Positions 1 to 64,000 of a stretch of 64,000 nucleotides of DNA are shown here, piece by piece. The translations under genes were made by a program, and so were the position numbers. Position 1 is the first letter of the stretch. Each line of letters starts with the position of its first letter. Under the pieces are notes generated by a model that was not told the DNA's origin, did not search any database, and saw only the letters and a program-made list of their open reading frames with translations. Where the stretch lies: assembly GCF_030269645.1 (NCBI RefSeq), contig NZ_BSTR01000001.1:239740-303739 (forward strand). Reading direction: 5' to 3'. This DNA comes from Actinokineospora sp. NBRC 105648 (GTDB taxonomy: Bacteria > Actinomycetota > Actinomycetes > Mycobacteriales > Pseudonocardiaceae).

Positions 1-1
1 G

Positions 2-3000
2 CTGGTCACCGCCTTGGCCCGGCTGCACACCCGTGGTATCCCGGTCGACTGGCCCGCCTACCTCGCCCCCTTCGGTGGGACTCGGGTACCGCTGCCCACG
101 TACCCGTTCGCACGCACCAGGTTCTGGCCCGAACCGCCCGCCCGCCCGGTCGATCCGTGGCACTACCGCGCCGAGTGGCAGCCGCTGGCCGACGGCCCCG
201 CCACGCTGTCCGGCCGGTGGATGGTCCTCGGGGCCCCGGAGATCGCCGACGCCCTGCGCGTCGCGGGCGCCGAGATCGTCGAGGACGAGCCGACGAACGT
301 CCTCGCTGTTGTCCGCGGTGCGAAGGACGTCCTGGGGTTGTTGCGCCACAACGCCAAGATCTGGTGCGTCACCAGCGGCGCGGTGTCGGTCGTGGACGAG
401 GCGCCGGACCCCGAGCAGGCCCAGGTCTGGGGGCTCGGCAGGGTGGCCGCGCTGGAGTTCCCCGATCGTTGGGGCGGTTTGATCGACATTGCGGGCGGCT
501 CCCTCGACAGTCTGGCGTGGACACTGGGCTCCGGCGAGGACCAGGTGGCGATCCGCCCCGCGGGCGTGTTCGGCCGCAGGCTGCGCCGAGTCGCCGCGCC
601 CGTGCCTAGGGCGCCGTGGCACCCGGCAGGACCGGTCCTGGTAACCGGCGGCACGGGCGCGTTGGGCGCACAGGTCACGCGCTGGCTGTTGGAGCGTGGT
701 ATCGCCGAGGTCGTGCTGGCCAGTAGGCGCGGTCCCGAGGCGCCCGGGGCCGCTGAGCTGGGTGTCGAGGTTGTCGCCTGCGACGTCAGCGACCGCGCCG
801 CCCTTACCGGCCTGCTCGAAGAGCGGCAGTTCGGTGCGGTGATCCACGCCGCTGGGATCACCGGAGACGGGCTCCTCGACACGCTCACCCCGGACCGGTT
901 GGCCGAGGTGCTCGCCGCCAAGGCCGTGGCGGCCGACCTGCTGGACGAGCTGCTGGCGCCCGAGGTCGACCTGATCGTCTTCTCGTCGCTCGCGGGCGTG
1001 CTCGGCAACGCGGGCCAAGCCGCCTACGCCGCCGCGAACGCCCACCTGGACGGTCTGATCGAACGACGCAGGGCCCGGGGTGGTCGCGGGACCGCGATCG
1101 CGTGGGGTGCTTGGGCGGGTGCGGGCATGGCCGCCGAGGCGGGATCGCGCCTGGCCAGGGCCGGTTTGCCCGCCATGGCCCCCGCCCGCGCGCTCGCCGC
1201 CCTGGGGAGCGCGCTCGACGCCAACATCGGCACGCTCGTCGTCGCCGACGTGGACTGGGCGCGGTTGGCTCCCGGCTTCACCGCCACTCGGCCGAGTCCG
1301 CTGCTCGCCGAGTTGGCTCCCGTCACCGCGCCCATTAGTCCACAACGGACGAACCGGCCGATGGTGGAGCTCGTCACCGAGTTGGCCGCCGCCGTCCTCG
1401 GGCACGGTGACGGCAGTGCGATCGAACCCGGGCGGGCCTTCCGCGACCTCGGGTTCGACTCCCTCACCTCGCTGGAGCTGCGCAACCTGCTCGCCGCCGA
1501 GACCGGCCGGGCGCTGCCCGCGGGCTTGGTGTTCGACTTCCCCACCCCGGCCGCGCTCGCCGCGCACCTGGAGGGGGAGCGTGCCCCACAAGCCGCCACG
1601 ACCTCCATTGTGGATGGTGAGCCGATCGCCATCATCGGGATGAGCTGCCGGTTCCCCGGCGGTGTCGACAGTCCTGAGGCGCTGTGGGAGCTGCTGCGCA
1701 CCGGCACCGACGCGATGACCCCCTTCCCCACTGATCGCGGCTGGGATCTCGACGCACTGCGCGCGGGTGGGTCAGCCGCTCAGTCCGGCGGATTCCTCGA
1801 CGACGTGGCGGACTTTGACGCGGCGCTGTTCGGCATCTCCCCGCGCGAGGCGCTGGCAATGGACCCCCAGCAGCGACAGCTGTTGGAGGCCGCTTGGGAG
1901 GTCTTCGAGCGCGCGAACATCGACCCGCTTTCGGTCAAGGACAGCGAGATCGGCGTCTTCGCGGGCACCAACGGCCAAGACTACGCGACGCTGCTGCTGG
2001 GTTCGGACGTCGCGGTCGAGGGCCACCTCGGTACCGGGAACACGGCCAGCGTGCTGTCCGGTCGGGTCGCCTACTCGTTCGGACTGCGCGGCCCGGCGCT
2101 CACCGTCGACACCGCGTGTTCGAGCAGTCTGGTCGCGTTGCACCTGGCGATGCGGTCGCTGCGCCAGGGCGAATGCGACATGGCGCTCGCCGGCGGTGTC
2201 ACGGTGATGCCGCAACCGGGCACGTTCATCGAGTTCAGCGCCCAGGGCGGGCTCTCCTTCGACGGCCGCTGCAAGGCGTTCTCGGCGGGTGCCGACGGCA
2301 CCGGTTGGGGCGAGGGCGTGGGCCTGCTGCTGGTCGAACGACTCTCCGACGCCATCGCCAACGGCCATCGGGTGCTGGCCGTGGTGCGCGGCAGCGCGGT
2401 GAACTCCGACGGCGCGTCCAACGGACTGACCGCCCCCAACGGCCCCGCCCAGCAGCGGGTGATCCGCGCCGCGTTGGCCGACGCGGGCCTCGAACCATCC
2501 GATGTGGACGCTGTGGAGGCGCACGGCACTGGCACCTCGCTGGGCGACCCGATCGAGGCCGAGGCGCTGCTGGCGACCTACGGCGCCGACCGTGTCGAGC
2601 CGCTGTGGCTGGGTTCGGTGAAATCGAACATCGGCCACACCCAGGCGGCGGCGGGCGTGGCGGGCGTGATCAAGGTGGTGCAGGCGCTCCGGCACGGCGA
2701 ACTCCCTCGCACGCTGCACATCGACGAACCGTCCCCGCACGTCGACTGGTCCTCCGGCGTTGCCCTGCTCACCCAGCCCCAGCAGTGGCCGGACCTGGGC
2801 AGGCCGCGGCGGGCGGCGGTGTCGTCGTTCGGCGTGAGCGGGACGAACGCGCACACCGTCCTTGAGGAGTACCGGACCGAGGCGCCGCGAGGTCCGCGGG
2901 AGACGCCCGAGGTCGTGCCGTGGCTGCTGTCCGCGCGCAGCGAGCAAGCCCTGCGGCGCCAGGTGGAGCGGCTGCTCGGGGTGGACGCCGACCCGGTCGA

Positions 3001-6000
3001 CGTCGCCACGACGTTGGTTCGAGGGCGTGCGGTCCTGGAGCACCGAGCGGTGGTCTTCGGCGACCACGCGGCCGGTCTTGCCGCACTGGTGGCGGGTGAG
3101 GACTCACCGCACCTGGTGCGCGGGGTGGCCAGGGGTGCGGCGCGTGCGGTCGAGGGTGGCTTGTCGGTCGCCGAGCTGGCACAGGCTCATGTGGATGGTG
3201 CTGTGGTCGACTGGGCAGCGCTGGTCGAGCCTTGGGGCGGCAGGCTCATCGATCTGCCGACCTACGCTTTCGACCACGTCCGCTACTGGCCGGAGGCGGG
3301 CAGTCGCACGCTGTTCACCGACGCGGTGGAGGACCGTTTCTGGTCCGCTGTCGAGGACTTGGACGCCGACGCGATCGCCACCGCTCTCGACATCGAACCC
3401 GCCGGCTTGACCGAGGTGCTGCCCAAGCTGTCCGCCTGGCGCCGGGGCCGCCGGGATGAGTCCGTTGTGGACTCTTGGTGCTACCGGGTCTCGTGGCGAC
3501 CGGTCACCGACCTCAAACCCGCGACGCCATCGGGCCGCTGGCTGGTCGTGGCCCCTGATGCCGGTCCGGTGCCGGACCTGCTCGACGGCGCCGTCACCAC
3601 CCGTCTCGCGGACGGGATCCCCGCGGGCGAGTGGGCGGGTGTGCTGTCCCTGCTCGACGTCCAGGGCACGATCGCACTCCTACCGCTGGTCGACGCGCCG
3701 CTGTGGTGCCTGACCAGGGGCGCGGTGTCGGTCGGGATCGGGTCCGACGAGGGACCCGATCCCGACCAGGCCCTGCTCTGGGGCCTGGGCCGCGCCGCCG
3801 CGCTGGAGTACCCCGCCCGCTGGGCCGGGTTGATCGACTTGCCCGCCGAGGTCGACGCGCGGGCCAGGGCGCGGCTCGCCGCGATCCTCGGTGGCGCCCT
3901 CCCCGGCGAAGACCAGCTGGCGGTCCGCGCCTCCGGCGTCTTCGTCCGGCGACTGCACACCGCCAAGTCCGATCGTCCTGACTGGACAGTCACCGGCCCG
4001 GTGCTGGTCACCGGCGGGACCGGCGCGCTGGGGGCCGAGGCGGCCCGCTGGCTGGCCGACCGCGGTGTGGCCGAGCTGGTACTGGTGAGCCGCTCTGGTC
4101 CGCAGGCTCACGGTGCCGCCGAACTGGTCGCGGACCTCGCTGCCCGGGGAAGCGCCGCAACCATCCTGACCTGCGACGTCAGCGATCGGGACGCGCTCGC
4201 CGCACTCCTGGCTGAGCACCCGGTCACCGGCGTGGTGCACACCGCCGGGGTGGCCACGACGCTGCCGTTGGAGTTCACCGACGAGTTCATCCCAGACGCC
4301 AAGGTTCTCGGCGCCCGCCACCTCGACGAGCTGCTCGGCGAGCGAGCCGAGCTGTTCGTGCTGTACTCCTCGATCGCCGGGGTGTGGGGCAGCGGTGGCC
4401 AAGCCGCGTACTCCGCCGCGAACGCCTACCTCGATGCCCTGGCCGAGCGGCGCCGCGCCCGGGGCTGGGCCGGGACGTCGATCGCCTGGGGTCCGTGGGC
4501 CGAGGTGGGGATGGCGGCCCGCGAGGGTGCCGAGGACTTCCTGCGCAAGCGCGGGATCACCCCGTTGCGCCCGGGTCTGGCGGTCACCGCCCTCGGGCTC
4601 GGCGCGAGCGTGACGGTGGCCGATGTCGACTGGGACCGGTTCGTGCCCGCGTTCACCAGCGGCAGGCCGAGCCCGCTACTGGCCGAGATCCCGCTCGCGG
4701 CCGGGACGCCGCTGGTCGCCCAGGTCGACGCCGACCCGCGCGCGCTGCTGGCCCTGGTGTGCCGCGAGGTGGCGGGCGTACTCGGCTACCCCGAGCCGGT
4801 CGCGGCCGACGTGCCGTTCACCGACCTCGGCGTGGACTCCCTCACCGCCGTCCAGGTCCGGGACCGGATCGTCGCGCGCACCGGTGTCCGGCTCCCGTCC
4901 ACTGTGGTCTTCGACTACCCCACCGCCGGTGCGGTCGCCGACGAGCTGGTGGCCCGGTTGGGCGGTGTGCAGGAGGTCGAGTCCAGTCTGCGCGCACCTG
5001 CCGACGAGCCGATCGCCATCGTGGCCATGAGCTGCCGCTACCCCGGCGGCGCGACCTCGCCCGAGCGGCTGTGGGACCTGGTGGCATCGGGGACCGACGC
5101 CATGTCCGGCTTCCCGGCCGACCGCGGCTGGGACCTGTCGGCCGCGGGCGAGATCACCGCCGAGGGCGGATTCGTGCACGACGCCACCGAGTTCGACGCC
5201 GACCTGTTCGGCATCTCCCCGCGCGAGGCCGTCGCCATGGACCCGCAGCAGCGGTTGCTGCTGGAATCGGCGTGGGAGCTGCTGGAGCGCGCCGGGATCG
5301 CGCCGGACTCCCTGCGCGGCAGTGACACCGGGGTGTTCGTCGGCGCCTCGACCTCGGGCTACGGCATGGCAGGCGGCTTGCCTGAGGGGTCCGAGGGCCA
5401 CGCCATGACCGGCTCGGCGAACAGTGTCCTCTCTGGACGGTTGGCCTATTCGTTCGGCCTTGAGGGCCCCGCACTGACCATCGACACGGCGTGTTCGAGC
5501 AGCCTCGTCGCACTGCACCTGGCCGCCCGGGCGCTGCGTGCGGGGGAGTGCTCACTCGCGGTGGCGGGCGGCGTCGCGGTGATGCCGACTCCCGCCGTGT
5601 TCGCCGAGTTCGCCCGGCAGGGCGGGTTGGCCGCGACCGGGCGGTGCCGCTCGTTCGCCGACGGCGCCGACGGTACCGGCTGGGCCGAGGGGGTCGGGTT
5701 GCTGCTGGTGGAGCGCCTCTCCGACGCCGAGCGCAACGGCCACCGGGTCCTGGCCCTGGTGCGCGGCTCGGCGGTGAACTCCGACGGCGCCTCCAACGGG
5801 TTGACCGCGCCGAACGGGCCGTCGCAGCAGCGGGTGATCCGCGCGGCGCTGGCCGCCGGTGGGCTGGAACCGTCCGATGTGGACGCGGTGGAGGCGCACG
5901 GGACCGGAACCGTGCTGGGCGACCCGATCGAGGCGTCCGCGCTGCTGGCGACCTACGGGCGCGATCGGGCCGAGCCGCTGTGGTTGGGGTCGGTGAAGTC

Positions 6001-9000
6001 CAACATCGGCCACGCCCAGGCCGCCTCCGGGGTCGCGGGCGTGATCAAGGTGGTGGAGGCGCTGCGGCACGGTGTGCTGCCCAAGACGCTGCACGTCGAT
6101 GAGCCGTCCCGGCACGTCGACTGGTCCGCGGGCGCGGTGTCGTTGCTGTCGGACGCCCGGCCGTGGCCGTCGGTGGACCGGGCCCCGCGCGCGGCGGTGT
6201 CCTCCTTCGGCATCAGCGGCACCAACGCGCACGTGATCGTCGAGGGCTTCGAGCCCACCGAGACCGCCGAACCCGCAGAGCCGGGTGTGGTGCCCATGCC
6301 GGTGCCGTGGGTGGTCTCGGCGCGCTCCGCCGAGGCGCTGCGAGCCCAGGCGCGAGCACTTCTGTCCACTGTGGATGACCCAGCCGTGGGCGTCGGCCGG
6401 ACGCTGGCGCTGGGCCGCGCGGCCCTGCCGCACCGAGCCGTCGTGCTGGCCGAGGACGCCGAGGGCTTCCGCCGCGGTTTGGCTGCCTTGGCCGAGGGCC
6501 GCAAGGATCCGACTTTGGTGTCGGGAACGGCGGGATCGGGCAGCCTCGCCTACCTATTCTCCGGGCAGGGCTCTCAGCACCAGGGGATGGGTTCGGCGCT
6601 GTACGAGGCTTTCCCGACCTTCGCTGATGCCCACGACGCCGTCTGCGCGCACCTGGATCTTCCGCTGCGAGCCGCTCTCACCAGCGAAGACGTGCACCAG
6701 ACGGTCTACGCGCAGGCGGGCCTGTTCGCGTTCCAGGTCGCCCTGTTCCGCCTGCTGGAGTCCTGGGGCCTGCGACCGGACGCGCTGGCTGGGCACTCCA
6801 TCGGCGAACTGGCCGCCGCACACGTCGCCGGGATACTCGACCTGCCCGACGCCTGCGCGTTGGTCACCGCGCGTGGTCGGCTCATGCAGTCGCTCCCCGC
6901 AGGCGGTGCGATGCTGGCCGTACGGATGACCGAGGCCGAGACCCGCACCGCGCTGGCGGGCTTCGAGGACCGGGTCTCGATCGCCGCGGTCAACGCCCGC
7001 GACGCCGTGGTCGTCTCCGGCGACGCCGACGCGGTCGAGGAACTCGCCGCCCTCGCTGAGCAGACGAAACGCCAGGTCAAGCGGCTCACCGTGTCGCACG
7101 CGTTCCACTCCGCGCACATGGACCCGATCCTGGGGTCGTTCGCCGAGGTGGCCCGCGGCCTGCGGTTCCACCGCGCGCGGCTGCCGCTCGTCTCGACCGT
7201 CACCGGTGCGCTCGACGACGGTCGGATGTCCACTCCGGACTACTGGGTCGACCAGATCCGCCGACCGGTGCGCTTCGCCGACGCCGTGGCCGCACTGCCC
7301 GCGACCCGTTTCCTGGAGATCGGACCGGACAGCCCGCTCGTCGCCCTCGCCGACCAGACGCTCACCGCCCCCGGCGCCGATACGCCGGGCGCGGTCGTGG
7401 TCGCAGCCCAGCGCAAGGGGCGGGACGAGGCCGCCACCCTGCTGGCCGCCGTGTCCCGCCTGTTCACCGCCGGTGTCAAGGTCGACTGGGCGCCGGTGTT
7501 CGCGCCGTGGGGCGGCGGTCGCGCCGACGTGCCGACCTACGCCTTCCAGCGCAAGCGCTACTGGCTCGAACCGGCACCCACCGCACAACCCGCCGACCTC
7601 CTCCGCTACGCCATCACCTGGCGTCCCGTGAGCGACCCGGAAACCGTGGTCCCGCAGGGAAACTGGGTCGTCGTGAGCAGTGGGGCGGACCCGCTGGCCG
7701 GTCTGCTGCGCGCGCACGGCATGACCATCGCCGAGATCACCGCCGAGTCGGGTGCCGACCGGGTCATCCTCGGCAAGCGCCTGCTCGACGCCGAGCGACC
7801 GGCGGGTGTCATCGCCGTGCTGACCGAGCCCGAGGCGCTGCTCGCACTGGTCCAGGCGATGACCGACCTGGGGCTCGACGCTCCACTGTGGAGTGTCACG
7901 CGCGGCGCGGTGAGCACCGGGCCGAGCTACCCGCTCACCCGTCCCGACCAGGCTCGCGCCTGGGGCCTGGGCCGGGTGGCCGCGCTGGAGCAGCCGCACC
8001 GCTGGGGCGGCTCGGTCGACCTGCCCGCCGACGCGGACGCGCGCTCGACCGCTCGACTGGTCTCCGTGCTCGCCGCAGGCGGTCCCGAGGACCAGCTGGC
8101 CATCCGCGGTGCCGGTCTGTACGCCCGCAGGCTCACCCGGACCGCGCCCGCCAAGCCGAGGCCCTGGCAGCCCAGGGGAACCGTGCTGATCACCGGTGGC
8201 ACGGGGGCCCTCGGCAGGCGGGTCGCGCGGCTGTTGTCCGAGCGCGGGGCCAAGAACATCATCCTGCTCAGCAGGCGGGGCGAGGACGCGCCGGGTGCCC
8301 GGGAGTTCGCCGCCGAGCTCAAGGCCAAGGTCACCTTCGCCGCCTGCGACGTCGCCGACCGCGACGCCGTGGCCGCCGTGCTCGACGCCATCCCCAAGCG
8401 CAGGCCACTGCGGATGGTCGTGCACGCCGCCGGTGTCCCCGACGACACCGAACTCGCCGCCCTCGCCCCGGCCCGGCTGCGCACTGTGCTGGCGGCTAAG
8501 GCCGACGGCGCCCGCCACCTGCACGAACTGACCCACGACCTCGACCAGTTCGTCCTGTTCTCCTCGGTCGCCGGGGTCTGGGGCGCCGCAGGCCAAGGCG
8601 CGCACGCCGCCGCCAACGCCTACCTCGACGCCCTCGCCCTGCACCGCCAGGCCGACGGCCTCCCTGCCACCACGATCGCCTGGGGCCCGTGGGCCAGTGA
8701 CCAGGACCAAGACGCCCTGATCCGCCGTGGCCTGCTGCCCCTCGACCCGGACAGCGCCCTCGCCGCCCTCGACACCACGCGGGGTGCCACCGTGGTCGCC
8801 GATGTCGACTGGGACCGGTTCCACCCCGCCTTCACCCTCGCGGGCCCGCGCCCGCTGCTCGACGACCTCGCCGAGGTCCGGCGCCTGACGACCGCCCCCA
8901 GGGTGATCGCCCCCAAGCGGGTGGGCGACGTGCTCGACTTGGTCCGGGAGACCACGGCCCGGGTCCTCGGCCACGCCGACACCACCCCGGTGGCGCCCGA

Positions 9001-10027
9001 CCGCGGCTTCCTGGAGTTGGGCGTCGACTCGCTCACCGCCCTGGAGCTGCGCCAGGCCCTCCAGGAGGCCACCGGCATCGAGCTGCCCGGCACGGTGGTG
9101 TTCGACCACCCGACCCCAGCCGCCTTGGCCCGCCACCTCGACGGTCACAGCGCCCCGACCGAGCAGCTGGGCATCTCGCCGGACGACCGCAACCCGGTGG
9201 GCCTGCTCGACTCCCTCTACCGCGAGGCCACCCGCACCGGCCGCACCCAGGACTTCCTCGCCTTCCTCGGCGACGCCGCGAAGTTCCGCCCCGCCGCCGA
9301 CACCGCCGCCAACCTGGCCCCGGCCGCGGCGGTCACCCTGGCGACAGGCCCCGCGCCTGCTCTGCTCCTGTGCTGCAGCGGCCTCACGGCGGGCGGCGGT
9401 CCGCACGAGTTCGCTCGGCTCGCCGCGCGTCTGCGAGACCAGCGCGACGTACAAGCGTTGCCAGTACTGGGTTACGGACGAGGTGAGCTGCTCCCCGCCA
9501 CCGCCGAGATCGCCCTCGACTGGCAGGCCGACGCGGTCCCGGTCGACCGTCCTTTTGTCCTATTGGGACATTCCGGCGGCGCCACCCTGGCGCACCGCCT
9601 GGCGACCCGCCTGGTCGAGCGGGGCACCCCGCCCGCCGCGCTGGTGCTGGTCGACATCTACCCGCTCGACCACCCGGTCATGAACGACTGGGCCGACGAG
9701 CTGTCCGAGGGCGTCTTCGAACGCCAGGACCAGTACGTCCCGATGGACGACGTGCGGCTGACCGCGATGGCCTGGTACGGCAGGCTGTTCTGGCAGGCCC
9801 CCGACCCCGAGCACCGGGTCCCCACCCTGCTCGTGCGGGCCACCGAGGCACTGGGCGAGCACGGCGGCGACTGGCGCAGCAGCTGGCCCACCACGTCCAC
9901 AGTGGACGTGGTGGGCAACCACTTCACCATGATGTCCGAGCACGCCGGGTCGACCGCCGACGCGGTCCACCGATGGATCCGCGACCAGCTCGGCGAACCG
10001 CCCCACGAGAGGAAACACCAGCGATGA
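2..10027 (+). CDS. Modular type I polyketide synthase, terminal protein (5' partial)
   Basis: The reading frame is open from base 2, so the protein starts upstream. Domains in order, with approximate base positions: end of an AT and its linker (2-170), KR1 (600-1230, TGGTGALG), ACP1 (1360-1590, GFDSLTS), KS1 (1618-2880, TACSSSL plus both His motifs), KR2 (3990-4640), ACP2 (4735-4950), KS2 (5008-6260), AT (6540-7400, GHSIGE with HAFH, the malonyl-CoA signature), KR3 (8170-8800), ACP3 (8925-9140) and thioesterase (9350-10000, GHSGG with Asp and GNHF). The module between KS1 and ACP2 has no AT domain. KR3 has His where the catalytic Tyr is expected, so it is probably inactive. KR1 lacks the Trp typical of A-type KRs and KR2 has it. 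The TE should release the chain, probably by lactonisation. The stop overlaps the next gene as ATGA. Confidence 0.97.
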   Translation: MVTALARLHTRGIPVDWPAYLAPFGGTRVPLPTYPFARTRFWPEPPARPVDPWHYRAEWQPLADGPATLSGRWMVLGAPEIADALRVAGAEIVEDEPTNVLAVVRGAKDVLGLLRHNAKIWCVTSGAVSVVDEAPDPEQAQVWGLGRVAALEFPDRWGGLIDIAGGSLDSLAWTLGSGEDQVAIRPAGVFGRRLRRVAAPVPRAPWHPAGPVLVTGGTGALGAQVTRWLLERGIAEVVLASRRGPEAPGAAELGVEVVACDVSDRAALTGLLEERQFGAVIHAAGITGDGLLDTLTPDRLAEVLAAKAVAADLLDELLAPEVDLIVFSSLAGVLGNAGQAAYAAANAHLDGLIERRRARGGRGTAIAWGAWAGAGMAAEAGSRLARAGLPAMAPARALAALGSALDANIGTLVVADVDWARLAPGFTATRPSPLLAELAPVTAPISPQRTNRPMVELVTELAAAVLGHGDGSAIEPGRAFRDLGFDSLTSLELRNLLAAETGRALPAGLVFDFPTPAALAAHLEGERAPQAATTSIVDGEPIAIIGMSCRFPGGVDSPEALWELLRTGTDAMTPFPTDRGWDLDALRAGGSAAQSGGFLDDVADFDAALFGISPREALAMDPQQRQLLEAAWEVFERANIDPLSVKDSEIGVFAGTNGQDYATLLLGSDVAVEGHLGTGNTASVLSGRVAYSFGLRGPALTVDTACSSSLVALHLAMRSLRQGECDMALAGGVTVMPQPGTFIEFSAQGGLSFDGRCKAFSAGADGTGWGEGVGLLLVERLSDAIANGHRVLAVVRGSAVNSDGASNGLTAPNGPAQQRVIRAALADAGLEPSDVDAVEAHGTGTSLGDPIEAEALLATYGADRVEPLWLGSVKSNIGHTQAAAGVAGVIKVVQALRHGELPRTLHIDEPSPHVDWSSGVALLTQPQQWPDLGRPRRAAVSSFGVSGTNAHTVLEEYRTEAPRGPRETPEVVPWLLSARSEQALRRQVERLLGVDADPVDVATTLVRGRAVLEHRAVVFGDHAAGLAALVAGEDSPHLVRGVARGAARAVEGGLSVAELAQAHVDGAVVDWAALVEPWGGRLIDLPTYAFDHVRYWPEAGSRTLFTDAVEDRFWSAVEDLDADAIATALDIEPAGLTEVLPKLSAWRRGRRDESVVDSWCYRVSWRPVTDLKPATPSGRWLVVAPDAGPVPDLLDGAVTTRLADGIPAGEWAGVLSLLDVQGTIALLPLVDAPLWCLTRGAVSVGIGSDEGPDPDQALLWGLGRAAALEYPARWAGLIDLPAEVDARARARLAAILGGALPGEDQLAVRASGVFVRRLHTAKSDRPDWTVTGPVLVTGGTGALGAEAARWLADRGVAELVLVSRSGPQAHGAAELVADLAARGSAATILTCDVSDRDALAALLAEHPVTGVVHTAGVATTLPLEFTDEFIPDAKVLGARHLDELLGERAELFVLYSSIAGVWGSGGQAAYSAANAYLDALAERRRARGWAGTSIAWGPWAEVGMAAREGAEDFLRKRGITPLRPGLAVTALGLGASVTVADVDWDRFVPAFTSGRPSPLLAEIPLAAGTPLVAQVDADPRALLALVCREVAGVLGYPEPVAADVPFTDLGVDSLTAVQVRDRIVARTGVRLPSTVVFDYPTAGAVADELVARLGGVQEVESSLRAPADEPIAIVAMSCRYPGGATSPERLWDLVASGTDAMSGFPADRGWDLSAAGEITAEGGFVHDATEFDADLFGISPREAVAMDPQQRLLLESAWELLERAGIAPDSLRGSDTGVFVGASTSGYGMAGGLPEGSEGHAMTGSANSVLSGRLAYSFGLEGPALTIDTACSSSLVALHLAARALRAGECSLAVAGGVAVMPTPAVFAEFARQGGLAATGRCRSFADGADGTGWAEGVGLLLVERLSDAERNGHRVLALVRGSAVNSDGASNGLTAPNGPSQQRVIRAALAAGGLEPSDVDAVEAHGTGTVLGDPIEASALLATYGRDRAEPLWLGSVKSNIGHAQAASGVAGVIKVVEALRHGVLPKTLHVDEPSRHVDWSAGAVSLLSDARPWPSVDRAPRAAVSSFGISGTNAHVIVEGFEPTETAEPAEPGVVPMPVPWVVSARSAEALRAQARALLSTVDDPAVGVGRTLALGRAALPHRAVVLAEDAEGFRRGLAALAEGRKDPTLVSGTAGSGSLAYLFSGQGSQHQGMGSALYEAFPTFADAHDAVCAHLDLPLRAALTSEDVHQTVYAQAGLFAFQVALFRLLESWGLRPDALAGHSIGELAAAHVAGILDLPDACALVTARGRLMQSLPAGGAMLAVRMTEAETRTALAGFEDRVSIAAVNARDAVVVSGDADAVEELAALAEQTKRQVKRLTVSHAFHSAHMDPILGSFAEVARGLRFHRARLPLVSTVTGALDDGRMSTPDYWVDQIRRPVRFADAVAALPATRFLEIGPDSPLVALADQTLTAPGADTPGAVVVAAQRKGRDEAATLLAAVSRLFTAGVKVDWAPVFAPWGGGRADVPTYAFQRKRYWLEPAPTAQPADLLRYAITWRPVSDPETVVPQGNWVVVSSGADPLAGLLRAHGMTIAEITAESGADRVILGKRLLDAERPAGVIAVLTEPEALLALVQAMTDLGLDAPLWSVTRGAVSTGPSYPLTRPDQARAWGLGRVAALEQPHRWGGSVDLPADADARSTARLVSVLAAGGPEDQLAIRGAGLYARRLTRTAPAKPRPWQPRGTVLITGGTGALGRRVARLLSERGAKNIILLSRRGEDAPGAREFAAELKAKVTFAACDVADRDAVAAVLDAIPKRRPLRMVVHAAGVPDDTELAALAPARLRTVLAAKADGARHLHELTHDLDQFVLFSSVAGVWGAAGQGAHAAANAYLDALALHRQADGLPATTIAWGPWASDQDQDALIRRGLLPLDPDSALAALDTTRGATVVADVDWDRFHPAFTLAGPRPLLDDLAEVRRLTTAPRVIAPKRVGDVLDLVRETTARVLGHADTTPVAPDRGFLELGVDSLTALELRQALQEATGIELPGTVVFDHPTPAALARHLDGHSAPTEQLGISPDDRNPVGLLDSLYREATRTGRTQDFLAFLGDAAKFRPAADTAANLAPAAAVTLATGPAPALLLCCSGLTAGGGPHEFARLAARLRDQRDVQALPVLGYGRGELLPATAEIALDWQADAVPVDRPFVLLGHSGGATLAHRLATRLVERGTPPAALVLVDIYPLDHPVMNDWADELSEGVFERQDQYVPMDDVRLTAMAWYGRLFWQAPDPEHRVPTLLVRATEALGEHGGDWRSSWPTTSTVDVVGNHFTMMSEHAGSTADAVHRWIRDQLGEPPHERKHQR

Positions 10028-10917
10028 CCGAAGTCCTGGCCCGCGCGAGCGGCGTCACCCGCCGGTACGGCGACGTGGTCGCCGTCGACGAGCTGTCCCT
10101 GGAGATCCCGGCCGGGCAGATGCTCGGCCTGCTCGGCCCCAACGGCGCGGGCAAGTCCACGCTGATCAACATGTTCGTCGGGCTGCGCAAGCCGTCCGCC
10201 GGGTCGGTGGAGCTCTTCGGCCACAACCCGCGCGACGTGCGGGCGCGCCGCCGGATGGGGATGACCCCGCAGGAGACCGGCATGCCGGAGACCCTGCAGG
10301 CGGGCGAGGTCATCGAGTTCGTCGCCTCGCACTACCCCAACCCCATCGGGCGCAAGGAGCTCCTCGAGCAGTTCCACCTCGAGGAGGTCGAGAAGCGCCA
10401 GACCGGTGGCCTCTCCGGCGGCGAGAAGCGCAGGCTGGCCATCGCGCTGGCCTTCGTCGGCCGCCCCGACCTGGTCTTCCTCGACGAGCCGACCACCGGC
10501 CTGGACGTCGAGGTGCGGCGCGCGCTCTGGGATGGCGTCAAGGCCTACAACGCCGCGGGCGGCACCGCGGTGATCACCAGCCACTACCTCGAGGAGATCG
10601 AGGAGCTGGCCGAGCGGGTCGTCATCATCGACAGCGGCAAGCTGGTCGCCGACGACAGCGTCGCCTCGCTGCGCCGGGTCAGCGGCCTGCGCAAGGTCAC
10701 CGTGCGCACCCCCGAGGTGCCGACCCTGCCCGGGGTCGTCGGGGTCGAGCAGGACGGCGACCGGGTCAGCCTGATCACCCCGGACTCCGACCAGCTGGTC
10801 CGCGACCTGGTGGCCTCCGGGGTCGCCTTCAGCGAGCTGGAGGTGCGCCCCGGCTCGCTGGAGGACGCCTTCCTGGCCTACACCGCCAAGGCCCCCACCA
10901 CCGCGTCGTCCGTCTAG
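10024..10917 (+). CDS. ABC transporter ATP-binding protein (drug-export type)
   Basis: A 297-residue ATPase of the ABC-2/DrrA-like type. Walker A is GPNGAGKST near residue 38, the signature is LSGGEKRRLAIALA near 130, and Walker B is DLVFLDEPTTGLD near 150. A C-terminal extension of about 80 residues follows, as in DrrA and NatA homologues. The ATG overlaps the PKS stop (ATGA), with a GAGAGGAAA ribosome site inside the PKS end, so I chose this start over the longer open frame. It works with the permease that starts 11 bases after its stop. Its place in the polyketide operon suggests product export or self-protection. That role is inferred, and the substrate is not shown by sequence. Confidence 0.93.
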   Translation: MTEVLARASGVTRRYGDVVAVDELSLEIPAGQMLGLLGPNGAGKSTLINMFVGLRKPSAGSVELFGHNPRDVRARRRMGMTPQETGMPETLQAGEVIEFVASHYPNPIGRKELLEQFHLEEVEKRQTGGLSGGEKRRLAIALAFVGRPDLVFLDEPTTGLDVEVRRALWDGVKAYNAAGGTAVITSHYLEEIEELAERVVIIDSGKLVADDSVASLRRVSGLRKVTVRTPEVPTLPGVVGVEQDGDRVSLITPDSDQLVRDLVASGVAFSELEVRPGSLEDAFLAYTAKAPTTASSV

Positions 10918-10928
10918 GAGAGTCCACA

Positions 10929-11666
10929 GTGAACACGATCGCCGCCTACACCAAGTTCGAGATCCTGGGTGCCATCCGCATCCCGATGGTCTTCGTCGCA
11001 CTGATGTTCCTGCCCACCGTGGGCATGCTGCTGTTCGTGGTGCCCGCGCTCGGCGACGACCCGGTCGGCGCCACGCTGAGCACCGGCTCGATGTGCCTGT
11101 TCACGGTGCTGATCATCTGCTCGGCGCAGTACGGCCTGGGCATCGCCGACGCCCGGATGAAGCCCTGGGGCGGCTACGTCCGCACCCTGCCCGGCGGACC
11201 GCTGCCCAAGATGGTCAGCATGATCGTGATGAGCTCGCTGTTCGTGGTCGCGGGCGCGCTGCCGCTCATCGCCATCGCCGCGATCGGCACCGCGGCCTCG
11301 GTGTCCTTCGGAGGGGTGCTGCTCGGCCTGGGCGCGCTGGTGCTGGCCGTCATCCCGTTCTCGCTGATGATGCTGGCCATCGGCTACGCGGTGAACCCGT
11401 ACCTGGTCAGCGTGATCACCAGCATCGCCCCGATCATCCTGGCCTACCTGGGCGGGCTGTTCACCGATCCCAACAGCACCAGCGGTTTCACCACCGGCTT
11501 CGCGCCGTTCATCCCCACCCGCGGCTCCGCCGAGCTGGTCTGGGCCGCGGTCGGCGACTACTCGCCGAACCCGCTGTCGATGGTGATGCTCGGCGTCTGG
11601 ACCGTCGTGCTGGCCTTCCTCGCCTACCAGGCGTACCGGTCCGACGAGGGCAAGCGCTTCCGCTGA
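10929..11666 (+). CDS. ABC-2 type transporter permease
   Basis: A 245-residue integral membrane protein with about six hydrophobic segments (around residues 20-37, 57-75, 96-118, 122-150, 155-172 and 217-236). This is the size and layout of DrrB/ABC-2 permeases. It follows the ATPase by 11 bases and has an AGGAGAG ribosome site before its GTG start. With the ATPase it would form a half-size exporter in the cytoplasmic membrane. Placement between the PKS and sugar genes suggests it exports the glycosylated polyketide. This is inferred from context and not from any substrate motif. Confidence 0.88.
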   Translation: MNTIAAYTKFEILGAIRIPMVFVALMFLPTVGMLLFVVPALGDDPVGATLSTGSMCLFTVLIICSAQYGLGIADARMKPWGGYVRTLPGGPLPKMVSMIVMSSLFVVAGALPLIAIAAIGTAASVSFGGVLLGLGALVLAVIPFSLMMLAIGYAVNPYLVSVITSIAPIILAYLGGLFTDPNSTSGFTTGFAPFIPTRGSAELVWAAVGDYSPNPLSMVMLGVWTVVLAFLAYQAYRSDEGKRFR

Positions 11667-11684
11667 ACCACCCGAAGGGGCATC

Positions 11685-12275
11685 ATGCAGTTCCGCAACC
11701 TCAAGGTCGACGGCGCCGTCGAGTTCACCCCCAGGGTGTTCCCGGACGACCGCGGCCTGTTCCTCTCGCCCTTCCAGGAGTCGGCGTTCCTGGCGGCCAC
11801 CGGGCACCGGCTGTTCCCGGTGGCCCAGACGAACCACAGCCGCTCCCGACGGGACGTGGTGCGCGGCGTGCACTTCACCCTGACCCGGCCGGGCTCGTCG
11901 AAGTACGTCTACTGCGCGCGCGGCAAGGCGATCGACATCGTCGTCGACCTCCGCGTCGGCTCGCCGACCTTCGGCGCCTGGGACTCGGTGCTGCTCGACC
12001 AGGACGACTTCCGGGCGATGTACTTCCCGGTCGGCTGCGGGCACGCGTTCGTGGCGCTGGAGGACGACACCGTCATGTCCTACATGGTCTCCAGCGCCTA
12101 CGTGCCCGAGCACGAGCTGGCGCTGCTGGTCACCGACCCGGCCCTCGGGCTGCCGGTGCCGGAGAACGCGATCATCTCCGAGCGCGACCTGGTCGCGCCG
12201 CGGCTGGCCGACGCCATGGACCTCCTGCCGCGCTACGAGCTGTGCCAGGAGATCGAGCTGGAGCTGCGCGGATGA
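11685..12275 (+). CDS. dTDP-4-keto-6-deoxyhexose 3,5- or 5-epimerase (RmlC family)
   Basis: A 196-residue cupin of the RmlC/DnmU/EvaD type. The catalytic His lies in VRGVHF (family LRGLHY) near residue 63, and the Tyr/His region MYFPVGCGHAF is near 107-117. Length is normal for the family. Acting on a dTDP-4-keto sugar, it would invert C5, and C3 where that centre is free, giving the L-configuration. An AAGGGG ribosome site precedes the ATG, and the stop overlaps the next start as ATGA. Together with the 2,3-dehydratase and aminotransferase downstream it points to an L-2,6-dideoxy-3-amino sugar. Whether it epimerises C3 as well as C5 cannot be read from sequence. Confidence 0.92.
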   Translation: MQFRNLKVDGAVEFTPRVFPDDRGLFLSPFQESAFLAATGHRLFPVAQTNHSRSRRDVVRGVHFTLTRPGSSKYVYCARGKAIDIVVDLRVGSPTFGAWDSVLLDQDDFRAMYFPVGCGHAFVALEDDTVMSYMVSSAYVPEHELALLVTDPALGLPVPENAIISERDLVAPRLADAMDLLPRYELCQEIELELRG

Positions 12276-13213
12276 CGCGGGTGGTGGTGCTCGGCGCGTC
12301 CGGGTTCATCGGCTCGGGCATCACCCGGGCGCTGGCCCGCGCGGACGTCTCGCTGCGGGTCGTGGCGCGCAGGCCGACCCCGGCGCCCGCGCACGTCGAG
12401 GTGCGCGCCGCGGACCTGACCGACGGGGTCGCCGAGCACGTGGCCGACGCCGACGCGGTGGTGCACCTGGCCGCCTACACCGACGGTGGCTGGCGGGTCG
12501 CCGACGGTGACACCGTGGCCGAGCGGGTGAACGTCGGCCTGGTCGCGGACCTGGTCGACGCGCTGCGCGGCAGGCCGTCGCCGCCGGTGGTGCTCTTCGC
12601 CGGGACCGAGACGCAGGTGGGGCTGACCGAGCGGGTCCGCATCGACGGCTCCGAGCCCGACAACCCGCGCAGCGCGTACACGCGGCAGAAGTTGGCCGCG
12701 GAGAACCTGCTCAAGGACGCGACCGCCGAGGGGGTCCTCCGGGGCGTTTCCCTCCGGTTGCCCACGGTCTACGGCCAGGGGCCGGAGACCACGGCACGCG
12801 ACAAGGGTGTCGTCGCGCTGATGGTGCGCAAGGCGTTCGCCGACGAGCCGCTGACGATGTGGCACGACGGCACCGTGCGCCGCGACTTCGTCTACATCGA
12901 CGACGTCACAGCCGCGTTCGTGTCCGCTTTGGACAACGCGGACGCGCTCGCGGGCAAGCACTACGTGCTCGGCAGTGGCGTGGGCGAGCCGCTGGGCAAG
13001 GTGTTCGCCGAGATCGCGGCGCGGGTGTCGGCCACCACCGGCCGTCCGCCGGTGCCGGTGGTGTCGGTGCCCCCGCCCGGGCACGCCGAGCCGACCGACC
13101 TCAAGAGCGTCGAGGTGGACGCGTCGGCGTTCCGCGCGGTCACCGGGTGGGAGCCGCGGGTGCCGCTGACCGAGGGCATCCGCCGCACGGTCGCCTCGAT
13201 CGCGGGGGAGTGA
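12272..13213 (+). CDS. dTDP-4-keto-6-deoxyhexose 4-ketoreductase (NAD-dependent epimerase/dehydratase family)
   Basis: A 313-residue short-chain dehydrogenase of the extended type. The N-terminal nucleotide-binding motif is GASGFIGSG (residues 8-16) and the active-site YxxxK is present as YTRQK near residue 138. The family includes the 4-ketoreductases EryBIV, DnmV and EvaE, which carry out the last reduction of deoxysugar pathways. The ATG overlaps the preceding stop (ATGA), so translation is probably coupled. The stereochemistry at C4, which would separate daunosamine from acosamine or ristosamine types, cannot be called from sequence. Confidence 0.88.
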   Translation: MTRVVVLGASGFIGSGITRALARADVSLRVVARRPTPAPAHVEVRAADLTDGVAEHVADADAVVHLAAYTDGGWRVADGDTVAERVNVGLVADLVDALRGRPSPPVVLFAGTETQVGLTERVRIDGSEPDNPRSAYTRQKLAAENLLKDATAEGVLRGVSLRLPTVYGQGPETTARDKGVVALMVRKAFADEPLTMWHDGTVRRDFVYIDDVTAAFVSALDNADALAGKHYVLGSGVGEPLGKVFAEIAARVSATTGRPPVPVVSVPPPGHAEPTDLKSVEVDASAFRAVTGWEPRVPLTEGIRRTVASIAGE

Positions 13214-13215
13214 GC

Positions 13216-14415
13216 GTGGCCCGGGTCCTGTTCCTGAACAACTCCGGCTTCGGCCACGTCATGCCGTCGCTGAGCGTGGTGGCCGAGCTGGTGCGGCGCG
13301 GGCACGAGGTGTCCTATGTGACCAGTGGCGGTCCGGTGCCGAAGGTGGCGGCCACCGGCGCGACCGTCGTGGAGTACGACTCGGAGCTGCCCGGGATCGA
13401 CCTGTCCGCCTACGTCACCGCCGACGAGACGGCCGCGCTGACCGGCATCTACCTCACCGAGAGCGAGCGCGTCCTCGACGCGGTCGTGGCCCAGCCCGGT
13501 CCCGAGCCGGACCTGATCTGCTACGACCTGACCGTCTACCACGCCGCGCGGATCCTCGGTCGCGCGTGGGGGGTCCCGACCGTGCAGTGCCTGCCGGTGT
13601 TCGCCTCGAACGAGCACTTCTCGCTGCTGGAGAAGATGGTCGAGAAGATGGGCCGCGCCGAGCTGAGCCACCCCGAGCTGCAGTCCTTCTTCGCCCGCCT
13701 CACCCGGCTGCTCGTCGCGCACGGCCAGGGCGACACCGACCTGAAGGACTTCATCGGCCGCACCGAGGAGCTGAACCTGGCGTACTTCCCGCGCTCGTTC
13801 CAGTTCGCGGGCGACACCTTCGACGAGCGCTTCGCCTTCATCGGCCCGGGGCTCGACCCGGACCCGACCGCGCAGCCGTGGAAGCCGCCGATGACCGACG
13901 ACCCGCTGGTGTTCGTCTCGCTGGGCACCTGCGTGAACCGGCGGGCGGGGTTCTTCAAGGTCTGCGTGGACGCCTTCCGGGACCAGCCGTGGCACGTGGT
14001 GCTGGCCGTGCACGAGGGCGTCGACCGGGCCGCACTCGGTCCACTGCCGTCCAATGTGGAGGTCCACGGTTGGTTGCCGCACCTGGAGGTTCTCGCGCAC
14101 ACCGACGTCTTCCTCTCACACGCGGGCCTGGGCAGCGTCATGGGCGCCCTGCACCAGGGCGTGCCGCTGGTGGTCGTCCCGGCGTCTCCTGAGGACTGGG
14201 TGAACGCGCGCCGGGTCGCCGAACTCGGCCTGGGCCGGGTGATCCGCGACGAGCTGCCCACCCCGGCGAAGCTGCGCGCGGCGGTGGTCGAGGTCGCGGG
14301 TGACCGGCTCACCGCCCAGCGGGTCAGCCGGATGCGCGTGGACATCGGTGCCGCGGGCGGTGGCCGGGCGGGCGCCGACGCGCTGGAGCGGCTGCTGGCG
14401 AATGGGGGCCGATAG
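13216..14415 (+). CDS. Glycosyltransferase, macrolide/MGT type (GT1 family)
   Basis: A GT-B fold glycosyltransferase of about 399 residues. The N-terminal acceptor domain begins with GFGHVMPSLS, where the His is the catalytic base position in GT1 enzymes. The C-terminal nucleotide-sugar domain contains FLSHAGLGSVMGALHQGVPL and then PEDWVNARRV, the usual donor-binding region. Two in-frame GTG codons exist, at 13210 (overlapping the previous stop) and at 13216. I chose 13216 because GGGGGAG lies five bases upstream. No DesVIII/EryCII-type helper gene is present. It most likely transfers the aminosugar made by the neighbouring enzymes to the polyketide aglycone. Confidence 0.92.
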   Translation: MARVLFLNNSGFGHVMPSLSVVAELVRRGHEVSYVTSGGPVPKVAATGATVVEYDSELPGIDLSAYVTADETAALTGIYLTESERVLDAVVAQPGPEPDLICYDLTVYHAARILGRAWGVPTVQCLPVFASNEHFSLLEKMVEKMGRAELSHPELQSFFARLTRLLVAHGQGDTDLKDFIGRTEELNLAYFPRSFQFAGDTFDERFAFIGPGLDPDPTAQPWKPPMTDDPLVFVSLGTCVNRRAGFFKVCVDAFRDQPWHVVLAVHEGVDRAALGPLPSNVEVHGWLPHLEVLAHTDVFLSHAGLGSVMGALHQGVPLVVVPASPEDWVNARRVAELGLGRVIRDELPTPAKLRAAVVEVAGDRLTAQRVSRMRVDIGAAGGGRAGADALERLLANGGR

Positions 14416-14504
14416 GGGTTGTCAGTCCAGCTGGCCCGTTCCTACGCTCGGATCCGTTGAGCCGCAAGCGGTTCCGTGCGCCACGACGCGATGAGGACTT
14501 CACC

Positions 14505-15944
14505 GTGACCGACGTATCCGACCGGGTTGGCGATGCCGCCCGCATCGCCCACTCGGCACGCACCCCCTACGCGGTCACCGACCCGGCCGCGCTCGAGGCG
14601 TGGCTCACCGACTGCCGCGCCCGCTTCCACACCCACGTCGAGCCCATCCCGCTCGACCGCCTCGACGGCTGGTCGGTGCACCCGGAGACCGGCGACATCG
14701 GCCACCGCAGCGGGAAGTTCTTCACCGTGCGCGGGCTCGACGTCGAGGTGGCGGGGGCGCCGATCGCCCGGTGGAGCCAGCCGATCATCAGCCAGCCCGA
14801 GATCGGCATCCTGGGCATCCTGGTCAAGGAGTTCGACGGTGTCGCGCACTGCCTGATGCAGGCCAAAGTGGAGCCGGGCAACGTCAACGGCGTCCAGCTC
14901 TCGCCCACCGTGCAGGCCACCCGCAGCAACTACACCAGCGTGCACGGCGGCAAGTCGGTGCCCTACCTGGAGTACTTCCGCGACACCGCCGGGCACACGG
15001 TGCTCGCCGACGTCCGCCAGTCCGAGCAGGGCGCCTGGTTCCACCGCAAGCGCAACCGGAACATGGTCGTCGAGGTGCACGACGAGGTCGAGGTGCTCGA
15101 CGGCTTCTGCTGGCTGACCCTGGCCCAGGTGCACGAGCTGCTCCGGCTCGACGACCTGATCAACATGGACACCCGCACGGTGCTGTGCTGCTTCCCCTTC
15201 TCCGGCAGGGGTTCCGCGTCCGCCTACGGCACCGGCTCGGGCTTCCGCGAGAGCCTGGTGCGCTCGCTCGACGACGCCCAGCCCGCCGCGCACCCCATCG
15301 GCGAGGTGCTCAGCTGGATCACCGACGCGCGCACCCGCCAGGACGTCCGCGTCCGCGAGATCCCGCTCAACACCGTCGCGAACTGGCGCTGGTCCGAGGG
15401 CCGCATCACCCACGACAGCGGCCTGTTCTTCGACGTGGTCGGCGTGGGCGTCTCGGCGGCGGGCCGCGAGGTGGGCAACTGGCACCAGCCGATGCTGCGC
15501 CCGCGCGGCCTCGGGCTTGTGGCGTTCCTGGTGCGGCGCGTCGACGGCGTGCTGCACGTGTTGATGCACGCGAAGGTCGAACCGGGCTACTTCGACGTCG
15601 TGGAGCTGGCCCCGACCGTGCAGTGCACCCCCGAGACCTACGCCGAACTGCCCGCCGAGGCCCGCCCACCCTTCCTCGACGAGGTGCTGACCGCGGCTCC
15701 GTCGGCGATCCGCTTCGACGCCGTGCACTCCGAGGAGGGCGGCCGCTTCCTGCACGCCCGCACCCGGTACGTGGTGATCGAGTCCGATGTGGACGCATCG
15801 GCCGCCCGGCACCCCGACCACCGGTGGCTGCCGCTGCACCAGCTCGCCACCCTGCTGCGGCACAGCCACTACCTCAACGTCCAGGCGCGCAGCGTGCTCG
15901 CCTGCCTGCACAGCCTGGTGTCCGGCCCGGAGGGAACAGCATGA
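14505..15944 (+). CDS. NDP-hexose 2,3-dehydratase
   Basis: About 479 residues built from two homologous halves, as expected for the EryBVI/TylCVI/DnmT family. Each half has a W..P........G...F..V pattern (for example [11 protein letters not shown] near residue 60 and [11 protein letters not shown] near 305) and a K-V-E-P-G motif ([10 protein letters not shown] and [10 protein letters not shown]). The enzyme removes water from the dTDP-4-keto-6-deoxyhexose to start C2 deoxygenation, giving a 3,4-diketo intermediate. The GTG start is chosen from the GATGAGGAC ribosome site seven bases upstream; a TTG 48 bases earlier has none. It is coupled to the aminotransferase by an ATGA overlap. Confidence 0.94.
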
Positions 15945-17050
15945 CCACGCGCGTCTGGGACTACCTGACCGAGTACGAGAACGAGCGCGAGGACATCCTC
16001 GACGCCGTCGACACGGTGTTCCGCTCCGGCCAGCTGGTGTTCGGCCCGAGCGTGCGCGGGTTCGAGGAGGAGTTCGCCGCCTACCACGGCCTCGCGCACG
16101 GCATCGGCGTCGACAACGGCACCAACGCCCTGGTCCTGGCCCTGCGCGCGCTGGGCGTCCGCCCGGGCGACGAGGTGATCACGGTGTCCAACACCGCCGC
16201 CCCCACGGTCATCGCCATCGACCAGATCGGCGCGAAGCCGGTCTTCGTCGACGTGCACGAGCGCAACTACCTGATGGACGTCTCCCAGGTCGAGGCCGCC
16301 ATCACGCCGAAGACCAGGGCCCTGCTCCCGGTCCACCTCTACGGCCAGTGCGTCGACCTGGCACCACTGCAAGAGGTGTCGAAGAAGCACGACCTGGTCC
16401 TACTTGAGGACTGCGCCCAGGCCCACGGCGCCCGCCAACACGGCAAGATCGCGGGCACCACCGGCCAAGCGGCGGCGTTTAGCTTCTACCCCACCAAGGT
16501 CCTGGGCGCCTACGGCGACGGCGGTGCCGTCGTCACCGACGACCCGGACGTCGACGCCGCCCTGCGCAGGCTGCGGTACTACGGGATGGAGAAGCAGTAC
16601 TACGTGGTCGAGACCCCCGGCCACAACTCCCGCCTGGACGAGGTCCACGCCGAAATCCTCCGCCGAAAACTCCGCCGCCTCGACGGCTACCTGGAGTCCC
16701 GCAAGCGCGTGGCCGCCCGCTACGCCGAGGCCCTGGCCGACACCGACCTGGTGCTCCCCGCCGTCGAACCGGGCAACGACCACGTCTACTACGTCTACGT
16801 GGTCCGCCACCCCAAGCGGGACCAGATCCTCGAGGCACTGCAGGCCTACGACATCGCCCTCAACGTCAGCTACCGCTGGCCGGTCCACACCATGAGCGGC
16901 TTCGCCCACCTGGGCTACGAACGAGGATCCCTGCCGGTCACCGAGGCATTGGCGGACGAGATCTTCTCCCTGCCGATGTACTCGTCCCTGTCGGAGGACC
17001 TCCAGGACAAGGTCATCAGCGCCCTCCGCGAAGTCCTCCGCACCCTCTGA
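15941..17050 (+). CDS. NDP-hexose 3-aminotransferase (DegT/DnrJ/EryC1 family)
   Basis: A 369-residue PLP enzyme. The cofactor-binding aspartate region is [13 protein letters not shown] near residue 160, and the PLP Lys lies in [16 protein letters not shown] near residue 185, which is typical of sugar aminotransferases. After 2,3-dehydration the C3 ketone is the expected amine acceptor, so DnmJ/EvaB-like 3-amination is inferred. No N-methyltransferase or C-methyltransferase is linked to the sugar genes, so the sugar would carry a free amine unless enzymes elsewhere modify it. The start overlaps the previous stop (ATGA). This is the last gene of the tight operon; a repeat array follows. Confidence 0.94.
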
Positions 17051-17217
17051 CCCACGAGGTGCCGCAGGCCTCACCTCCGCCTTGGTGCCTGCGAGGTGGA
17101 GCGGCCTAGCAAGCCGCTCGCCAAGCAACCCCAGCCTCTGGCCGGGCTCTCCCCAACCAAGCCGTCCCCAACCAGGCCCCCCGGGCAAGCCAGCCTCACC
17201 CAACCCGCCCCCCACCC

Positions 17218-17473
17218 GAGCCGCACCCGCCTACCCTCCTCCTCGATCGGGTGGCGCGGCTTTGCAACCCGCTTCCCGGCGGAGCCGCACCCTCCCGCCT
17301 TCCTGCTCGATTGGGTGGAGTGGCTTTGCAACCTGCTTCCCGGCGGAGCCGCACCCTCCCGCCTTCCTGCTCGATTGGGCGGAGTGGCTTTGCAGCCCGC
17401 TTCCCGACGGAGCCGCACCCTCCCCGCCCTCCTGCTCGATTGGGTGGAGTGGCTTTGTTCGGGGAGAAAAGAG
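17218..17473. repeat. 64-bp direct tandem repeat, four units
   Basis: The word GAGCCGCACC recurs at 17218, 17282, 17346 and 17410, exactly 64 bases apart. The unit runs from GAGCCGCACCC through GCTCGATTGGG(T/C)GGAGTGGCTTTG to CTTCCCGGCG. The first unit is the most diverged. The fourth unit runs straight into the left arm of the inverted-repeat element at 17434, so each unit carries a copy of that arm. It lies about 170 bases after the aminotransferase stop. A single related unit precedes the second copy of the element near 20281. Open frames through the array come from the repeat and are not genes. The stretch 17051-17217 shows no gene. Confidence 0.9.
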
Positions 17474-17575
17474 GCGCTAGCCTGGTCCCGGCGTGGGTGA
17501 TCCCTTCCCCACCCGCTTCACCCCGGCGCCTCTTTTCTTAGGGGCCCCGAACAAAGCCACTCCACCCAATCGAGC
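17434..17575. repeat. Structured intergenic repeat element, copy 1 (31-bp inverted ends)
   Basis: A 142-bp element with perfect 31-bp outer arms (left 17434-17464, beginning GCTCGATTGGGTGGAGTGG; right 17545-17575). An inner perfect 12-bp stem, GAAAAGAGGCGC with GCGCCTCTTTTC, flanks a core that can fold again. It sits between the convergent ends of the sugar operon and the secreted FN3 protein gene, so it could work as a bidirectional terminator. Two related copies lie at 20304 and 21584. It encodes no plausible protein. Confidence 0.88.
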
Positions 17576-17608
17576 CCACCCGCGAACCCAACCACCCAGC
17601 AAGCATGA

Positions 17609-18424
17609 TCAACGCCGAGGCAGAGTCCGAACCCGAATCGGATCCCCCCGCCGCTCCGACCCGAAGTTCGCGATCCCCTTCACCCGGAACCAGTACACCG
17701 TGTCCGGCTGCAACCCGGTGATCGTCGTGCTCAGCACCGGCCCCATCAACCGCTGCGCGGGCACGTCGTCCACCGCCACCTCGTACCCGTACACGGTCCA
17801 GAACGGCCCACTGGTCGGGTTCCAGGCCAGCGACACGCTGTCCGACCCGACCGCCGTGGTGTGCAGGCCCTTCGGCGCGGGCAGCAGTTCGTTGATCACG
17901 TTGTCGGTCCGGATCTCCAGCCACCGGGCGGGTGGCTGGTCGCCGCGGGTGCACTTGACCGTGCGGCCGTGTCCGCGCAGGGTCAGGTCGATGCTCTCGA
18001 TGTCGACGTAGCTCAGCCCGGCCTTGAAGGTGGAGTAGTTCGTCCCGGTGTACCCGGCGACGTCGACCACCAGGTCCTGGCCGGGGATGACCGTGGTCCG
18101 GTGGAAGTCCAGCGGTACCGCCGCGCGCAGCGACACCGTGCCGCTCACCGCGATGTTCGCCGTCACCACACCCTCGACCGAGCGCAGCCCCCGCACGGCG
18201 CGGGCCGGGATGGTGGCCTTCCCGGTGATCCGGCGCGCCTCCGGGCCGGGGCCGAGGTAGGCGGGGTTCTCGATGTCGGCGGTCAGCGCCAGCTTCACCG
18301 GACCACCGACCGGTCCCGGACAGCGGTTGGTCAGCTCGACCGACATCGGCTGGGCCGCCGCCGTGGCGGCGGTGAGCACACTGGCGGACAACACGACCAG
18401 GGCGGTGGCGAGGATCCTGCGCAC
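17609..18424 (-). CDS. Secreted protein with C-terminal fibronectin type III domain
   Basis: About 271 residues. The start is GTG at 18424, preceded by AAGGGAA. The longer open frame adds an unlikely N-terminus before a clear signal peptide (RRILATALVVLSASVLTAA, cleavage near AAAQ). Residues about 30-170 form a beta-rich region I do not recognise, with two conserved-looking Cys (NRCPGP and VKCTRG). Residues about 178-268 look like an FN3 domain (PKGLHTTAVGSDSVSLAW, GYEVAVDD, ITGLQPDTVYWFRVKG). FN3 domains usually serve adhesion or substrate contact in secreted actinobacterial enzymes, but no catalytic domain is visible here. It is probably an extracellular protein of unknown function. Confidence 0.8.
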   Translation of the reverse strand: MRRILATALVVLSASVLTAATAAAQPMSVELTNRCPGPVGGPVKLALTADIENPAYLGPGPEARRITGKATIPARAVRGLRSVEGVVTANIAVSGTVSLRAAVPLDFHRTTVIPGQDLVVDVAGYTGTNYSTFKAGLSYVDIESIDLTLRGHGRTVKCTRGDQPPARWLEIRTDNVINELLPAPKGLHTTAVGSDSVSLAWNPTSGPFWTVYGYEVAVDDVPAQRLMGPVLSTTITGLQPDTVYWFRVKGIANFGSERRGDPIRVRTLPRR

Positions 18425-18689
18425 TGGGAGTTCCCTTCGCTCGGAGGAATCCCAAGCTAGGGCCGCGCCGGTTCGGCGGCAACGAAGTTGCGCCGAACGC
18501 GGGCGGACATCTCCTTGCCGCAAAATGTCCTTTGTGGATTCCCGGGTCCCGTGGCCGAATCGCCACCAGGATCCCCTGGCGACAATCCACGGGTTGGTCA
18601 GGTCTTGTCAATTCCGGTCACCGGCCACGCGCCGAATCGGGAGTCGAAAGACCCACAGTTCAGCGAACACGCCCGGGTTGACCGGGCTA

Positions 18690-18835
18690 GCCAGCGCATG
18701 TTCCGGCACAGCGCCCTGGCGGACTCACCACACTACGCAGGGTGAGAATCCGGTCTGCCTCGGGCGCAAGCGGACCGCCGGTCCGCTGTGAGCTGGGTCA
18801 TGCGGGTGGCTCTGGGCGCGGAGGTCGCGGAGAGC
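18690..18835 (+). promoter_or_regulatory. Cobalamin-riboswitch-like leader upstream of P450 gene (tentative)
   Basis: The divergent intergenic region 18425-18890 contains GGTGAGAATCCGG at 18741-18753, followed by CTGCC, a short stem and CGCTGTGAG ending at 18792. This resembles the core of cobalamin riboswitches (GGTGnnAATCCGG, then CTG and ACTGTGA). CTCACC just upstream can pair with GGTGAG. I cannot find a convincing 3' B12 box, so it may be a decayed or variant element, or a chance match. It points towards the P450 start at 18891, about 100 bases downstream. No other gene is seen in the 465-bp intergenic stretch. Confidence 0.3.
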
Positions 18836-18890
18836 GATCCGGGGCATGGGTAGGCTCAGGTCCTCGACGTCGGTCTCGGGGGAGGTCGCC

Positions 18891-20171
18891 ATGGGTCTCG
18901 TTCGGACGATGGGCGCGCGGATCGGGTCCTGGCTGGTGGGCACCTCGGCGGCCCGCTTCCTGCTGCGCAAGTTCGGCACCAGGGCGCTCTCGTTGCTCCC
19001 CGAGGCCACCCTGGTCCCGCTGCGCCGCGACGGGATGGAGCCGGTGGCCGAGCTCGACCGGATGCGCGAGGAGCAGCCGGTCACCAAGCTGCCGGTCCCC
19101 TTCGGGGTGAACATCTGGCTGGTCACCGGCTACGCGGAGAACAAGCAGGTGCTGGTCGACACCGCGTCGTTCAGCAACGACTACCGCCACCTCGGCGAGC
19201 TGGTCGAGATCGAGGACCAGAACCCCGGTGGCCTGGGCTTCGCCGACCCGCCCGACCACACCCGGCTGCGCAAGCTGCTCACGCCTGAGTTCACCATGCG
19301 CAGGCTGGCCAGGCTGGGCCCGCGCATCGACGCGATCGTGGCGGACTGCCTCGACCGGATCGCCACCGCGCCCGGCCCGATCGACCTGGTCGAGCTGTTC
19401 GCCCTGCCCATCCCGTCGCTGACCATCTGCGAGCTGCTCGGCGTCCCCTACTCCGACCGCGACGACTTCCAACGCCTCGCGGTCGCCCGCTTCGACCTGT
19501 TCAGCGGCGCGGGCGCCTCACTCGGCGCCATCTCGGAGTCACTGGTCTACCTGGAGGGCATCGTCCGCGCCCAGCGCGCCGACCCCGGCGACGGCCTGCT
19601 CGGCATGATCATCCGAGAACACGGCGACGAGGTCGACGACAAGGAACTGGCGGGCCTGGCCGACGGCATCCTGACCGGCGGCTTCGAGACCACGGCCAGC
19701 ATGCTCGCCCTGGGCGCGGTGATCCTGCTGCGCGACCCGGACACCGCCACCCTAATCCGCCACGACGACAAGGCCATCGGCCCGTTCGTGGAGGAACTGC
19801 TGCGCTACCTCACCGTCGTCCAGGTCGCCTTCCCCAGGTTCGCCCGGCACGACCTGCGCATCGGCGACACCGAGATCGGCAAGGGCGACCTCGTCGTCTG
19901 CTCCCTGAGCTCAGCCAACCGCGACGACGCCCTCGGTGTCGACATCCGGACCTTCGACCCCCGCCGCCGACCCACCCAGCACATGGCCTTCGGCTACGGC
20001 GCCCACCGCTGCATCGGCGCCGAACTGGCCAGGATGGAACTCCGAGCCGCCTACCCGGCCCTGGTGCGCCGGTTCCCGAACCTGAAACTGGCCAAGCCCG
20101 AGGACTCCCTGGAATACCGGAAGACCTCCATCGTCTACGGCGTGGAACAAATCCCGGTCACCACGGCCTAA
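18891..20171 (+). CDS. Cytochrome P450
   Basis: About 426 residues from the ATG at 18891, chosen because GGGGGAGG lies nine bases upstream. The haem-binding loop is FGYGAHRCIG (Cys ligand), the K-helix ExxR is EELLR, and the I-helix motif is GGFETT. The N-terminus is longer than in most soluble bacterial P450s and has a basic, partly hydrophobic start (residues 1-40). It is transcribed alone and divergently from the FN3 gene. It could oxidise the polyketide made by the nearby cluster, but it lies 1.8 kb from it across repeats, so that link is weak. Electron-transfer partners are not encoded nearby. Confidence 0.93.
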   Translation: MGLVRTMGARIGSWLVGTSAARFLLRKFGTRALSLLPEATLVPLRRDGMEPVAELDRMREEQPVTKLPVPFGVNIWLVTGYAENKQVLVDTASFSNDYRHLGELVEIEDQNPGGLGFADPPDHTRLRKLLTPEFTMRRLARLGPRIDAIVADCLDRIATAPGPIDLVELFALPIPSLTICELLGVPYSDRDDFQRLAVARFDLFSGAGASLGAISESLVYLEGIVRAQRADPGDGLLGMIIREHGDEVDDKELAGLADGILTGGFETTASMLALGAVILLRDPDTATLIRHDDKAIGPFVEELLRYLTVVQVAFPRFARHDLRIGDTEIGKGDLVVCSLSSANRDDALGVDIRTFDPRRRPTQHMAFGYGAHRCIGAELARMELRAAYPALVRRFPNLKLAKPEDSLEYRKTSIVYGVEQIPVTTA

Positions 20172-20303
20172 AAGGGAAAGAGTGCAGGCGGCGGCCTGAG
20201 GGAACAGAGCGGGAGACAGTCGGCCGAGTCGCAGTCGCAACAAGCTTTTCCATGTCGCTCACCCAACCCGCTCCCCGCGCAAGCCGCACCCGCCCGCCCT
20301 CCT

Positions 20304-20446
20304 GCTCGATTGGGTGGAGTGGCTTTGTTTGGGGAGAAAAGAGGCGCTAGCCTGACCCAGGCGGTGGGTATCCCTTTCCCACCCGCTCTACCCACGGCGC
20401 CTCTTTTCTTAGGGGCCCCAAACAAAGCCACTCCACCCAATCGAGC
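20304..20446. repeat. Structured intergenic repeat element, copy 2
   Basis: A 143-bp copy of the 17434 element with the same orientation and the same perfect 31-bp arms. One arm pair differs from copy 1 on both sides: TTTGTTTGGGG with CCCCAAACAAA here, against TTTGTTCGGGG with CCCCGAACAAA there. Pairing is therefore kept. The core GCGGTGGGTATCCCTTTCCC contains a second nested inverted repeat. It lies between the convergent P450 and lipoprotein genes. The rest of 20172-20544 shows no gene; a single 64-bp-type unit sits just left of the element. Confidence 0.88.
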
Positions 20447-20544
20447 CCACCCCGCCAACCAGGCCACCAGCAGAGCTGGCACAGAGCAGCAAGGCACAGC
20501 AGCGGCATGAACCCGCTGCTGTGCCCAGGCCGGCCACCAAGCGA

Positions 20545-21459
20545 TCACCCGAAGAACACCGAAGCGGCCACGTCATCGAAGTCCAGCCGCGCGAGGTCAG
20601 CCACGTCCCCGTCCACCACCAACGACTTCCCCTTGCAATCCTTCTCCGACCACAACTTCACCGAGCCCAGCGCCGTCAACGACGACGCGTTCCCCGGCCG
20701 GGCGAGGTTCTTGCAGCCCTTGCCCGCAGTACCCTCCGCGGCACCGTTGTCGCTGAAGTTCGGCTCGTCGAACAGGGTCACACTGGTCGCCTTGCGCCCC
20801 GACTCGGGGGCGGTGGACGGGGTGGTGGTCGGGGTGGCGCCCGCGCCCGCCTTGCGGCCGTCCGGGGTGACGCCGAACCAGGTTCCACCCACGCCCTGGC
20901 CCAGGGTGTCGCCGGGCTTGGTGTCCTTGGCGAAGCGGTAGACCGGCCAGCCCTTGATCGTCACCTGCGTGCTGCCGTCGTCGCGGGTGACGAAGCCGAC
21001 CGCCGACTTCTTGACCCCAGCGATGAACACCTTGCCGCCCTTGGCAACTGTGACCGGCGGCCAGGTCTTGGCGCAGTCACCGTTGCAAGTGGACTTCGAC
21101 GGGCTCGCGGTGTCCTTGTCGAACCGGTACAGCGTGAGCCCGGCACCGTTGACCACCACCGGGTTCAGCTCCCCGGCCTTGCCCGCCTTGAGCTGCACCC
21201 ACTTGCTCGCGGTCTCCGCCTGCGCGGTGTTCGCGGTGCCGTCCGGACCGGTCGCCCAGTCACCGGTGCCCTCGGTGGCCTTGTTGGACTTCGCGGTGCC
21301 GCCGAAGAACGAGACGCCGTCGAGCTGTTCGCTCTCCTGGGCGGCGGGTACCGCGGCCGCGGTGTCTGGGGTGTCCGGTGTGGGGGTGCTTTGACCCGCG
21401 CAGGCGGAGAGGGCGGCGATGGCGGTGAGGAGGACGGCGGCGGAGATGGTGCGGTTCAT
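20545..21459 (-). CDS. Lipoprotein with tandem Yx(F/W)xxD repeats and C-terminal crystallin-like domain
   Basis: 304 residues. A lipoprotein signal ends in LSAC (Cys near 20), so it is probably anchored on the outer face of the membrane. Residues about 75-190 carry the repeats of the COG4315 family, with LYRFDKD and VYRFAKD and the pair C-N-G-D-C. Residues about 225-304 resemble a beta/gamma-crystallin or I36 inhibitor-type domain (VTLFDEPNFSDNG, SVKLWSEKDCKG). An Ala/Thr/Pro linker joins them. COG4315 proteins are common in actinobacteria and have no settled function. The ATG start is preceded by a CAGGGAGCC site. It is monocistronic. Confidence 0.82.
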   Translation of the reverse strand: MNRTISAAVLLTAIAALSACAGQSTPTPDTPDTAAAVPAAQESEQLDGVSFFGGTAKSNKATEGTGDWATGPDGTANTAQAETASKWVQLKAGKAGELNPVVVNGAGLTLYRFDKDTASPSKSTCNGDCAKTWPPVTVAKGGKVFIAGVKKSAVGFVTRDDGSTQVTIKGWPVYRFAKDTKPGDTLGQGVGGTWFGVTPDGRKAGAGATPTTTPSTAPESGRKATSVTLFDEPNFSDNGAAEGTAGKGCKNLARPGNASSLTALGSVKLWSEKDCKGKSLVVDGDVADLARLDFDDVAASVFFG

Positions 21460-21583
21460 CTGGGTGGCTCCCTGGTGGCTGGACTTGGATTCACCAGGTA
21501 CACGGTGGATCTGGGGGAGCGGTTCAGCTGGATCTGGTTGCTGTGCTCGGCCTGCTGGGTGGCCGGGTTCCGGCGCAGGGCTG

Positions 21584-21690
21584 GATTGGGTGGAGTGGCT
21601 TTGTTCGGGGCCCCTACGAAAAGAGGCGCAGTGGATAGAGCGGGTGGGAAAGGGATACCCACCGCCTGGGTCAGGCCAGCGCTTCTTTTC
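21584..21690. repeat. Structured intergenic repeat element, copy 3 (inverted and truncated)
   Basis: The sequence matches the reverse complement of copy 2 from GATTGGGTGGAGTGGC through CCCCTACGAAAAGAGGCGC and the nested core GCGGGTGGGAAAGGGATACC to GCTTCTTTTC. The far outer arm is missing, so this copy is decayed or truncated at the end nearest the TetR stop. It lies between two minus-strand genes. That weakens a terminator-only explanation for all copies and favours a dispersed repeat. The rest of 21460-21583 shows no gene. Confidence 0.82.
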
Positions 21691-21699
21691 TGGCCGGGG

Positions 21700-22365
21700 T
21701 CAGGGGGCGATTCCGAGGTCTTCGGACAGGGCTTGAAAGCGGGATTCGGCTAGGGGAGCCGGGTTCTCGCCCAGCCAGGCCAGGTGGCCGAAGGTTTCCA
21801 GGACCACTAGGCCGTGGATCGTGGTCCACGCGGTGAAGGCGATCGCTGCGGCGTCCGGGGGTAGGTCTACTGCTGCGGCGAAGGTGTTCAGTGCGGTGAT
21901 CGTCGGGTCGACCTCTCGGCGTTTCAGGGTGCCCCTGTGCCACGCCTCGATGATGGGGGGTACGAAGGCTGCGCCCACTGCTCGGCTGGCGTGTGAGGTG
22001 GGGCCGGATTCCGGGGCCGCGTAGTCCGGGATCGGTGTTCCGTACAGCAGTGCGAACTCGTGCGGGTGGGTCAGCGCCCACTGCCGGTACGCGAGCGCCG
22101 CTGCCACGAAGGCGTCGCCCTTTGCCGCGTCGCGGGCCCGTGTCACCTCCTCCGCCAGTGCCGCGAAACCGTCGGTGATCAGGTCGGTTATCAGTGCTTC
22201 GCGGTTCGGGTAGTAGCGGTACAGGCCTGCCGGGCTCATCCCGATCGACACCGCCACCGCGCGCAGTGACAGGGCTGCGCCGCCGCCCTCGCGCAGGTGG
22301 GCCAGGGCCGTGGCCTTGATCTCGGCCGAGGTTTGTTCCCGGAGTCGTTCCCGCCTGGTCGCCAT
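21700..22365 (-). CDS. TetR/AcrR family transcriptional regulator
   Basis: 221 residues. The N-terminal helix-turn-helix is at about 28-60 (LSLRAVAVSIGMSPAGLYRY, followed by YPNREALITDL). The C-terminal part has the WHG/TetR_C_13-like pattern (YRQWALTHPHEFALLYG). It is divergent from a DUF4386 membrane protein gene, with three related half-sites between them, so it probably represses itself and that gene. The ligand is unknown. The ATG at the divergent end fits the family N-terminus, so the start is reliable. Confidence 0.92.
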   Translation of the reverse strand: MATRRERLREQTSAEIKATALAHLREGGGAALSLRAVAVSIGMSPAGLYRYYPNREALITDLITDGFAALAEEVTRARDAAKGDAFVAAALAYRQWALTHPHEFALLYGTPIPDYAAPESGPTSHASRAVGAAFVPPIIEAWHRGTLKRREVDPTITALNTFAAAVDLPPDAAAIAFTAWTTIHGLVVLETFGHLAWLGENPAPLAESRFQALSEDLGIAP

Positions 22366-22385
22366 GGTGCGTGAGGGTAGCGCGT

Positions 22386-22455
22386 TGCGATCGGTGTTCG
22401 CAGTGCGCTACGGTCAAAGTGTGAACACTGATCGCAGTGCAGATACTGATCGCAA
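22386..22455. promoter_or_regulatory. Probable TetR operator cluster in divergent promoter
   Basis: TGCGATCGGTGTTCGC (22386-22401) is an imperfect inverted copy of GTGAACACTGATCGCA (22421-22436). A third partial copy in the same direction as the second, ATACTGATCGCAA, lies at 22443-22455. The sites lie between the TetR start (22365) and the DUF4386 start, where an autoregulatory operator is expected. Binding is inferred from symmetry and position only. Confidence 0.6.
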
Positions 22456-22465
22456 AGTTGGCGGC

Positions 22466-23161
22466 ATGCGCGAGGGCGTCCCGGAACGGGCGACCGCGGT
22501 GTTGTTACTGGTGGAGGGGCTGTTGCTGTTCGTCCCGCTGGTGGTGCTCGGGGCGGCTGTGGACTGGCCGGCCAGCCTGGGTGAACCTGCCGCCGCCGTG
22601 TTGCCGCGAGTGGCTGAGCACGAGGCGGCGTTGCGGGTCGGGTATGTCGTGTACCTCGCCTACTCGGCGTTGTTCCTGCCGGTGGCGTTGTGGGCCATGG
22701 GGACCCTCGCGCCGGACCGGCAGGACTCGCGGGTTGCCCGGCTCGGCGTGGCGTTCGCCGCTCTGTCCACAGTGGCTCGGTGTGTCGGCATCGTCCGGTG
22801 GCTCACCACCATGCCCGACCTCGCGCACGCCTGGCAGTCGGGCGTGCACCGGGAGGCGATCGAGGTGCAGTACGACGCGCTGAACTCGTTCGCGGGTGGT
22901 GTTGGTGAGTTGCTCGGGGTGTCGCTGTTCGCGGCGGGTTGGCTGCTCTGCCTGGCCAAGGTCGCGAGCATTCCGTTGTGGCTCAAGGGTTTCACCGTTG
23001 TCACCGCCGCCGCCCTCGCCCTGCCGCTGGTCGAGCTGCTCGGGGTGGACGCGGGCGCGTTGATCAGCGTGGGCAGTGCGACGGTCCAGGTCTGGTTCCT
23101 GGTCACCGCCGTGCACGTCGTCCGCGGCGGCAGGCGGTCGAGCGCGGCGCGGGATCGATAA
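22466..23161 (+). CDS. DUF4386-like integral membrane protein
   Basis: 231 residues from the ATG at 22466; an in-frame GTG at 22421 would place the start inside the operator sequence. About six hydrophobic helices are visible (around 10-32, 50-72, 88-106, 140-160, 168-185 and 195-215). The pattern, with a polar central loop and LNSFAGGVGELLGVSLFAAGW, matches the DUF4386 family, whose function is not established. It is divergently paired with the TetR gene and is probably under its control. It ends 16 bases from the convergent PstS-like gene. Confidence 0.75.
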   Translation: MREGVPERATAVLLLVEGLLLFVPLVVLGAAVDWPASLGEPAAAVLPRVAEHEAALRVGYVVYLAYSALFLPVALWAMGTLAPDRQDSRVARLGVAFAALSTVARCVGIVRWLTTMPDLAHAWQSGVHREAIEVQYDALNSFAGGVGELLGVSLFAAGWLLCLAKVASIPLWLKGFTVVTAAALALPLVELLGVDAGALISVGSATVQVWFLVTAVHVVRGGRRSSAARDR

Positions 23162-23177
23162 CTGGTCTACACCAAGG

Positions 23178-24866
23178 CTAGCGGCTGTTGCAGAGTTCCA
23201 GCTGGGTGCGCTCGGCTGTCGTGCACGGCAGGTACCCCGCGTCCTTGAGGCGCAGTCGGGCGCTGTCGTGGGTCCGCACGAACTTCACGAACGAGGCCAG
23301 CAGCGAGCCCGCCGCCGGTTCGCCGCGGGTGTAGAGGTACTCCACGGTCCAAAAGGGATACTCGGACTCGATGCCGCCCGCCGCGTCGAACACCTTGCCG
23401 TCGAGGCTGAGGGCGTTGAGGGCGTTGCTCTTGCGGGCCTCGGCCACCGACGGGGCGTCCGCGTAGCCGATGGTGCCCGGGATGGAGCTGATCTTGGCGA
23501 CGACCTCGGAGTTGGAGTCCCGTTCGCAGCGCGTGGTCCGGGCGCCCGGGTTGCGGTCCTTCGCCAGGCACTCGTTGGAGGACAGGCCGTCCTCGCCGGT
23601 GCCCAGGACGCGCTGTTCGAACAGTTCGCGGGTGCCGGACTCCTGGCCGCGCCCGACGATCCGGATCGGCAGCGGGGCGCCGCCGCGCAGCTGGCTCCAG
23701 TCCTGGTAGGTGCCGTCGTAGACCTTGCGCAGGTCGGCGGTGGAGATGGTGTCCAGGCCGACCGAGGAGTTGACCACCACGTGGTAGACCACGATCGCCA
23801 GCTGCTGCGCGTAGAGACCCTGTTCCTCGCCCCGGTGCCTGCCGTCGGACAGCGCCGCCAGGGTCCCCGCGTCGGCGGGGCTCAGGGCCGCGACGGTGCG
23901 CACCCCATCGATGCTGCCGGTGGCCTGGGTGAGGATCTTGGCGTCCGTGCAGGCGTCCAGGTAGTCGCGGGCGATCGACTTCATCGTGGGCATGAACACG
24001 CTCGACCCCTGCACCGACAGCTCACCCGAGCCGCAGGCCACCGACGGGTCGGTCGGTGGTGAGGCGAACACCAGGCTCAGCACCAGGAAACCGGTCAGCA
24101 CCAGGGCGAGCGCGCCGGTGAGCCGGGGCAGGGTGACCCGCCGCTGGCGCTTCTCGTCCTTGATGATCCCGTTGTCGCCGAGCTTGCCGGTGGACTCGAT
24201 CTCCTTGCTGGTCTCGCCCTCCGGGGTGTCCGCGGGCTCCTCCAGGACCACGACCAGCTTGAACTTCTGCTTGCGCTTCAAGGACAGGCCGTCCAGCCGC
24301 ACCCCGTGCCAGCGCGGCTCGGTCTCCGGCTCCTGCGGGGCGGGGGCCTGCCCGCCGATCCAGCGCACCATCCGCTGGGACAGCTTCTCCCGCACGGTCA
24401 GCAGGTTGTCCCGCTCGCCGTTGCCGGGTGCGGGGTCGGTGCCGTTGCGGAAGAACCGCAGCCCGGCGCGCAGCTGCTCGCGGATCTCGTCGGAGCCCGC
24501 CTCGGAGATCCGGGCGTTCCAGACCACCCGCTTGCCGAAGGTGAACGAGAGCGGCTTGTCGAAGTCGTCGGCGCTGATGTCGTAGCCGCCGGTGTTGCGG
24601 ATCCGGATGACCACGATGCTCATCCGGTCGAGCAGCCGCGACATGCTCGCCAGCTGCCGCGGGCCCGCCCCGGGGCCGTCGTCGTGCAGCTTCTCCGGCC
24701 CCAGGCCGATCTTCGAGTTGTAGTGCACCCGGTAGCTGATCCGCTTGCGCCGGATCAGGAACCGGTCGACGAACGGCGTGGCCACCAGCAGCACGATGCC
24801 CAGCACGAGGTTGCCGGGGCCGAGGAAGTCCAGTACCGCGCGCAGGGTCTCTCGGATTCCGGTCAC
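23178..24866 (-). CDS. Membrane-anchored PstS-like substrate-binding domain protein
   Basis: 562 residues. There is one hydrophobic segment near the N-terminus (about 17-30) and another at about 250-270. Between them lies a charged, probably cytoplasmic domain I do not recognise. After the second segment, residues about 280-555 resemble a PstS/PBP-like type 2 domain (GSSVFMPTMKSIARDYLD, a DLRKVYDGTYQDW motif, GRGQESGTRELFE, SSIPGTIGYAD). In PstS this domain binds phosphate outside the cell. Here it is tethered and fused to an inner domain, which suggests sensing rather than transport. No Pst permease genes are nearby. Single gene, GTG or ATG start at the margin. Confidence 0.78.
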   Translation of the reverse strand: MTGIRETLRAVLDFLGPGNLVLGIVLLVATPFVDRFLIRRKRISYRVHYNSKIGLGPEKLHDDGPGAGPRQLASMSRLLDRMSIVVIRIRNTGGYDISADDFDKPLSFTFGKRVVWNARISEAGSDEIREQLRAGLRFFRNGTDPAPGNGERDNLLTVREKLSQRMVRWIGGQAPAPQEPETEPRWHGVRLDGLSLKRKQKFKLVVVLEEPADTPEGETSKEIESTGKLGDNGIIKDEKRQRRVTLPRLTGALALVLTGFLVLSLVFASPPTDPSVACGSGELSVQGSSVFMPTMKSIARDYLDACTDAKILTQATGSIDGVRTVAALSPADAGTLAALSDGRHRGEEQGLYAQQLAIVVYHVVVNSSVGLDTISTADLRKVYDGTYQDWSQLRGGAPLPIRIVGRGQESGTRELFEQRVLGTGEDGLSSNECLAKDRNPGARTTRCERDSNSEVVAKISSIPGTIGYADAPSVAEARKSNALNALSLDGKVFDAAGGIESEYPFWTVEYLYTRGEPAAGSLLASFVKFVRTHDSARLRLKDAGYLPCTTAERTQLELCNSR

Positions 24867-24960
24867 CGGACGCCTCCCAGGATCACGCCGGTCAGCGTAG
24901 GAGGGCCGGCCCCGGCGGGCAGCATGATCTCCATCCGTTCACCGCCGGTTCAGCCAAGCG

Positions 24961-25542
24961 CTACTGCTTGCCGGACCGGCGCAGCGCGAGCAGCGCGCCG
25001 ATGGCGACCAGGACGGCCAACCCGGTGATCCACACCCAGTTGGGCATGGCGTTGGACCCGGGCGCGGGGGCCGCCACCGGCGCCGTGGACACCTCGGTCA
25101 CGGGCGGGAGTTCCTCGCTGGTCACCACGTCTGAGCCCGCGGTCTCCGAGCTGGTGGTCTGCGCGCCGGGGGCGTCCACGATCGTGCTGAACGGGATCTG
25201 CCCGGAGACGGTGTGGCCGTCGTCGGAGGTGACCCGGTACTCGATGGCGTACTGGCCCGCCAGGCCCACGGGTTGCACCGCGACCGTGACCACGGTGCCC
25301 GCGACCACCGGTCGCTCGACCGTCCAACGACCACCCGCGCCGCTGACCGACACCGAGTCGTTCGGACCGATGGTGACCGCCTCGGTGAAGGTGAGCTGGA
25401 CGGACTGGGGCAGCTCGGCCAGCGCCGCGCCCTTGGCGGGCGAGCTCGACTCGAGTTCCACGTGCGCCGAGGCGGGCAGCGCGGTGGCGGTCAGGGCGAC
25501 GCCCGCGAGGAGCAGGATGGCGGCCAGGCGGCGCAGGATCAT
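24961..25542 (-). CDS. CopC-domain copper-resistance-like membrane protein
   Basis: 193 residues: a signal peptide (LAAILLLAGVALTATALPASA), then mature HVELESSSPAKGAAL, whose N-terminal His is the usual CopC copper ligand position. The domain ends with YRVTSDDGHTVSG, the conserved C-terminal motif with a His. A Thr/Pro/Ala linker and a C-terminal transmembrane helix with basic end (ALLALRRSGKQ) anchor it. This is the YcnJ/CopC N-terminal half without the CopD membrane domain. It is probably extracytoplasmic copper binding. The rest of a copper operon is not adjacent. Confidence 0.85.
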   Translation of the reverse strand: MILRRLAAILLLAGVALTATALPASAHVELESSSPAKGAALAELPQSVQLTFTEAVTIGPNDSVSVSGAGGRWTVERPVVAGTVVTVAVQPVGLAGQYAIEYRVTSDDGHTVSGQIPFSTIVDAPGAQTTSSETAGSDVVTSEELPPVTEVSTAPVAAPAPGSNAMPNWVWITGLAVLVAIGALLALRRSGKQ

Positions 25543-25649
25543 GGACGGAGGGTAGCCGGTGGGTGCGTTCGGCCAGGGTTTGCCCGCGTTCGACCGAGGC
25601 CCCGCGGTGCTTCCCTTGCGTAGGCTGCGCTCGTGCGTGAGGGGGTGCG

Positions 25650-26857
25650 GTGGAGCGTCCTGGGGACATCACCAGTAACGAGATCGCCGGGGAAGTGCAC
25701 GGCACGAGCGTGCAGGCGTACCGCATCTCCGGCGGCGTGCACGTGCACACCGGGCAGGAGCGCTTGGTGGCCGCCTACAGCGAGCTGGCGGACGCGCGAC
25801 GGCAGCTCTTGGAGGGCATGCAGGTCGAGCGGAACCTGACCCAGGCCGTGTGGGCGTTGCAGACACTCGTGTTGCGCCTGCAAGACCAGGTGCTCCGGTT
25901 GCGGGACAACGAGACCGAGCTGCGCGCGACGGTGGTGGCGAAGGAACGCGCCGAGGGCCAACTGGACGTCGCCGAGGCCGAACAGGCCACCGCGGTGCGC
26001 CTGCTGCGCCTCGCCCGGGCCAGGCTGGCCGAGGTCCAGGCGCGGGCGAGCGAACCCGCTGAACTGCCCGGGATCGAGCCGACCGCCCTGGTCGCGGGCC
26101 TGGACGAGATCGACCGGTTCCTCGACGAGCAAGGCGCTCGGCTGGGCAGGCTCTCGGCCGAGCTGGACGGCGTCCCGTCGATCACCGTCGCGGTGGTCGA
26201 CGACCACCAAGTCGTCTGGCACGGGATTCGCCACTACCTCGACCGCGCGGACCCGCCAGTGCGGATCGTCTCGGAGGCGGACTCGGTGCTGTCCGCGCTC
26301 ACCGGTCCGGGTGCCGTCGCCGACGTGGTGATCATGGACCTGCACCGCCCGGACACCGGCCCCGCGGACCGGGCCGGGTCCGGCTACCTCGACCTGCAGC
26401 GGTTGGTCGACGCCGGGCGGAAGGTGGTCGTCTGCTCGACTCGCGTCGACCGCATCACGATGGTGCGGTGCATGGGGATCGGCGCGCACACCTACATCAC
26501 CAAGGTCGAGATCGCCGACCACCTGGCCGAGGCCGTCCGCGCCGCGGCGTACGGACGGGTCTACCGGGCGCCGTTGTTGGCGGCGGCGATGGACCTGCCC
26601 CCGGTCGGGCGCCCGGAGCTCAGCCCGGGTGAGCGGGAGGTGCTGCTGCTCCACTGCGCGGGCATGACCTTGGTCGAGATCGCCGCGCGCTCCGGCTCAC
26701 CGTGCAGGCCGTCCACTCCCGGCTGGAACGGGTTCGCAAGAAGTACACCGACCTCGATCGCTCCGCCCGATCCCGCAGCGCGCTGACCCGGCAAGTGCTG
26801 CGCGACGGTCTGATCACCTGGGCCGAACACCGCCAGGCGATCACGTCGCTCGAGTAG
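25650..26857 (+). pseudogene. Response regulator with N-terminal coiled coil; HTH broken by a 1-base frameshift
   Basis: The GTG start has GAGGGGG upstream. Residues 1-35 carry the motif GEVHGTSVQAYRISGGVHV. Residues about 40-175 are a long coiled coil. Residues about 185-305 form an intact receiver domain (VVDDH, phospho-Asp in VIMDLHRP, CST and ITK). A LuxR-type HTH begins at LSPGEREVLLLHCAGMTLVE. At 26691-26698 (TCCGGCTC) the frame shifts. The uninterrupted frame ends at 26786 with a nonsense tail. One added base restores LTVQAVHSRLERVRKKY and runs to a stop at 26857, ten bases from the convergent P450. It is either a real frameshift or a sequencing error. The protein would be a DNA-binding regulator; no kinase gene is adjacent. 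Confidence 0.75.
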
Positions 26858-26866
26858 CCCGCCGGG

Positions 26867-28066
26867 TCAGCGCTTGAGGTTGAGCCGCAGCTCGGTGAGG
26901 CCGCGCAGGTTGAAGTGCGAGTGCCAGCGCAGGTCCTGGCTCGCCAGCTCGATGTCGGAGTAGCGGCGCAGCAGCTCGGCGAACACCGTGCTCGCCTCCA
27001 GCTTGCCCAGCACCGCGCCCACGCAGTAGTGCGGGCCGGAGCTGAACGCGAGCGACTTGGGCTCGGTGCGGGCCAGGTCGAGCCGGTCCGGGTCCGGGTA
27101 GCGGTCCGGGTCGCGGCCCGCGGCGTCGAACAGCACGATCACCGTGTCGCCCGCCGGGATCACCTTGTCGCCGATGCGGGTGTCCGCGGTGACGATCCGC
27201 GCGGCGAGCTGCACCGGCGGGTCGAACCGGGACAGCTCCTCGACCGCGGTGCCCATCAGCCCCGGGTCGGCCCGCAGCGCGCGCAGCGCCGCGGGCTGCT
27301 GGAGCAGGGCGAGCATGCCGTTGGCGATGAGGTTGACCGTGGTCTCGTGGCCCGCGTTGAAGATGAGCAGGATGTTGGCGACGATCTCCTCGTCGGTGAG
27401 CTGCTCGCCGTCGGCGTCCGGGGACATCAGCACCGAGAGCAGGTCGTGCTCGGGGTCGTTGCCGCGCCGCTGGGCCATCAGGTCGAGCAGGTAGGCGCGG
27501 AACTCGGGCTCGGCCTTGTTCATCGCGATCCGGCGCGCCGGGGTAACCCCGGGGTCGATCACGTAGCCGACCTTGTCCGTCCAATCGCGGCACTTGGCGC
27601 GGTCCTGCTCGGGGATGCCGAGCAGCTCGCCGACCACCAGGATCGGCATCGGCAGCGCCAGGTCGGAGATCAGGTCGACCTCGCCGTCGCCCATGTCGTC
27701 GATGAGCCTGCCGACCACCTCGGCGATCCGCGGCCGCATCCGGTCGATGTTGCGCGGGGTGAACACGCGCGCGATCAGCCTGCGCATCCGGCGGTGCGCG
27801 AGACCGTCCTGCATGAGCATCCACTTGCTGGTGCTCTTGACCACCGGGCAGGTCGGGCCGCCGCGGATCATCGCCCAGCCGGGGTCGGCGGGGAAGTTGC
27901 TGGAGGCGCCGGGCGCGCGCAGCAGGGCGTCGACGTCGTCGTAGCGGGAGAGCACCCAGTAGCCGAACGGCGACCGGTGCACGGGCTCGGTCTCCCGCAG
28001 CCGCCGGTAGTACCCGAACCGGTCGGCGGCCAGCGCCGGGTCGTTCAGGTCGAAGAGCGCAGTCAT
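26867..28066 (-). CDS. Cytochrome P450
   Basis: 399 residues with all P450 marks: I-helix NAGHETTVN, ExxR as EELSR, and haem loop FSSGPHYCVG. The distal MLMQDGLAHRRMRRL replaces the more usual DPPEHTRLR sequence before the C-helix. The ATG start is clear. It is monocistronic, and its promoter region (28067-28260) is richer in A+T than its surroundings. The substrate is unknown and no ferredoxin gene is adjacent. It is not particularly close in sequence style to the P450 pairs at 52815-59335. Confidence 0.94.
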   Translation of the reverse strand: MTALFDLNDPALAADRFGYYRRLRETEPVHRSPFGYWVLSRYDDVDALLRAPGASSNFPADPGWAMIRGGPTCPVVKSTSKWMLMQDGLAHRRMRRLIARVFTPRNIDRMRPRIAEVVGRLIDDMGDGEVDLISDLALPMPILVVGELLGIPEQDRAKCRDWTDKVGYVIDPGVTPARRIAMNKAEPEFRAYLLDLMAQRRGNDPEHDLLSVLMSPDADGEQLTDEEIVANILLIFNAGHETTVNLIANGMLALLQQPAALRALRADPGLMGTAVEELSRFDPPVQLAARIVTADTRIGDKVIPAGDTVIVLFDAAGRDPDRYPDPDRLDLARTEPKSLAFSSGPHYCVGAVLGKLEASTVFAELLRRYSDIELASQDLRWHSHFNLRGLTELRLNLKR

Positions 28067-28199
28067 AGCGGGGGTCCGTCCGTGACAGGCCAGTTCGCCC
28101 TGGCAGCACTGGAATCCGCCTCGATCCTGCTGTCGGCCCCGGGGACCGTCAACCCCTAGCAGGGGTCCCCTAGCACCGGCGGCCCGGGTTACTTGATCA

Positions 28200-28260
28200 T
28201 TAAATATGTACGCCGTACGGGTGATACTCGCGAGTAGATAGCTACTGATCCGCTACGAGC
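28200..28260. promoter_or_regulatory. A+T-rich segment with short palindromes
   Basis: Within a 319-bp intergenic stretch (28067-28385), the sequence around TGATCATTAAATATG is unusually A+T rich for this DNA. It is followed by the palindromes GTACGCCGTAC (28208-28218) and TACTCGCGAGTA (28225-28236). It is divergent to the P450 and to a small membrane protein gene, so it probably holds their promoters and a regulator or Lsr2 binding site. No gene is seen in the stretch. Confidence 0.4.
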
Positions 28261-28385
28261 GGTAACTGGCGACCGGGGTCCATGCGATGCACGGAGCAGC
28301 AAGGCCCCAGAAGGACCAACGAGCGTCCGGACAACGCGCGCTCGGGTCGGCCCGGGGTTCGAACCGCCGAAGAATCGATGTGCCC

Positions 28386-28676
28386 ATGACACTGCTGTGG
28401 ATCATCGGAGCCGTCATCGCCCTGGTCGGGCTCGCCTCCTGGCGTCTCCGCCGCGCCGCGGGCCTGCTGGACCGGATCCTGGTCGAAGAGCACGCGGGCG
28501 CCGAGCGGGACGCCCGCCGCGCCGCCACCGAAACCGAGTGGGTGTCGTCGCGCCCGGTCGCCGAGACGCCCGGCACCACCCGCGCCGAGACCGGGTTGCC
28601 CGCGGTGGTCAGGTTGCCGCACCCGGCCCGTCGGCTGTGGCCGCACCGCCGGACGCCGGACCGGCTCGCGGGCTGA
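28386..28676 (+). CDS. Small membrane protein of unknown function
   Basis: 96 residues from the ATG at 28386. One N-terminal transmembrane helix (LLWIIGAVIALVGLASW) is followed by a basic stretch and a charged, then proline/arginine-rich tail. I do not recognise a family. The call rests on the hydrophobic N-terminus, the position after a likely promoter, and codon positions that keep high third-base G+C. It could be a chance open frame. The SnoaL/hotdog pair points back towards it with a 160-bp gap. Confidence 0.45.
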   Translation: MTLLWIIGAVIALVGLASWRLRRAAGLLDRILVEEHAGAERDARRAATETEWVSSRPVAETPGTTRAETGLPAVVRLPHPARRLWPHRRTPDRLAG

Positions 28677-28840
28677 TGTCCAACGGCCCTGGTCCAGCCC
28701 CGTGCGGGCGGTCACCATGGGGCCGAACCACGAGTTCCGACGCGGTGGGCGCCGCGTCGTGAGGGTGGGTCGAACCATCCCGCCTGGGGTCCCCCGGTCG
28801 GTGGGCGCCGACCGGGGGACACCGGGTTCCGGCCAAGCCC

Positions 28841-29296
28841 TCAGTACGGCTCGCCGAGGGCCGCGCGCAGCGCGGCGCGGTCGATCCAGCCGAGGTGGGC
28901 GCTGGCCCGCGCCCCTCGGAAGGACCACAGGTGGTGCTGGCGCCAGGTGGCCCGGCGGCCGTGCCGGGGACTGGGCGCCAGGTTGGTCCCGACATAGGTG
29001 CCGCTGAACTCCAGGCGCGTCTCGACCGTGTCGGTACCGGTGCGCCGGGCGCTGAGAATGCGCGCGTAGACATCGGGCATCGCGCGCCGGGCGGCCTCGA
29101 TCGAAAAGCGCAGCCCGGGTATTCCGTCGTCGAAGACTCGGACGTCGGACAAATCTCGGATATCGGGATGGGCGAACTCGTCCAGAACGGTGAAATCGCC
29201 CTCGTTGACCGATTCCCGGATGAACGCCACCGCGATTTCCACCTGATCGCCCGCGCGGGTGGCCGACCACGGCCCGCGGACCAGCACGCCGGTCAC
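28841..29296 (-). CDS. SnoaL-like / NTF2-fold protein
   Basis: 151 residues starting from a GTG that overlaps the upstream gene's stop (GTGA). The pattern of an N-terminal helix (AIAFIRES type), NEGDFTVLDEFAHPDI, then GLRFSIEAARRAMPDV and a C-terminal strand with LWSFRG fits the SnoaL-like polyketide-cyclase/ester-cyclase superfamily. Members act as cyclases, isomerases or hydrolases, and many are uncharacterised. It is coupled to a hotdog thioesterase-like gene, so the two may act on one acyl substrate. There is no aromatic polyketide cluster nearby, so a cyclase role is not claimed. Confidence 0.7.
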   Translation of the reverse strand: MTGVLVRGPWSATRAGDQVEIAVAFIRESVNEGDFTVLDEFAHPDIRDLSDVRVFDDGIPGLRFSIEAARRAMPDVYARILSARRTGTDTVETRLEFSGTYVGTNLAPSPRHGRRATWRQHHLWSFRGARASAHLGWIDRAALRAALGEPY

Positions 29297-29847
29297 CGCG
29301 GTGCGGGGAGCGCGACCTCGGAGAGGGCGGCGGCGAGCGCTCTGCGGTGCTCCCGGCGGATGGCCACGGCGCGGTGGCGGGCGTACTCGGCGTCGGTCTC
29401 CGGGTGCACCGGGCGGACCGGGCGCGGCGCGCCGTCGTCGTCCACGGCGACGAACACCAGGTGCGCCTCGGCGATCCGCTCGCGCTCGCCGGTGCCGTGG
29501 CAGCGCTGGGCGTCGACGTGCACGCCGATCTCCATCGACGTCCGGCCGGTGCCCTCCACCTGGGCGCGCGCCGAGACGATGTCGCCTGCCCAGACCGGGG
29601 CGAAGAACGTCATCGCCTCCACCGAGACGGTGACGGCGTGGCCGTCACTGTGCCGGGCGGCGGTGGCCCAGGCGACGTCGTCGACCAGTTCCAGGATGAG
29701 CGTGCCCTTGCCAGAGCCGAACATGTTCTCGTTGGACCGCCAGATGACGCGGGAGAGCTCGCAGCGCGAGGCGCCCATCGTCTTCCCGGTCGCCATGGAC
29801 TCCGGTTGCGTCGTCGGAGTCCGCTGGGCTGCGTCGACAGGGGTCAT
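29293..29847 (-). CDS. Hotdog-fold acyl-CoA thioesterase (YciA/4HBT type)
   Basis: 184 residues. The hotdog signature is present: SNENMFGSGKGTLILELVDD, ATAARHSDGHAVTVSVEAM and FFAPVWAGD. The N-G-x-G-T...D arrangement with A.RH is the active-site pattern of acyl-CoA thioesterases of the YciA group. The N-terminal 25 residues (TPVDAAQRTPTTQPESMATG) are atypical, and a start at the Met near residue 18 or 24 is possible. It is translationally coupled to the downstream SnoaL-like gene. The 317-bp stretch between it and the palindrome at 30165 shows no gene. Confidence 0.83.
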   Translation of the reverse strand: MTPVDAAQRTPTTQPESMATGKTMGASRCELSRVIWRSNENMFGSGKGTLILELVDDVAWATAARHSDGHAVTVSVEAMTFFAPVWAGDIVSARAQVEGTGRTSMEIGVHVDAQRCHGTGERERIAEAHLVFVAVDDDGAPRPVRPVHPETDAEYARHRAVAIRREHRRALAAALSEVALPAPR

Positions 29848-30164
29848 CGGAAGTGATTCTCCAAAGGGGATATCGGGTCGGTCGGGAATACCGGTGCACG
29901 GGGGCGACGAGCGGGGGGAGATGGCGCCCAGTCTAAACGATCATTCGGGTGGTCTTTGCCAATTTCGCACCATCCGCGGATATCTCGCTTTGTTGGGCGA
30001 CATTGATCACGGTCGGTCACCGGCCACAGGGCTAACTGCGGGACACCCGTAACTCGAACTAGTGAAGTAGAGCTGCACGAATGGGAGAGTTCGTCACCGA
30101 TACTTGCCCGAGTGGGTGAACCGTCGGAAATCCTCGGGTGCGGTCGGGACCCCACGCCCCACCG

Positions 30165-30332
30165 CTAGGTGCTGTCCCGCGAGTCCGGCACGCGCTATCC
30201 GCGCCCGCGCGGCCCCTGGCCGCACGGACGGAAAGCCCAAGTACAACCCGGTACGAGCGGCCTCCCGCCCGCGCGGCCAGGAACCGCGCGGATCACGAAT
30301 CCCACGCACCGGACCCGCGGGACAGCACCTAG
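30165..30332. mobile_element. MITE-like palindromic element with 24-bp terminal inverted repeats
   Basis: CTAGGTGCTGTCCCGCGAGT (start of the left arm, 30165-30188) pairs with the right arm ending GGACAGCACCTAG (30309-30332), matching at 23 of 24 positions. Inside, ATCCGCGC pairs with GCGCGGAT and CCTGGCCGC with GCGGCCAGG, so the whole 168 bp folds into a long imperfect hairpin. Both ends carry CTAG, the preferred target of IS630/Tc1-type transposases, which duplicate TA. It carries no ORF of transposase size. It ends 43 bases before the glyQS start, so it lies in or over that promoter. Confidence 0.65.
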
Positions 30333-30375
30333 ACTGCGACCGCATCCACACGCCCGCCCGTAGTGAGGTTCCGCT

Positions 30376-33372
<2,997 letters not shown>

Positions 33373-33414
33373 GCGGCCACCCACCCACTGGGAGATCTAC
33401 CTGCGGTGAGATCA

Positions 33415-33450
33415 CCGAGGGCCCGCTCCGAGGTCGGAGCGGGCCCTCGG
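33415..33450. terminator. Hairpin terminator after glyQS
   Basis: CCGAGGGCCCGCTCCGA pairs perfectly with TCGGAGCGGGCCCTCGG (17 bp, GG loop). It lies between the ends of the convergent glyQS and acetyltransferase genes, with no T-run, as is usual for high-GC actinobacterial terminators. The rest of 33451-33633 holds no gene that I can support. Confidence 0.85.
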
Positions 33451-33633
33451 CCACGCTGAGGGATGTCTCGCAGCTGTTGTTGTGGGGGTTCGGACCCGGT
33501 TGTGCCGGACCGCGATCCCTGCGGCAGAGCCGGTCAGGGTGTGGGCGGCTCGCCGGTGGTCGTGCAGGGTCTTCCCGTCGGCGGGGGCGTGTTGCCGCGT
33601 ACCGGGCCCGCCCGAGAGCGGGTCCTTCCGCTG

Positions 33634-34536
33634 TCAGACCAGGTCTATCCGGTGCTGCGTGATCGGGTACCCCGCCTTGGCGAACGCCTTGGCCATCGGG
33701 ATGTTGTCGACGTCGGTGTTCGCCACGATCCGGTCTGCGCCCTCGGCCACCAGCAGGTGGGTGGCCTCCACCAGCAGGTCGTAGGCGTAGCCGTGGCCCC
33801 GGTGCTCGGGCAGCACGGCGATGTAGGCCACCACCGGGCCGCCGGGGTTGCGGCTGGGCACCGTGAGGCCGACCAGGCTGCCCTCCTGCGTCTCCGCCAC
33901 CCGCCACCAGGACCGCGGCGCGGGCATCCAGCGCAGGATGTCCAGGTCCTCCTGCGCCGCGGCCTCCAGGCCGGACTCGGCGACGGTCGCCTGGACGTGC
34001 GCGTCCAGGCTGTCGACGTGCACCCGGCGGAAGATGTCGAGGAACACCGCGTCGTCGGGCTCCTCGCGGTAGCGGAGCCGGTCCGGGCGGTCGGGCAGGC
34101 CGCACGCGGGGGTCCATTGGTAGCGGTAGCGCTCCACCAGGATCCGCATGCCCGCCGCGGTGGCGGCGTCGATCCGGGCGTCGGCCTCGGCCCGCACGGC
34201 CGGGGTGGTGCGCCAGCCCGCGGGCAGGGTGAGGCAGTACTCGGCGGTGAACGGGGCCGCGCGCAGCAGCGCCACCGCGGCGTCGGCGTCGGTGAAGTCG
34301 AAGCAGTCCAGGGCGACCGGGGCCGGGTCGGACGGGGTGCCCCACCACGCGGCGCGGGCGACCACGGTGCCCTCGGCGATGGCGACGTAGGTCCACTCCG
34401 GACGGTACTCGCCCCGCGCGCGCAGGTCCGGGTAGCTGAGGTTGCCCAGGACCGGGCGGCCGACCAGGCCGCGGTCGGGCAGCGAGTCGAACAGGTTCTC
34501 CTCGCCCGCGACGAGCGGGCGGATGACCAGGGTCAT
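33634..34536 (-). CDS. GNAT-family N-acetyltransferase
   Basis: 300 residues starting at the ATG at 34536, preceded by AAGGAC at good spacing. The much longer open frame upstream has a low-complexity N-terminus. The C-terminal half has the GNAT acetyl-CoA site (VVAYIAVLPEHRGHGYAYDL near residue 240-260) followed by NTDVDNIPMAKAFAKAGY. The N-terminal half looks like a diverged second GNAT-like fold. The acceptor substrate is unknown. It is convergent with glyQS, sharing the terminator. Confidence 0.86.
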   Translation of the reverse strand: MTLVIRPLVAGEENLFDSLPDRGLVGRPVLGNLSYPDLRARGEYRPEWTYVAIAEGTVVARAAWWGTPSDPAPVALDCFDFTDADAAVALLRAAPFTAEYCLTLPAGWRTTPAVRAEADARIDAATAAGMRILVERYRYQWTPACGLPDRPDRLRYREEPDDAVFLDIFRRVHVDSLDAHVQATVAESGLEAAAQEDLDILRWMPAPRSWWRVAETQEGSLVGLTVPSRNPGGPVVAYIAVLPEHRGHGYAYDLLVEATHLLVAEGADRIVANTDVDNIPMAKAFAKAGYPITQHRIDLV

Positions 34537-35456
34537 GATGTCCTTCCGAGAAGCTGGTGCGCTCCCGGTCAGCCGTCGAGGCCGGGGCGGGAGCGCGGAT
34601 TCGTGGTGATCATCGGTTTTCCCACCCCCTCTCTCGGCGTACGGACGAGCGGAAGGTAGCCGCCGCGCCCGCGGCGCGCAACCCGGTTTCCCGGCCGACC
34701 GGCGCGCGCCGGTGGTGGAAAGCGGCGAAGAACAGCGCGTGGGTGTTGGACTTCGCCGGGGTCGCAATACCCCGCCGCATAGCGACCCGGACGGCGGCGT
34801 TGTTGTCGGGGCGCGACCCGACCCGGGGCTTCGGTGGGCGCGGAAGTCGGTTGCGGCGCCGGTAATTCACCACTTGGTGTCGCCCGATGGTCACCACACG
34901 CAATCCTCACGGCCGCTTCACCGCTGCGTCACACCCCGGGGCGCTTTCCCCGGTGGCGTGCCGACCCGGGCGTCCGGGCAATGCGCGTGCCCTATCCGAC
35001 CGCGTCGCCGCGTGGCCCGACGGTCGCCCCGGGCAATCGGGCCCGCCGGGCGCCGGGCGAATCCGGCAATCGGCCGAGTGGCGGCCCGTCCAATCCGGCT
35101 GCCGCCCGGATTGGACGCGCGGCGGTGGGGCGGCGCGGGGCCCGGGCATTGATCGCGGTCGAGACCTCGGGCGCGCCTTGTCGCTTTGCCCCGCGCCGGT
35201 GCCCGCCCTCCGGCGCGGCCGGTCAATCCGGACCGGGGTGATATGGCCCGACCGGGTGGATTTCCCCGGCCCGGACCAGTCTTTCGGCCGATCGGGCGGG
35301 CGGCGGGTTTCCCACCGCGGGCAGTGGCCTGCGACACGCGGACCATTCTCCCCCGGTGGGACATTTGTCGAAAGCCTCCCGGACGGGTACTGTTCCGACC
35401 AGGCGGGTACGTGCTTTCCATTTCCCAGTGACACCCCGAATGCAGTGAGGTGCCCT
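34537..35456. other. Gene-less 0.9-kb stretch upstream of lsr2
   Basis: Open frames here are short, low in complexity and lack ribosome sites; I see no supportable gene. The stretch 34990-35130 is rich in CGGGC and CAATC(C)GG words. One clear inverted repeat lies at 35087-35117. The lsr2 promoter is presumably near 35390-35440 (GGACGGGTACTGTTCCGACC). Confidence 0.5.
35087..35117. promoter_or_regulatory. 12-bp inverted repeat upstream of lsr2
   Basis: CGTCCAATCCGG and CCGGATTGGACG pair perfectly around a 7-base loop. It lies about 340 bases before lsr2 and 420 bases from the acetyltransferase start. It could be a terminator, an operator, or part of a small transcript; sequence alone does not decide. 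Confidence 0.45.
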
Positions 35457-35861
35457 ATGGCTCAGAAGACCATCGTCCAGCTTTTCGACGACCTCGACGG
35501 CTCGGCAGGCGACGACATCCGTCCGGTCGAATTCAGCCTGGACGGCGCGAACTACGAGATCGACCTCAATGAGGCCAACGCGTCCAAGCTGCGCGACCAG
35601 TTGGCCGAGTACGTCGCCGCCGCGCGGCGCACCGGTGGCCGGGTCAAGCGGCACACCGCCCCCGCGGCCAAGCCGGCGGGCGACGCCCGCTCCAAGGAGC
35701 AGACCAAGGCCATCCGCGACTGGGCCCGCCAGAACGGCCACGACATCTCCGAGCGCGGCCGTATCCCGTCCGCGGTCGTGGAGGCCTTCGAAGAGGCGCA
35801 CACCGTGAAGGCCAAGACGAACGGCAGCTCCAAGGCGAAGAAGGCCGCTTTCTCCGGCTGA
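35457..35861 (+). CDS. lsr2: Lsr2 nucleoid-associated protein / xenogeneic silencer
   Basis: 134 residues of classic Lsr2 layout: an N-terminal dimerisation domain (AQKTIVQLFDDLDGSAGDD, then VEFSLDGANYEIDLNEANAS), a Lys/Pro/Ala linker, and a C-terminal DNA-binding domain (IRDWARQNGHDISERGRIP). The usual R-G-R AT-hook sequence is present as RGR. Lsr2 bridges A+T-rich DNA and silences acquired genes, including many biosynthetic clusters. The ATG has GTGAGG upstream. It is monocistronic with a hairpin just after the stop. Gene-less DNA flanks it on both sides. Confidence 0.96.
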   Translation: MAQKTIVQLFDDLDGSAGDDIRPVEFSLDGANYEIDLNEANASKLRDQLAEYVAAARRTGGRVKRHTAPAAKPAGDARSKEQTKAIRDWARQNGHDISERGRIPSAVVEAFEEAHTVKAKTNGSSKAKKAAFSG

Positions 35862-35876
35862 CCGCGACACCGGGAC

Positions 35877-35907
35877 GGACCGTGGCGTTTCGTTTCCGCC
35901 ACGGTCC
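35877..35907 (+). terminator. Hairpin terminator of lsr2
   Basis: GGACCGTGGCG pairs perfectly with CGCCACGGTCC (11 bp) around TTTCGTTTC, starting 16 bases after the lsr2 stop. This is typical placement for an intrinsic terminator. Confidence 0.75.
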
Positions 35908-37445
35908 CGCCGGGTCTCGGTGATCGGTCGACCACATCGGACGGCGTGGCCGACGGGCGCCGCCGGATGGGCCAGTCTGCTGGCTGCCGGGGCGGTTCGG
36001 TCCTGCCGCGCCGGTGGTTCGTGGTCGACAGGGCGTGTGGGGTCGTCCGGCCGTCCTGGGTGGTTCTGCGGTGGGTTTGTGGTCGTTGCTCGGCTTACTC
36101 CCCGCTGGCTCGTTGTGGGTGCGCCGGGTGGTGGTGTGGTTGGTGCGCGTCGCGGGTTCGTACGGCTGTGCCGTTGCGGACACGTTGTCAGCAGGTTGTG
36201 CGGGTCGTTGGACTCTGGGGTTCGTTGCTCGGCTTTGTCCTGGCAGGTGATGTTGGCTCGTTGTCCGTGCGGCTGAGGTTTGCCCGCCGTACTGGCGGTG
36301 TCGTCGCTCGACTTGGTCGGGCTGTGGTGTTTCGCGCGCTCGGGCGCGCCCGGTGTGCCGGCCGGTGTTGATTGCCCGGTTGGTCGGGTGCCCTGGTTTT
36401 GCGCATCCCCGTGGCCCGCGCCGGACCGGTTCGACCGGCCGTGATTGCCGGTGTCGTCGTCCGGTCACGCCCAGTGCGTGGTTTTGCGCCATGATCGCCG
36501 TCGCGCTCGGCTGAGTTGTTTTGTGGAACGTCGACCGCGTGGTCGCACTGATCGTGTGGTTTCGCGGGCTGCCGTGGTCGACGCCCGCCCGGCGGGTATG
36601 ACGGACGCCGTTGGCCGGCGTCGTTCGCCCAATCAAACCGGTGGTGCGGTTTCGCACCTATGCGGCTGTGCGGGCGCGGGTCCGCCCGGCCGGCGTCGGG
36701 GCGTTGTCGTTCAGGTTTTCACAGTCATGATTGCTCCCGCCCGCGAGGTGGGTTCACCCAACCGTGTCGTTTGGTTTCGGCCGTGGACCCGGCGCGGTTT
36801 CGTGGCCTGGGGTCTCGGTGCGCGACAGATGGGGTTTGCCGGGCCGTGTCCGGCCGTGGCCGCTTGGGGCGGTTTCGCCGACGGCGGGTAGTTCGTCGAT
36901 CGAGGTTGTCGCCATCGTTTAGGACGACCGTTGGCGGTAACGCATGGGGGTTGCGGCGTTCCGGATCGCGGTTGTGCCGTTTCTAACCGGGTTTGCCCGC
37001 CAGCGCGTCCTTGGGTCCCGCCCGGTTGTCATCCTGGCGGGGCGCGGGCCATTCCCGGGCCGACTCTTTCGCGAGCCGCCGGTGTCGAGGTGGCGGCGGC
37101 CTGGTTGTCCGCTTTGGTTGTTCGGTGTGGGCGGATGGGCCCGGCACGGTCGAGCCGGCGCTATTGCCCGGCCCGGGCGCGGCGCATTCCGCGGCCCGTT
37201 GCCGCACTTCAGCGTCACCGCGGACAATTCCGTATTGCGTACGGGAGTGGTCGAACCCCGGCCACCCGCGATGATGACCGGGGTTCACAATTCCGCGGCT
37301 CAGCCGCCTACCGCGCAACCACAGCCGTTCGGGCGCGGTTCAAGCCCCACACCGCCCGGAGCGGTCACGCCAGGGGGCACCGCGCACGGCTCCAACACCG
37401 ATGTCGCGGAGGCGTGATCATCGGCGGCTGCCAACCGCGGGAGTC
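35908..37445. other. 1.5-kb gene-less tract with extreme T-over-A skew
   Basis: No supportable gene is found on either strand. Open frames on the minus strand read as Thr/Arg/Pro/His/Asn-rich low-complexity sequence without ribosome sites. On the plus strand A is nearly absent over long runs: counting by eye, 36061-36120 has 1 A and 22 T, and 36121-36180 has 2 A and 15 T. The phrase CGTTGCTCGGCTT recurs at 36084 and 36223, followed in each case by TGGCTCGTTGT. Short GGTTT(C/T)G words recur between about 36390 and 36880. The skew fades after about 37000. Confidence 0.6.
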
Positions 37446-37793
37446 CTAGAAGCTGATGCCGCCCTGGATGTCGCGGGCCTGCAGGACCTTTCCGCTGACG
37501 TTCCCGGTGATCTGGTTGTTGACGGCACCGTGGTCGGCCTGCAGCTGGGTGGCGACGGTGTCCCACTGCGAGCGCAGGTCGCTCTGGAACTGCGGGTCTT
37601 GCCGCTCCTCGCGTTCCAGCTCGGCGGCCAGGGTGGCGACCTCGGTCGACTCCGGGGCGGCCCCGGCGGCGGCCTCCAGGGCCGCGGCGGCCTCGGCGCG
37701 CCTGGCGAACCTGGTCTTCACCAGCTCGTAGAGCGAGGTCGCGGACTTCGCCGCCAGTGCGGCGGCGATCGAGACCAGGACTGGCTCCGGCAT
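37446..37793 (-). CDS. Small protein ending in a QAxxIxGGI motif
   Basis: 115 residues. The N-terminus resembles a short amphipathic helical region (VLVSIAAALAAKSATSLYEL). The middle is Glu/Ala-rich helical. The C-terminus ends exactly in GNVSGKVLQARDIQGGISF. That motif type recurs in many actinobacterial multidomain signalling or conflict proteins, and here also in the response regulator at 25650. Its role is not established. It lies 46 bases downstream of the HEAT-like giant gene in the same direction, so the two may be co-transcribed. I cannot assign a function. Confidence 0.65.
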   Translation of the reverse strand: MPEPVLVSIAAALAAKSATSLYELVKTRFARRAEAAAALEAAAGAAPESTEVATLAAELEREERQDPQFQSDLRSQWDTVATQLQADHGAVNNQITGNVSGKVLQARDIQGGISF

Positions 37794-37839
37794 GCTCGGG
37801 CTCCTCTTCCCCTAGACGGGCGTTTGTTCACGGTACGGG

Positions 37840-40800
37840 CTACTCGGGCCGGGTGAACACCGCCAGGGCGGCGGTTCGGGTGTGCGGGTCCGGGTGCTCG
37901 CGAAGATCATCCAGGATGTCCCGCCACCGGGTGGGCCAGCCGGCGGATTCACCGGTCACGGTGGTTACGCCCAGGGCGAACGCGGGGGCGTCGGGCACCA
38001 GATCGCGGGCCACCGCGAGCAAGGAGTCGTCGGGCAGCCGGGAGACCACCTGGCCCAGCCGTGACCGCAGGACCTGGGCGGCCTGCCACGCCTGCACCGG
38101 ACCACCGGCCAGCGCGTGCACTGCCCGGAGCGCTGCGGGGTCGACCGACTCCCAGGTGATCGCGGCCAACCCCAGGTCGACGGCGACCGGACGCCAGGTG
38201 TCGTCGACCAGCGCCGCGCCCACCGCCGTCGCCAGTTCCCGGCCGGTGCCGCGCACCGCTGCCGCCGCCACCTCCGCCGCTAACGCGTGCAGGCGTTGTC
38301 GGGCGGGCAAGTCACGATCAGGAGCCGGCCGGGAACGGACCGACTCGCGCGCTTCTCGTCCGACGGGGTCACCCGGCGTCTCGGCTGACGGGATGGCCGC
38401 CGAGGTGCCCGGAGTTCCCGCCGTTGCGGGGATCGCCACGCCCGCGACTGCCCGATCTTGGCTGGACGGGCCGGATTGGCCGGACGGGCCGGATCGCTCG
38501 GGTGTCGGGTCGACCGATGATCTTGTCGGGTCGTGGCCGGTGGTCGCCGCGGGTGTGTCTTGGTGGTCGGTCGGAACACGTCCACCGGCAGCGGGGTCGG
38601 GCATTGCCTTTCCCGGCGTCGGAGTACCCGCGTTGTTGTCCGGCGCGGAAGGGCTTTGTTCGGCGGGCGAGTCGGGCGTGGCAGTGGCGGGGGTTGGTGT
38701 GGTGGTGGATGTCGCGCCTGAATCCATTTCGGGTTGGAGGTGGCTGGAGTCGTTGGGCGCGGGGGAATGCGTTGATGTCTGGTTGTCGCCCGCGGCCAAG
38801 AGCCGGTGGACGGCTTCGAGCACCGGTGTCGGGTCGCCCGTGGTGGTGGCCGCCGACGTCAGGGCGGTGAGGGCGAAGCGCCAGGTGGCGGTTGTCGACA
38901 GGTCGGTGACCAGGTCGACCAGCATCGCCGTGCCCGCGGTGTCCCACTGGCTCCAGCCGGGGAGGACGCGCAGGCCTTCCCTGGCGGTGTCCGGGGCGTT
39001 GGACATGGCCACGGTGCGGATCAGCGTGGCGTAGGGCGGGCGGTGGCGCTCCGGCAAGGAGTGGGGCCAGGTCTCCAGGACGGCGCCTGCCACGGCGAGT
39101 TCGTCCTGGGCCGCGGCGGTCAAGGTCTGCCAGGCCGCGGCGGAGTCCAGCAGGTGGCGGCTGGCCGACGCGGCGGCCCGGCGGATGTCGCGGTGTTGGT
39201 CCGGGGCGCGGAAAGCGTTTGCGATGATCTCCGCGGCGCCGGGTACGTGGTGGGTTGCCAGGAGTCGCAACACTTCCTTTCGGGTGGTGACCTTCTTGGC
39301 CGCCAGCATCGGGGCCAGCCGCACGGCCAGCTCGGACGGCTGGATGAACCGGGCCGAGCGGGCCACCGCGTGGATCGCGACCCGGGCCCGGTCGGTGTCG
39401 GCCCAGGCCAACAGGTCGGGCAGCACCTCGCCCGGCTCCTCGGTCCACGCCAGCCCGGCCAGGGCCGCCTCGGCGATGACCACCACCGGTGAGCGCGACA
39501 GCTCGCGCAGGGCAGGAGCGGCGCCGGGAACGTGGCGCAGCCTGCGGACCGCCTCGGTCCGGGCGTACTGCTCCAGGGTGGTGTCGTTGGCGACCTCGGT
39601 GAGCAGTGCGGCGTAGCGGGCGCACTGGCGGGGGAGCCAGGCGTCGAAACAGGCGGTGAACTCGGGGATCCAGTGCACTTTCCCGGACAGGAACCGGCCG
39701 CGGGCGGGCCTTGCCAGGACGTCGTCGAGCAGGTCGGTGCGGCGCCGGGCCACCGCGGCGCGAACGGCGGGCAGCACGATGGTCGACCGGTCGGCGCGCA
39801 GCACCTGGGCGACGCGGTCGCCCCTGGTGGTGGGTGGGGCCAGCCACAGCTCGATCGCCGACCGGACCACGGTGTCGTCCTTGGCGCGCCGGGCCTGGTC
39901 GATGACGGCTTGCAGACCGGGGATGTCCCACGCGCGCTCGCCCAGCCCGGCGGCCAGCGCCAGGGCGAGGTCGAAGTGGCCGCGCCGGGCCTCGTTGGCC
40001 AGGCGCGGGGCCAGGGCCGCGTGGACCGCGCGTTCGGCGCCGTGCGGGAGCCCGTCGGCCACACCGTGCAGGTTGATGACCATTGTCTTGTCGCCCAACG
40101 TGGTCAGGGCGGCGAGACCGCAGTCGAGCAGCGCGGGCAGCCCGCGCGCGGTGCCCTCCCGGATGAGCAGGCTCGCCAGCAGCCGCACGCCCCAGCTGCT
40201 CGACGCCGACCGGTCGTGCGACTCGGCCGCGTCGGTGAGCAGCGCGGTGAGCGCGGGGATGTCGGCTTCCCCGTAGAGCCACGGCGGCACCTTGGCCAAC
40301 GCGTGCAGCGCCGCCGAGCGGACCGGGGCCTGCTCGTTGCGCAGCCGGGTGAGGGTGCCCAGGTAGGCGCCGAACTCGACGCGGTCGCGGGTGGCCGCGG
40401 CGGCGGCGATCGCCAGCGGGTACGCCTCGGCGCGTTCGTCCGCTGTGGACCGACGGGTGGCCTCGGCCAGCACCGGACCGGCGGTGGCCCAGTCGGTGCG
40501 GGCGGTGACCGCCAGCCGCAGACCCGGGTCGTCGGCGCCCGAGCGCAGCCCGAGCAGGCGCTCGGCCTCCCGCGCCCGCGCGGCGCGGGGCAGCTCGTCG
40601 ACCGCGTCGAGCGGGATGCCCGCGGCGACCAGGTCCCGGTCGCCGATGGCCGCCGCGTAGACCGCGGCCCGCCGCGACGGCGGCAGGGTGTGCAGGAATC
40701 CGGGCAGTTGATCGCCGCGCAGCACCCTGGCCAGGGCGCCCAGCTCGTCGTCGGCGCAGCCGAGCAGCGCCCGCCACAGGCCCCGGCTGACCGGGATCGA

Positions 40801-41619
40801 CCCGACCCGGCGCGGGTCCAGCAGGACTCGCAGCAGCCGCGCCGGGTCGTGCCGGGCGAGCAGGCCGATCGTGTGCCAGAGCCCGCTGGGCAGCGCGACC
40901 ACGCCCGCGGTGCGCTCGAGCAGGGTCAGCACCCGCCGCGGGTCGGCCCCGGCCGCCTCGGCGAGCACCTGGCCGAGCCGGTTCCACAGCCCGGGCCAGT
41001 TCGCCCGGGGGACCCGGTCGAGCTCGGCCTCGACGTGGTCGAGCAGCGGGCCGGGGTGGGCCCGGGCGAGCGCCGACCAGCTGCCCACCGCGTACCCGAG
41101 CTCGGGCAGCGCGGCGGCCACGATCTCCGGCGGGCAGGAGACCAGCAGCGCGACGGCCTCGTGGTCGCCGAACCGGGCGCGCACCCGGGGCAGCAGGGCC
41201 GCGGCCAGCTCGTGGCGGCGGTGCGCCCGAACGGCCTTGTACAACCGCTTGCGCAACGCCGCGGGGAGGTCGTCGACCAGGTCGGCGGGCAGCGCCACCC
41301 CCAAGCGGACGGCGTGCAGGACCGCGTGTGCGCGCAACCGCGTCTCGGGCGCGGACAGGCACCGCAGGACGTAGTCGGCGTCGCCCGCGATCGCCGCCAG
41401 CCGCAGGCCCACCCGCCTGCCGTGCGGGTCGGACGCGTGCAGCTCCTCGACGAGCGGCCGCAACCGGGCCCGGTCCAGCTGCCGCGCGAGCACGGCGAGG
41501 TGGTGCTGGCGCCGCGGGTAGGGCAGCGGGTCGAGGTCGCGGAGCAGGGAGCGCGCCGAGGTGCTGTTCACACCGGGCATTGTGGTCGGTCCGGCTGCCG
41601 GCCGCGCGGAGTTGTCCAC
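37840..41619 (-). CDS. Giant alpha-solenoid (HEAT-repeat-like) protein
   Basis: 1259 residues from a GTG at 41619; ATG at 41580 is an alternative, and no strong ribosome site picks between them. Most of the protein is repeated 30-40-residue helical pairs with Ala/Leu-rich and Arg-Ala patterns typical of HEAT or ARM solenoids. Residues about 955-1100 are a Pro/Thr/Ser-rich disordered insert, after which a helical C-terminal domain resumes (about 1115-1259). No catalytic motif, ATPase or transmembrane segment is seen. Such proteins usually act as protein-interaction scaffolds. The adjacent small motif protein may be its partner. It is divergent from the oxygenase gene. Confidence 0.78.
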   Translation of the reverse strand: MDNSARPAAGPTTMPGVNSTSARSLLRDLDPLPYPRRQHHLAVLARQLDRARLRPLVEELHASDPHGRRVGLRLAAIAGDADYVLRCLSAPETRLRAHAVLHAVRLGVALPADLVDDLPAALRKRLYKAVRAHRRHELAAALLPRVRARFGDHEAVALLVSCPPEIVAAALPELGYAVGSWSALARAHPGPLLDHVEAELDRVPRANWPGLWNRLGQVLAEAAGADPRRVLTLLERTAGVVALPSGLWHTIGLLARHDPARLLRVLLDPRRVGSIPVSRGLWRALLGCADDELGALARVLRGDQLPGFLHTLPPSRRAAVYAAAIGDRDLVAAGIPLDAVDELPRAARAREAERLLGLRSGADDPGLRLAVTARTDWATAGPVLAEATRRSTADERAEAYPLAIAAAAATRDRVEFGAYLGTLTRLRNEQAPVRSAALHALAKVPPWLYGEADIPALTALLTDAAESHDRSASSSWGVRLLASLLIREGTARGLPALLDCGLAALTTLGDKTMVINLHGVADGLPHGAERAVHAALAPRLANEARRGHFDLALALAAGLGERAWDIPGLQAVIDQARRAKDDTVVRSAIELWLAPPTTRGDRVAQVLRADRSTIVLPAVRAAVARRRTDLLDDVLARPARGRFLSGKVHWIPEFTACFDAWLPRQCARYAALLTEVANDTTLEQYARTEAVRRLRHVPGAAPALRELSRSPVVVIAEAALAGLAWTEEPGEVLPDLLAWADTDRARVAIHAVARSARFIQPSELAVRLAPMLAAKKVTTRKEVLRLLATHHVPGAAEIIANAFRAPDQHRDIRRAAASASRHLLDSAAAWQTLTAAAQDELAVAGAVLETWPHSLPERHRPPYATLIRTVAMSNAPDTAREGLRVLPGWSQWDTAGTAMLVDLVTDLSTTATWRFALTALTSAATTTGDPTPVLEAVHRLLAAGDNQTSTHSPAPNDSSHLQPEMDSGATSTTTPTPATATPDSPAEQSPSAPDNNAGTPTPGKAMPDPAAGGRVPTDHQDTPAATTGHDPTRSSVDPTPERSGPSGQSGPSSQDRAVAGVAIPATAGTPGTSAAIPSAETPGDPVGREARESVRSRPAPDRDLPARQRLHALAAEVAAAAVRGTGRELATAVGAALVDDTWRPVAVDLGLAAITWESVDPAALRAVHALAGGPVQAWQAAQVLRSRLGQVVSRLPDDSLLAVARDLVPDAPAFALGVTTVTGESAGWPTRWRDILDDLREHPDPHTRTAALAVFTRPE

Positions 41620-41710
41620 AGGTTCGGAATCGGCACTGGCGGTGCAACCGAACTCGTGCCGGCGGGGTTCAGGGGTGGATCGGGACGACCTCAGGACTGG
41701 GAGTGGCGTG

Positions 41711-42463
41711 ATGGCGGCAGCACTGGACTCGGCAGCGGTGGACTCGACAGCGGTGGACTCGGCAGCACTGGACTCGAAAGCGGCGGTCGACTGGAGGTCG
41801 GTGGCGGCCGAAGTGGACAGCGCGGGGTTCGCGCTAACCCCGCCGCTTCTCAGTCCGGAGCAGTGCGCCGAAGTGATCGATCTCTTCGACCGGGACGAGG
41901 TTTTCCGGTCGAGGGTGGTGATGACCCGGCACTCTTATGGCAAAGGGACCTACCGGTACTTCGCCGACCCTCTTGTCCCACTCGTCGCGGACTTGCGAAC
42001 GACGCTCTACCCACCGTTGGCGGAACTCGCCAACCAGTGGGCGGAGAAGCTGGGCGAGCGGACCTTTCCCGCCGACCTGGAGACCTTGGTGGCCGAGTGC
42101 GCCGACCACGGCCAGCACCGGCCGACCCCGCTGGTGCTGCGCTACGACGCCGGTGGCTACAACTGCCTGCACCAGGACGTCTACGGCGACCTGACCTTCC
42201 CGCTCCAGGTGGCGATCATGCTCAGCACCCCCGACGAGGACTTCACCGGCGGCGAGAGCGTGTTCGTGGAGAACCGGCCCCGGCAGCAGTCGCGGGCGAT
42301 GGTTGCCCGGCCGGGCCGGGGCGCCGGGCTGGTCTTCCCGGTGCGCCACCGACCGGTTCCCGGTGCCCGCGGCTACCGGCGGGTCCAGCTGCGGCACGGG
42401 GTCAGTGCGGTCCACTCCGGACAGCGGTACGTGCTGGGGATCATCTTCCACAACGCCCGCTGA
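41711..42463 (+). CDS. 2-oxoglutarate/Fe(II)-dependent oxygenase
   Basis: 250 residues. The iron ligands are visible as HQD (in YNCLHQDVYGD, near residue 157) and a distal His in HGVSAVHSGQR, where the Arg would bind 2-oxoglutarate. The layout fits the prolyl-4-hydroxylase-like group COG3826. The N-terminus is a 5-residue repeat (ALDSA, AVDST, AVDSA, ALDSK) encoded by four 15-bp repeats at 41720-41779. Translation might start later. The ATG at 41711 has GGGAG upstream. It is divergent from the HEAT-like gene with a 91-bp promoter region, and the substrate is unknown. Confidence 0.85.
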   Translation: MAAALDSAAVDSTAVDSAALDSKAAVDWRSVAAEVDSAGFALTPPLLSPEQCAEVIDLFDRDEVFRSRVVMTRHSYGKGTYRYFADPLVPLVADLRTTLYPPLAELANQWAEKLGERTFPADLETLVAECADHGQHRPTPLVLRYDAGGYNCLHQDVYGDLTFPLQVAIMLSTPDEDFTGGESVFVENRPRQQSRAMVARPGRGAGLVFPVRHRPVPGARGYRRVQLRHGVSAVHSGQRYVLGIIFHNAR

Positions 42464-42661
42464 CTGCCACGGCTTCTCGCTCGATTGCGATTTTCGATCG
42501 CCGGGCGCCCTGTTCAGCCCCGTTTCCGCTGGTCAGGGCAGGTGTGATTCCAGCGGGCAAGACCGCGCACGACCTCCGGTTCATCGGCTGTACACGGATG
42601 CCTGCTGCACTTCGGCTCGTCCGGCGGCCGGTCGGCCGATCTCAGCGAGGAGTGCGCACCT

Positions 42662-43762
<1,101 letters not shown>

Positions 43763-43811
43763 AATCTGCTTGTCCCCCAAGCGAAGCAAGAGCGAGCAAG
43801 GAGCGTTCCCC

Positions 43812-45191
43812 GTGAGAAGGAAGCTGTCTTTGGCGTGCGCCGGTGCGGCGCTGGCCCTCTCGACCGCGCTGTCGGCGTGCGGCCTCGGCGGCGCCGACCC
43901 GGCCACCACCGCCGCGCCGGTGAGCCAGATCCCCGAGCTCAAGGCCGACCAGCAGGTCTCGATCGTCTTCGAGAGCTACAACTTCGGCCAGGCCGGTGCC
44001 TGGACCGACACGTTCAACGAGCTGATCACCAAGTTCACCGCCGCGCACCCGAACATCAAGGTGACCCCGCAGAAGCCGCAGGGCAACAGCGCGAACCCGG
44101 CCACCGACACCGTCTCCAGCCTGCAGAGCCAGCTGGCCACCGGCAACCCGCCGGACGTGGCCCAGCTCGGCTTCAGCGAGCTGGACTTCACCGTCAACCA
44201 GCTCAAGGCCGCCCCGCTGGACGACCTGGTGGGCAAGGACGCGGTGCAGAAGAACTTCGACGGCGCGAAGTACCCCTACGCCAAGACCGCCCGCGGCCTC
44301 GGTGACTGGAGCGGCAAGACCTACGGCGTCCCGTTCGTCTTCTCCACGCCGGTGCTCTACTACAACGCCGCGCTGTTCACCGCCGCCAGCCTGGACCCGG
44401 CCAAGCCGCCGACCACCTGGGCCGAGGTCGAGCAGGCCGCCTCGGCGATCAAGGCCAAGACCGGCAAGGAGGGCGCCTACGTCGACTGCCTGACCAAGTC
44501 GGCGAAGGACTGGTGCTTCCAGTCGATCGTGCGCTCCAACGGCGGCCGGGTGATCTCCGAGGACCGCAAGACGCTGTCCTTCGCCGACGCGCCGGTGGTC
44601 GAGGCCGTCACCACGATGCAGGGCATGGTCCGCTCCGGCGCGATGCCCAACCGCACCCAGCAGCAGGGCACCGAGGGCTTCGCCCGCGGCGACCTCGGCA
44701 TGATCGTGGAGTCCAGCGCCCTGCAGGGCACCTTCGGCAAGGGGCTCAAGGAGAACCTGCGCGCCGCCGCGCTGCCCGCCTTCGCCGGGAAGCCGGTCGT
44801 GCCGACCAACTCCGGTGCCTCGCTGTTCGTCTTCGCCAAGGACCAGGCCAAGCAGCGCGCGGGCTGGGAGCTGATCAAGTTCCTGACCAGCGAGGAGGCC
44901 TACACGGTGATCTCCACCAAGATCGGCTACCTGCCGCTGCGCACCGAGCTGGTCAACGACCCGGCGGGCCTCAAGCCGTGGGCGGACAAGAACCCGCTGA
45001 TCAAGCCGAACCTGGAGCAGCTGGCCAGGATGGAGCCGTGGGTGTCCTTCCCCGGCGACAGCTACGTGCAGGTGCGCGACGGCATGATGTCCGCGGTCGA
45101 GAACGCCGTCTTCCAGGGCGCGGACCCGAAGACCACGCTCCAGGCCAAGCAGGACGAGGTGGCCAAGCTGATCCCCGGGGGCGGTAAGTGA
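43812..45191 (+). CDS. ABC transporter substrate-binding lipoprotein, UgpB/carbohydrate type
   Basis: 459 residues from a GTG with AAGGAG upstream. The signal peptide ends in the lipobox LSAC (Cys near residue 22). The mature part is a family-1 solute-binding protein (FNELITKFTAAHPNIKV, LATGNPPDVAQLGFSE, GVPFVFSTPVLYYNAALF, EEAYTVISTKIGYLPLR). The fold is used for sugars and for glycerol-3-phosphate or glycerophosphodiesters (UgpB). The next gene, a phosphodiesterase, overlaps its stop, which favours the glycerophosphodiester reading. The ligand is not proven by sequence. Confidence 0.92.
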   Translation: MRRKLSLACAGAALALSTALSACGLGGADPATTAAPVSQIPELKADQQVSIVFESYNFGQAGAWTDTFNELITKFTAAHPNIKVTPQKPQGNSANPATDTVSSLQSQLATGNPPDVAQLGFSELDFTVNQLKAAPLDDLVGKDAVQKNFDGAKYPYAKTARGLGDWSGKTYGVPFVFSTPVLYYNAALFTAASLDPAKPPTTWAEVEQAASAIKAKTGKEGAYVDCLTKSAKDWCFQSIVRSNGGRVISEDRKTLSFADAPVVEAVTTMQGMVRSGAMPNRTQQQGTEGFARGDLGMIVESSALQGTFGKGLKENLRAAALPAFAGKPVVPTNSGASLFVFAKDQAKQRAGWELIKFLTSEEAYTVISTKIGYLPLRTELVNDPAGLKPWADKNPLIKPNLEQLARMEPWVSFPGDSYVQVRDGMMSAVENAVFQGADPKTTLQAKQDEVAKLIPGGGK

Positions 45192-46048
45192 CCGCAGCGG
45201 AGTCCGGGCCGGACCTCACCCTGGTGCAGTTCACCGACACCCACATCATGCCCGCGGGCAAGCTGATGCACGGCACCGTCGACACCTCGGCCAACCTGGC
45301 CGCGGCGCTGGACATGGTCGTCGCCTCGGGCACCCGGGTGGACGCGTTCCTGCTCACCGGCGACCTCACCGACAACGGCTCGCCGGAGGCCTACCGGCGG
45401 TTGGCCGCCGCGCTGCACCCGGTCGCCGAAAGCCTTGGCGCGCAGGTGATCCACGCGATGGGCAACCACGACGAGCGGGCCGCGTTCCGCACCGAGCTGC
45501 TCGGTGAGCCCGCCGCGGACACCGAGTACGACGCGGTGTTCGACGTGCGCGGCCTGCGCGTCGTGGTGCTCGACAGCTCCGAGCCGGGCAAGCACGACGG
45601 GCACCTGTCCCCGGCCCAGCTCGACTGGCTGGGCAAGGTGCTCACCGAGCCCGCCCCGCGCGGCACGGTCGTGGTGGCCCACCACCCGCCGCTGCCCTCG
45701 CCGGTGCCGACCGTGCACCTGCTGCGGTTGCGCCAGGCCGACCAGCTGGCCGAGGTGATCGCGGGCACCGACGTGCGGCTCGTGGTCACCGGGCACGCCC
45801 ACCACGCGGGCGTCGGCGCGGTCGCCGGGGTCCCGGTGTGGGTCGGCCCGGCGCTGGCCTACGCGACCGTCCCGGTGCCGCCGAGCGGGCGGTTGCAGGG
45901 CAACGCGCACGCCGCGTTCAGCCGGATCGACGTCTTCGGCGACCAGGTCGTGGTCACCGCGGTGCCGGTGACCCCGGCGGCGGAGGTCTACGACGTCGAC
46001 GAGGCGGAGCGGTTGGCCATGGTCCGAGCGGTCGTCGGCCCGTGGTGA
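45188..46048 (+). CDS. Metallophosphoesterase, GpdQ/CpdA-like
   Basis: 286 residues with all five metallophosphoesterase blocks: FTDTHI (D, H), TGDLTDNG, GNHDE, VVAHHPP and TGHAHH. Length and spacing suit the class III cyclic-nucleotide / GpdQ glycerophosphodiesterase group. No signal peptide is seen, so it is cytoplasmic. The GTG start overlaps the upstream stop (GTGA), placing it inside the uptake operon. The likely role is cleavage of an imported phosphodiester such as glycerophosphocholine; a cAMP phosphodiesterase is the alternative. The context argument is inference. Confidence 0.88.
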   Translation: MTAAESGPDLTLVQFTDTHIMPAGKLMHGTVDTSANLAAALDMVVASGTRVDAFLLTGDLTDNGSPEAYRRLAAALHPVAESLGAQVIHAMGNHDERAAFRTELLGEPAADTEYDAVFDVRGLRVVVLDSSEPGKHDGHLSPAQLDWLGKVLTEPAPRGTVVVAHHPPLPSPVPTVHLLRLRQADQLAEVIAGTDVRLVVTGHAHHAGVGAVAGVPVWVGPALAYATVPVPPSGRLQGNAHAAFSRIDVFGDQVVVTAVPVTPAAEVYDVDEAERLAMVRAVVGPW

Positions 46049-46060
46049 GGGAGTTCTCGG

Positions 46061-46092
46061 GGGCACGGTCGCGCGGGGGCGCGGCCGTGCCC
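46061..46092 (+). promoter_or_regulatory. Intra-operon hairpin between phosphodiesterase and permease genes
   Basis: GGGCACGGTCGCGC pairs with GCGCGGCCGTGCCC (14 bp with one T-G wobble) around GGGG. It fills the 85-bp gap in an otherwise tightly packed operon. A partial terminator or mRNA-stabilising hairpin here would raise expression of the binding protein and phosphodiesterase over the permeases, as in other sugar operons. That role is inferred. Confidence 0.6.
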
Positions 46093-46133
46093 GGCGGCTC
46101 GCGCGACTGGCGCGCGGTTGGGGGTGGACCGCG

Positions 46134-47087
46134 GTGACCGGTGAGCTCGTCGAGGTCACAGTGGACAGACCGGCCGCCGGGACCCCCGCGCCCGCCGCGA
46201 AACCGCCGCTGTGGCAACGGTTCCTGCGCGGTGCGCCGCCGTACCTCTACCTGACGCCCGCGATCGTGCTGCTGGTGGTGTGGACCTACCGGCCGCTCGC
46301 GCAGACGTTCCAGCTCTCGTTCCACTCGTGGAACCTGCTGCCCACCTCCCCGGTCACCGAGGTCGGCTTCGCCAACTACGAGCGGTTGCTCGACACCCCC
46401 GACCTCGGCGCCGCGCTGTGGCGCACGGTGGTGGTGATCCTCGGGATGCTGCCGTTCACCCTGGTGATCCCGGTCCTGGTCGGGCTGCTCTCCCGGCGGG
46501 TCCGGGGTCGGGTCGGCGCCGCCTACCGGGCCATGGTCTTCGCCCCGATGCTGGTCGCCCCGGTGGCGGGCGCCGCGGTGTGGCAGTGGCTGCTCGACCC
46601 GACCGGCGGCGTGGTGGACAAGGTGATCGGCTCGCCGATCAACTGGCTGCACGAGGCCGGACCGGCGCAGATCGCCATCATCGTGATCACCGGCTGGCAC
46701 ATCGTCGGCTTCGCGGTGCTCGTCGTCTCGGCGGGCCTGACCGGGATCAACCCCGACTACTCGGCCGCCGCCGAGGTCGACGGGGCGTCGCGGGCGCAGG
46801 TCACCCGGTGGATCACGCTGCCGCTGCTCTCGCCGACCATGGCGTTCCTGGTGCTGATGACCGTGCTGCTCTCCGCGCAGTGGACCTTCCCGCTGATCGA
46901 CACGCTCACCCAGGGCGGCCCGGTCGGCGCCACCACCAACATCTACTACCTGCTGTGGGACTACGGGTTCCACAGCTACGACGCCGGGCTGGGCGCCGCG
47001 GCCGGGGTGCTGTTCTTCGTCGGGTTCGTGGTGCTGGCCGCCGGGCTGGTGCTGGTGTCCGACCGGCTCAGCACGCACGACGACTGA
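46134..47087 (+). CDS. ABC transporter permease, UgpA/MalF type
   Basis: 317 residues with six transmembrane helices. A short cytoplasmic N-terminal segment, rich in Pro/Ala, precedes the first (YLYLTPAIVLLVVWTY). The EAA loop that contacts the ATPase is AAAEVDGASRAQVTRWITLP near residue 215. It pairs with the permease starting eight bases after its stop to form the membrane channel. The GTG start lies downstream of GGGGGTGG and the intra-operon hairpin. Confidence 0.92.
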   Translation: MTGELVEVTVDRPAAGTPAPAAKPPLWQRFLRGAPPYLYLTPAIVLLVVWTYRPLAQTFQLSFHSWNLLPTSPVTEVGFANYERLLDTPDLGAALWRTVVVILGMLPFTLVIPVLVGLLSRRVRGRVGAAYRAMVFAPMLVAPVAGAAVWQWLLDPTGGVVDKVIGSPINWLHEAGPAQIAIIVITGWHIVGFAVLVVSAGLTGINPDYSAAAEVDGASRAQVTRWITLPLLSPTMAFLVLMTVLLSAQWTFPLIDTLTQGGPVGATTNIYYLLWDYGFHSYDAGLGAAAGVLFFVGFVVLAAGLVLVSDRLSTHDD

Positions 47088-47095
47088 GGGGATCC

Positions 47096-47977
47096 ATGAC
47101 CGCCACCATCGAGCCGACCGTCCACGAGGACCAGGTGGTCGACCACCCCGCCGCCGCCGACGAACCCGTCGGGCACCGCGGCCGCGGCGTCGTCGGGCAC
47201 GTGGTGCTGGCGGTGCTCAGCCTCGCCTGCCTGTTCCCGATCTACTGGCTCTACGCCACTTCGCTGCGCGCCCCCGAGGACGTGTACTCGCTCTCGGTGC
47301 TGCCGTGGCCGTTGTCCCTGGACAACTACGCCGACGCGTTCGCCAAGACCGACATGGTCCGGATGCTGGTGAACACCACGGTCGTCGCCGTGCTGACCGC
47401 GCTGGGGCAGCTGCTCACCGGGCTGCTGGCCGCCTACGCGTTCGCCGCCTGGCGGTTCCGCTTCCAGAAGCTGCTGTACCTGATGTTCGTCGGCACCTGG
47501 CTGGTGCCGTTCCAGGTCACCATGCTGCCGAACTACGTGCTGCTCTCCCAGCTCAGCCTGCTCAACACGCTCGCGGGCGTGATCGTGCCGACGCTGTGCT
47601 CGGCGCTGGGCGTGCTGCTGCTGCGCCAACACCTGATGGGCTTCCCCAAGGAGCTGCTCGAGGCGGCGCGGATGGACGGCCGCTCGTCCTGGGGGATCCT
47701 GTGGACGGTCGTGGTGCCGACGCTGCGGCCGGTGCTGGCGGCGCTGGGCATCCTGCTGGTGATCACCGCGTGGAACGAGTACTTCTGGCCCGCCATGGTG
47801 CTGCAGCGCAGCAACGGGATGGTCCAGTTGGGACTGCGCAGCTTCATGGGCACCGAGGGCAACGACTGGGGGCCGCTGATGGCCGCCGCCGGGTTGACCT
47901 GCCTGCCGATCTTCCTGCTGTACCTGGTGCTGCAGCGGCACATCGTCAACGCGTTCGTGCGCTCCGGGCTGAAGTGA
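47096..47977 (+). CDS. ABC transporter permease, UgpE/MalG type
   Basis: 293 residues with six transmembrane helices (first at about 32-55). The EAA loop is LLEAARMDGRSSWGILWTVVVPTL near residue 185-205; its GLY-containing core follows the MalG/UgpE pattern. NEYFWPAMVL is the conserved segment of G-type permeases. The ATG has GAGGGGATC upstream. It is the last gene of the uptake operon and ends 19 bases from the convergent LysR gene, with no clear terminator between them. Confidence 0.92.
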   Translation: MTATIEPTVHEDQVVDHPAAADEPVGHRGRGVVGHVVLAVLSLACLFPIYWLYATSLRAPEDVYSLSVLPWPLSLDNYADAFAKTDMVRMLVNTTVVAVLTALGQLLTGLLAAYAFAAWRFRFQKLLYLMFVGTWLVPFQVTMLPNYVLLSQLSLLNTLAGVIVPTLCSALGVLLLRQHLMGFPKELLEAARMDGRSSWGILWTVVVPTLRPVLAALGILLVITAWNEYFWPAMVLQRSNGMVQLGLRSFMGTEGNDWGPLMAAAGLTCLPIFLLYLVLQRHIVNAFVRSGLK

Positions 47978-47996
47978 GACCAATCCGGCAGTGAGG

Positions 47997-48869
47997 CTAT
48001 TCCGGCGCGGGCAGGCAGTCGACGAACGCGCCGACCAGCGGCGCGTGGTCGGAGGCCACCCACACCGCGTAGAGGTCGAGGGTGGGCACCGGGTCGTAGA
48101 GGCGCACCGACACCGTCTGCGCGGTGGCGTTGCGGGCGGCCGAGGCGAAGCCGACGACCGGCTTGATGGAGGCCAGGATGGCGGTGGCCCCCGGGTCGTC
48201 GACCTCCTCGGCCACCTTCAGCCGGATCCCGCTGCGCTCGGCGGCGGAGAAGATCGCGTCGTACATCGCCGTGGAGGTCGCGCGGTCGAACAGGATGCAC
48301 GACTCGTTGGCCAGCTCCCCGAACGGCACCCGGTCGCGGTTGGCCCACCGGTGCCGCAGCCCGACCACCGCGACCAGCGGCACCCGCAGCAGGTGCCGGT
48401 GGCGCAGCCGGGCGGAGGTGGGCTTGCCGTAGACCATGGCCACGTCGATGCGGCCCTCGTCGAGCGCGGCCAGCTGCGGACCGGTGCGCATCTCGTACAT
48501 GTCGATGTCGATGAGCGGGAACTTCGCGCTGAGCGCGGCCAGGGTGGGCGGCAGGATCCGCTGTCCCGCCGGGAAGTTGTAGCCCACCCGGATGGTGCCC
48601 GCCCGGCCCGCCGCCGCCGCGCGCGCCGCCTGCGCCGCCTTGTCGACCCGGGCCACGACGTCCTTGGCCAGCTCCCGGAACGCCTCGCCCGCGGGGGTCA
48701 GCTTCACCTCGTGGGAGTTGCGGCTCACCAGCTCGACCCCGACCGAGCGCTCCAGCCGCTGCAAGTGCTGGCTCAGTGACGGTTGCGCCAAGTGCAACCG
48801 CGCTGCCGCCCGCCCGAAGTGCAGTTCCTCGGCGATGGCGAGGAACGAGACCAGGTGACGCAACTCCAT
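47997..48869 (-). CDS. LysR-family transcriptional regulator
   Basis: 290 residues. The N-terminal winged HTH is textbook LysR (LRHLVSFLAIAEELHFGRAA, followed by LHLAQPSLSQHLQRLE). The C-terminal effector domain of about 200 residues begins at IRVGYNFPAG. It is convergent with the uptake operon and divergent from the secreted repeat protein gene at 49060, which is the more usual LysR target position. The effector is unknown. The 190-bp region 48870-49059 holds no gene and probably the promoters. Confidence 0.92.
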   Translation of the reverse strand: MELRHLVSFLAIAEELHFGRAAARLHLAQPSLSQHLQRLERSVGVELVSRNSHEVKLTPAGEAFRELAKDVVARVDKAAQAARAAAAGRAGTIRVGYNFPAGQRILPPTLAALSAKFPLIDIDMYEMRTGPQLAALDEGRIDVAMVYGKPTSARLRHRHLLRVPLVAVVGLRHRWANRDRVPFGELANESCILFDRATSTAMYDAIFSAAERSGIRLKVAEEVDDPGATAILASIKPVVGFASAARNATAQTVSVRLYDPVPTLDLYAVWVASDHAPLVGAFVDCLPAPE

Positions 48870-49059
48870 ACTCGACCTCCCACGCCCGCCGCAAGGCTAA
48901 CCGCGCGTTCGGAGCACTCGGTTAACGCCCGGCGTCGGTCAAGGGGCGGCTGGCTGTCCCTCGGACGCCGCGCTTTTCCACCCGCCCGAGGTAATCGGCG
49001 GCGCACCCCCGCGGCGATATGACGAGTGTCATCGCGTCGAGCACGAGAGGGGAACGCGG

Positions 49060-50241
49060 ATGAGAGCTCTCAGATGGATCACCATCCCGGTAACCGCGGC
49101 GGCTGTGGTCGCCTTGGCGCCCGCCGCCCACGCCGGTACCCGGCCCACCGCCGTCGACTTGGGCGTGCTGCCCGGTGACCTGTACAGCACGGCCGTCGCG
49201 GTCAACGCGCACGGCGCGTCGGCCGGTTGGTCGGCCCGGCTCAACAGCTTCCCGCGCGGCGTGCGGTGGGACCGCGCGGGCCGGGCGGAGGCCCTGCCCA
49301 ACCTCGCGGGCAGCGTGGGGAGCTACCCGATCGGCATCACCGACGACGGGTCGGTGTTCGGCGGCGCTGTCCTCGACGGCGGACCGCGCAACCGCGCGGT
49401 CCGCTGGGACCCGGCGGGCCGGGTCACCGAGCTGCCGACCCTGGTACCGGGCGCCACCAGCCACGTCGCGGCCGTCACCGCCGACGGCGTGGCGGCGGGC
49501 CAGTCCGCCGTCGCGAGCGGCCGCAACCACGCGGTGCGCTGGGACCGCGGCGGCTCGCTCGTCGAGCTGCAGGTCCCGGCGGGCTTCGTGGAGAGCCGCC
49601 CGGCGGCGATCAACCGGGACGGCGTCGTCGTCGGCTGGGTGGCCACGATGGTCGACAGCCGGACCACACCGGTCCGCTGGGACCGCCGGGGCCGCGCCCA
49701 GCAGCTGCCGCTGCTCCCCGGCGGCACGAGCGCCAGCGCCGAGCTGGTCGCCGACGACGGCACCGTCTACGGCACGGCCTCCGACGCGACCAAGCTGGTG
49801 GCCGTGCGCTGGGACCGCGCGGGCGCCATCTCGGTGCTGGGCACCCGGCCGGACACGGCCTACAGCGCGCCCGCCGGGGTCAACGGGCGGGGCCAGGCGG
49901 TCGGCCGGTTCCTCACGGCGGACCAGCGGGGACAAGCCGTGCGGTGGGACCGCCAGGGCGCTGCCCACGAACTCGCCGCACCCCCGGGCACGGAGGCGGG
50001 CGCGGCGACGGTGATCAACGACCGAGGCACGGTGCTCGGCTACGCACGCGGTGCCGACGGCCGCACGCTCGGCGTGTACTGGGACCGACCCGGCCGCGCC
50101 GCCGCACTCCCGTCGCCGTCCGGTTCTACCTCACCCATCCCCGTCAGCCTCAACTCCCGAGGCGACGCGGTGGGGTTCGCGGACGTACTGGTCGACGGCG
50201 AACCCCGATCGCACGCCATCCTCTGGCACGGCCTGGGCTGA
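49060..50241 (+). CDS. Secreted HAF-type repeat protein
   Basis: 393 residues: a signal peptide (ITIPVTAAAVVALAPAAHA) and then about seven repeats of roughly 48 residues. Each is built on A-V-R-W-D-R-x-G-x-x-x-x-L-P, a Gly/Ser spacer, and I-N-x-x-G-x-V-x-G. This is the extracellular HAF repeat pattern and probably forms a beta-propeller-like structure. No catalytic motif is seen. Function is unknown; binding of a ligand or surface is plausible. The ATG has GAGAGGGG upstream. Confidence 0.82.
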   Translation: MRALRWITIPVTAAAVVALAPAAHAGTRPTAVDLGVLPGDLYSTAVAVNAHGASAGWSARLNSFPRGVRWDRAGRAEALPNLAGSVGSYPIGITDDGSVFGGAVLDGGPRNRAVRWDPAGRVTELPTLVPGATSHVAAVTADGVAAGQSAVASGRNHAVRWDRGGSLVELQVPAGFVESRPAAINRDGVVVGWVATMVDSRTTPVRWDRRGRAQQLPLLPGGTSASAELVADDGTVYGTASDATKLVAVRWDRAGAISVLGTRPDTAYSAPAGVNGRGQAVGRFLTADQRGQAVRWDRQGAAHELAAPPGTEAGAATVINDRGTVLGYARGADGRTLGVYWDRPGRAAALPSPSGSTSPIPVSLNSRGDAVGFADVLVDGEPRSHAILWHGLG

Positions 50242-50355
50242 CACCTGACTGACCCTGGACTGGCTCGCGTGCCCCTGCCTGCACCTGATCAGCCCGGCCG
50301 CTGAACCGCCCGCTGTGCCGACGAAGCATCGGCGCCACCAGGTGGTGCTTCTGAC

Positions 50356-50390
50356 GCACCTTGTAGTCCTAAATTAGGACTACAAGGTGC
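50356..50390. terminator. 35-bp perfect palindrome between convergent genes
   Basis: GCACCTTGTAGTCCTAA and TTAGGACTACAAGGTGC pair perfectly over 17 bp around a single A. It lies between the convergent secreted-protein and P450 genes, so a bidirectional terminator is the simplest reading. It is unusually A+T rich for this DNA and could instead bind a dimeric regulator. Confidence 0.65.
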
Positions 50391-50406
50391 GAGGCCCGTA
50401 CGCCCG

Positions 50407-51576
50407 CTAGTCCAAGCGGACCGGCAGGGCGGCCAGACGCCAGGTGCCGGGGTCGGGGGCTCGGGTCAGCTCGCCCGCCAGGGTGAGGTTGGGAAAGCGG
50501 GTCAGCAGGGTGGTCAGGGCGATCTCGGTCTGCACCCGGGCCAGTGGGGCGCCCAGGCAGAAGTGCGGGCCGTGGGCGAAGCCGAGTTGTCCGCGTGCCT
50601 GGGCCGGGCGGGTGATGTCGAACGTCCACGGGTCCTCGAAGGCGAGCGGGTCGCGGTTGGCCCCGGCGATCGAGGCGGTCACCTTGTCCCCCCGGGGGAT
50701 CGTGACGCCGTCGATCTCGACGTCCTCGCGGGCGATCCTGGGTGTGGTGAGCAGCTGTGGACCGCACCAGCGCATGAGTTCCTCGACCGCGCCCGGGGCG
50801 AGGGTGGGGTCGGCACGCAGGGTGGCGAGCTGGTCGGGGTGGGCGAGCAGGGTCTCGACGGCGTTGGCGATCAGGTTGGTCGGGGTCTGGCCCGCGAGCA
50901 CCAGGTGCCAGACCAGGGTGACCAGCTCGGTGTCGTCGAGGCGGTCGTCCTCCTCGGCGCGGATCAGGTGTGACAGCAGGTCCGCGCCCGGGTTCGCCCG
51001 GCTGCGCTCGACGGCCGCGCGGGCGCTGTCGATGATCTCCGGGATGGCGGCGAGGAACGCCGGTCCGTAGCCGCTCGCCACCGCTGCGCCGGAGGTGCGC
51101 CAGGTGGGGCGTTCCTCGTCGGGGATGCCGACCAGTTCGCAGATGACCTCCATCGGCAGCGGACGGGCGAACGCGGCCAGCAGGTCGAGTTCGCCGGTCA
51201 GCCCGCAGAGCAGTCCGTCGACGATCGCCTGGAGCCGGGGGGCGAACTCGGCGGCGCGGCGCGGGGTGAACGCGGGCGCGACGAGTCGGCGCTGGCGGGT
51301 GTGCTCCGGACCGTCCATTTCGGACATGGTGTGCAGGTAGCGCCTGCAATGCTCCGGTATCCCCGGCGGCCGCAGGAAGCTGTCCGCGCCCAGCCCGAAC
51401 CGGGGGTCGGTGAGCATCGCCCTGGACTCCTCGTGCCGGGTGATCGCCCACAGCGGCCCCAGCCCCGGCGCCAGCAGCCGGGCCAGCGGCGCCTGGTCGC
51501 CGGCCCGGTCGTAGGCGGTGAACGGGTCGTTCAGCACGGTGGGGTCGGTCAGGTCGATCTCGGGGACGGTGCGCAC
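50407..51576 (-). CDS. Cytochrome P450 with atypical I-helix
   Basis: 389 residues from a GTG at 51576, which has GGAGG four bases before the intervening TTG. The haem loop is FAHGPHFCLG and ExxR is EELMR. The I-helix reads LAGQTPTN where most P450s have AG(H/Q)(E/D)T(T/S), so the usual acid-alcohol pair for proton delivery is absent (Thr-Pro instead of Glu-Thr). That change is known in P450s using substrate-assisted or non-standard oxygen activation, and in some that do not hydroxylate. It is divergent from the TetR-fusion gene. The substrate is unknown. Confidence 0.93.
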   Translation of the reverse strand: MRTVPEIDLTDPTVLNDPFTAYDRAGDQAPLARLLAPGLGPLWAITRHEESRAMLTDPRFGLGADSFLRPPGIPEHCRRYLHTMSEMDGPEHTRQRRLVAPAFTPRRAAEFAPRLQAIVDGLLCGLTGELDLLAAFARPLPMEVICELVGIPDEERPTWRTSGAAVASGYGPAFLAAIPEIIDSARAAVERSRANPGADLLSHLIRAEEDDRLDDTELVTLVWHLVLAGQTPTNLIANAVETLLAHPDQLATLRADPTLAPGAVEELMRWCGPQLLTTPRIAREDVEIDGVTIPRGDKVTASIAGANRDPLAFEDPWTFDITRPAQARGQLGFAHGPHFCLGAPLARVQTEIALTTLLTRFPNLTLAGELTRAPDPGTWRLAALPVRLD

Positions 51577-51662
51577 CAAGCCTCCAGATGGTCACATCAG
51601 ATGTTCTTATCATCCGAGTGTTGACGGTATCGTGACGACCGGGGCAGGGCAAGGAGGGGTGG

Positions 51663-52733
51663 ATGCCACGGCTGAGCCGCATCGAGGCGCAGGAGCGTAA
51701 CCGGGCGCGGGTGCTCGCCGCCGCGCGGGCGGAGTTCGCCGAGCGCGGGTACCGCGAGGCCAAGGTCGACGCCATCGCCGAGCGCGCGGAGCTGACCCGG
51801 GGCGCGGTCTACTCGAACTTCCCCGGCAAGCGCGCGCTCTACTTCGCCGTGCTGGCCGACCTCGCCGAGCGCGCGCCCGGCAGGCCGCACGCCGCGCCCG
51901 GGCGGACGAGCGCCGAGGCGGTGGGCGCGCTGGCGCGGGCCTGGGTCGCGGGGCTGCCCGACGAGCTCGGCGCGCACCTGCTCGCGGAGGTCGCCGCCGA
52001 CGTGTCCGTCCGGCGCGCGTTCGCCCAACTCCTCCAGCTCGACGCGCTGCTGCTCGGTCTGGCCCTGGAACGTCTCGACCCGCCGGCGTCACCGCCCGGC
52101 GCCCCGCCCGCCCGCCGGGTGCGGCTCGCCGAGACGATCCTGACCACCCTGCACGGCGCGACCGCCCTTTCCGCTGCCGCACCGGCCTTCGGGGAGCCGT
52201 TCGACATCGTCTCCGCCTGCGAGCGCCTCGCGGGCCTGCCCATGAACGACTGGTGGTCACCGCCGCGCGAAGCCGCGCCGGTGCGTGCCGTGGGTGAGCC
52301 GTGGCGGGCGCCCGAGGTGGTGGACCTGGTTACCGGTGCGGCTTTCCAGCCCGGGGACGGGGTGGTCGTGGTCCTCGGCCTCGACCGCCTGGACGCGGTC
52401 GAGGAGGCCGTCCGGCTGACCGACCAGGTGACGCTGGTGCTGGTGACCAGCCAGCCCGATGAGCTGCTCCCGTTGTCCCGCTTGGTGATCACCCAGCTCG
52501 CCGGGTGCCTGCGCCAGGCGTTCCCCCGCCAGACCTGGCCGCGGTTGCGGGTGGTGGGCGAACCGTCGCTCGCCGCGGCGGCCGGGGTCTCGGCCGCCGG
52601 CGACGGCACCGAGGTCGCCGTGCGCGTCGTGAACGGCCGGGTCGTCGCCCGGGCCGAGGGTTTCCACGCCTGTCACACGATCGCGGCGAACAGCTCCCGC
52701 TCGACCAACGCCGCACTGTCCACAAGGAACTAG
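51663..52733 (+). CDS. TetR regulator fused to an extra C-terminal domain
   Basis: 356 residues, against about 200 for a normal TetR protein. Residues about 8-55 form the HTH (RARVLAAARAEFAERGYREA, then LTRGAVYSNFPGKRALYFAV). Residues 60-195 are the usual ligand-binding helices. Residues about 215-340 form an alpha/beta region (FQPGDGVVVVLGLDRLD, QVTLVLVTSQPDELLPL, VAVRVVNGRVVARAEGFHAC) that resembles a thioredoxin or peroxiredoxin-like fold without a CxxC. The frame is open and codon use is even across the junction. AGGAGG precedes the ATG. It may control the P450 at 50407 or the locus to the right. Confidence 0.8.
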   Translation: MPRLSRIEAQERNRARVLAAARAEFAERGYREAKVDAIAERAELTRGAVYSNFPGKRALYFAVLADLAERAPGRPHAAPGRTSAEAVGALARAWVAGLPDELGAHLLAEVAADVSVRRAFAQLLQLDALLLGLALERLDPPASPPGAPPARRVRLAETILTTLHGATALSAAAPAFGEPFDIVSACERLAGLPMNDWWSPPREAAPVRAVGEPWRAPEVVDLVTGAAFQPGDGVVVVLGLDRLDAVEEAVRLTDQVTLVLVTSQPDELLPLSRLVITQLAGCLRQAFPRQTWPRLRVVGEPSLAAAAGVSAAGDGTEVAVRVVNGRVVARAEGFHACHTIAANSSRSTNAALSTRN

Positions 52734-52776
52734 ACTCTCACGAGAACTGGCCTGCCCTGGGGAAACCAGCCACCGG

Positions 52777-52811
52777 GGTGTGCGGACACCGCGTGGCGGT
52801 GTCCGCACACC
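52777..52811. terminator. Bidirectional hairpin terminator
   Basis: GGTGTGCGGACACCG pairs perfectly with CGGTGTCCGCACACC (15 bp, CGTGG loop). It lies between the ends of the convergent TetR-fusion gene and the P450 at 52815. Confidence 0.85.
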
Positions 52812-52814
52812 TGG

Positions 52815-54007
52815 TCAGCCCAGCTTGACCGGCAGCGACAGGATCCCCCGGTGGATCAGGCTCGGCTGGTACTCCACCGAGTCCGCCGCCAGTGTCAACG
52901 CGGGCGCCCGGTCGAGGAGCGTCCGGAAGGCCGCCTCGGCCTCGATCCGGGCCAGCGGCGCGCCGACGCAGTAGTGCAGCCCCAGGCTGAACCCGAGGTG
53001 CCGCCGAGCCGGGTGCTTGCCCTCGTACCGGGTGATGTCCAGCGCGTCCGCGTCCTCGTACACCAGCGGGTCCCGGCTGGCCGACGCCGTCAGCACCACG
53101 ACGCCGTCGCCCCGCTTGAACTCCCGGTCGCCGACCACGGTGTCCGACAGCGCGACCCGGATGGTGAACTGGGTGGGCGCGTCGTAGCGGAGCATCTCGT
53201 CGATGGCCGAGGCCATCAGCTCCGGGCGCGCCCGCAGCAGCTCTAGCTGCGCCGGGTCGCGCAGCAGGGCCAGCATGCCGTTGCCGATCAGGTTGATCGA
53301 GGTCTCCATGCCCGCCACCAGCAGCAGCACGCACAGCCCGAGCACCTCGCGCTCGGCGAGCTGGTCACCGGCCTGCTCCACCGCGATCAGCTCGCTGAGC
53401 AGGTCGTTGGTCGGGTTCGCCTTCTTCTCCGCGATCAGCGCGGCGAAGTAGGCCAGGCACTCCTGGGCGGCCGCTCCCCGCGCTTCGATGTCCGAAGTGG
53501 ACAGCAGGTGGTCCGGGTCGCTCCCGCGCGCGATGGCCAGCTGCCAGCGGCGGAACAAGTGCGCGTCCGACACTGGCGCGCCCAGCAGCCGACCCGGGAT
53601 CATGGCCACGGCCAGCGGGACCGCGAGTCCATTGAGGACGTCGATGGACCCGTTGGCCAGGCCCTCGGTGACCAGGGTGTCCACCACGCCCTGGGCCAGC
53701 GGCACCATGTCGGCCACGGTGCGCGGGGTGAACGCCTTGTTGACCAGTCCGCGCAGGCGCCCGTGCTCCGGCGGGTCCATCCGGACGAACGAGCCGGGGA
53801 TGGCCGCCACGGTGTCGCGGAACGGGCTGATACCGGCGGAGTACCCGTGCCCCCAGTCGTTCCCGGTGAGCACCTGGGCGCACTCGTCGTAGCGGGTGAC
53901 CAGGGTGACCGGGACGTCGTCGAGCAGGTGCGGCACCAGGGCGCCCTGGGCGCGCAGGCGGTCGTAGCTGGGGTAGGGGTTGGCGTTGTCCTCGACCCAA
54001 AAGGCGT

Positions 54008-54011
<4 letters not shown>
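52815..54011 (-). CDS. Cytochrome P450 (type 1 of the paired set)
   Basis: 398 residues. The I-helix is VAGMETS, ExxR is DEMLR, and the haem loop is FSLGLHYCVG. Its region WGHGYSAGISPF then GSFVRMDPPEHGRLRGLV matches the P450 at 58145 (WGHGYFSGINPF, GSFLLMDPPDHTRLRSLV) more than its neighbour, so the two look paralogous. The ATG overlaps the stop of the upstream P450 (ATGA), so both come from one transcript starting at the FAD monooxygenase or between. The substrate is not identifiable; hydroxylation of an ACP-bound or free product of the right-hand operon is inferred from context. Confidence 0.93.
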
Positions 54012-55264
<1,253 letters not shown>

Positions 55265-55345
55265 AACTAGTCTCCGATTTCCGGCGGTGCGCACCGAAAT
55301 GCTCGCCAGCGGTATCCAGTACGGTCAAGCAGGCATTCGGTACGG

Positions 55346-56671
55346 CTATCGCGTTATTGCCTGAGCCGATTCACGCGGCGCGGAACCAATTCCCGGTGAA
55401 CTTCCCCGGAGCACCCGGAGAACCATTCCCGGCGCGGTCAGCGCGCGCACCGGGTCGACCAGGTTGGCCACCCGCATGAACGCCCGGGAGACCACCGGGT
55501 CGGCGTGCGCGGCCCGGTGCGCGCGGGTGATGTAGGCGTTGGTCAGCCGCACCCGCGCGGTGCGGCGGCCGCGCACGCCGGGGTGGTTGAGGTCGGAGTT
55601 GGTCGACATCCGCCACGCGGTGTCGACCACCGGGTCGGCCGCGGCGTAGAAGCGGGCGGGCAGGTCGGCGGTCGCGGGCAGGCACGAGCGCAGCGCGAGC
55701 GCCTGCTGGGCGGCCACGGTCATGCCCTGGGCGTAGAGCGGGTTGAAGCTGCACAGCGCGTCGCCGAGCACCAAGAACCCGGCGGGCGCGGCGACCCGGG
55801 CGTAGTGCCTGCGCAGCGAGCCGCGGAAGCGGTGCGGCACGGCGTCGTCGAGCGGCTCGGCGTCGGCGATGATCCGGTGGATGTCGGGCACCGGCAGCGT
55901 CGCAGCCCACGCGGTGAACGCCTCGTGCCCAGTCGGCGGGTGGTCGCCGAGCATCCCGCCGAGGGTGACGTGCCAGCGGTCGCCCTCCAGCCGGATCGCG
56001 CCGCCGCCGCGCTGTCCCGGCATGGTCGACACGACCACGCCGAAGTCGCCATCGAGGTGCTCTGGCCTGTGGCGATACGTCCGGGAGGCGTAGCCGAGGT
56101 CGACCTCGACGTGCTCCTCGGGCGGCGCCTGGGCGCCGAGGGCGGCCAGCCACTCCGGTGCCCGCGACGCCCGGCCGGTGGCGTCGACGACCAGGTCCGC
56201 CGCGAGCGTGGAACCGTCCGCCAGTTCGACCCCGGTGACCGTCCCGCCGACCGAGGTGAGCCCGGTCACCGCGGTCCGCGCCCGCAGCACGACCCCGGGC
56301 AGCGCCGCGGTGCGGGCCCGCACCAGGGACTCCAGCAGCGGCCTGCTCGCCAGCAGCGTGGTCAGCCCGGTCGAGGTCGGGTGCGCCCGCAGCCCGCCCA
56401 GGTACCAGCGCGAGTGCGCCAGCACCTCGGTGACCGGGGCACCCAGCGCGGCGGCCTCGGCGGTCAGCCCGGGGTGCAGCTCCTCCAGGATCGCCCGGCC
56501 GCGCTCCATCAGCCCGTGCAGGTGCCTGCCCTGCGGCGCGCCCCGCCGCTGCCCGGCGCCCGCGGGCTCGTCGCGCTCCAGGACGGTCACCCGGTCGAAC
56601 CGCTCGGCCAGCACCCGGGCGGCGAGCAGGCCCGCGATGCTGGCGCCGACGACGGCGGCGTGCGTGGGCAT
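55346..56671 (-). CDS. FAD-dependent monooxygenase / hydroxylase
   Basis: 441 residues. The N-terminal FAD-binding Rossmann motif is VVGASIAGLLAARVL, ending with the acidic VLERD that binds the ribose. A second FAD motif, GDALCSFNPLYAQGM, is near residue 300. The family includes flavin hydroxylases and halogenases; the tryptophan-halogenase WxWxIP motif is absent. It is the first gene of the minus-strand set and is divergent from the P450 at 56897 across a 225-bp region. It may add oxygen to, or epoxidise, an unsaturated acyl product of the operon opposite. Confidence 0.88.
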   Translation of the reverse strand: MPTHAAVVGASIAGLLAARVLAERFDRVTVLERDEPAGAGQRRGAPQGRHLHGLMERGRAILEELHPGLTAEAAALGAPVTEVLAHSRWYLGGLRAHPTSTGLTTLLASRPLLESLVRARTAALPGVVLRARTAVTGLTSVGGTVTGVELADGSTLAADLVVDATGRASRAPEWLAALGAQAPPEEHVEVDLGYASRTYRHRPEHLDGDFGVVVSTMPGQRGGGAIRLEGDRWHVTLGGMLGDHPPTGHEAFTAWAATLPVPDIHRIIADAEPLDDAVPHRFRGSLRRHYARVAAPAGFLVLGDALCSFNPLYAQGMTVAAQQALALRSCLPATADLPARFYAAADPVVDTAWRMSTNSDLNHPGVRGRRTARVRLTNAYITRAHRAAHADPVVSRAFMRVANLVDPVRALTAPGMVLRVLRGSSPGIGSAPRESAQAITR

Positions 56672-56896
56672 GGGGTGCCTTTCGGCCGTGGCTGGTGGGG
56701 TCGGCGCGATCGTGCGGGCTGCCGGTGGCCCCGGTCAATGCTCATGCGCACGGCCAATCGCACCATTGTCCCTTTTCGATCGGGGCGGGCGATGACGCTA
56801 TTGGGAGCCGTTATCGTGCGGGGTTTCCGGCGAGCTGTCGGCGCCCATTCACGGGCAATTCACGCCAGCGCCAAGTACCGCTGCTTCGCTCACCGC

Positions 56897-58132
56897 GTGA
56901 TTTCCGCTGGCGCCACCGTCGCCGACCCCCTGCTGCGGCTGTTCGCGCCGTCGCACCGGGCTGACCCCTACACCCCCGCCGCCGAACTGCGGGCCGCAGG
57001 CGCGGTCCACCGCACGCCGCTGGGCCTGCGGCTGCTGACCCGCTACGCCGACGCCGCCGCGGTGCTGCAGAACACCGCGTGGAGCCACGCCGACGAGGCC
57101 GCGCACCTGCACCCGAGCGTGGCGGCGGCCAGCGCCGCCGAGGAACTGCCCACCTCGTTCCTGTGGATGGACCCGCCCGACCACACCCGGCTGCGCACGC
57201 TGGTGTCCAAGGCGTTCGTGCCCAGGATGGTCACCCGGCTGCGACCGCGGATCGAGCGGCTCGCGGAGTCGCTGGTGGACGGCGCGCTGGCCGCGGGCGA
57301 GTTCGACCTGATCCAGCAGATCGCCTACCCGCTGCCGCTGACCATCGTCTGCGAGCTGATGGGCATCCCGGTCGAGGCGCACGCCGACGTGCAGCGCTGG
57401 TCGCAGGACCTGGCGCGCGGCTTCGACCCCGATCCGCTGATGACCCCCGAGGCGCACGCGGCCCGCAGTGCCGCGGCGAGCGAGTTCATGGCCTACCTGC
57501 GGTCGCTGATCGACCAGCGCAAGGCCGACCCGAGGGACGACCTGCTCAGCGCACTGTCCCTTGTGGAGGACCAGGGCGACGTGCTCACCGAGCTGGAGAT
57601 GCTGAGCACCTGCCTGACCACCGTCGTCGCGGGGCACGAGACCACGGTGAACCTGGTCGGCAGCGGCCTGCTGGCGCTGATGCGCAACCCCGACCAGCTC
57701 GCCGTGCTGCGCGCGCGGCCCGAGGTGATCCCGGCGGCGGTGGACGAGCTGCTCCGTTACGAGCCGCCGGTGCAGCTCACCACCCGCTCGGCCACCAGGG
57801 CGATGACCGTGGCGGGTGAGGAGTTCGCGCCCGGTGACGGCGTGGTCGTGCTGATCAACTCGGGCAACCGCGACCCGGCGGCGTTCACCGACCCGGACCG
57901 GCTCGACGTCACCCGCTACCACGACCGGGCCACCCCGCCGCCCCGGCACCTGGCGTTCAGCCTGGGCATCCACTACTGCCTGGGCGCGCCGCTGGCCCAG
58001 CTGGAGATGTCGGTGCTGCTGGAAGTGCTGCTGCGCAAGGTGTCCGTGCTCGAACCGCGCACCGACACCCCGCCGTACAAGCCCAACCTCATCGTGCGCG
58101 GGCTCGCCGCGCTGCCGACCAGATTCGCCTGA
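56897..58132 (+). CDS. Cytochrome P450 (type 2, divergent copy)
   Basis: 411 residues from a GTG at 56897, just before the conserved start of the fold. The ribosome site is weak, and the open frame reaches far upstream through the promoter region. The I-helix is VAGHETT, ExxR is DELLR, and the haem loop is FSLGIHYCLG. It is the closest relative in the window of the P450 at 54008. It is first in the plus-strand operon and ends 12 bases before the type 1 partner. The divergent region 56672-56896 presumably holds promoters for both arms. Confidence 0.92.
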   Translation: MISAGATVADPLLRLFAPSHRADPYTPAAELRAAGAVHRTPLGLRLLTRYADAAAVLQNTAWSHADEAAHLHPSVAAASAAEELPTSFLWMDPPDHTRLRTLVSKAFVPRMVTRLRPRIERLAESLVDGALAAGEFDLIQQIAYPLPLTIVCELMGIPVEAHADVQRWSQDLARGFDPDPLMTPEAHAARSAAASEFMAYLRSLIDQRKADPRDDLLSALSLVEDQGDVLTELEMLSTCLTTVVAGHETTVNLVGSGLLALMRNPDQLAVLRARPEVIPAAVDELLRYEPPVQLTTRSATRAMTVAGEEFAPGDGVVVLINSGNRDPAAFTDPDRLDVTRYHDRATPPPRHLAFSLGIHYCLGAPLAQLEMSVLLEVLLRKVSVLEPRTDTPPYKPNLIVRGLAALPTRFA

Positions 58133-58144
58133 GGAGGCGTGGTG

Positions 58145-59335
58145 GTGACCGTGTTCTCGCCCGAGGTGCGCGCCGACCCGTCCGAGGTCTACCGGCGGCT
58201 GCGGGAAGCCGGGCCGCTGCACGACTACGTGCCCGGTATCCACCTGGTGCCGCGCTACGCCGACTGCGACGCGGTCTTCGGCGACCCGGCGTGGGGGCAC
58301 GGCTACTTCTCCGGCATCAACCCGTTCCGCCCCGGCGTCGACCCGGCGCGGTTGCCCGGCTCGTTCCTGCTGATGGACCCGCCCGACCACACCAGGCTGC
58401 GCTCCCTGGTCACCAAGGCGTTCACCCAGCGCGCGGTCGCGGCGCTGGTCCCGCGGGTCACCGAGATCGTGGACGGCTTGCTGGACAACGCGATCGAGCG
58501 CGGCGAGGTCGACTTCGTCGCCGACATCGCCTACCTGCTGCCGCTCACCACGATCTGCGAGCTGCTCGGTGTCCCGGCCGCCGACCACGAGGTGTTCGGC
58601 CGGTGGGCGAGCGCGATCAGCCGGGGCCTGGACCCGGACGCCCTGCTCACCGAGGCCGAGAAGGCGGCCAGGGCCGAGGCGGTGGTGGCCTTCGCCGAGT
58701 ACTTCGCGGCGCTGGTGGCGGAGCGCGAACGGCACCCCGGTCCCGACCTGCTGAGCAAGTTGGTCGCGGTCGCCGAGGGCGGGGACCGGCTCAGTGTCAA
58801 GGAGATCTGCGACATCGGCGTGCTGCTCCTGATCGCCGGGCACGAGACGACGATGAACCTGATCGCCTCCGGGGTGCTCGCCCTCGGGCGCGCACCCGAG
58901 CAGCGGGCGATCTTGCGCGCGGACCCGGGTCTGAGCGCGCCGGCGGTCGAGGAGTTCCTGCGCTTCGACACGCCCGTGCCGTTCCCGACCCGGGTCGCGA
59001 TGCGCGACGTGGAGTTCGCCGGTCGGGAGTTGCCGCGCGGTACCGGGCTGATCCTGCTGGCGGGCTCGGCGAACCGCGACCCCGAGGTGTTCCCCGACCC
59101 CGACCGGCTCGACGTGCTGCGCTTCGACCCGGCGCGGGGCGGGCGCAAGCACCTCGCGTTCAGCCACGGACCGCACTTCTGCCTCGGCGCCCCGTTGGCC
59201 CGCCTGGAGGCGACTGTCCTTTTCGAACGGTTGATGCGGCGGGCGCCGGACTACGAGCTGCTCGACTCGGCGCCGCCGTACCGGGACACCGTGTCGATGC
59301 GCGGCCCGCGGTCCCTGCCGGTCCGATTCCGTTGA
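58145..59335 (+). CDS. Cytochrome P450 (type 1, divergent copy)
   Basis: 396 residues. Three GTG codons lie in a row at 58139, 58142 and 58145; the last has GGAGG seven bases upstream and is preferred. The I-helix is IAGHETT, ExxR is EEFLR, and the haem loop is FSHGPHFCLG. It resembles the P450 at 52815. Its stop is 17 bases before the acyl-AMP ligase gene, so it belongs to the same operon as the acyl-carrier genes. That context makes oxidation of a carrier-bound or newly released acyl chain the best guess. Confidence 0.93.
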   Translation: MTVFSPEVRADPSEVYRRLREAGPLHDYVPGIHLVPRYADCDAVFGDPAWGHGYFSGINPFRPGVDPARLPGSFLLMDPPDHTRLRSLVTKAFTQRAVAALVPRVTEIVDGLLDNAIERGEVDFVADIAYLLPLTTICELLGVPAADHEVFGRWASAISRGLDPDALLTEAEKAARAEAVVAFAEYFAALVAERERHPGPDLLSKLVAVAEGGDRLSVKEICDIGVLLLIAGHETTMNLIASGVLALGRAPEQRAILRADPGLSAPAVEEFLRFDTPVPFPTRVAMRDVEFAGRELPRGTGLILLAGSANRDPEVFPDPDRLDVLRFDPARGGRKHLAFSHGPHFCLGAPLARLEATVLFERLMRRAPDYELLDSAPPYRDTVSMRGPRSLPVRFR

Positions 59336-59352
59336 CACCCGAGGAGTCCACC

Positions 59353-60972
59353 GTGAGCGACACACTGCACTCGATCCTCGACCGGGTCGCCGCCGAGTAC
59401 CCGGCGGTGCGCGCGACGTTCCCGTCGGAGAAGGAGTCGATCACCTACGGCGACCTGTCCGCCTCGGCCCGCGCCATGGCGGCAGGCCTGCTCGCCCGCG
59501 GTGTCGGCCGCGGCGAGCCGGTGGGCATCCTGTGCCCGAACGCACCGGAGTTCCTGCAGAGCCTGTTCGCGGTCAGCGCCGCCGGCGCGGCCGCCACCCC
59601 GCTTCCGTTGCCCATGGGCATGCGCCACGCGGGCGCCTACCCGGCCCGGCTCGCCGCGATCGCCGAGGCCGCCGGGATGCGCCGGATCCTGGTCTCCCAC
59701 CGGTTCGGTGCGCTGGTCGAGGGGCTGGAGGTCCCCGGGGTCGAGCTGATCAGCACTGCCGACCTGTCCGGCGATGGTCCGCTGCCCGCCGTCGGCCCGG
59801 ACGACCTGGCCATCGTGCAGTTCACCTCCGGCAGCACCTCGCTGCCCAAGGGGGTGCGGCTCACCCACGCCAACGTGGTCGCCGGGCTGGTCGCCATCCG
59901 CGAGGGCATCGCGCTCGGCCAGGGCGACGGCGGCGGGTTCTGGTTGCCGCTGTTCCACGACATGGGCCTGTTCGGCACGCTGTCCGCGGTGCTGATCGGC
60001 ATCCCGGCGTTCGTCTGGTCGCCGCTGTCGTTCATCAACGACCCGGCCCGCTGGCTGCGCGAGTTCCTGGCCAGCGGCGCCACCATCACCGCCATGCCGA
60101 ACTTCGGCTACGACCAGCTCGCCGCCGCGTTCACCGCCGCCGAGGCGGCCGAGCTGGACATGGCGCACTGGCGGATCGCCTTCAACGGGGCCGAACCCAT
60201 CGCCGAGGCCGCCGTCCGCGCGTTCCAGGAGCGCTTCGCCGACGGCGGTTTCCGCCCGGAGACGATGTTCGGCGTCTACGGGATGGCGGAGGCCACCCTC
60301 GCGGTCTGCTTTCCGCCGCTGGGGCGAGCGCCGGTCTTCGAGCACGTCGACCGGGACAAGCTCGCCGACGGCGGCCGGGCCGTCCAGGTGGACGGACCCG
60401 GCGCCCGCGCGGTCGCCGGGGTCGGCCACCCCGTGAAGGGCCTGCGGCTGCGGGTCGTCGAGGTGGAGTCGGGTGTCGAAGTGCCCGAGGGTCGGGTCGG
60501 CGAGATCCAGATCCAGGGCGACCCGGTCACCGCCGGGTACCTCGCCGCGGACGCCGAACGCGCCGGTGAGTCCTTTGTGGATGGCTGGCTGCGCACCGGC
60601 GACCTGGGCTACCGGCGCGGCGAGGAGGTGTTCGTCACCGGCAGGCACAAGGAGATGATCACCGTCCGCGGCGCCAACTACTACCCGCAGGACGTCGAGG
60701 CGATCACCCGCACGACCCCCGGTGTCTACAAGGGACGGTGCGTCGCGGTGGCGGCCCCGGGCGGTGCGGAGGCGGTGTGGGTCATCGCCGAGTCCGGTCT
60801 GCGCGGCGCGGCCGCCGAAGCCCTGACCGCCGACCTGCGCAAGGCGGTGTCCACCGAACTCGGCCTGACCGCTGTGACGGTCCGGCTGGTCTCACCCCGT
60901 TCGCTCCCGCGCACCAGCAGCGGGAAGTTCCAGCGCCTCGCCGCCCGCGACCTGGTCGCGGGAACCGCCTGA
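59353..60972 (+). CDS. Fatty acyl-AMP ligase (FAAL-like adenylating enzyme)
   Basis: 539 residues of the ANL superfamily. The P-loop is FTSGSTSLPKGVRLTH near residue 157. The second core motif is GVYGMAEATLAVCF, the version typical of fatty acyl-AMP ligases. RTGDLGYRRG is the hinge aspartate region, and the C-terminal Lys is in SSGKFQR. FAALs form acyl-AMP and pass the acyl group to a carrier protein; an ACP gene lies in the same operon at 62284. The GTG has GAGGAG upstream. The acyl chain length cannot be read from sequence. It is probably the entry enzyme of the pathway. Confidence 0.92.
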   Translation: MSDTLHSILDRVAAEYPAVRATFPSEKESITYGDLSASARAMAAGLLARGVGRGEPVGILCPNAPEFLQSLFAVSAAGAAATPLPLPMGMRHAGAYPARLAAIAEAAGMRRILVSHRFGALVEGLEVPGVELISTADLSGDGPLPAVGPDDLAIVQFTSGSTSLPKGVRLTHANVVAGLVAIREGIALGQGDGGGFWLPLFHDMGLFGTLSAVLIGIPAFVWSPLSFINDPARWLREFLASGATITAMPNFGYDQLAAAFTAAEAAELDMAHWRIAFNGAEPIAEAAVRAFQERFADGGFRPETMFGVYGMAEATLAVCFPPLGRAPVFEHVDRDKLADGGRAVQVDGPGARAVAGVGHPVKGLRLRVVEVESGVEVPEGRVGEIQIQGDPVTAGYLAADAERAGESFVDGWLRTGDLGYRRGEEVFVTGRHKEMITVRGANYYPQDVEAITRTTPGVYKGRCVAVAAPGGAEAVWVIAESGLRGAAAEALTADLRKAVSTELGLTAVTVRLVSPRSLPRTSSGKFQRLAARDLVAGTA

Positions 60973-60983
60973 GAAGGAGTGCC

Positions 60984-61775
60984 GTGCACAGCTACGACGT
61001 CTTCCGCCACTACGAGCGCCTGCACTGGAAGCTCGCCGACCTCGACGTCGACTCGATCGACCGGTCGCTGGTCAAGCCCGAGTACGTGACCCTGGCCAAG
61101 AGCGCGACCATGGGCGAGTCCAACGTGATCGCCGCCGTGCACGGGTTCCTCAACGAGTTCGTCGACGACTACGACTTCTCCACCTTCGCCGTGGTCTGGG
61201 GCTACCAGGAGGTCCAGCACCACTACGCGTTCCGGTCCTGGTTGGCCGGGGTCGGTGAGGCGGTGGACGACCGCGCCGTGGACGCGATGCGCGAGCCGTA
61301 CGCGCCGGGGACCACGCCGTCGGCGACGTTGGCGACCAACATCATCTCCGAGCTGACCGTGAACCACGTCTACCGCGCGGTCGCCGCGTGGGTCGAGGAG
61401 CCGGTCCTCAAGGGACTGCTGCTCAACGCGAGCCGGGATGAGGCCGGGCACGCGCGGGAGTTCATCCACTACACCACCGAGCGGCTCGCCAAGCGCCCGC
61501 AGGAGCTCGCCTCCGTGCTGGAGACGCTCTACGTCTACAGCTCCGAGGCCAAGATCAAGCACCCGGTCAGCACCTTCAAGGCGGGCATCGGCGAGGGGGT
61601 CGAGGACCACGAGACCATCGACACCGGGTTCGAGCTGTTCCTGGAGAAGGTGGCCGCCGACGGCGAGCTGGACGTGCTGCAGGACAAGATCCGCCGCACC
61701 TTCGGCGGGATGACCGGGCTCGACCTGAGCAGCAACGCCAAGGTCCGCCGGGCGCTCGCCGAGGTCCTGGCCTGA
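60984..61775 (+). CDS. Ferritin-like diiron protein, acyl-ACP desaturase type
   Basis: 263 residues from a GTG with GAAGGAG upstream. All six diiron ligands can be placed: Glu in MGESN, Glu and His in YQEVQHH, Glu in ISELTVNH, and Glu and His in RDEAGHAREF. This four-helix pattern fits the soluble acyl-ACP desaturase family (FA_desaturase_2, mycobacterial DesA-like), though the protein is shorter than plant desaturases. Possible outcomes are desaturation, hydroxylation or acetylenation of an ACP-bound chain. It lies between the acyl ligase and the thioesterase, overlapping the latter (TGATG). Confidence 0.82.
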   Translation: MHSYDVFRHYERLHWKLADLDVDSIDRSLVKPEYVTLAKSATMGESNVIAAVHGFLNEFVDDYDFSTFAVVWGYQEVQHHYAFRSWLAGVGEAVDDRAVDAMREPYAPGTTPSATLATNIISELTVNHVYRAVAAWVEEPVLKGLLLNASRDEAGHAREFIHYTTERLAKRPQELASVLETLYVYSSEAKIKHPVSTFKAGIGEGVEDHETIDTGFELFLEKVAADGELDVLQDKIRRTFGGMTGLDLSSNAKVRRALAEVLA

Positions 61776-62287
61776 TGAGCGTGCAGGTGCCGTGGTCGGT
61801 GCTGCCGGACTACCGCTGCTTCGGCTGCTCCCCGCACAACGACCACGGCCTGCGCCTCACCTTCGCCCCGCACCCCGACGGGCTGCAGGCGCGGTTCACC
61901 CTCGACCGCGGCTTCGAGTCCTACCCCGGCGTCGTGCACGGCGGGCTGGTCGGTGTCATCTGCGACGAGACGATGGGCAACCTGATCGTGCTCGACCGGC
62001 ACCAGCCCGCGTTCACCACCTCGATGCGCACCCGGTTCGTCACCCCGCTGCTGGTCGGCCGCGACTACCGCTGCGTCGCCTCGCTGCGCCCCGACGGCGG
62101 TGAGCTGTTCCACGCCTGCGCCGAGGTGCTCGACGCCGACGACGTCGTCTGCGCGACGGCATCCGCGGTGTACCAGGCGTTCTCGCTCGACCAGGTGCGT
62201 CACCAGTTGACCCTCGGCGACGACGAGGTCGCCCTCCTCGACCAGGCCATCACCGCCAACCTCTCCCCGAACGGAGCTCGATCATGA
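61775..62287 (+). CDS. Hotdog-fold thioesterase, PaaI-like
   Basis: 170 residues. The N-terminus has a Cys-rich start (YRCFGCSPHNDHGLRL) seen in 4HBT/PaaI proteins, followed by the catalytic region VVHGGLVGVICDETMGN (HGG with Asp/Glu) and FTTSMRTRFVTPLLVGRDY. It would hydrolyse an acyl-thioester, either to release the finished acid from the ACP or to proofread it. In isonitrile lipopeptide clusters a related thioesterase instead helps add glycine to an unsaturated acyl-ACP. That alternative should be kept open. It overlaps the preceding stop and the following ACP start. Confidence 0.87.
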   Translation: MSVQVPWSVLPDYRCFGCSPHNDHGLRLTFAPHPDGLQARFTLDRGFESYPGVVHGGLVGVICDETMGNLIVLDRHQPAFTTSMRTRFVTPLLVGRDYRCVASLRPDGGELFHACAEVLDADDVVCATASAVYQAFSLDQVRHQLTLGDDEVALLDQAITANLSPNGARS

Positions 62288-62541
62288 CCACCACCCTCGA
62301 CGACATCACCAGCACCGTCACCGGCATCGCCGCCGCCGAGATCGGGGTCCAGGCCGCCGAGATGGCCGCCGACACCGACCTGCGCGGGGTCGAGGGCGTC
62401 GACTCGGTCAAGGTGCTGCGGATGATCGCCAAGATCGAGCGCCAGTACGACGTCGAGCTCGAGGACGAGGACGTCTTCGGTGTGTCCACAGTGGCCGACG
62501 TGGCCGCGGTCGTGGCCAAGGCGCTGGGGGAGCGGGCGTGA
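62284..62541 (+). CDS. Stand-alone acyl carrier protein
   Basis: 85 residues, acidic, with the phosphopantetheine site VEGVDSVKVLRMI (DSV in place of the usual DSL) at about residue 40. Helix 3/4 region DEDVFGVSTVADVAAVV is normal. It is not part of a fatty acid synthase operon; its neighbours are an acyl-AMP ligase, desaturase-like proteins and a methyltransferase. It is therefore probably the dedicated carrier on which these enzymes act. Starts and stops overlap on both sides (ATGA and GTGA). Confidence 0.92.
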   Translation: MTTTLDDITSTVTGIAAAEIGVQAAEMAADTDLRGVEGVDSVKVLRMIAKIERQYDVELEDEDVFGVSTVADVAAVVAKALGERA

Positions 62542-63368
62542 CGGTCGCCGACACCAACCAGCACTACGACCTCGACCCGGAGGTCTTCGGCCAGTTCCTG
62601 GACCCGTTGCGCAAGTACAGCTCCGCGCTCTACGCCACCCCGGAGCAGCCGCTGGCCGACGCGCAGGAGAACAAGCTGCGCTTCGTCGCCGAGCACCTCG
62701 GCCTGCGCGGCGGCGAGCAGCTGCTCGACATCGGCTGCGGCTGGGGCTCGCTGATCCTGTTCATGGCGCGGGAGTACCGGGCCCAGGTGCTCGGCGTGAG
62801 CCCGGCACCCCGGCAGCACCAGTACATCGCCGGGCGGGCCGCCGAGCTGGGGGTCAGCGAGCTCGTGCGCACTCAGGTCGGGCACTTCGAGCAGATGGAC
62901 CTGCCGGAGCGCGGTTTCGACGCGGTCAGCATGCTCGGTTCGATCGTGCACATGCCCGACCTGGACGTGGTCTTCGGCAAGGCGCGCCGCGTCCTGCGCA
63001 AGGGCGGACGGCTCTACGTCTCGGAGAGCTGCTTCCGCAACGCCGCCGCGCACGCGGCGTTCGACTCGCGCTCGGGCACCGACTTCGTCCGCAACGACAT
63101 CTTCGGCTGGGGCGACATGCGCCCGCTCTCGGAGCTGGTCGCGGGCGCCGAGCGCGCCGGGTTCTCGATCATCGCGGTGGACGACCTCACCGAGCACTAC
63201 CGGCGCACCATCGAGGCGTGGATCGACAACGTCGCCGTCGCGGCGGACCGGCTCGAGGAGTACGAGCCGGGACTGGCGGCGAAGCTGACGCACTACCTCG
63301 AGGTGGCCAACGCGGGCTGGGGCTACACCACCAAGCACTACGCCCTCGTCTGCCGGAACGCGCGATGA
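62538..63368 (+). CDS. SAM-dependent methyltransferase, cyclopropane-fatty-acid-synthase-like
   Basis: 276 residues. The SAM site is LLDIGCGWGSLILFMARE near residue 60, the exact style of CFA synthases and mycolic acid cyclopropane synthases. The first 55 residues (HYDLDPEVFGQFLDPLRKYSSALY) also match that group. The protein is short and lacks the CFA synthase N-terminal domain. Such enzymes add CH2 or CH3 to a double bond, which fits the two desaturase-like neighbours. An O- or C-methyltransferase of another type remains possible. It overlaps the ACP stop (GTGA) and the next start (ATGA). Confidence 0.87.
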   Translation: MTVADTNQHYDLDPEVFGQFLDPLRKYSSALYATPEQPLADAQENKLRFVAEHLGLRGGEQLLDIGCGWGSLILFMAREYRAQVLGVSPAPRQHQYIAGRAAELGVSELVRTQVGHFEQMDLPERGFDAVSMLGSIVHMPDLDVVFGKARRVLRKGGRLYVSESCFRNAAAHAAFDSRSGTDFVRNDIFGWGDMRPLSELVAGAERAGFSIIAVDDLTEHYRRTIEAWIDNVAVAADRLEEYEPGLAAKLTHYLEVANAGWGYTTKHYALVCRNAR

Positions 63369-64000
63369 CCGGCCCGCTGCTCCCGGCCACGCAGGTGGCC
63401 GACGCCGTCGACAGCTTCATGGCGGCCTCGCCCGCCGCGCGCGGCTGGGACGTGGAGACCGCCTTCGACTGGGCCGCGGCCGACGCGGGCCGCCTGTCCG
63501 AGGGCGAGCTGTCGGCGGTCCGGTTCATCACGCTGATCGAGGACCACCTGCCGGGGTACTTCGACATCTACCACCGGCACTTCCCGGTGGACGGCTCGGT
63601 GGACCCGAAGATCTTCGTGCACAACCGGGAGCTGTACCACTTCACCACGCGGTGGGCCTACGAGGAGGACACCCACGCGCGAGCGCTCTGCCGCTACCAG
63701 GTGGCGGCGGGGATCACCTCGCGCGAGGCGCTGTGGGACGAGTTGGCGGTGGAGGGGCAGAAGGAGTTCGACCTGCGGCTGGAGCACCCGGTGCAGTTCT
63801 TCGCCTACGCGCTGGTGCAGGAGAAGGCGACCCAGATGTACTACCAGCACCTGCGCGACGTGATCACCGAGCCGGTGCTCAAGACGGTCCTCACCAGGCT
63901 CTCGCGCGACGAGGCCCGGCACTTCACCTTCATGGCCGACATCGTGACCCGGTACCTGCGGGCCTACGGCGACGCCGTGGTGGAGCCCATCCGCGAGGTG
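63365..64000 (+). CDS. Second ferritin-like diiron protein, acyl-ACP desaturase type (3' partial)
   Basis: 212 residues are visible; the frame is open at the right edge. Diiron ligands can be placed: Glu in ITLIEDH, Glu and His in AYEEDTHARA, Glu in VQEKATQ, and Glu and His in RDEARHFTFM. The family is the same as the protein at 60984, but the two are distant in sequence, so this is not a recent duplicate. A second desaturation, or a hydroxylase role, is likely. The ATG overlaps the methyltransferase stop (ATGA). More of the operon probably continues past the window. Confidence 0.82.
   Translation, partial: MTGPLLPATQVADAVDSFMAASPAARGWDVETAFDWAAADAGRLSEGELSAVRFITLIEDHLPGYFDIYHRHFPVDGSVDPKIFVHNRELYHFTTRWAYEEDTHARALCRYQVAAGITSREALWDELAVEGQKEFDLRLEHPVQFFAYALVQEKATQMYYQHLRDVITEPVLKTVLTRLSRDEARHFTFMADIVTRYLRAYGDAVVEPIREV

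Follow-up and report, generated by a model that had tools for sequence, protein, structure and literature searches.

An Acyltransferase-Free Penultimate Module in a cis-AT Polyketide Synthase of Actinokineospora

Introduction

Several described systems resemble in part the polyketide synthase (PKS) module discussed here, module 30 of a cluster from Actinokineospora sp. NBRC 105648. The cis-AT modular type I PKSs (e.g., DEBS, Lsd14 and rifamycin module 1) are the nearest to its ketosynthase (KS) and linkers by sequence and structure, and this type accounts for 30 of the cluster's 31 modules, but module 30 lacks the acyltransferase (AT). The trans-AT modules, such as MgsE KS3 of iso-migrastatin and bacillaene KS2, also consist of a KS and linker remnants with no AT, and they match the structural model of module 30. 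However, their sequence identity to it is low, and their dedicated trans-AT has no equivalent in the Actinokineospora cluster.

The kirromycin line, as described in an excerpt of PMC5818483, is a hybrid cis/trans-AT system in which AT-bearing and AT-less modules occur in one actinobacterial line. The AT-less KirAI–KirAV are nevertheless separate from the single cis-AT protein and have the dedicated KirCI and KirCII, whereas in Actinokineospora a single AT-less module lies within a cis-AT protein and a dedicated AT was not found. According to the part of PMC6164871 consulted, DEBS AT6null, a cis-AT module whose AT does not function, is served by a FabD-type enzyme, the malonyl-CoA:ACP transacylase of S. 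coelicolor; there the AT was inactivated by engineering, while that of module 30 is absent in nature. Similarly, a portion of PMC13096860 reports that FabD from primary metabolism acts as the trans-AT of an AT-less PKS in the synthesis of barnesin A, but the protein concerned, BrnF, is a trans-AT type protein of an NRPS-PKS hybrid and not one module in a cis-AT line. Among the open-licence papers listed in our searches there was no report of this module, nor of any cis-AT line in which, with no dedicated AT, a lone extension module is naturally AT-less.

Organization of Module 30

The genome of NBRC 105648 is a draft of 149 contigs, and the cluster is on contig C1. It encodes a giant modular PKS of antibiotic type with 31 modules, of which the AT-less one is the penultimate and belongs to the last protein (P0001). 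Coordinates below refer to the window, that is, the whole stretch of 64,000 nucleotides that was analysed. The reading frame of P0001 is unbroken from position 2 to 10027, in agreement with the initial annotation. The order of the domains in module 30 is KS, KS-AT linker, post-AT linker, ketoreductase (KR) and ACP (Table 1).

The Pfam profile Acyl_transf_1 matches a single stretch of P0001 (residues 2184–2493), which belongs to the next module. The 242 residues encoded by 2795–3520 match PKS_DE, KAsynt_C_assoc and CurL-like_PKS_C, and no AT, which bears out the claim that the domain is cleanly missing. The initial annotation counted about 112 residues between the KS and the post-AT linker; this is roughly right (about 120 by our recount). 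It had also located the break correctly, just before the point that matches the start of FSGQGSQ in the next module, and the retention of both linkers is confirmed by the orthologue alignment and the model. From the TNAH motif at the end of the KS to the LPTYxF motif, there are 137 amino acids in module 30 versus 468 and 418 in the two preceding modules. The KS-to-KR distance of module 30 is 382, 383 and 383 amino acids in three species; the other DH-free KS-to-KR stretches of the same clusters measure 554 to 733. Cluster HMM searches detect 31 KS, 31 ACP and 30 AT in each of the three clusters that were read completely. The absent AT is always that of module 30, the 30 remaining modules each containing theirs, so that 1 of the 31 modules is AT-less.

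Table 1. Location of module 30, module 31 and the thioesterase (window positions).
Feature	Position	Strand	Evidence
KS30 of module 30 (AT-less); codon 2117–2119 for the active Cys	1619..2854	+	Pfam, cluster HMM, DTACSSS/EAHGTGT/SNIGH in 6/6 species
Retained KS-AT linker domain	2855..3127	+	orthologue alignment; model strands and helices 441–509, pLDDT about 90–97
Junction loop, about 280–300 AT residues absent; length differs by a few residues among species	3128..3166	+	orthologue alignment, model, KS-to-KR distances
Retained post-AT linker	3167..3298	+	orthologue alignment, model; conserved W, WGG, LPTYxF motifs
PKS dimerisation element (PKS_DE)	3329..3457	+	Pfam E 2.1e-14
KR30, ketoreductase with its catalytic Lys, Ser, Tyr and Asn	3998..4525	+	Pfam, cluster HMM, motif check
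ACP30; pantetheine Ser codon 4838–4840, helix-II Gln codon 4853–4855	4745..4927	+	Pfam, cluster HMM, motif check
KS31 of module 31 (last)	5003..6232	+	cluster HMM
AT31, malonyl type (GHSIG, HAFH), possible ACP30 donor	6545..7441	+	Pfam, cluster HMM, motifs
KR31, His (codon 8603–8605) replaces catalytic Tyr; not in other five species	8180..8707	+	cluster HMM, motif check
Thioesterase, end of assembly line	9386..9976	+	Pfam E 1.1e-17

Distribution and Origin of the AT-Free Junction

The AT-free junction is found in 6 of 16 Actinokineospora genomes (NBRC 105648 included), one of the six being a single contig. The initial annotation had named a collapsed assembly, with an AT of about 900 bp missing, as the case that would refute it, and the repetitive nature of PKS modules and the draft state of the genome speak for such an artefact. 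However, the comparison with orthologous clusters that it called for leaves this reading virtually no chance: because a diverged junction (56–57% identity) recurs in five other congeneric assemblies, an assembly error is excluded. The AT has probably been absent from module 30 since before the split of at least six Actinokineospora species.

No further full-length orthologue was detected in the 297 genomes of the family and the 394 of the class that were sampled, where ≤10 and 7 candidates per genome, respectively, were scored, which is not a census. Of four spanning matches that were followed, those in G200 and G113 have their AT, the one in G158 (L160) represents another AT-less module, and the one in G042 (L159) is an AT-free loading module of KSQ type. 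Plasmid searches gave 40 records with partial matches, none of which reaches 80% coverage.

Genome G045, taken as Labedaea rhizosphaerae, has a syntenic cluster (34 KS, 34 AT and 34 ACP) with an AT-bearing module at the place of module 30. At positions 28 and 29, its KSs share 81–82% identity with their NBRC 105648 counterparts. The KS of the module at the place of module 30 ranks KS30 of NBRC 105648 45th of 93, its KR ranks KR30 8th of 88, and for its ACP the copies of ACP30 come 82nd, 83rd and 87th. Judged by sequence, this module and module 30 are not close orthologues; the G045 module therefore indicates that this step can have an AT, and does not establish the loss of this very AT. The G045 AT carries GHSVG and HASH motifs, the latter presented in an excerpt of PMC7489565 as a hybrid motif of relaxed selectivity.

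Among PDB entries, the closest to KS30 and its linkers, by profile and by fold, are the DEBS, Lsd14 and rifamycin modules (entry 7zma also scores high, by adding two stretches). The identity of KS30 is 53–62% to these cis-AT modules versus 36–39% to the trans-AT KS structures. In a tree with the other KSs of the cluster, the three copies of KS30 group together in one clade, as is the case at 30 of the 31 KS positions, KS12 being the exception. By descent, module 30 thus reads as a cis-AT module deprived of its AT. The insertion of a trans-AT module into the line was rejected, since KS30 is of cis-AT type by sequence and its copies make a single clade.

The AT-free fold is predicted with high confidence (pLDDT of 93.4) and matches the trans-AT KS structures 4qyr and 4na2 over nearly the full length, with TM-scores of 0.88–0.89 (normalized by the model) and 0.84–0.85 (by the target). 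In this predicted structure, the KS folds with its linker remnants in the absence of AT, and the two linkers that flank the missing AT come together across the gap to give the outline of a trans-AT KS. The proposal of a hybrid cis-AT/trans-AT logic therefore holds for the anatomy and the modelled fold, but not for the descent, KS30 being a cis-AT KS.

Conservation of the Remaining Domains

The KS, KR and ACP motifs of module 30 are intact in all six species, and the catalytic residues listed by the initial annotation are indeed kept: DTACSSS, EAHGTGT and SNIGH in the KS, GGTGALG with Lys, Ser, Tyr and Asn in the KR, and DSL in the ACP. The dN/dS of KS30, KR30 and ACP30 is low, ranging from 0.04 to 0.19, in two species pairs (NBRC 105648–G008 and G003–G008), both of which include G008. 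Among the 31 ACPs, ACP30 ranks second in conservation in both pairs. In G003–G008, KR30 falls below the median (identity rank 24 of 29, dN/dS of 0.19 vs a median of 0.12), and in NBRC 105648 it is four residues short just before the catalytic Lys. The last module provides an internal control: KR31 is missing in five species and has no catalytic Tyr in NBRC 105648, while the adjacent KR30 is kept. In helix II of ACP30, a Gln replaces the usual acidic residue in all six species; outside the genus, 1 of 158 ACPs has a Gln at this position. Module 30 is real and, to judge from its kept motifs and low dN/dS, probably works as an extension module.

Loading of ACP30

The AT is missing while the rest of the module is conserved in six species, so the building block probably comes from another enzyme. 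As the initial annotation argued, ACP30 needs an AT from elsewhere, provided that module 30 extends the chain. KS30 would receive the chain from ACP29 and condense it with an extender carried by ACP30, KR30 would reduce the new keto group, and the chain would continue to module 31 and the thioesterase, which come next in the observed domain order. We propose in trans loading of ACP30: a malonyl unit would come from malonyl-CoA, most likely through FabD, a housekeeping enzyme of fatty-acid synthesis, and less likely through the neighbouring AT29 or AT31. DEBS AT6null and barnesin A are precedents for the use of a FabD-type enzyme. The whole proposal, a working module that descends from cis-AT ones, has lacked its AT since before at least six species diverged and is served by FabD, has in our opinion an even chance of being correct.

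The free AT that the initial annotation suggested looking for in the rest of the cluster was not found: as far as position 315206 of C1, every Acyl_transf_1 match falls inside a PKS frame, and no dedicated discrete AT is encoded with the cluster. Among the matches listed, which cover the stronger scores, a FabD-type protein (frames of 317–339 amino acids) is the only discrete malonyl-AT present in all six genomes; in NBRC 105648 its frame sits in fabD-fabH-acpP-fabF. FabD recognises acidic helix-II residues of the ACP, and the Gln of ACP30 therefore fits poorly with it. ACP30 gives no signal of resemblance to the housekeeping AcpP (25% identity, tied second of 31 ACPs). The absence of any special likeness to AcpP, the helix-II Gln, the below-median KR30 of G003–G008 and the shortened KR30 of NBRC 105648 all count against the FabD proposal.

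Sharing of a neighbouring AT would require no free protein: one of two malonyl-type domains of this polypeptide, AT29 or AT31, would load both its own ACP and ACP30. AT29 has a GHSIG motif in all six species, AT31 has GHSIG or GHSFG, and both have HAFH in NBRC 105648. The lack of a dedicated discrete AT in the cluster and among the matches listed would agree with sharing, as would the strong conservation of ACP30 with its altered recognition helix. AT29 also has the joint highest identity (0.80, with AT21) of the 30 ATs between NBRC 105648 and G008, but it is unexceptional in G003–G008 (0.84, six ATs being higher), AT31 is mid-range in NBRC 105648–G008 (0.70, for a median of 0.695), the pairs have G008 in common, and there was no natural precedent among the papers listed. 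We consider sharing unlikely, and the same holds for the idea that the recognition helix, with its Gln in six species, was rebuilt for a non-cognate AT. If true, extender units could be loaded in a third way, distinct both from cis loading by the module's own AT and from trans loading by a free enzyme.

It is improbable that module 30 no longer extends and serves only to relay the chain of ACP29 to the last module. The absent AT and the below-median KR30 of G003–G008 would be consistent with such a role, and a title cited in the part of PMC6164871 consulted describes ACP-to-ACP skipping for hybrid PKSs. However, the intact motifs, the retention of KR30 next to a lost or degraded KR31 and the conservation of ACP30 all argue against it. 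A dedicated discrete AT encoded beyond the cluster and so far unrecognised is likewise improbable: NBRC 105648 has several discrete ATs among the matches listed, including C74:24297 and C1:399020, but nothing in the other five genomes corresponds to C1:399020 (best match 39% identical), which was rejected as the loader, and the C74 protein was rejected as a universal loader, frames of similar score (225–233 bits) being present in 4 of the 6 genomes among the matches listed.

Significance

Loading by FabD remains our preferred reading. Module 30 is a natural and evolutionarily stable counterpart of the engineered AT-null experiment, and it shows where a cis-AT module can be free of AT with both linkers kept. 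The remainder of the module is still under constraint, and one ACP position differs alongside the absence of the AT. It also calls for caution, in that one extender unit of a 31-module line cannot be read from the AT sequence. Module 30 may offer a snapshot of a cis-AT module that turns trans-AT-like without recruiting a dedicated AT.

Architecture of the cluster

The source genome (8.43 Mb, 149 contigs) carries a cluster of polyketide synthase (PKS) genes in ten frames, one of which (5708 aa) ends in a thioesterase. Domain models derived from this cluster give 31 ketosynthases (KS), 30 acyltransferases (AT) and 31 acyl carrier proteins (ACP) in this genome, not counting a separate frame that holds two pieces of KS and an AT, and the counts are the same in two other Actinokineospora genomes, G008 and G003. 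The order of KS and ACP is identical in all three, the active site of the loading KS is Gln in each, and the sole absent AT belongs every time to module 30, the last but one. ACP28 reads LGLASAGAVELRN in all six species that have this AT-free module (position 1499 of the L038 frame, and loci L140-L144); its serine is kept, and ASA replaces the DSL motif.

Sugar genes and a glycosyltransferase-like gene adjoin the PKS, so its product is probably glycosylated. Published work on A. bangkokensis describes, besides the thailandin cluster, two other large type I PKS clusters, one with 20 modules and one with 24 or more (PMC6273641).

Coordinates of the features discussed
Feature	Location	Strand
Window	G000:C1:239740-303739 (G000, source genome; C, contig)	forward
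PKS genes, ten frames	C1:100013-249763	
C-terminal part of the 5708-aa PKS frame	first 10 kb of window	
Ketoreductase of module 31 (KR31)	window 8180-8707	
Genes for ABC transporter ATPase, dTDP-4-dehydrorhamnose 3,5-epimerase, EryCIII-like glycosyltransferase and NDP-hexose 2,3-dehydratase	window 10009-15944	
Glycyl-tRNA synthetase, single 998-aa frame joining alpha and beta subunits	window 30376-33372	
1259-aa frame, coding-like composition, no Pfam match at 1e-6	window 37840-41619	minus
Separate PKS frame	C1:312786	
Discrete AT	C1:399020	
FabD	C53:50101	
Syntenic cluster of G045 (L184-L192)	G045:C7:101212-265151	
AT-less extension module (L160)	G158:C119	minus
AT-less loading module (L159)	G042:C1, frame from 7908	

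A module without acyltransferase

Module 30 runs KS, KS-AT linker, post-AT linker, dimerisation element, ketoreductase (KR) and ACP. The initial annotation had reported a missing AT and a break where FSGQGSQ starts in the intact module. Indeed, Pfam finds no AT in module 30, and the gap opens just ahead of the FSGQGSQ site; its other edge lies within the post-AT linker. From the KS end to the KR, module 30 measures 382, 383 and 383 aa in the three species, compared to 554-733 aa for the remaining KS-to-KR stretches without DH.

A 218-residue query spanning the junction was searched in 16 Actinokineospora genomes. Besides the source genome, five (G003, G005, G008, G009 and G014) matched residues 1-214, 2-214 or 5-214 of the query with no AT inserted, at 56-57% identity and in frames of 5174-5528 aa. 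The best two full-length matches in named genomes are those of A. diospyrosa DSM 44255 and A. globicatena DSM 44256. In nine of the ten remaining congeners this query matches less well (best E 1.6e-31 or higher); in the tenth, G012, it has no match. No further full-length orthologue was found in 297 genomes of the family (up to 10 candidates scored per genome) or 394 of the class (up to 7). The comparison with orthologous clusters thus upholds the AT-free junction, and the G003 assembly is a single contig; an assembly artefact is excluded as the cause of the missing AT.

Functionality of module 30

As initially proposed, the catalytic motifs of KS30, KR30 and ACP30 are kept, and this in all six species. 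The dN/dS ratios, which are rough since dS is 0.5-1.3, are 0.04, 0.19 and 0.06 for KS30, KR30 and ACP30 between G003 and G008, and 0.10, 0.13 and 0.08 between the source genome and G008. In the same two pairs, which share G008, KS30 ranks 10 and 23 of 31 by identity, KR30 24 and 10 of 29, and ACP30 second of 31 in both. Two points speak against a working module: KR30 falls under the median in G003-G008, and that of the source genome misses four residues near the Lys. KR31 serves as an internal control. It has His in place of the catalytic Tyr (QGAHAAANAY) in the source genome, the only one of the three compared clusters to have it, and is absent from all five other species. In this protein an unneeded KR decays, whereas KR30 has not decayed. 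Module 30 is thus conserved and, judging from sequence, probably working; it would still form and reduce a keto group, which implies that ACP30 is loaded.

Candidate loaders of ACP30

The search of the cluster yielded no discrete AT, all Acyl_transf_1 matches on C1 up to 315206 lying inside PKS frames. Elsewhere, the source genome encodes FabD, the malonyl-CoA:ACP transacylase of fatty-acid synthesis (in a fabD-fabH-acpP-fabF operon, checked in this genome), a 279-aa protein on contig C74 and a discrete AT on C1. None of the other five genomes has a counterpart of the latter, which was rejected as the loader. Among the matches listed, frames scoring like the C74 protein occur in four of six genomes, and FabD-type frames of 317-339 aa in all six. 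DEBS AT6null is served by the malonyl-CoA:ACP transacylase of S. coelicolor (PMC6164871), and FabD is described as acting in barnesin A biosynthesis (PMC13096860). Because of this distribution and these two precedents, FabD comes first among the candidates, with about an even chance of being the loader. FabD serving FK228 would be a further precedent.

In all six species, ACP30 carries Gln at the helix-II position that lies seven residues past where the DSL motif starts. Outside Actinokineospora, 155 of 158 ACP motifs from 73 loci have Glu or Asp there and one has Gln (two motif matches lying in AT sequence were dropped). In the source genome, 24 of the 25 motifs found have an acid, ACP30 being the sole exception; in G008 and in G003, a single further ACP has Arg. 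Together with the high conservation of ACP30, the Gln suggests that partner recognition is altered, and does not indicate the partner. FabD reads acidic helix-II residues of the ACP, so the Gln fits badly with FabD. It leaves room for loading by AT29 or AT31 of the neighbouring modules on the same polypeptide, both of malonyl type.

Origin of module 30 and related modules

A profile of KS30 with its linkers scores highest with DEBS-type structures (756 bits), compared to 405 for the bacillaene PksJ KS; PDB entry 7zma reaches 714 bits, summed from two stretches. The closest PDB matches of a structure model made from 79 rows (mean pLDDT 93.4) are, at 53-62% identity, the Lsd14, DEBS and rifamycin modules. 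Two trans-AT KSs, MgsE KS3 (4qyr) and bacillaene KS2 (4na2), match the model with TM scores of 0.88-0.89 by model and 0.84-0.85 by target, so the match spans most of both structures, at only 36-39% identity. Module 30 is thus of cis-AT origin and, according to the model, trans-AT-like in build. It may be a mosaic, since its domains are nearest to differing modules of the line: KR30 to KR21 (source genome, G003) or KR16 (G008), KS30 to KS11 or KS17, and ACP30 to ACP21 in each of the three genomes.

G045, probably Labedaea rhizosphaerae, has a syntenic cluster of 34 modules with an AT in each, including the one at the module-30 step, which is not a close orthologue of module 30. A family scan gave two further AT-free modules. 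In G158, a draft of about 280 contigs from another genus, a cis-AT-like PKS has an AT-less KS-KR-ACP extension module, whose ACP has YSL for DSL. In G042, a single-contig genome, a KSQ-ACP loading module with linker remnants and no AT precedes ordinary cis-AT modules. In view of these two modules, the loss of AT from cis-AT lines may recur.
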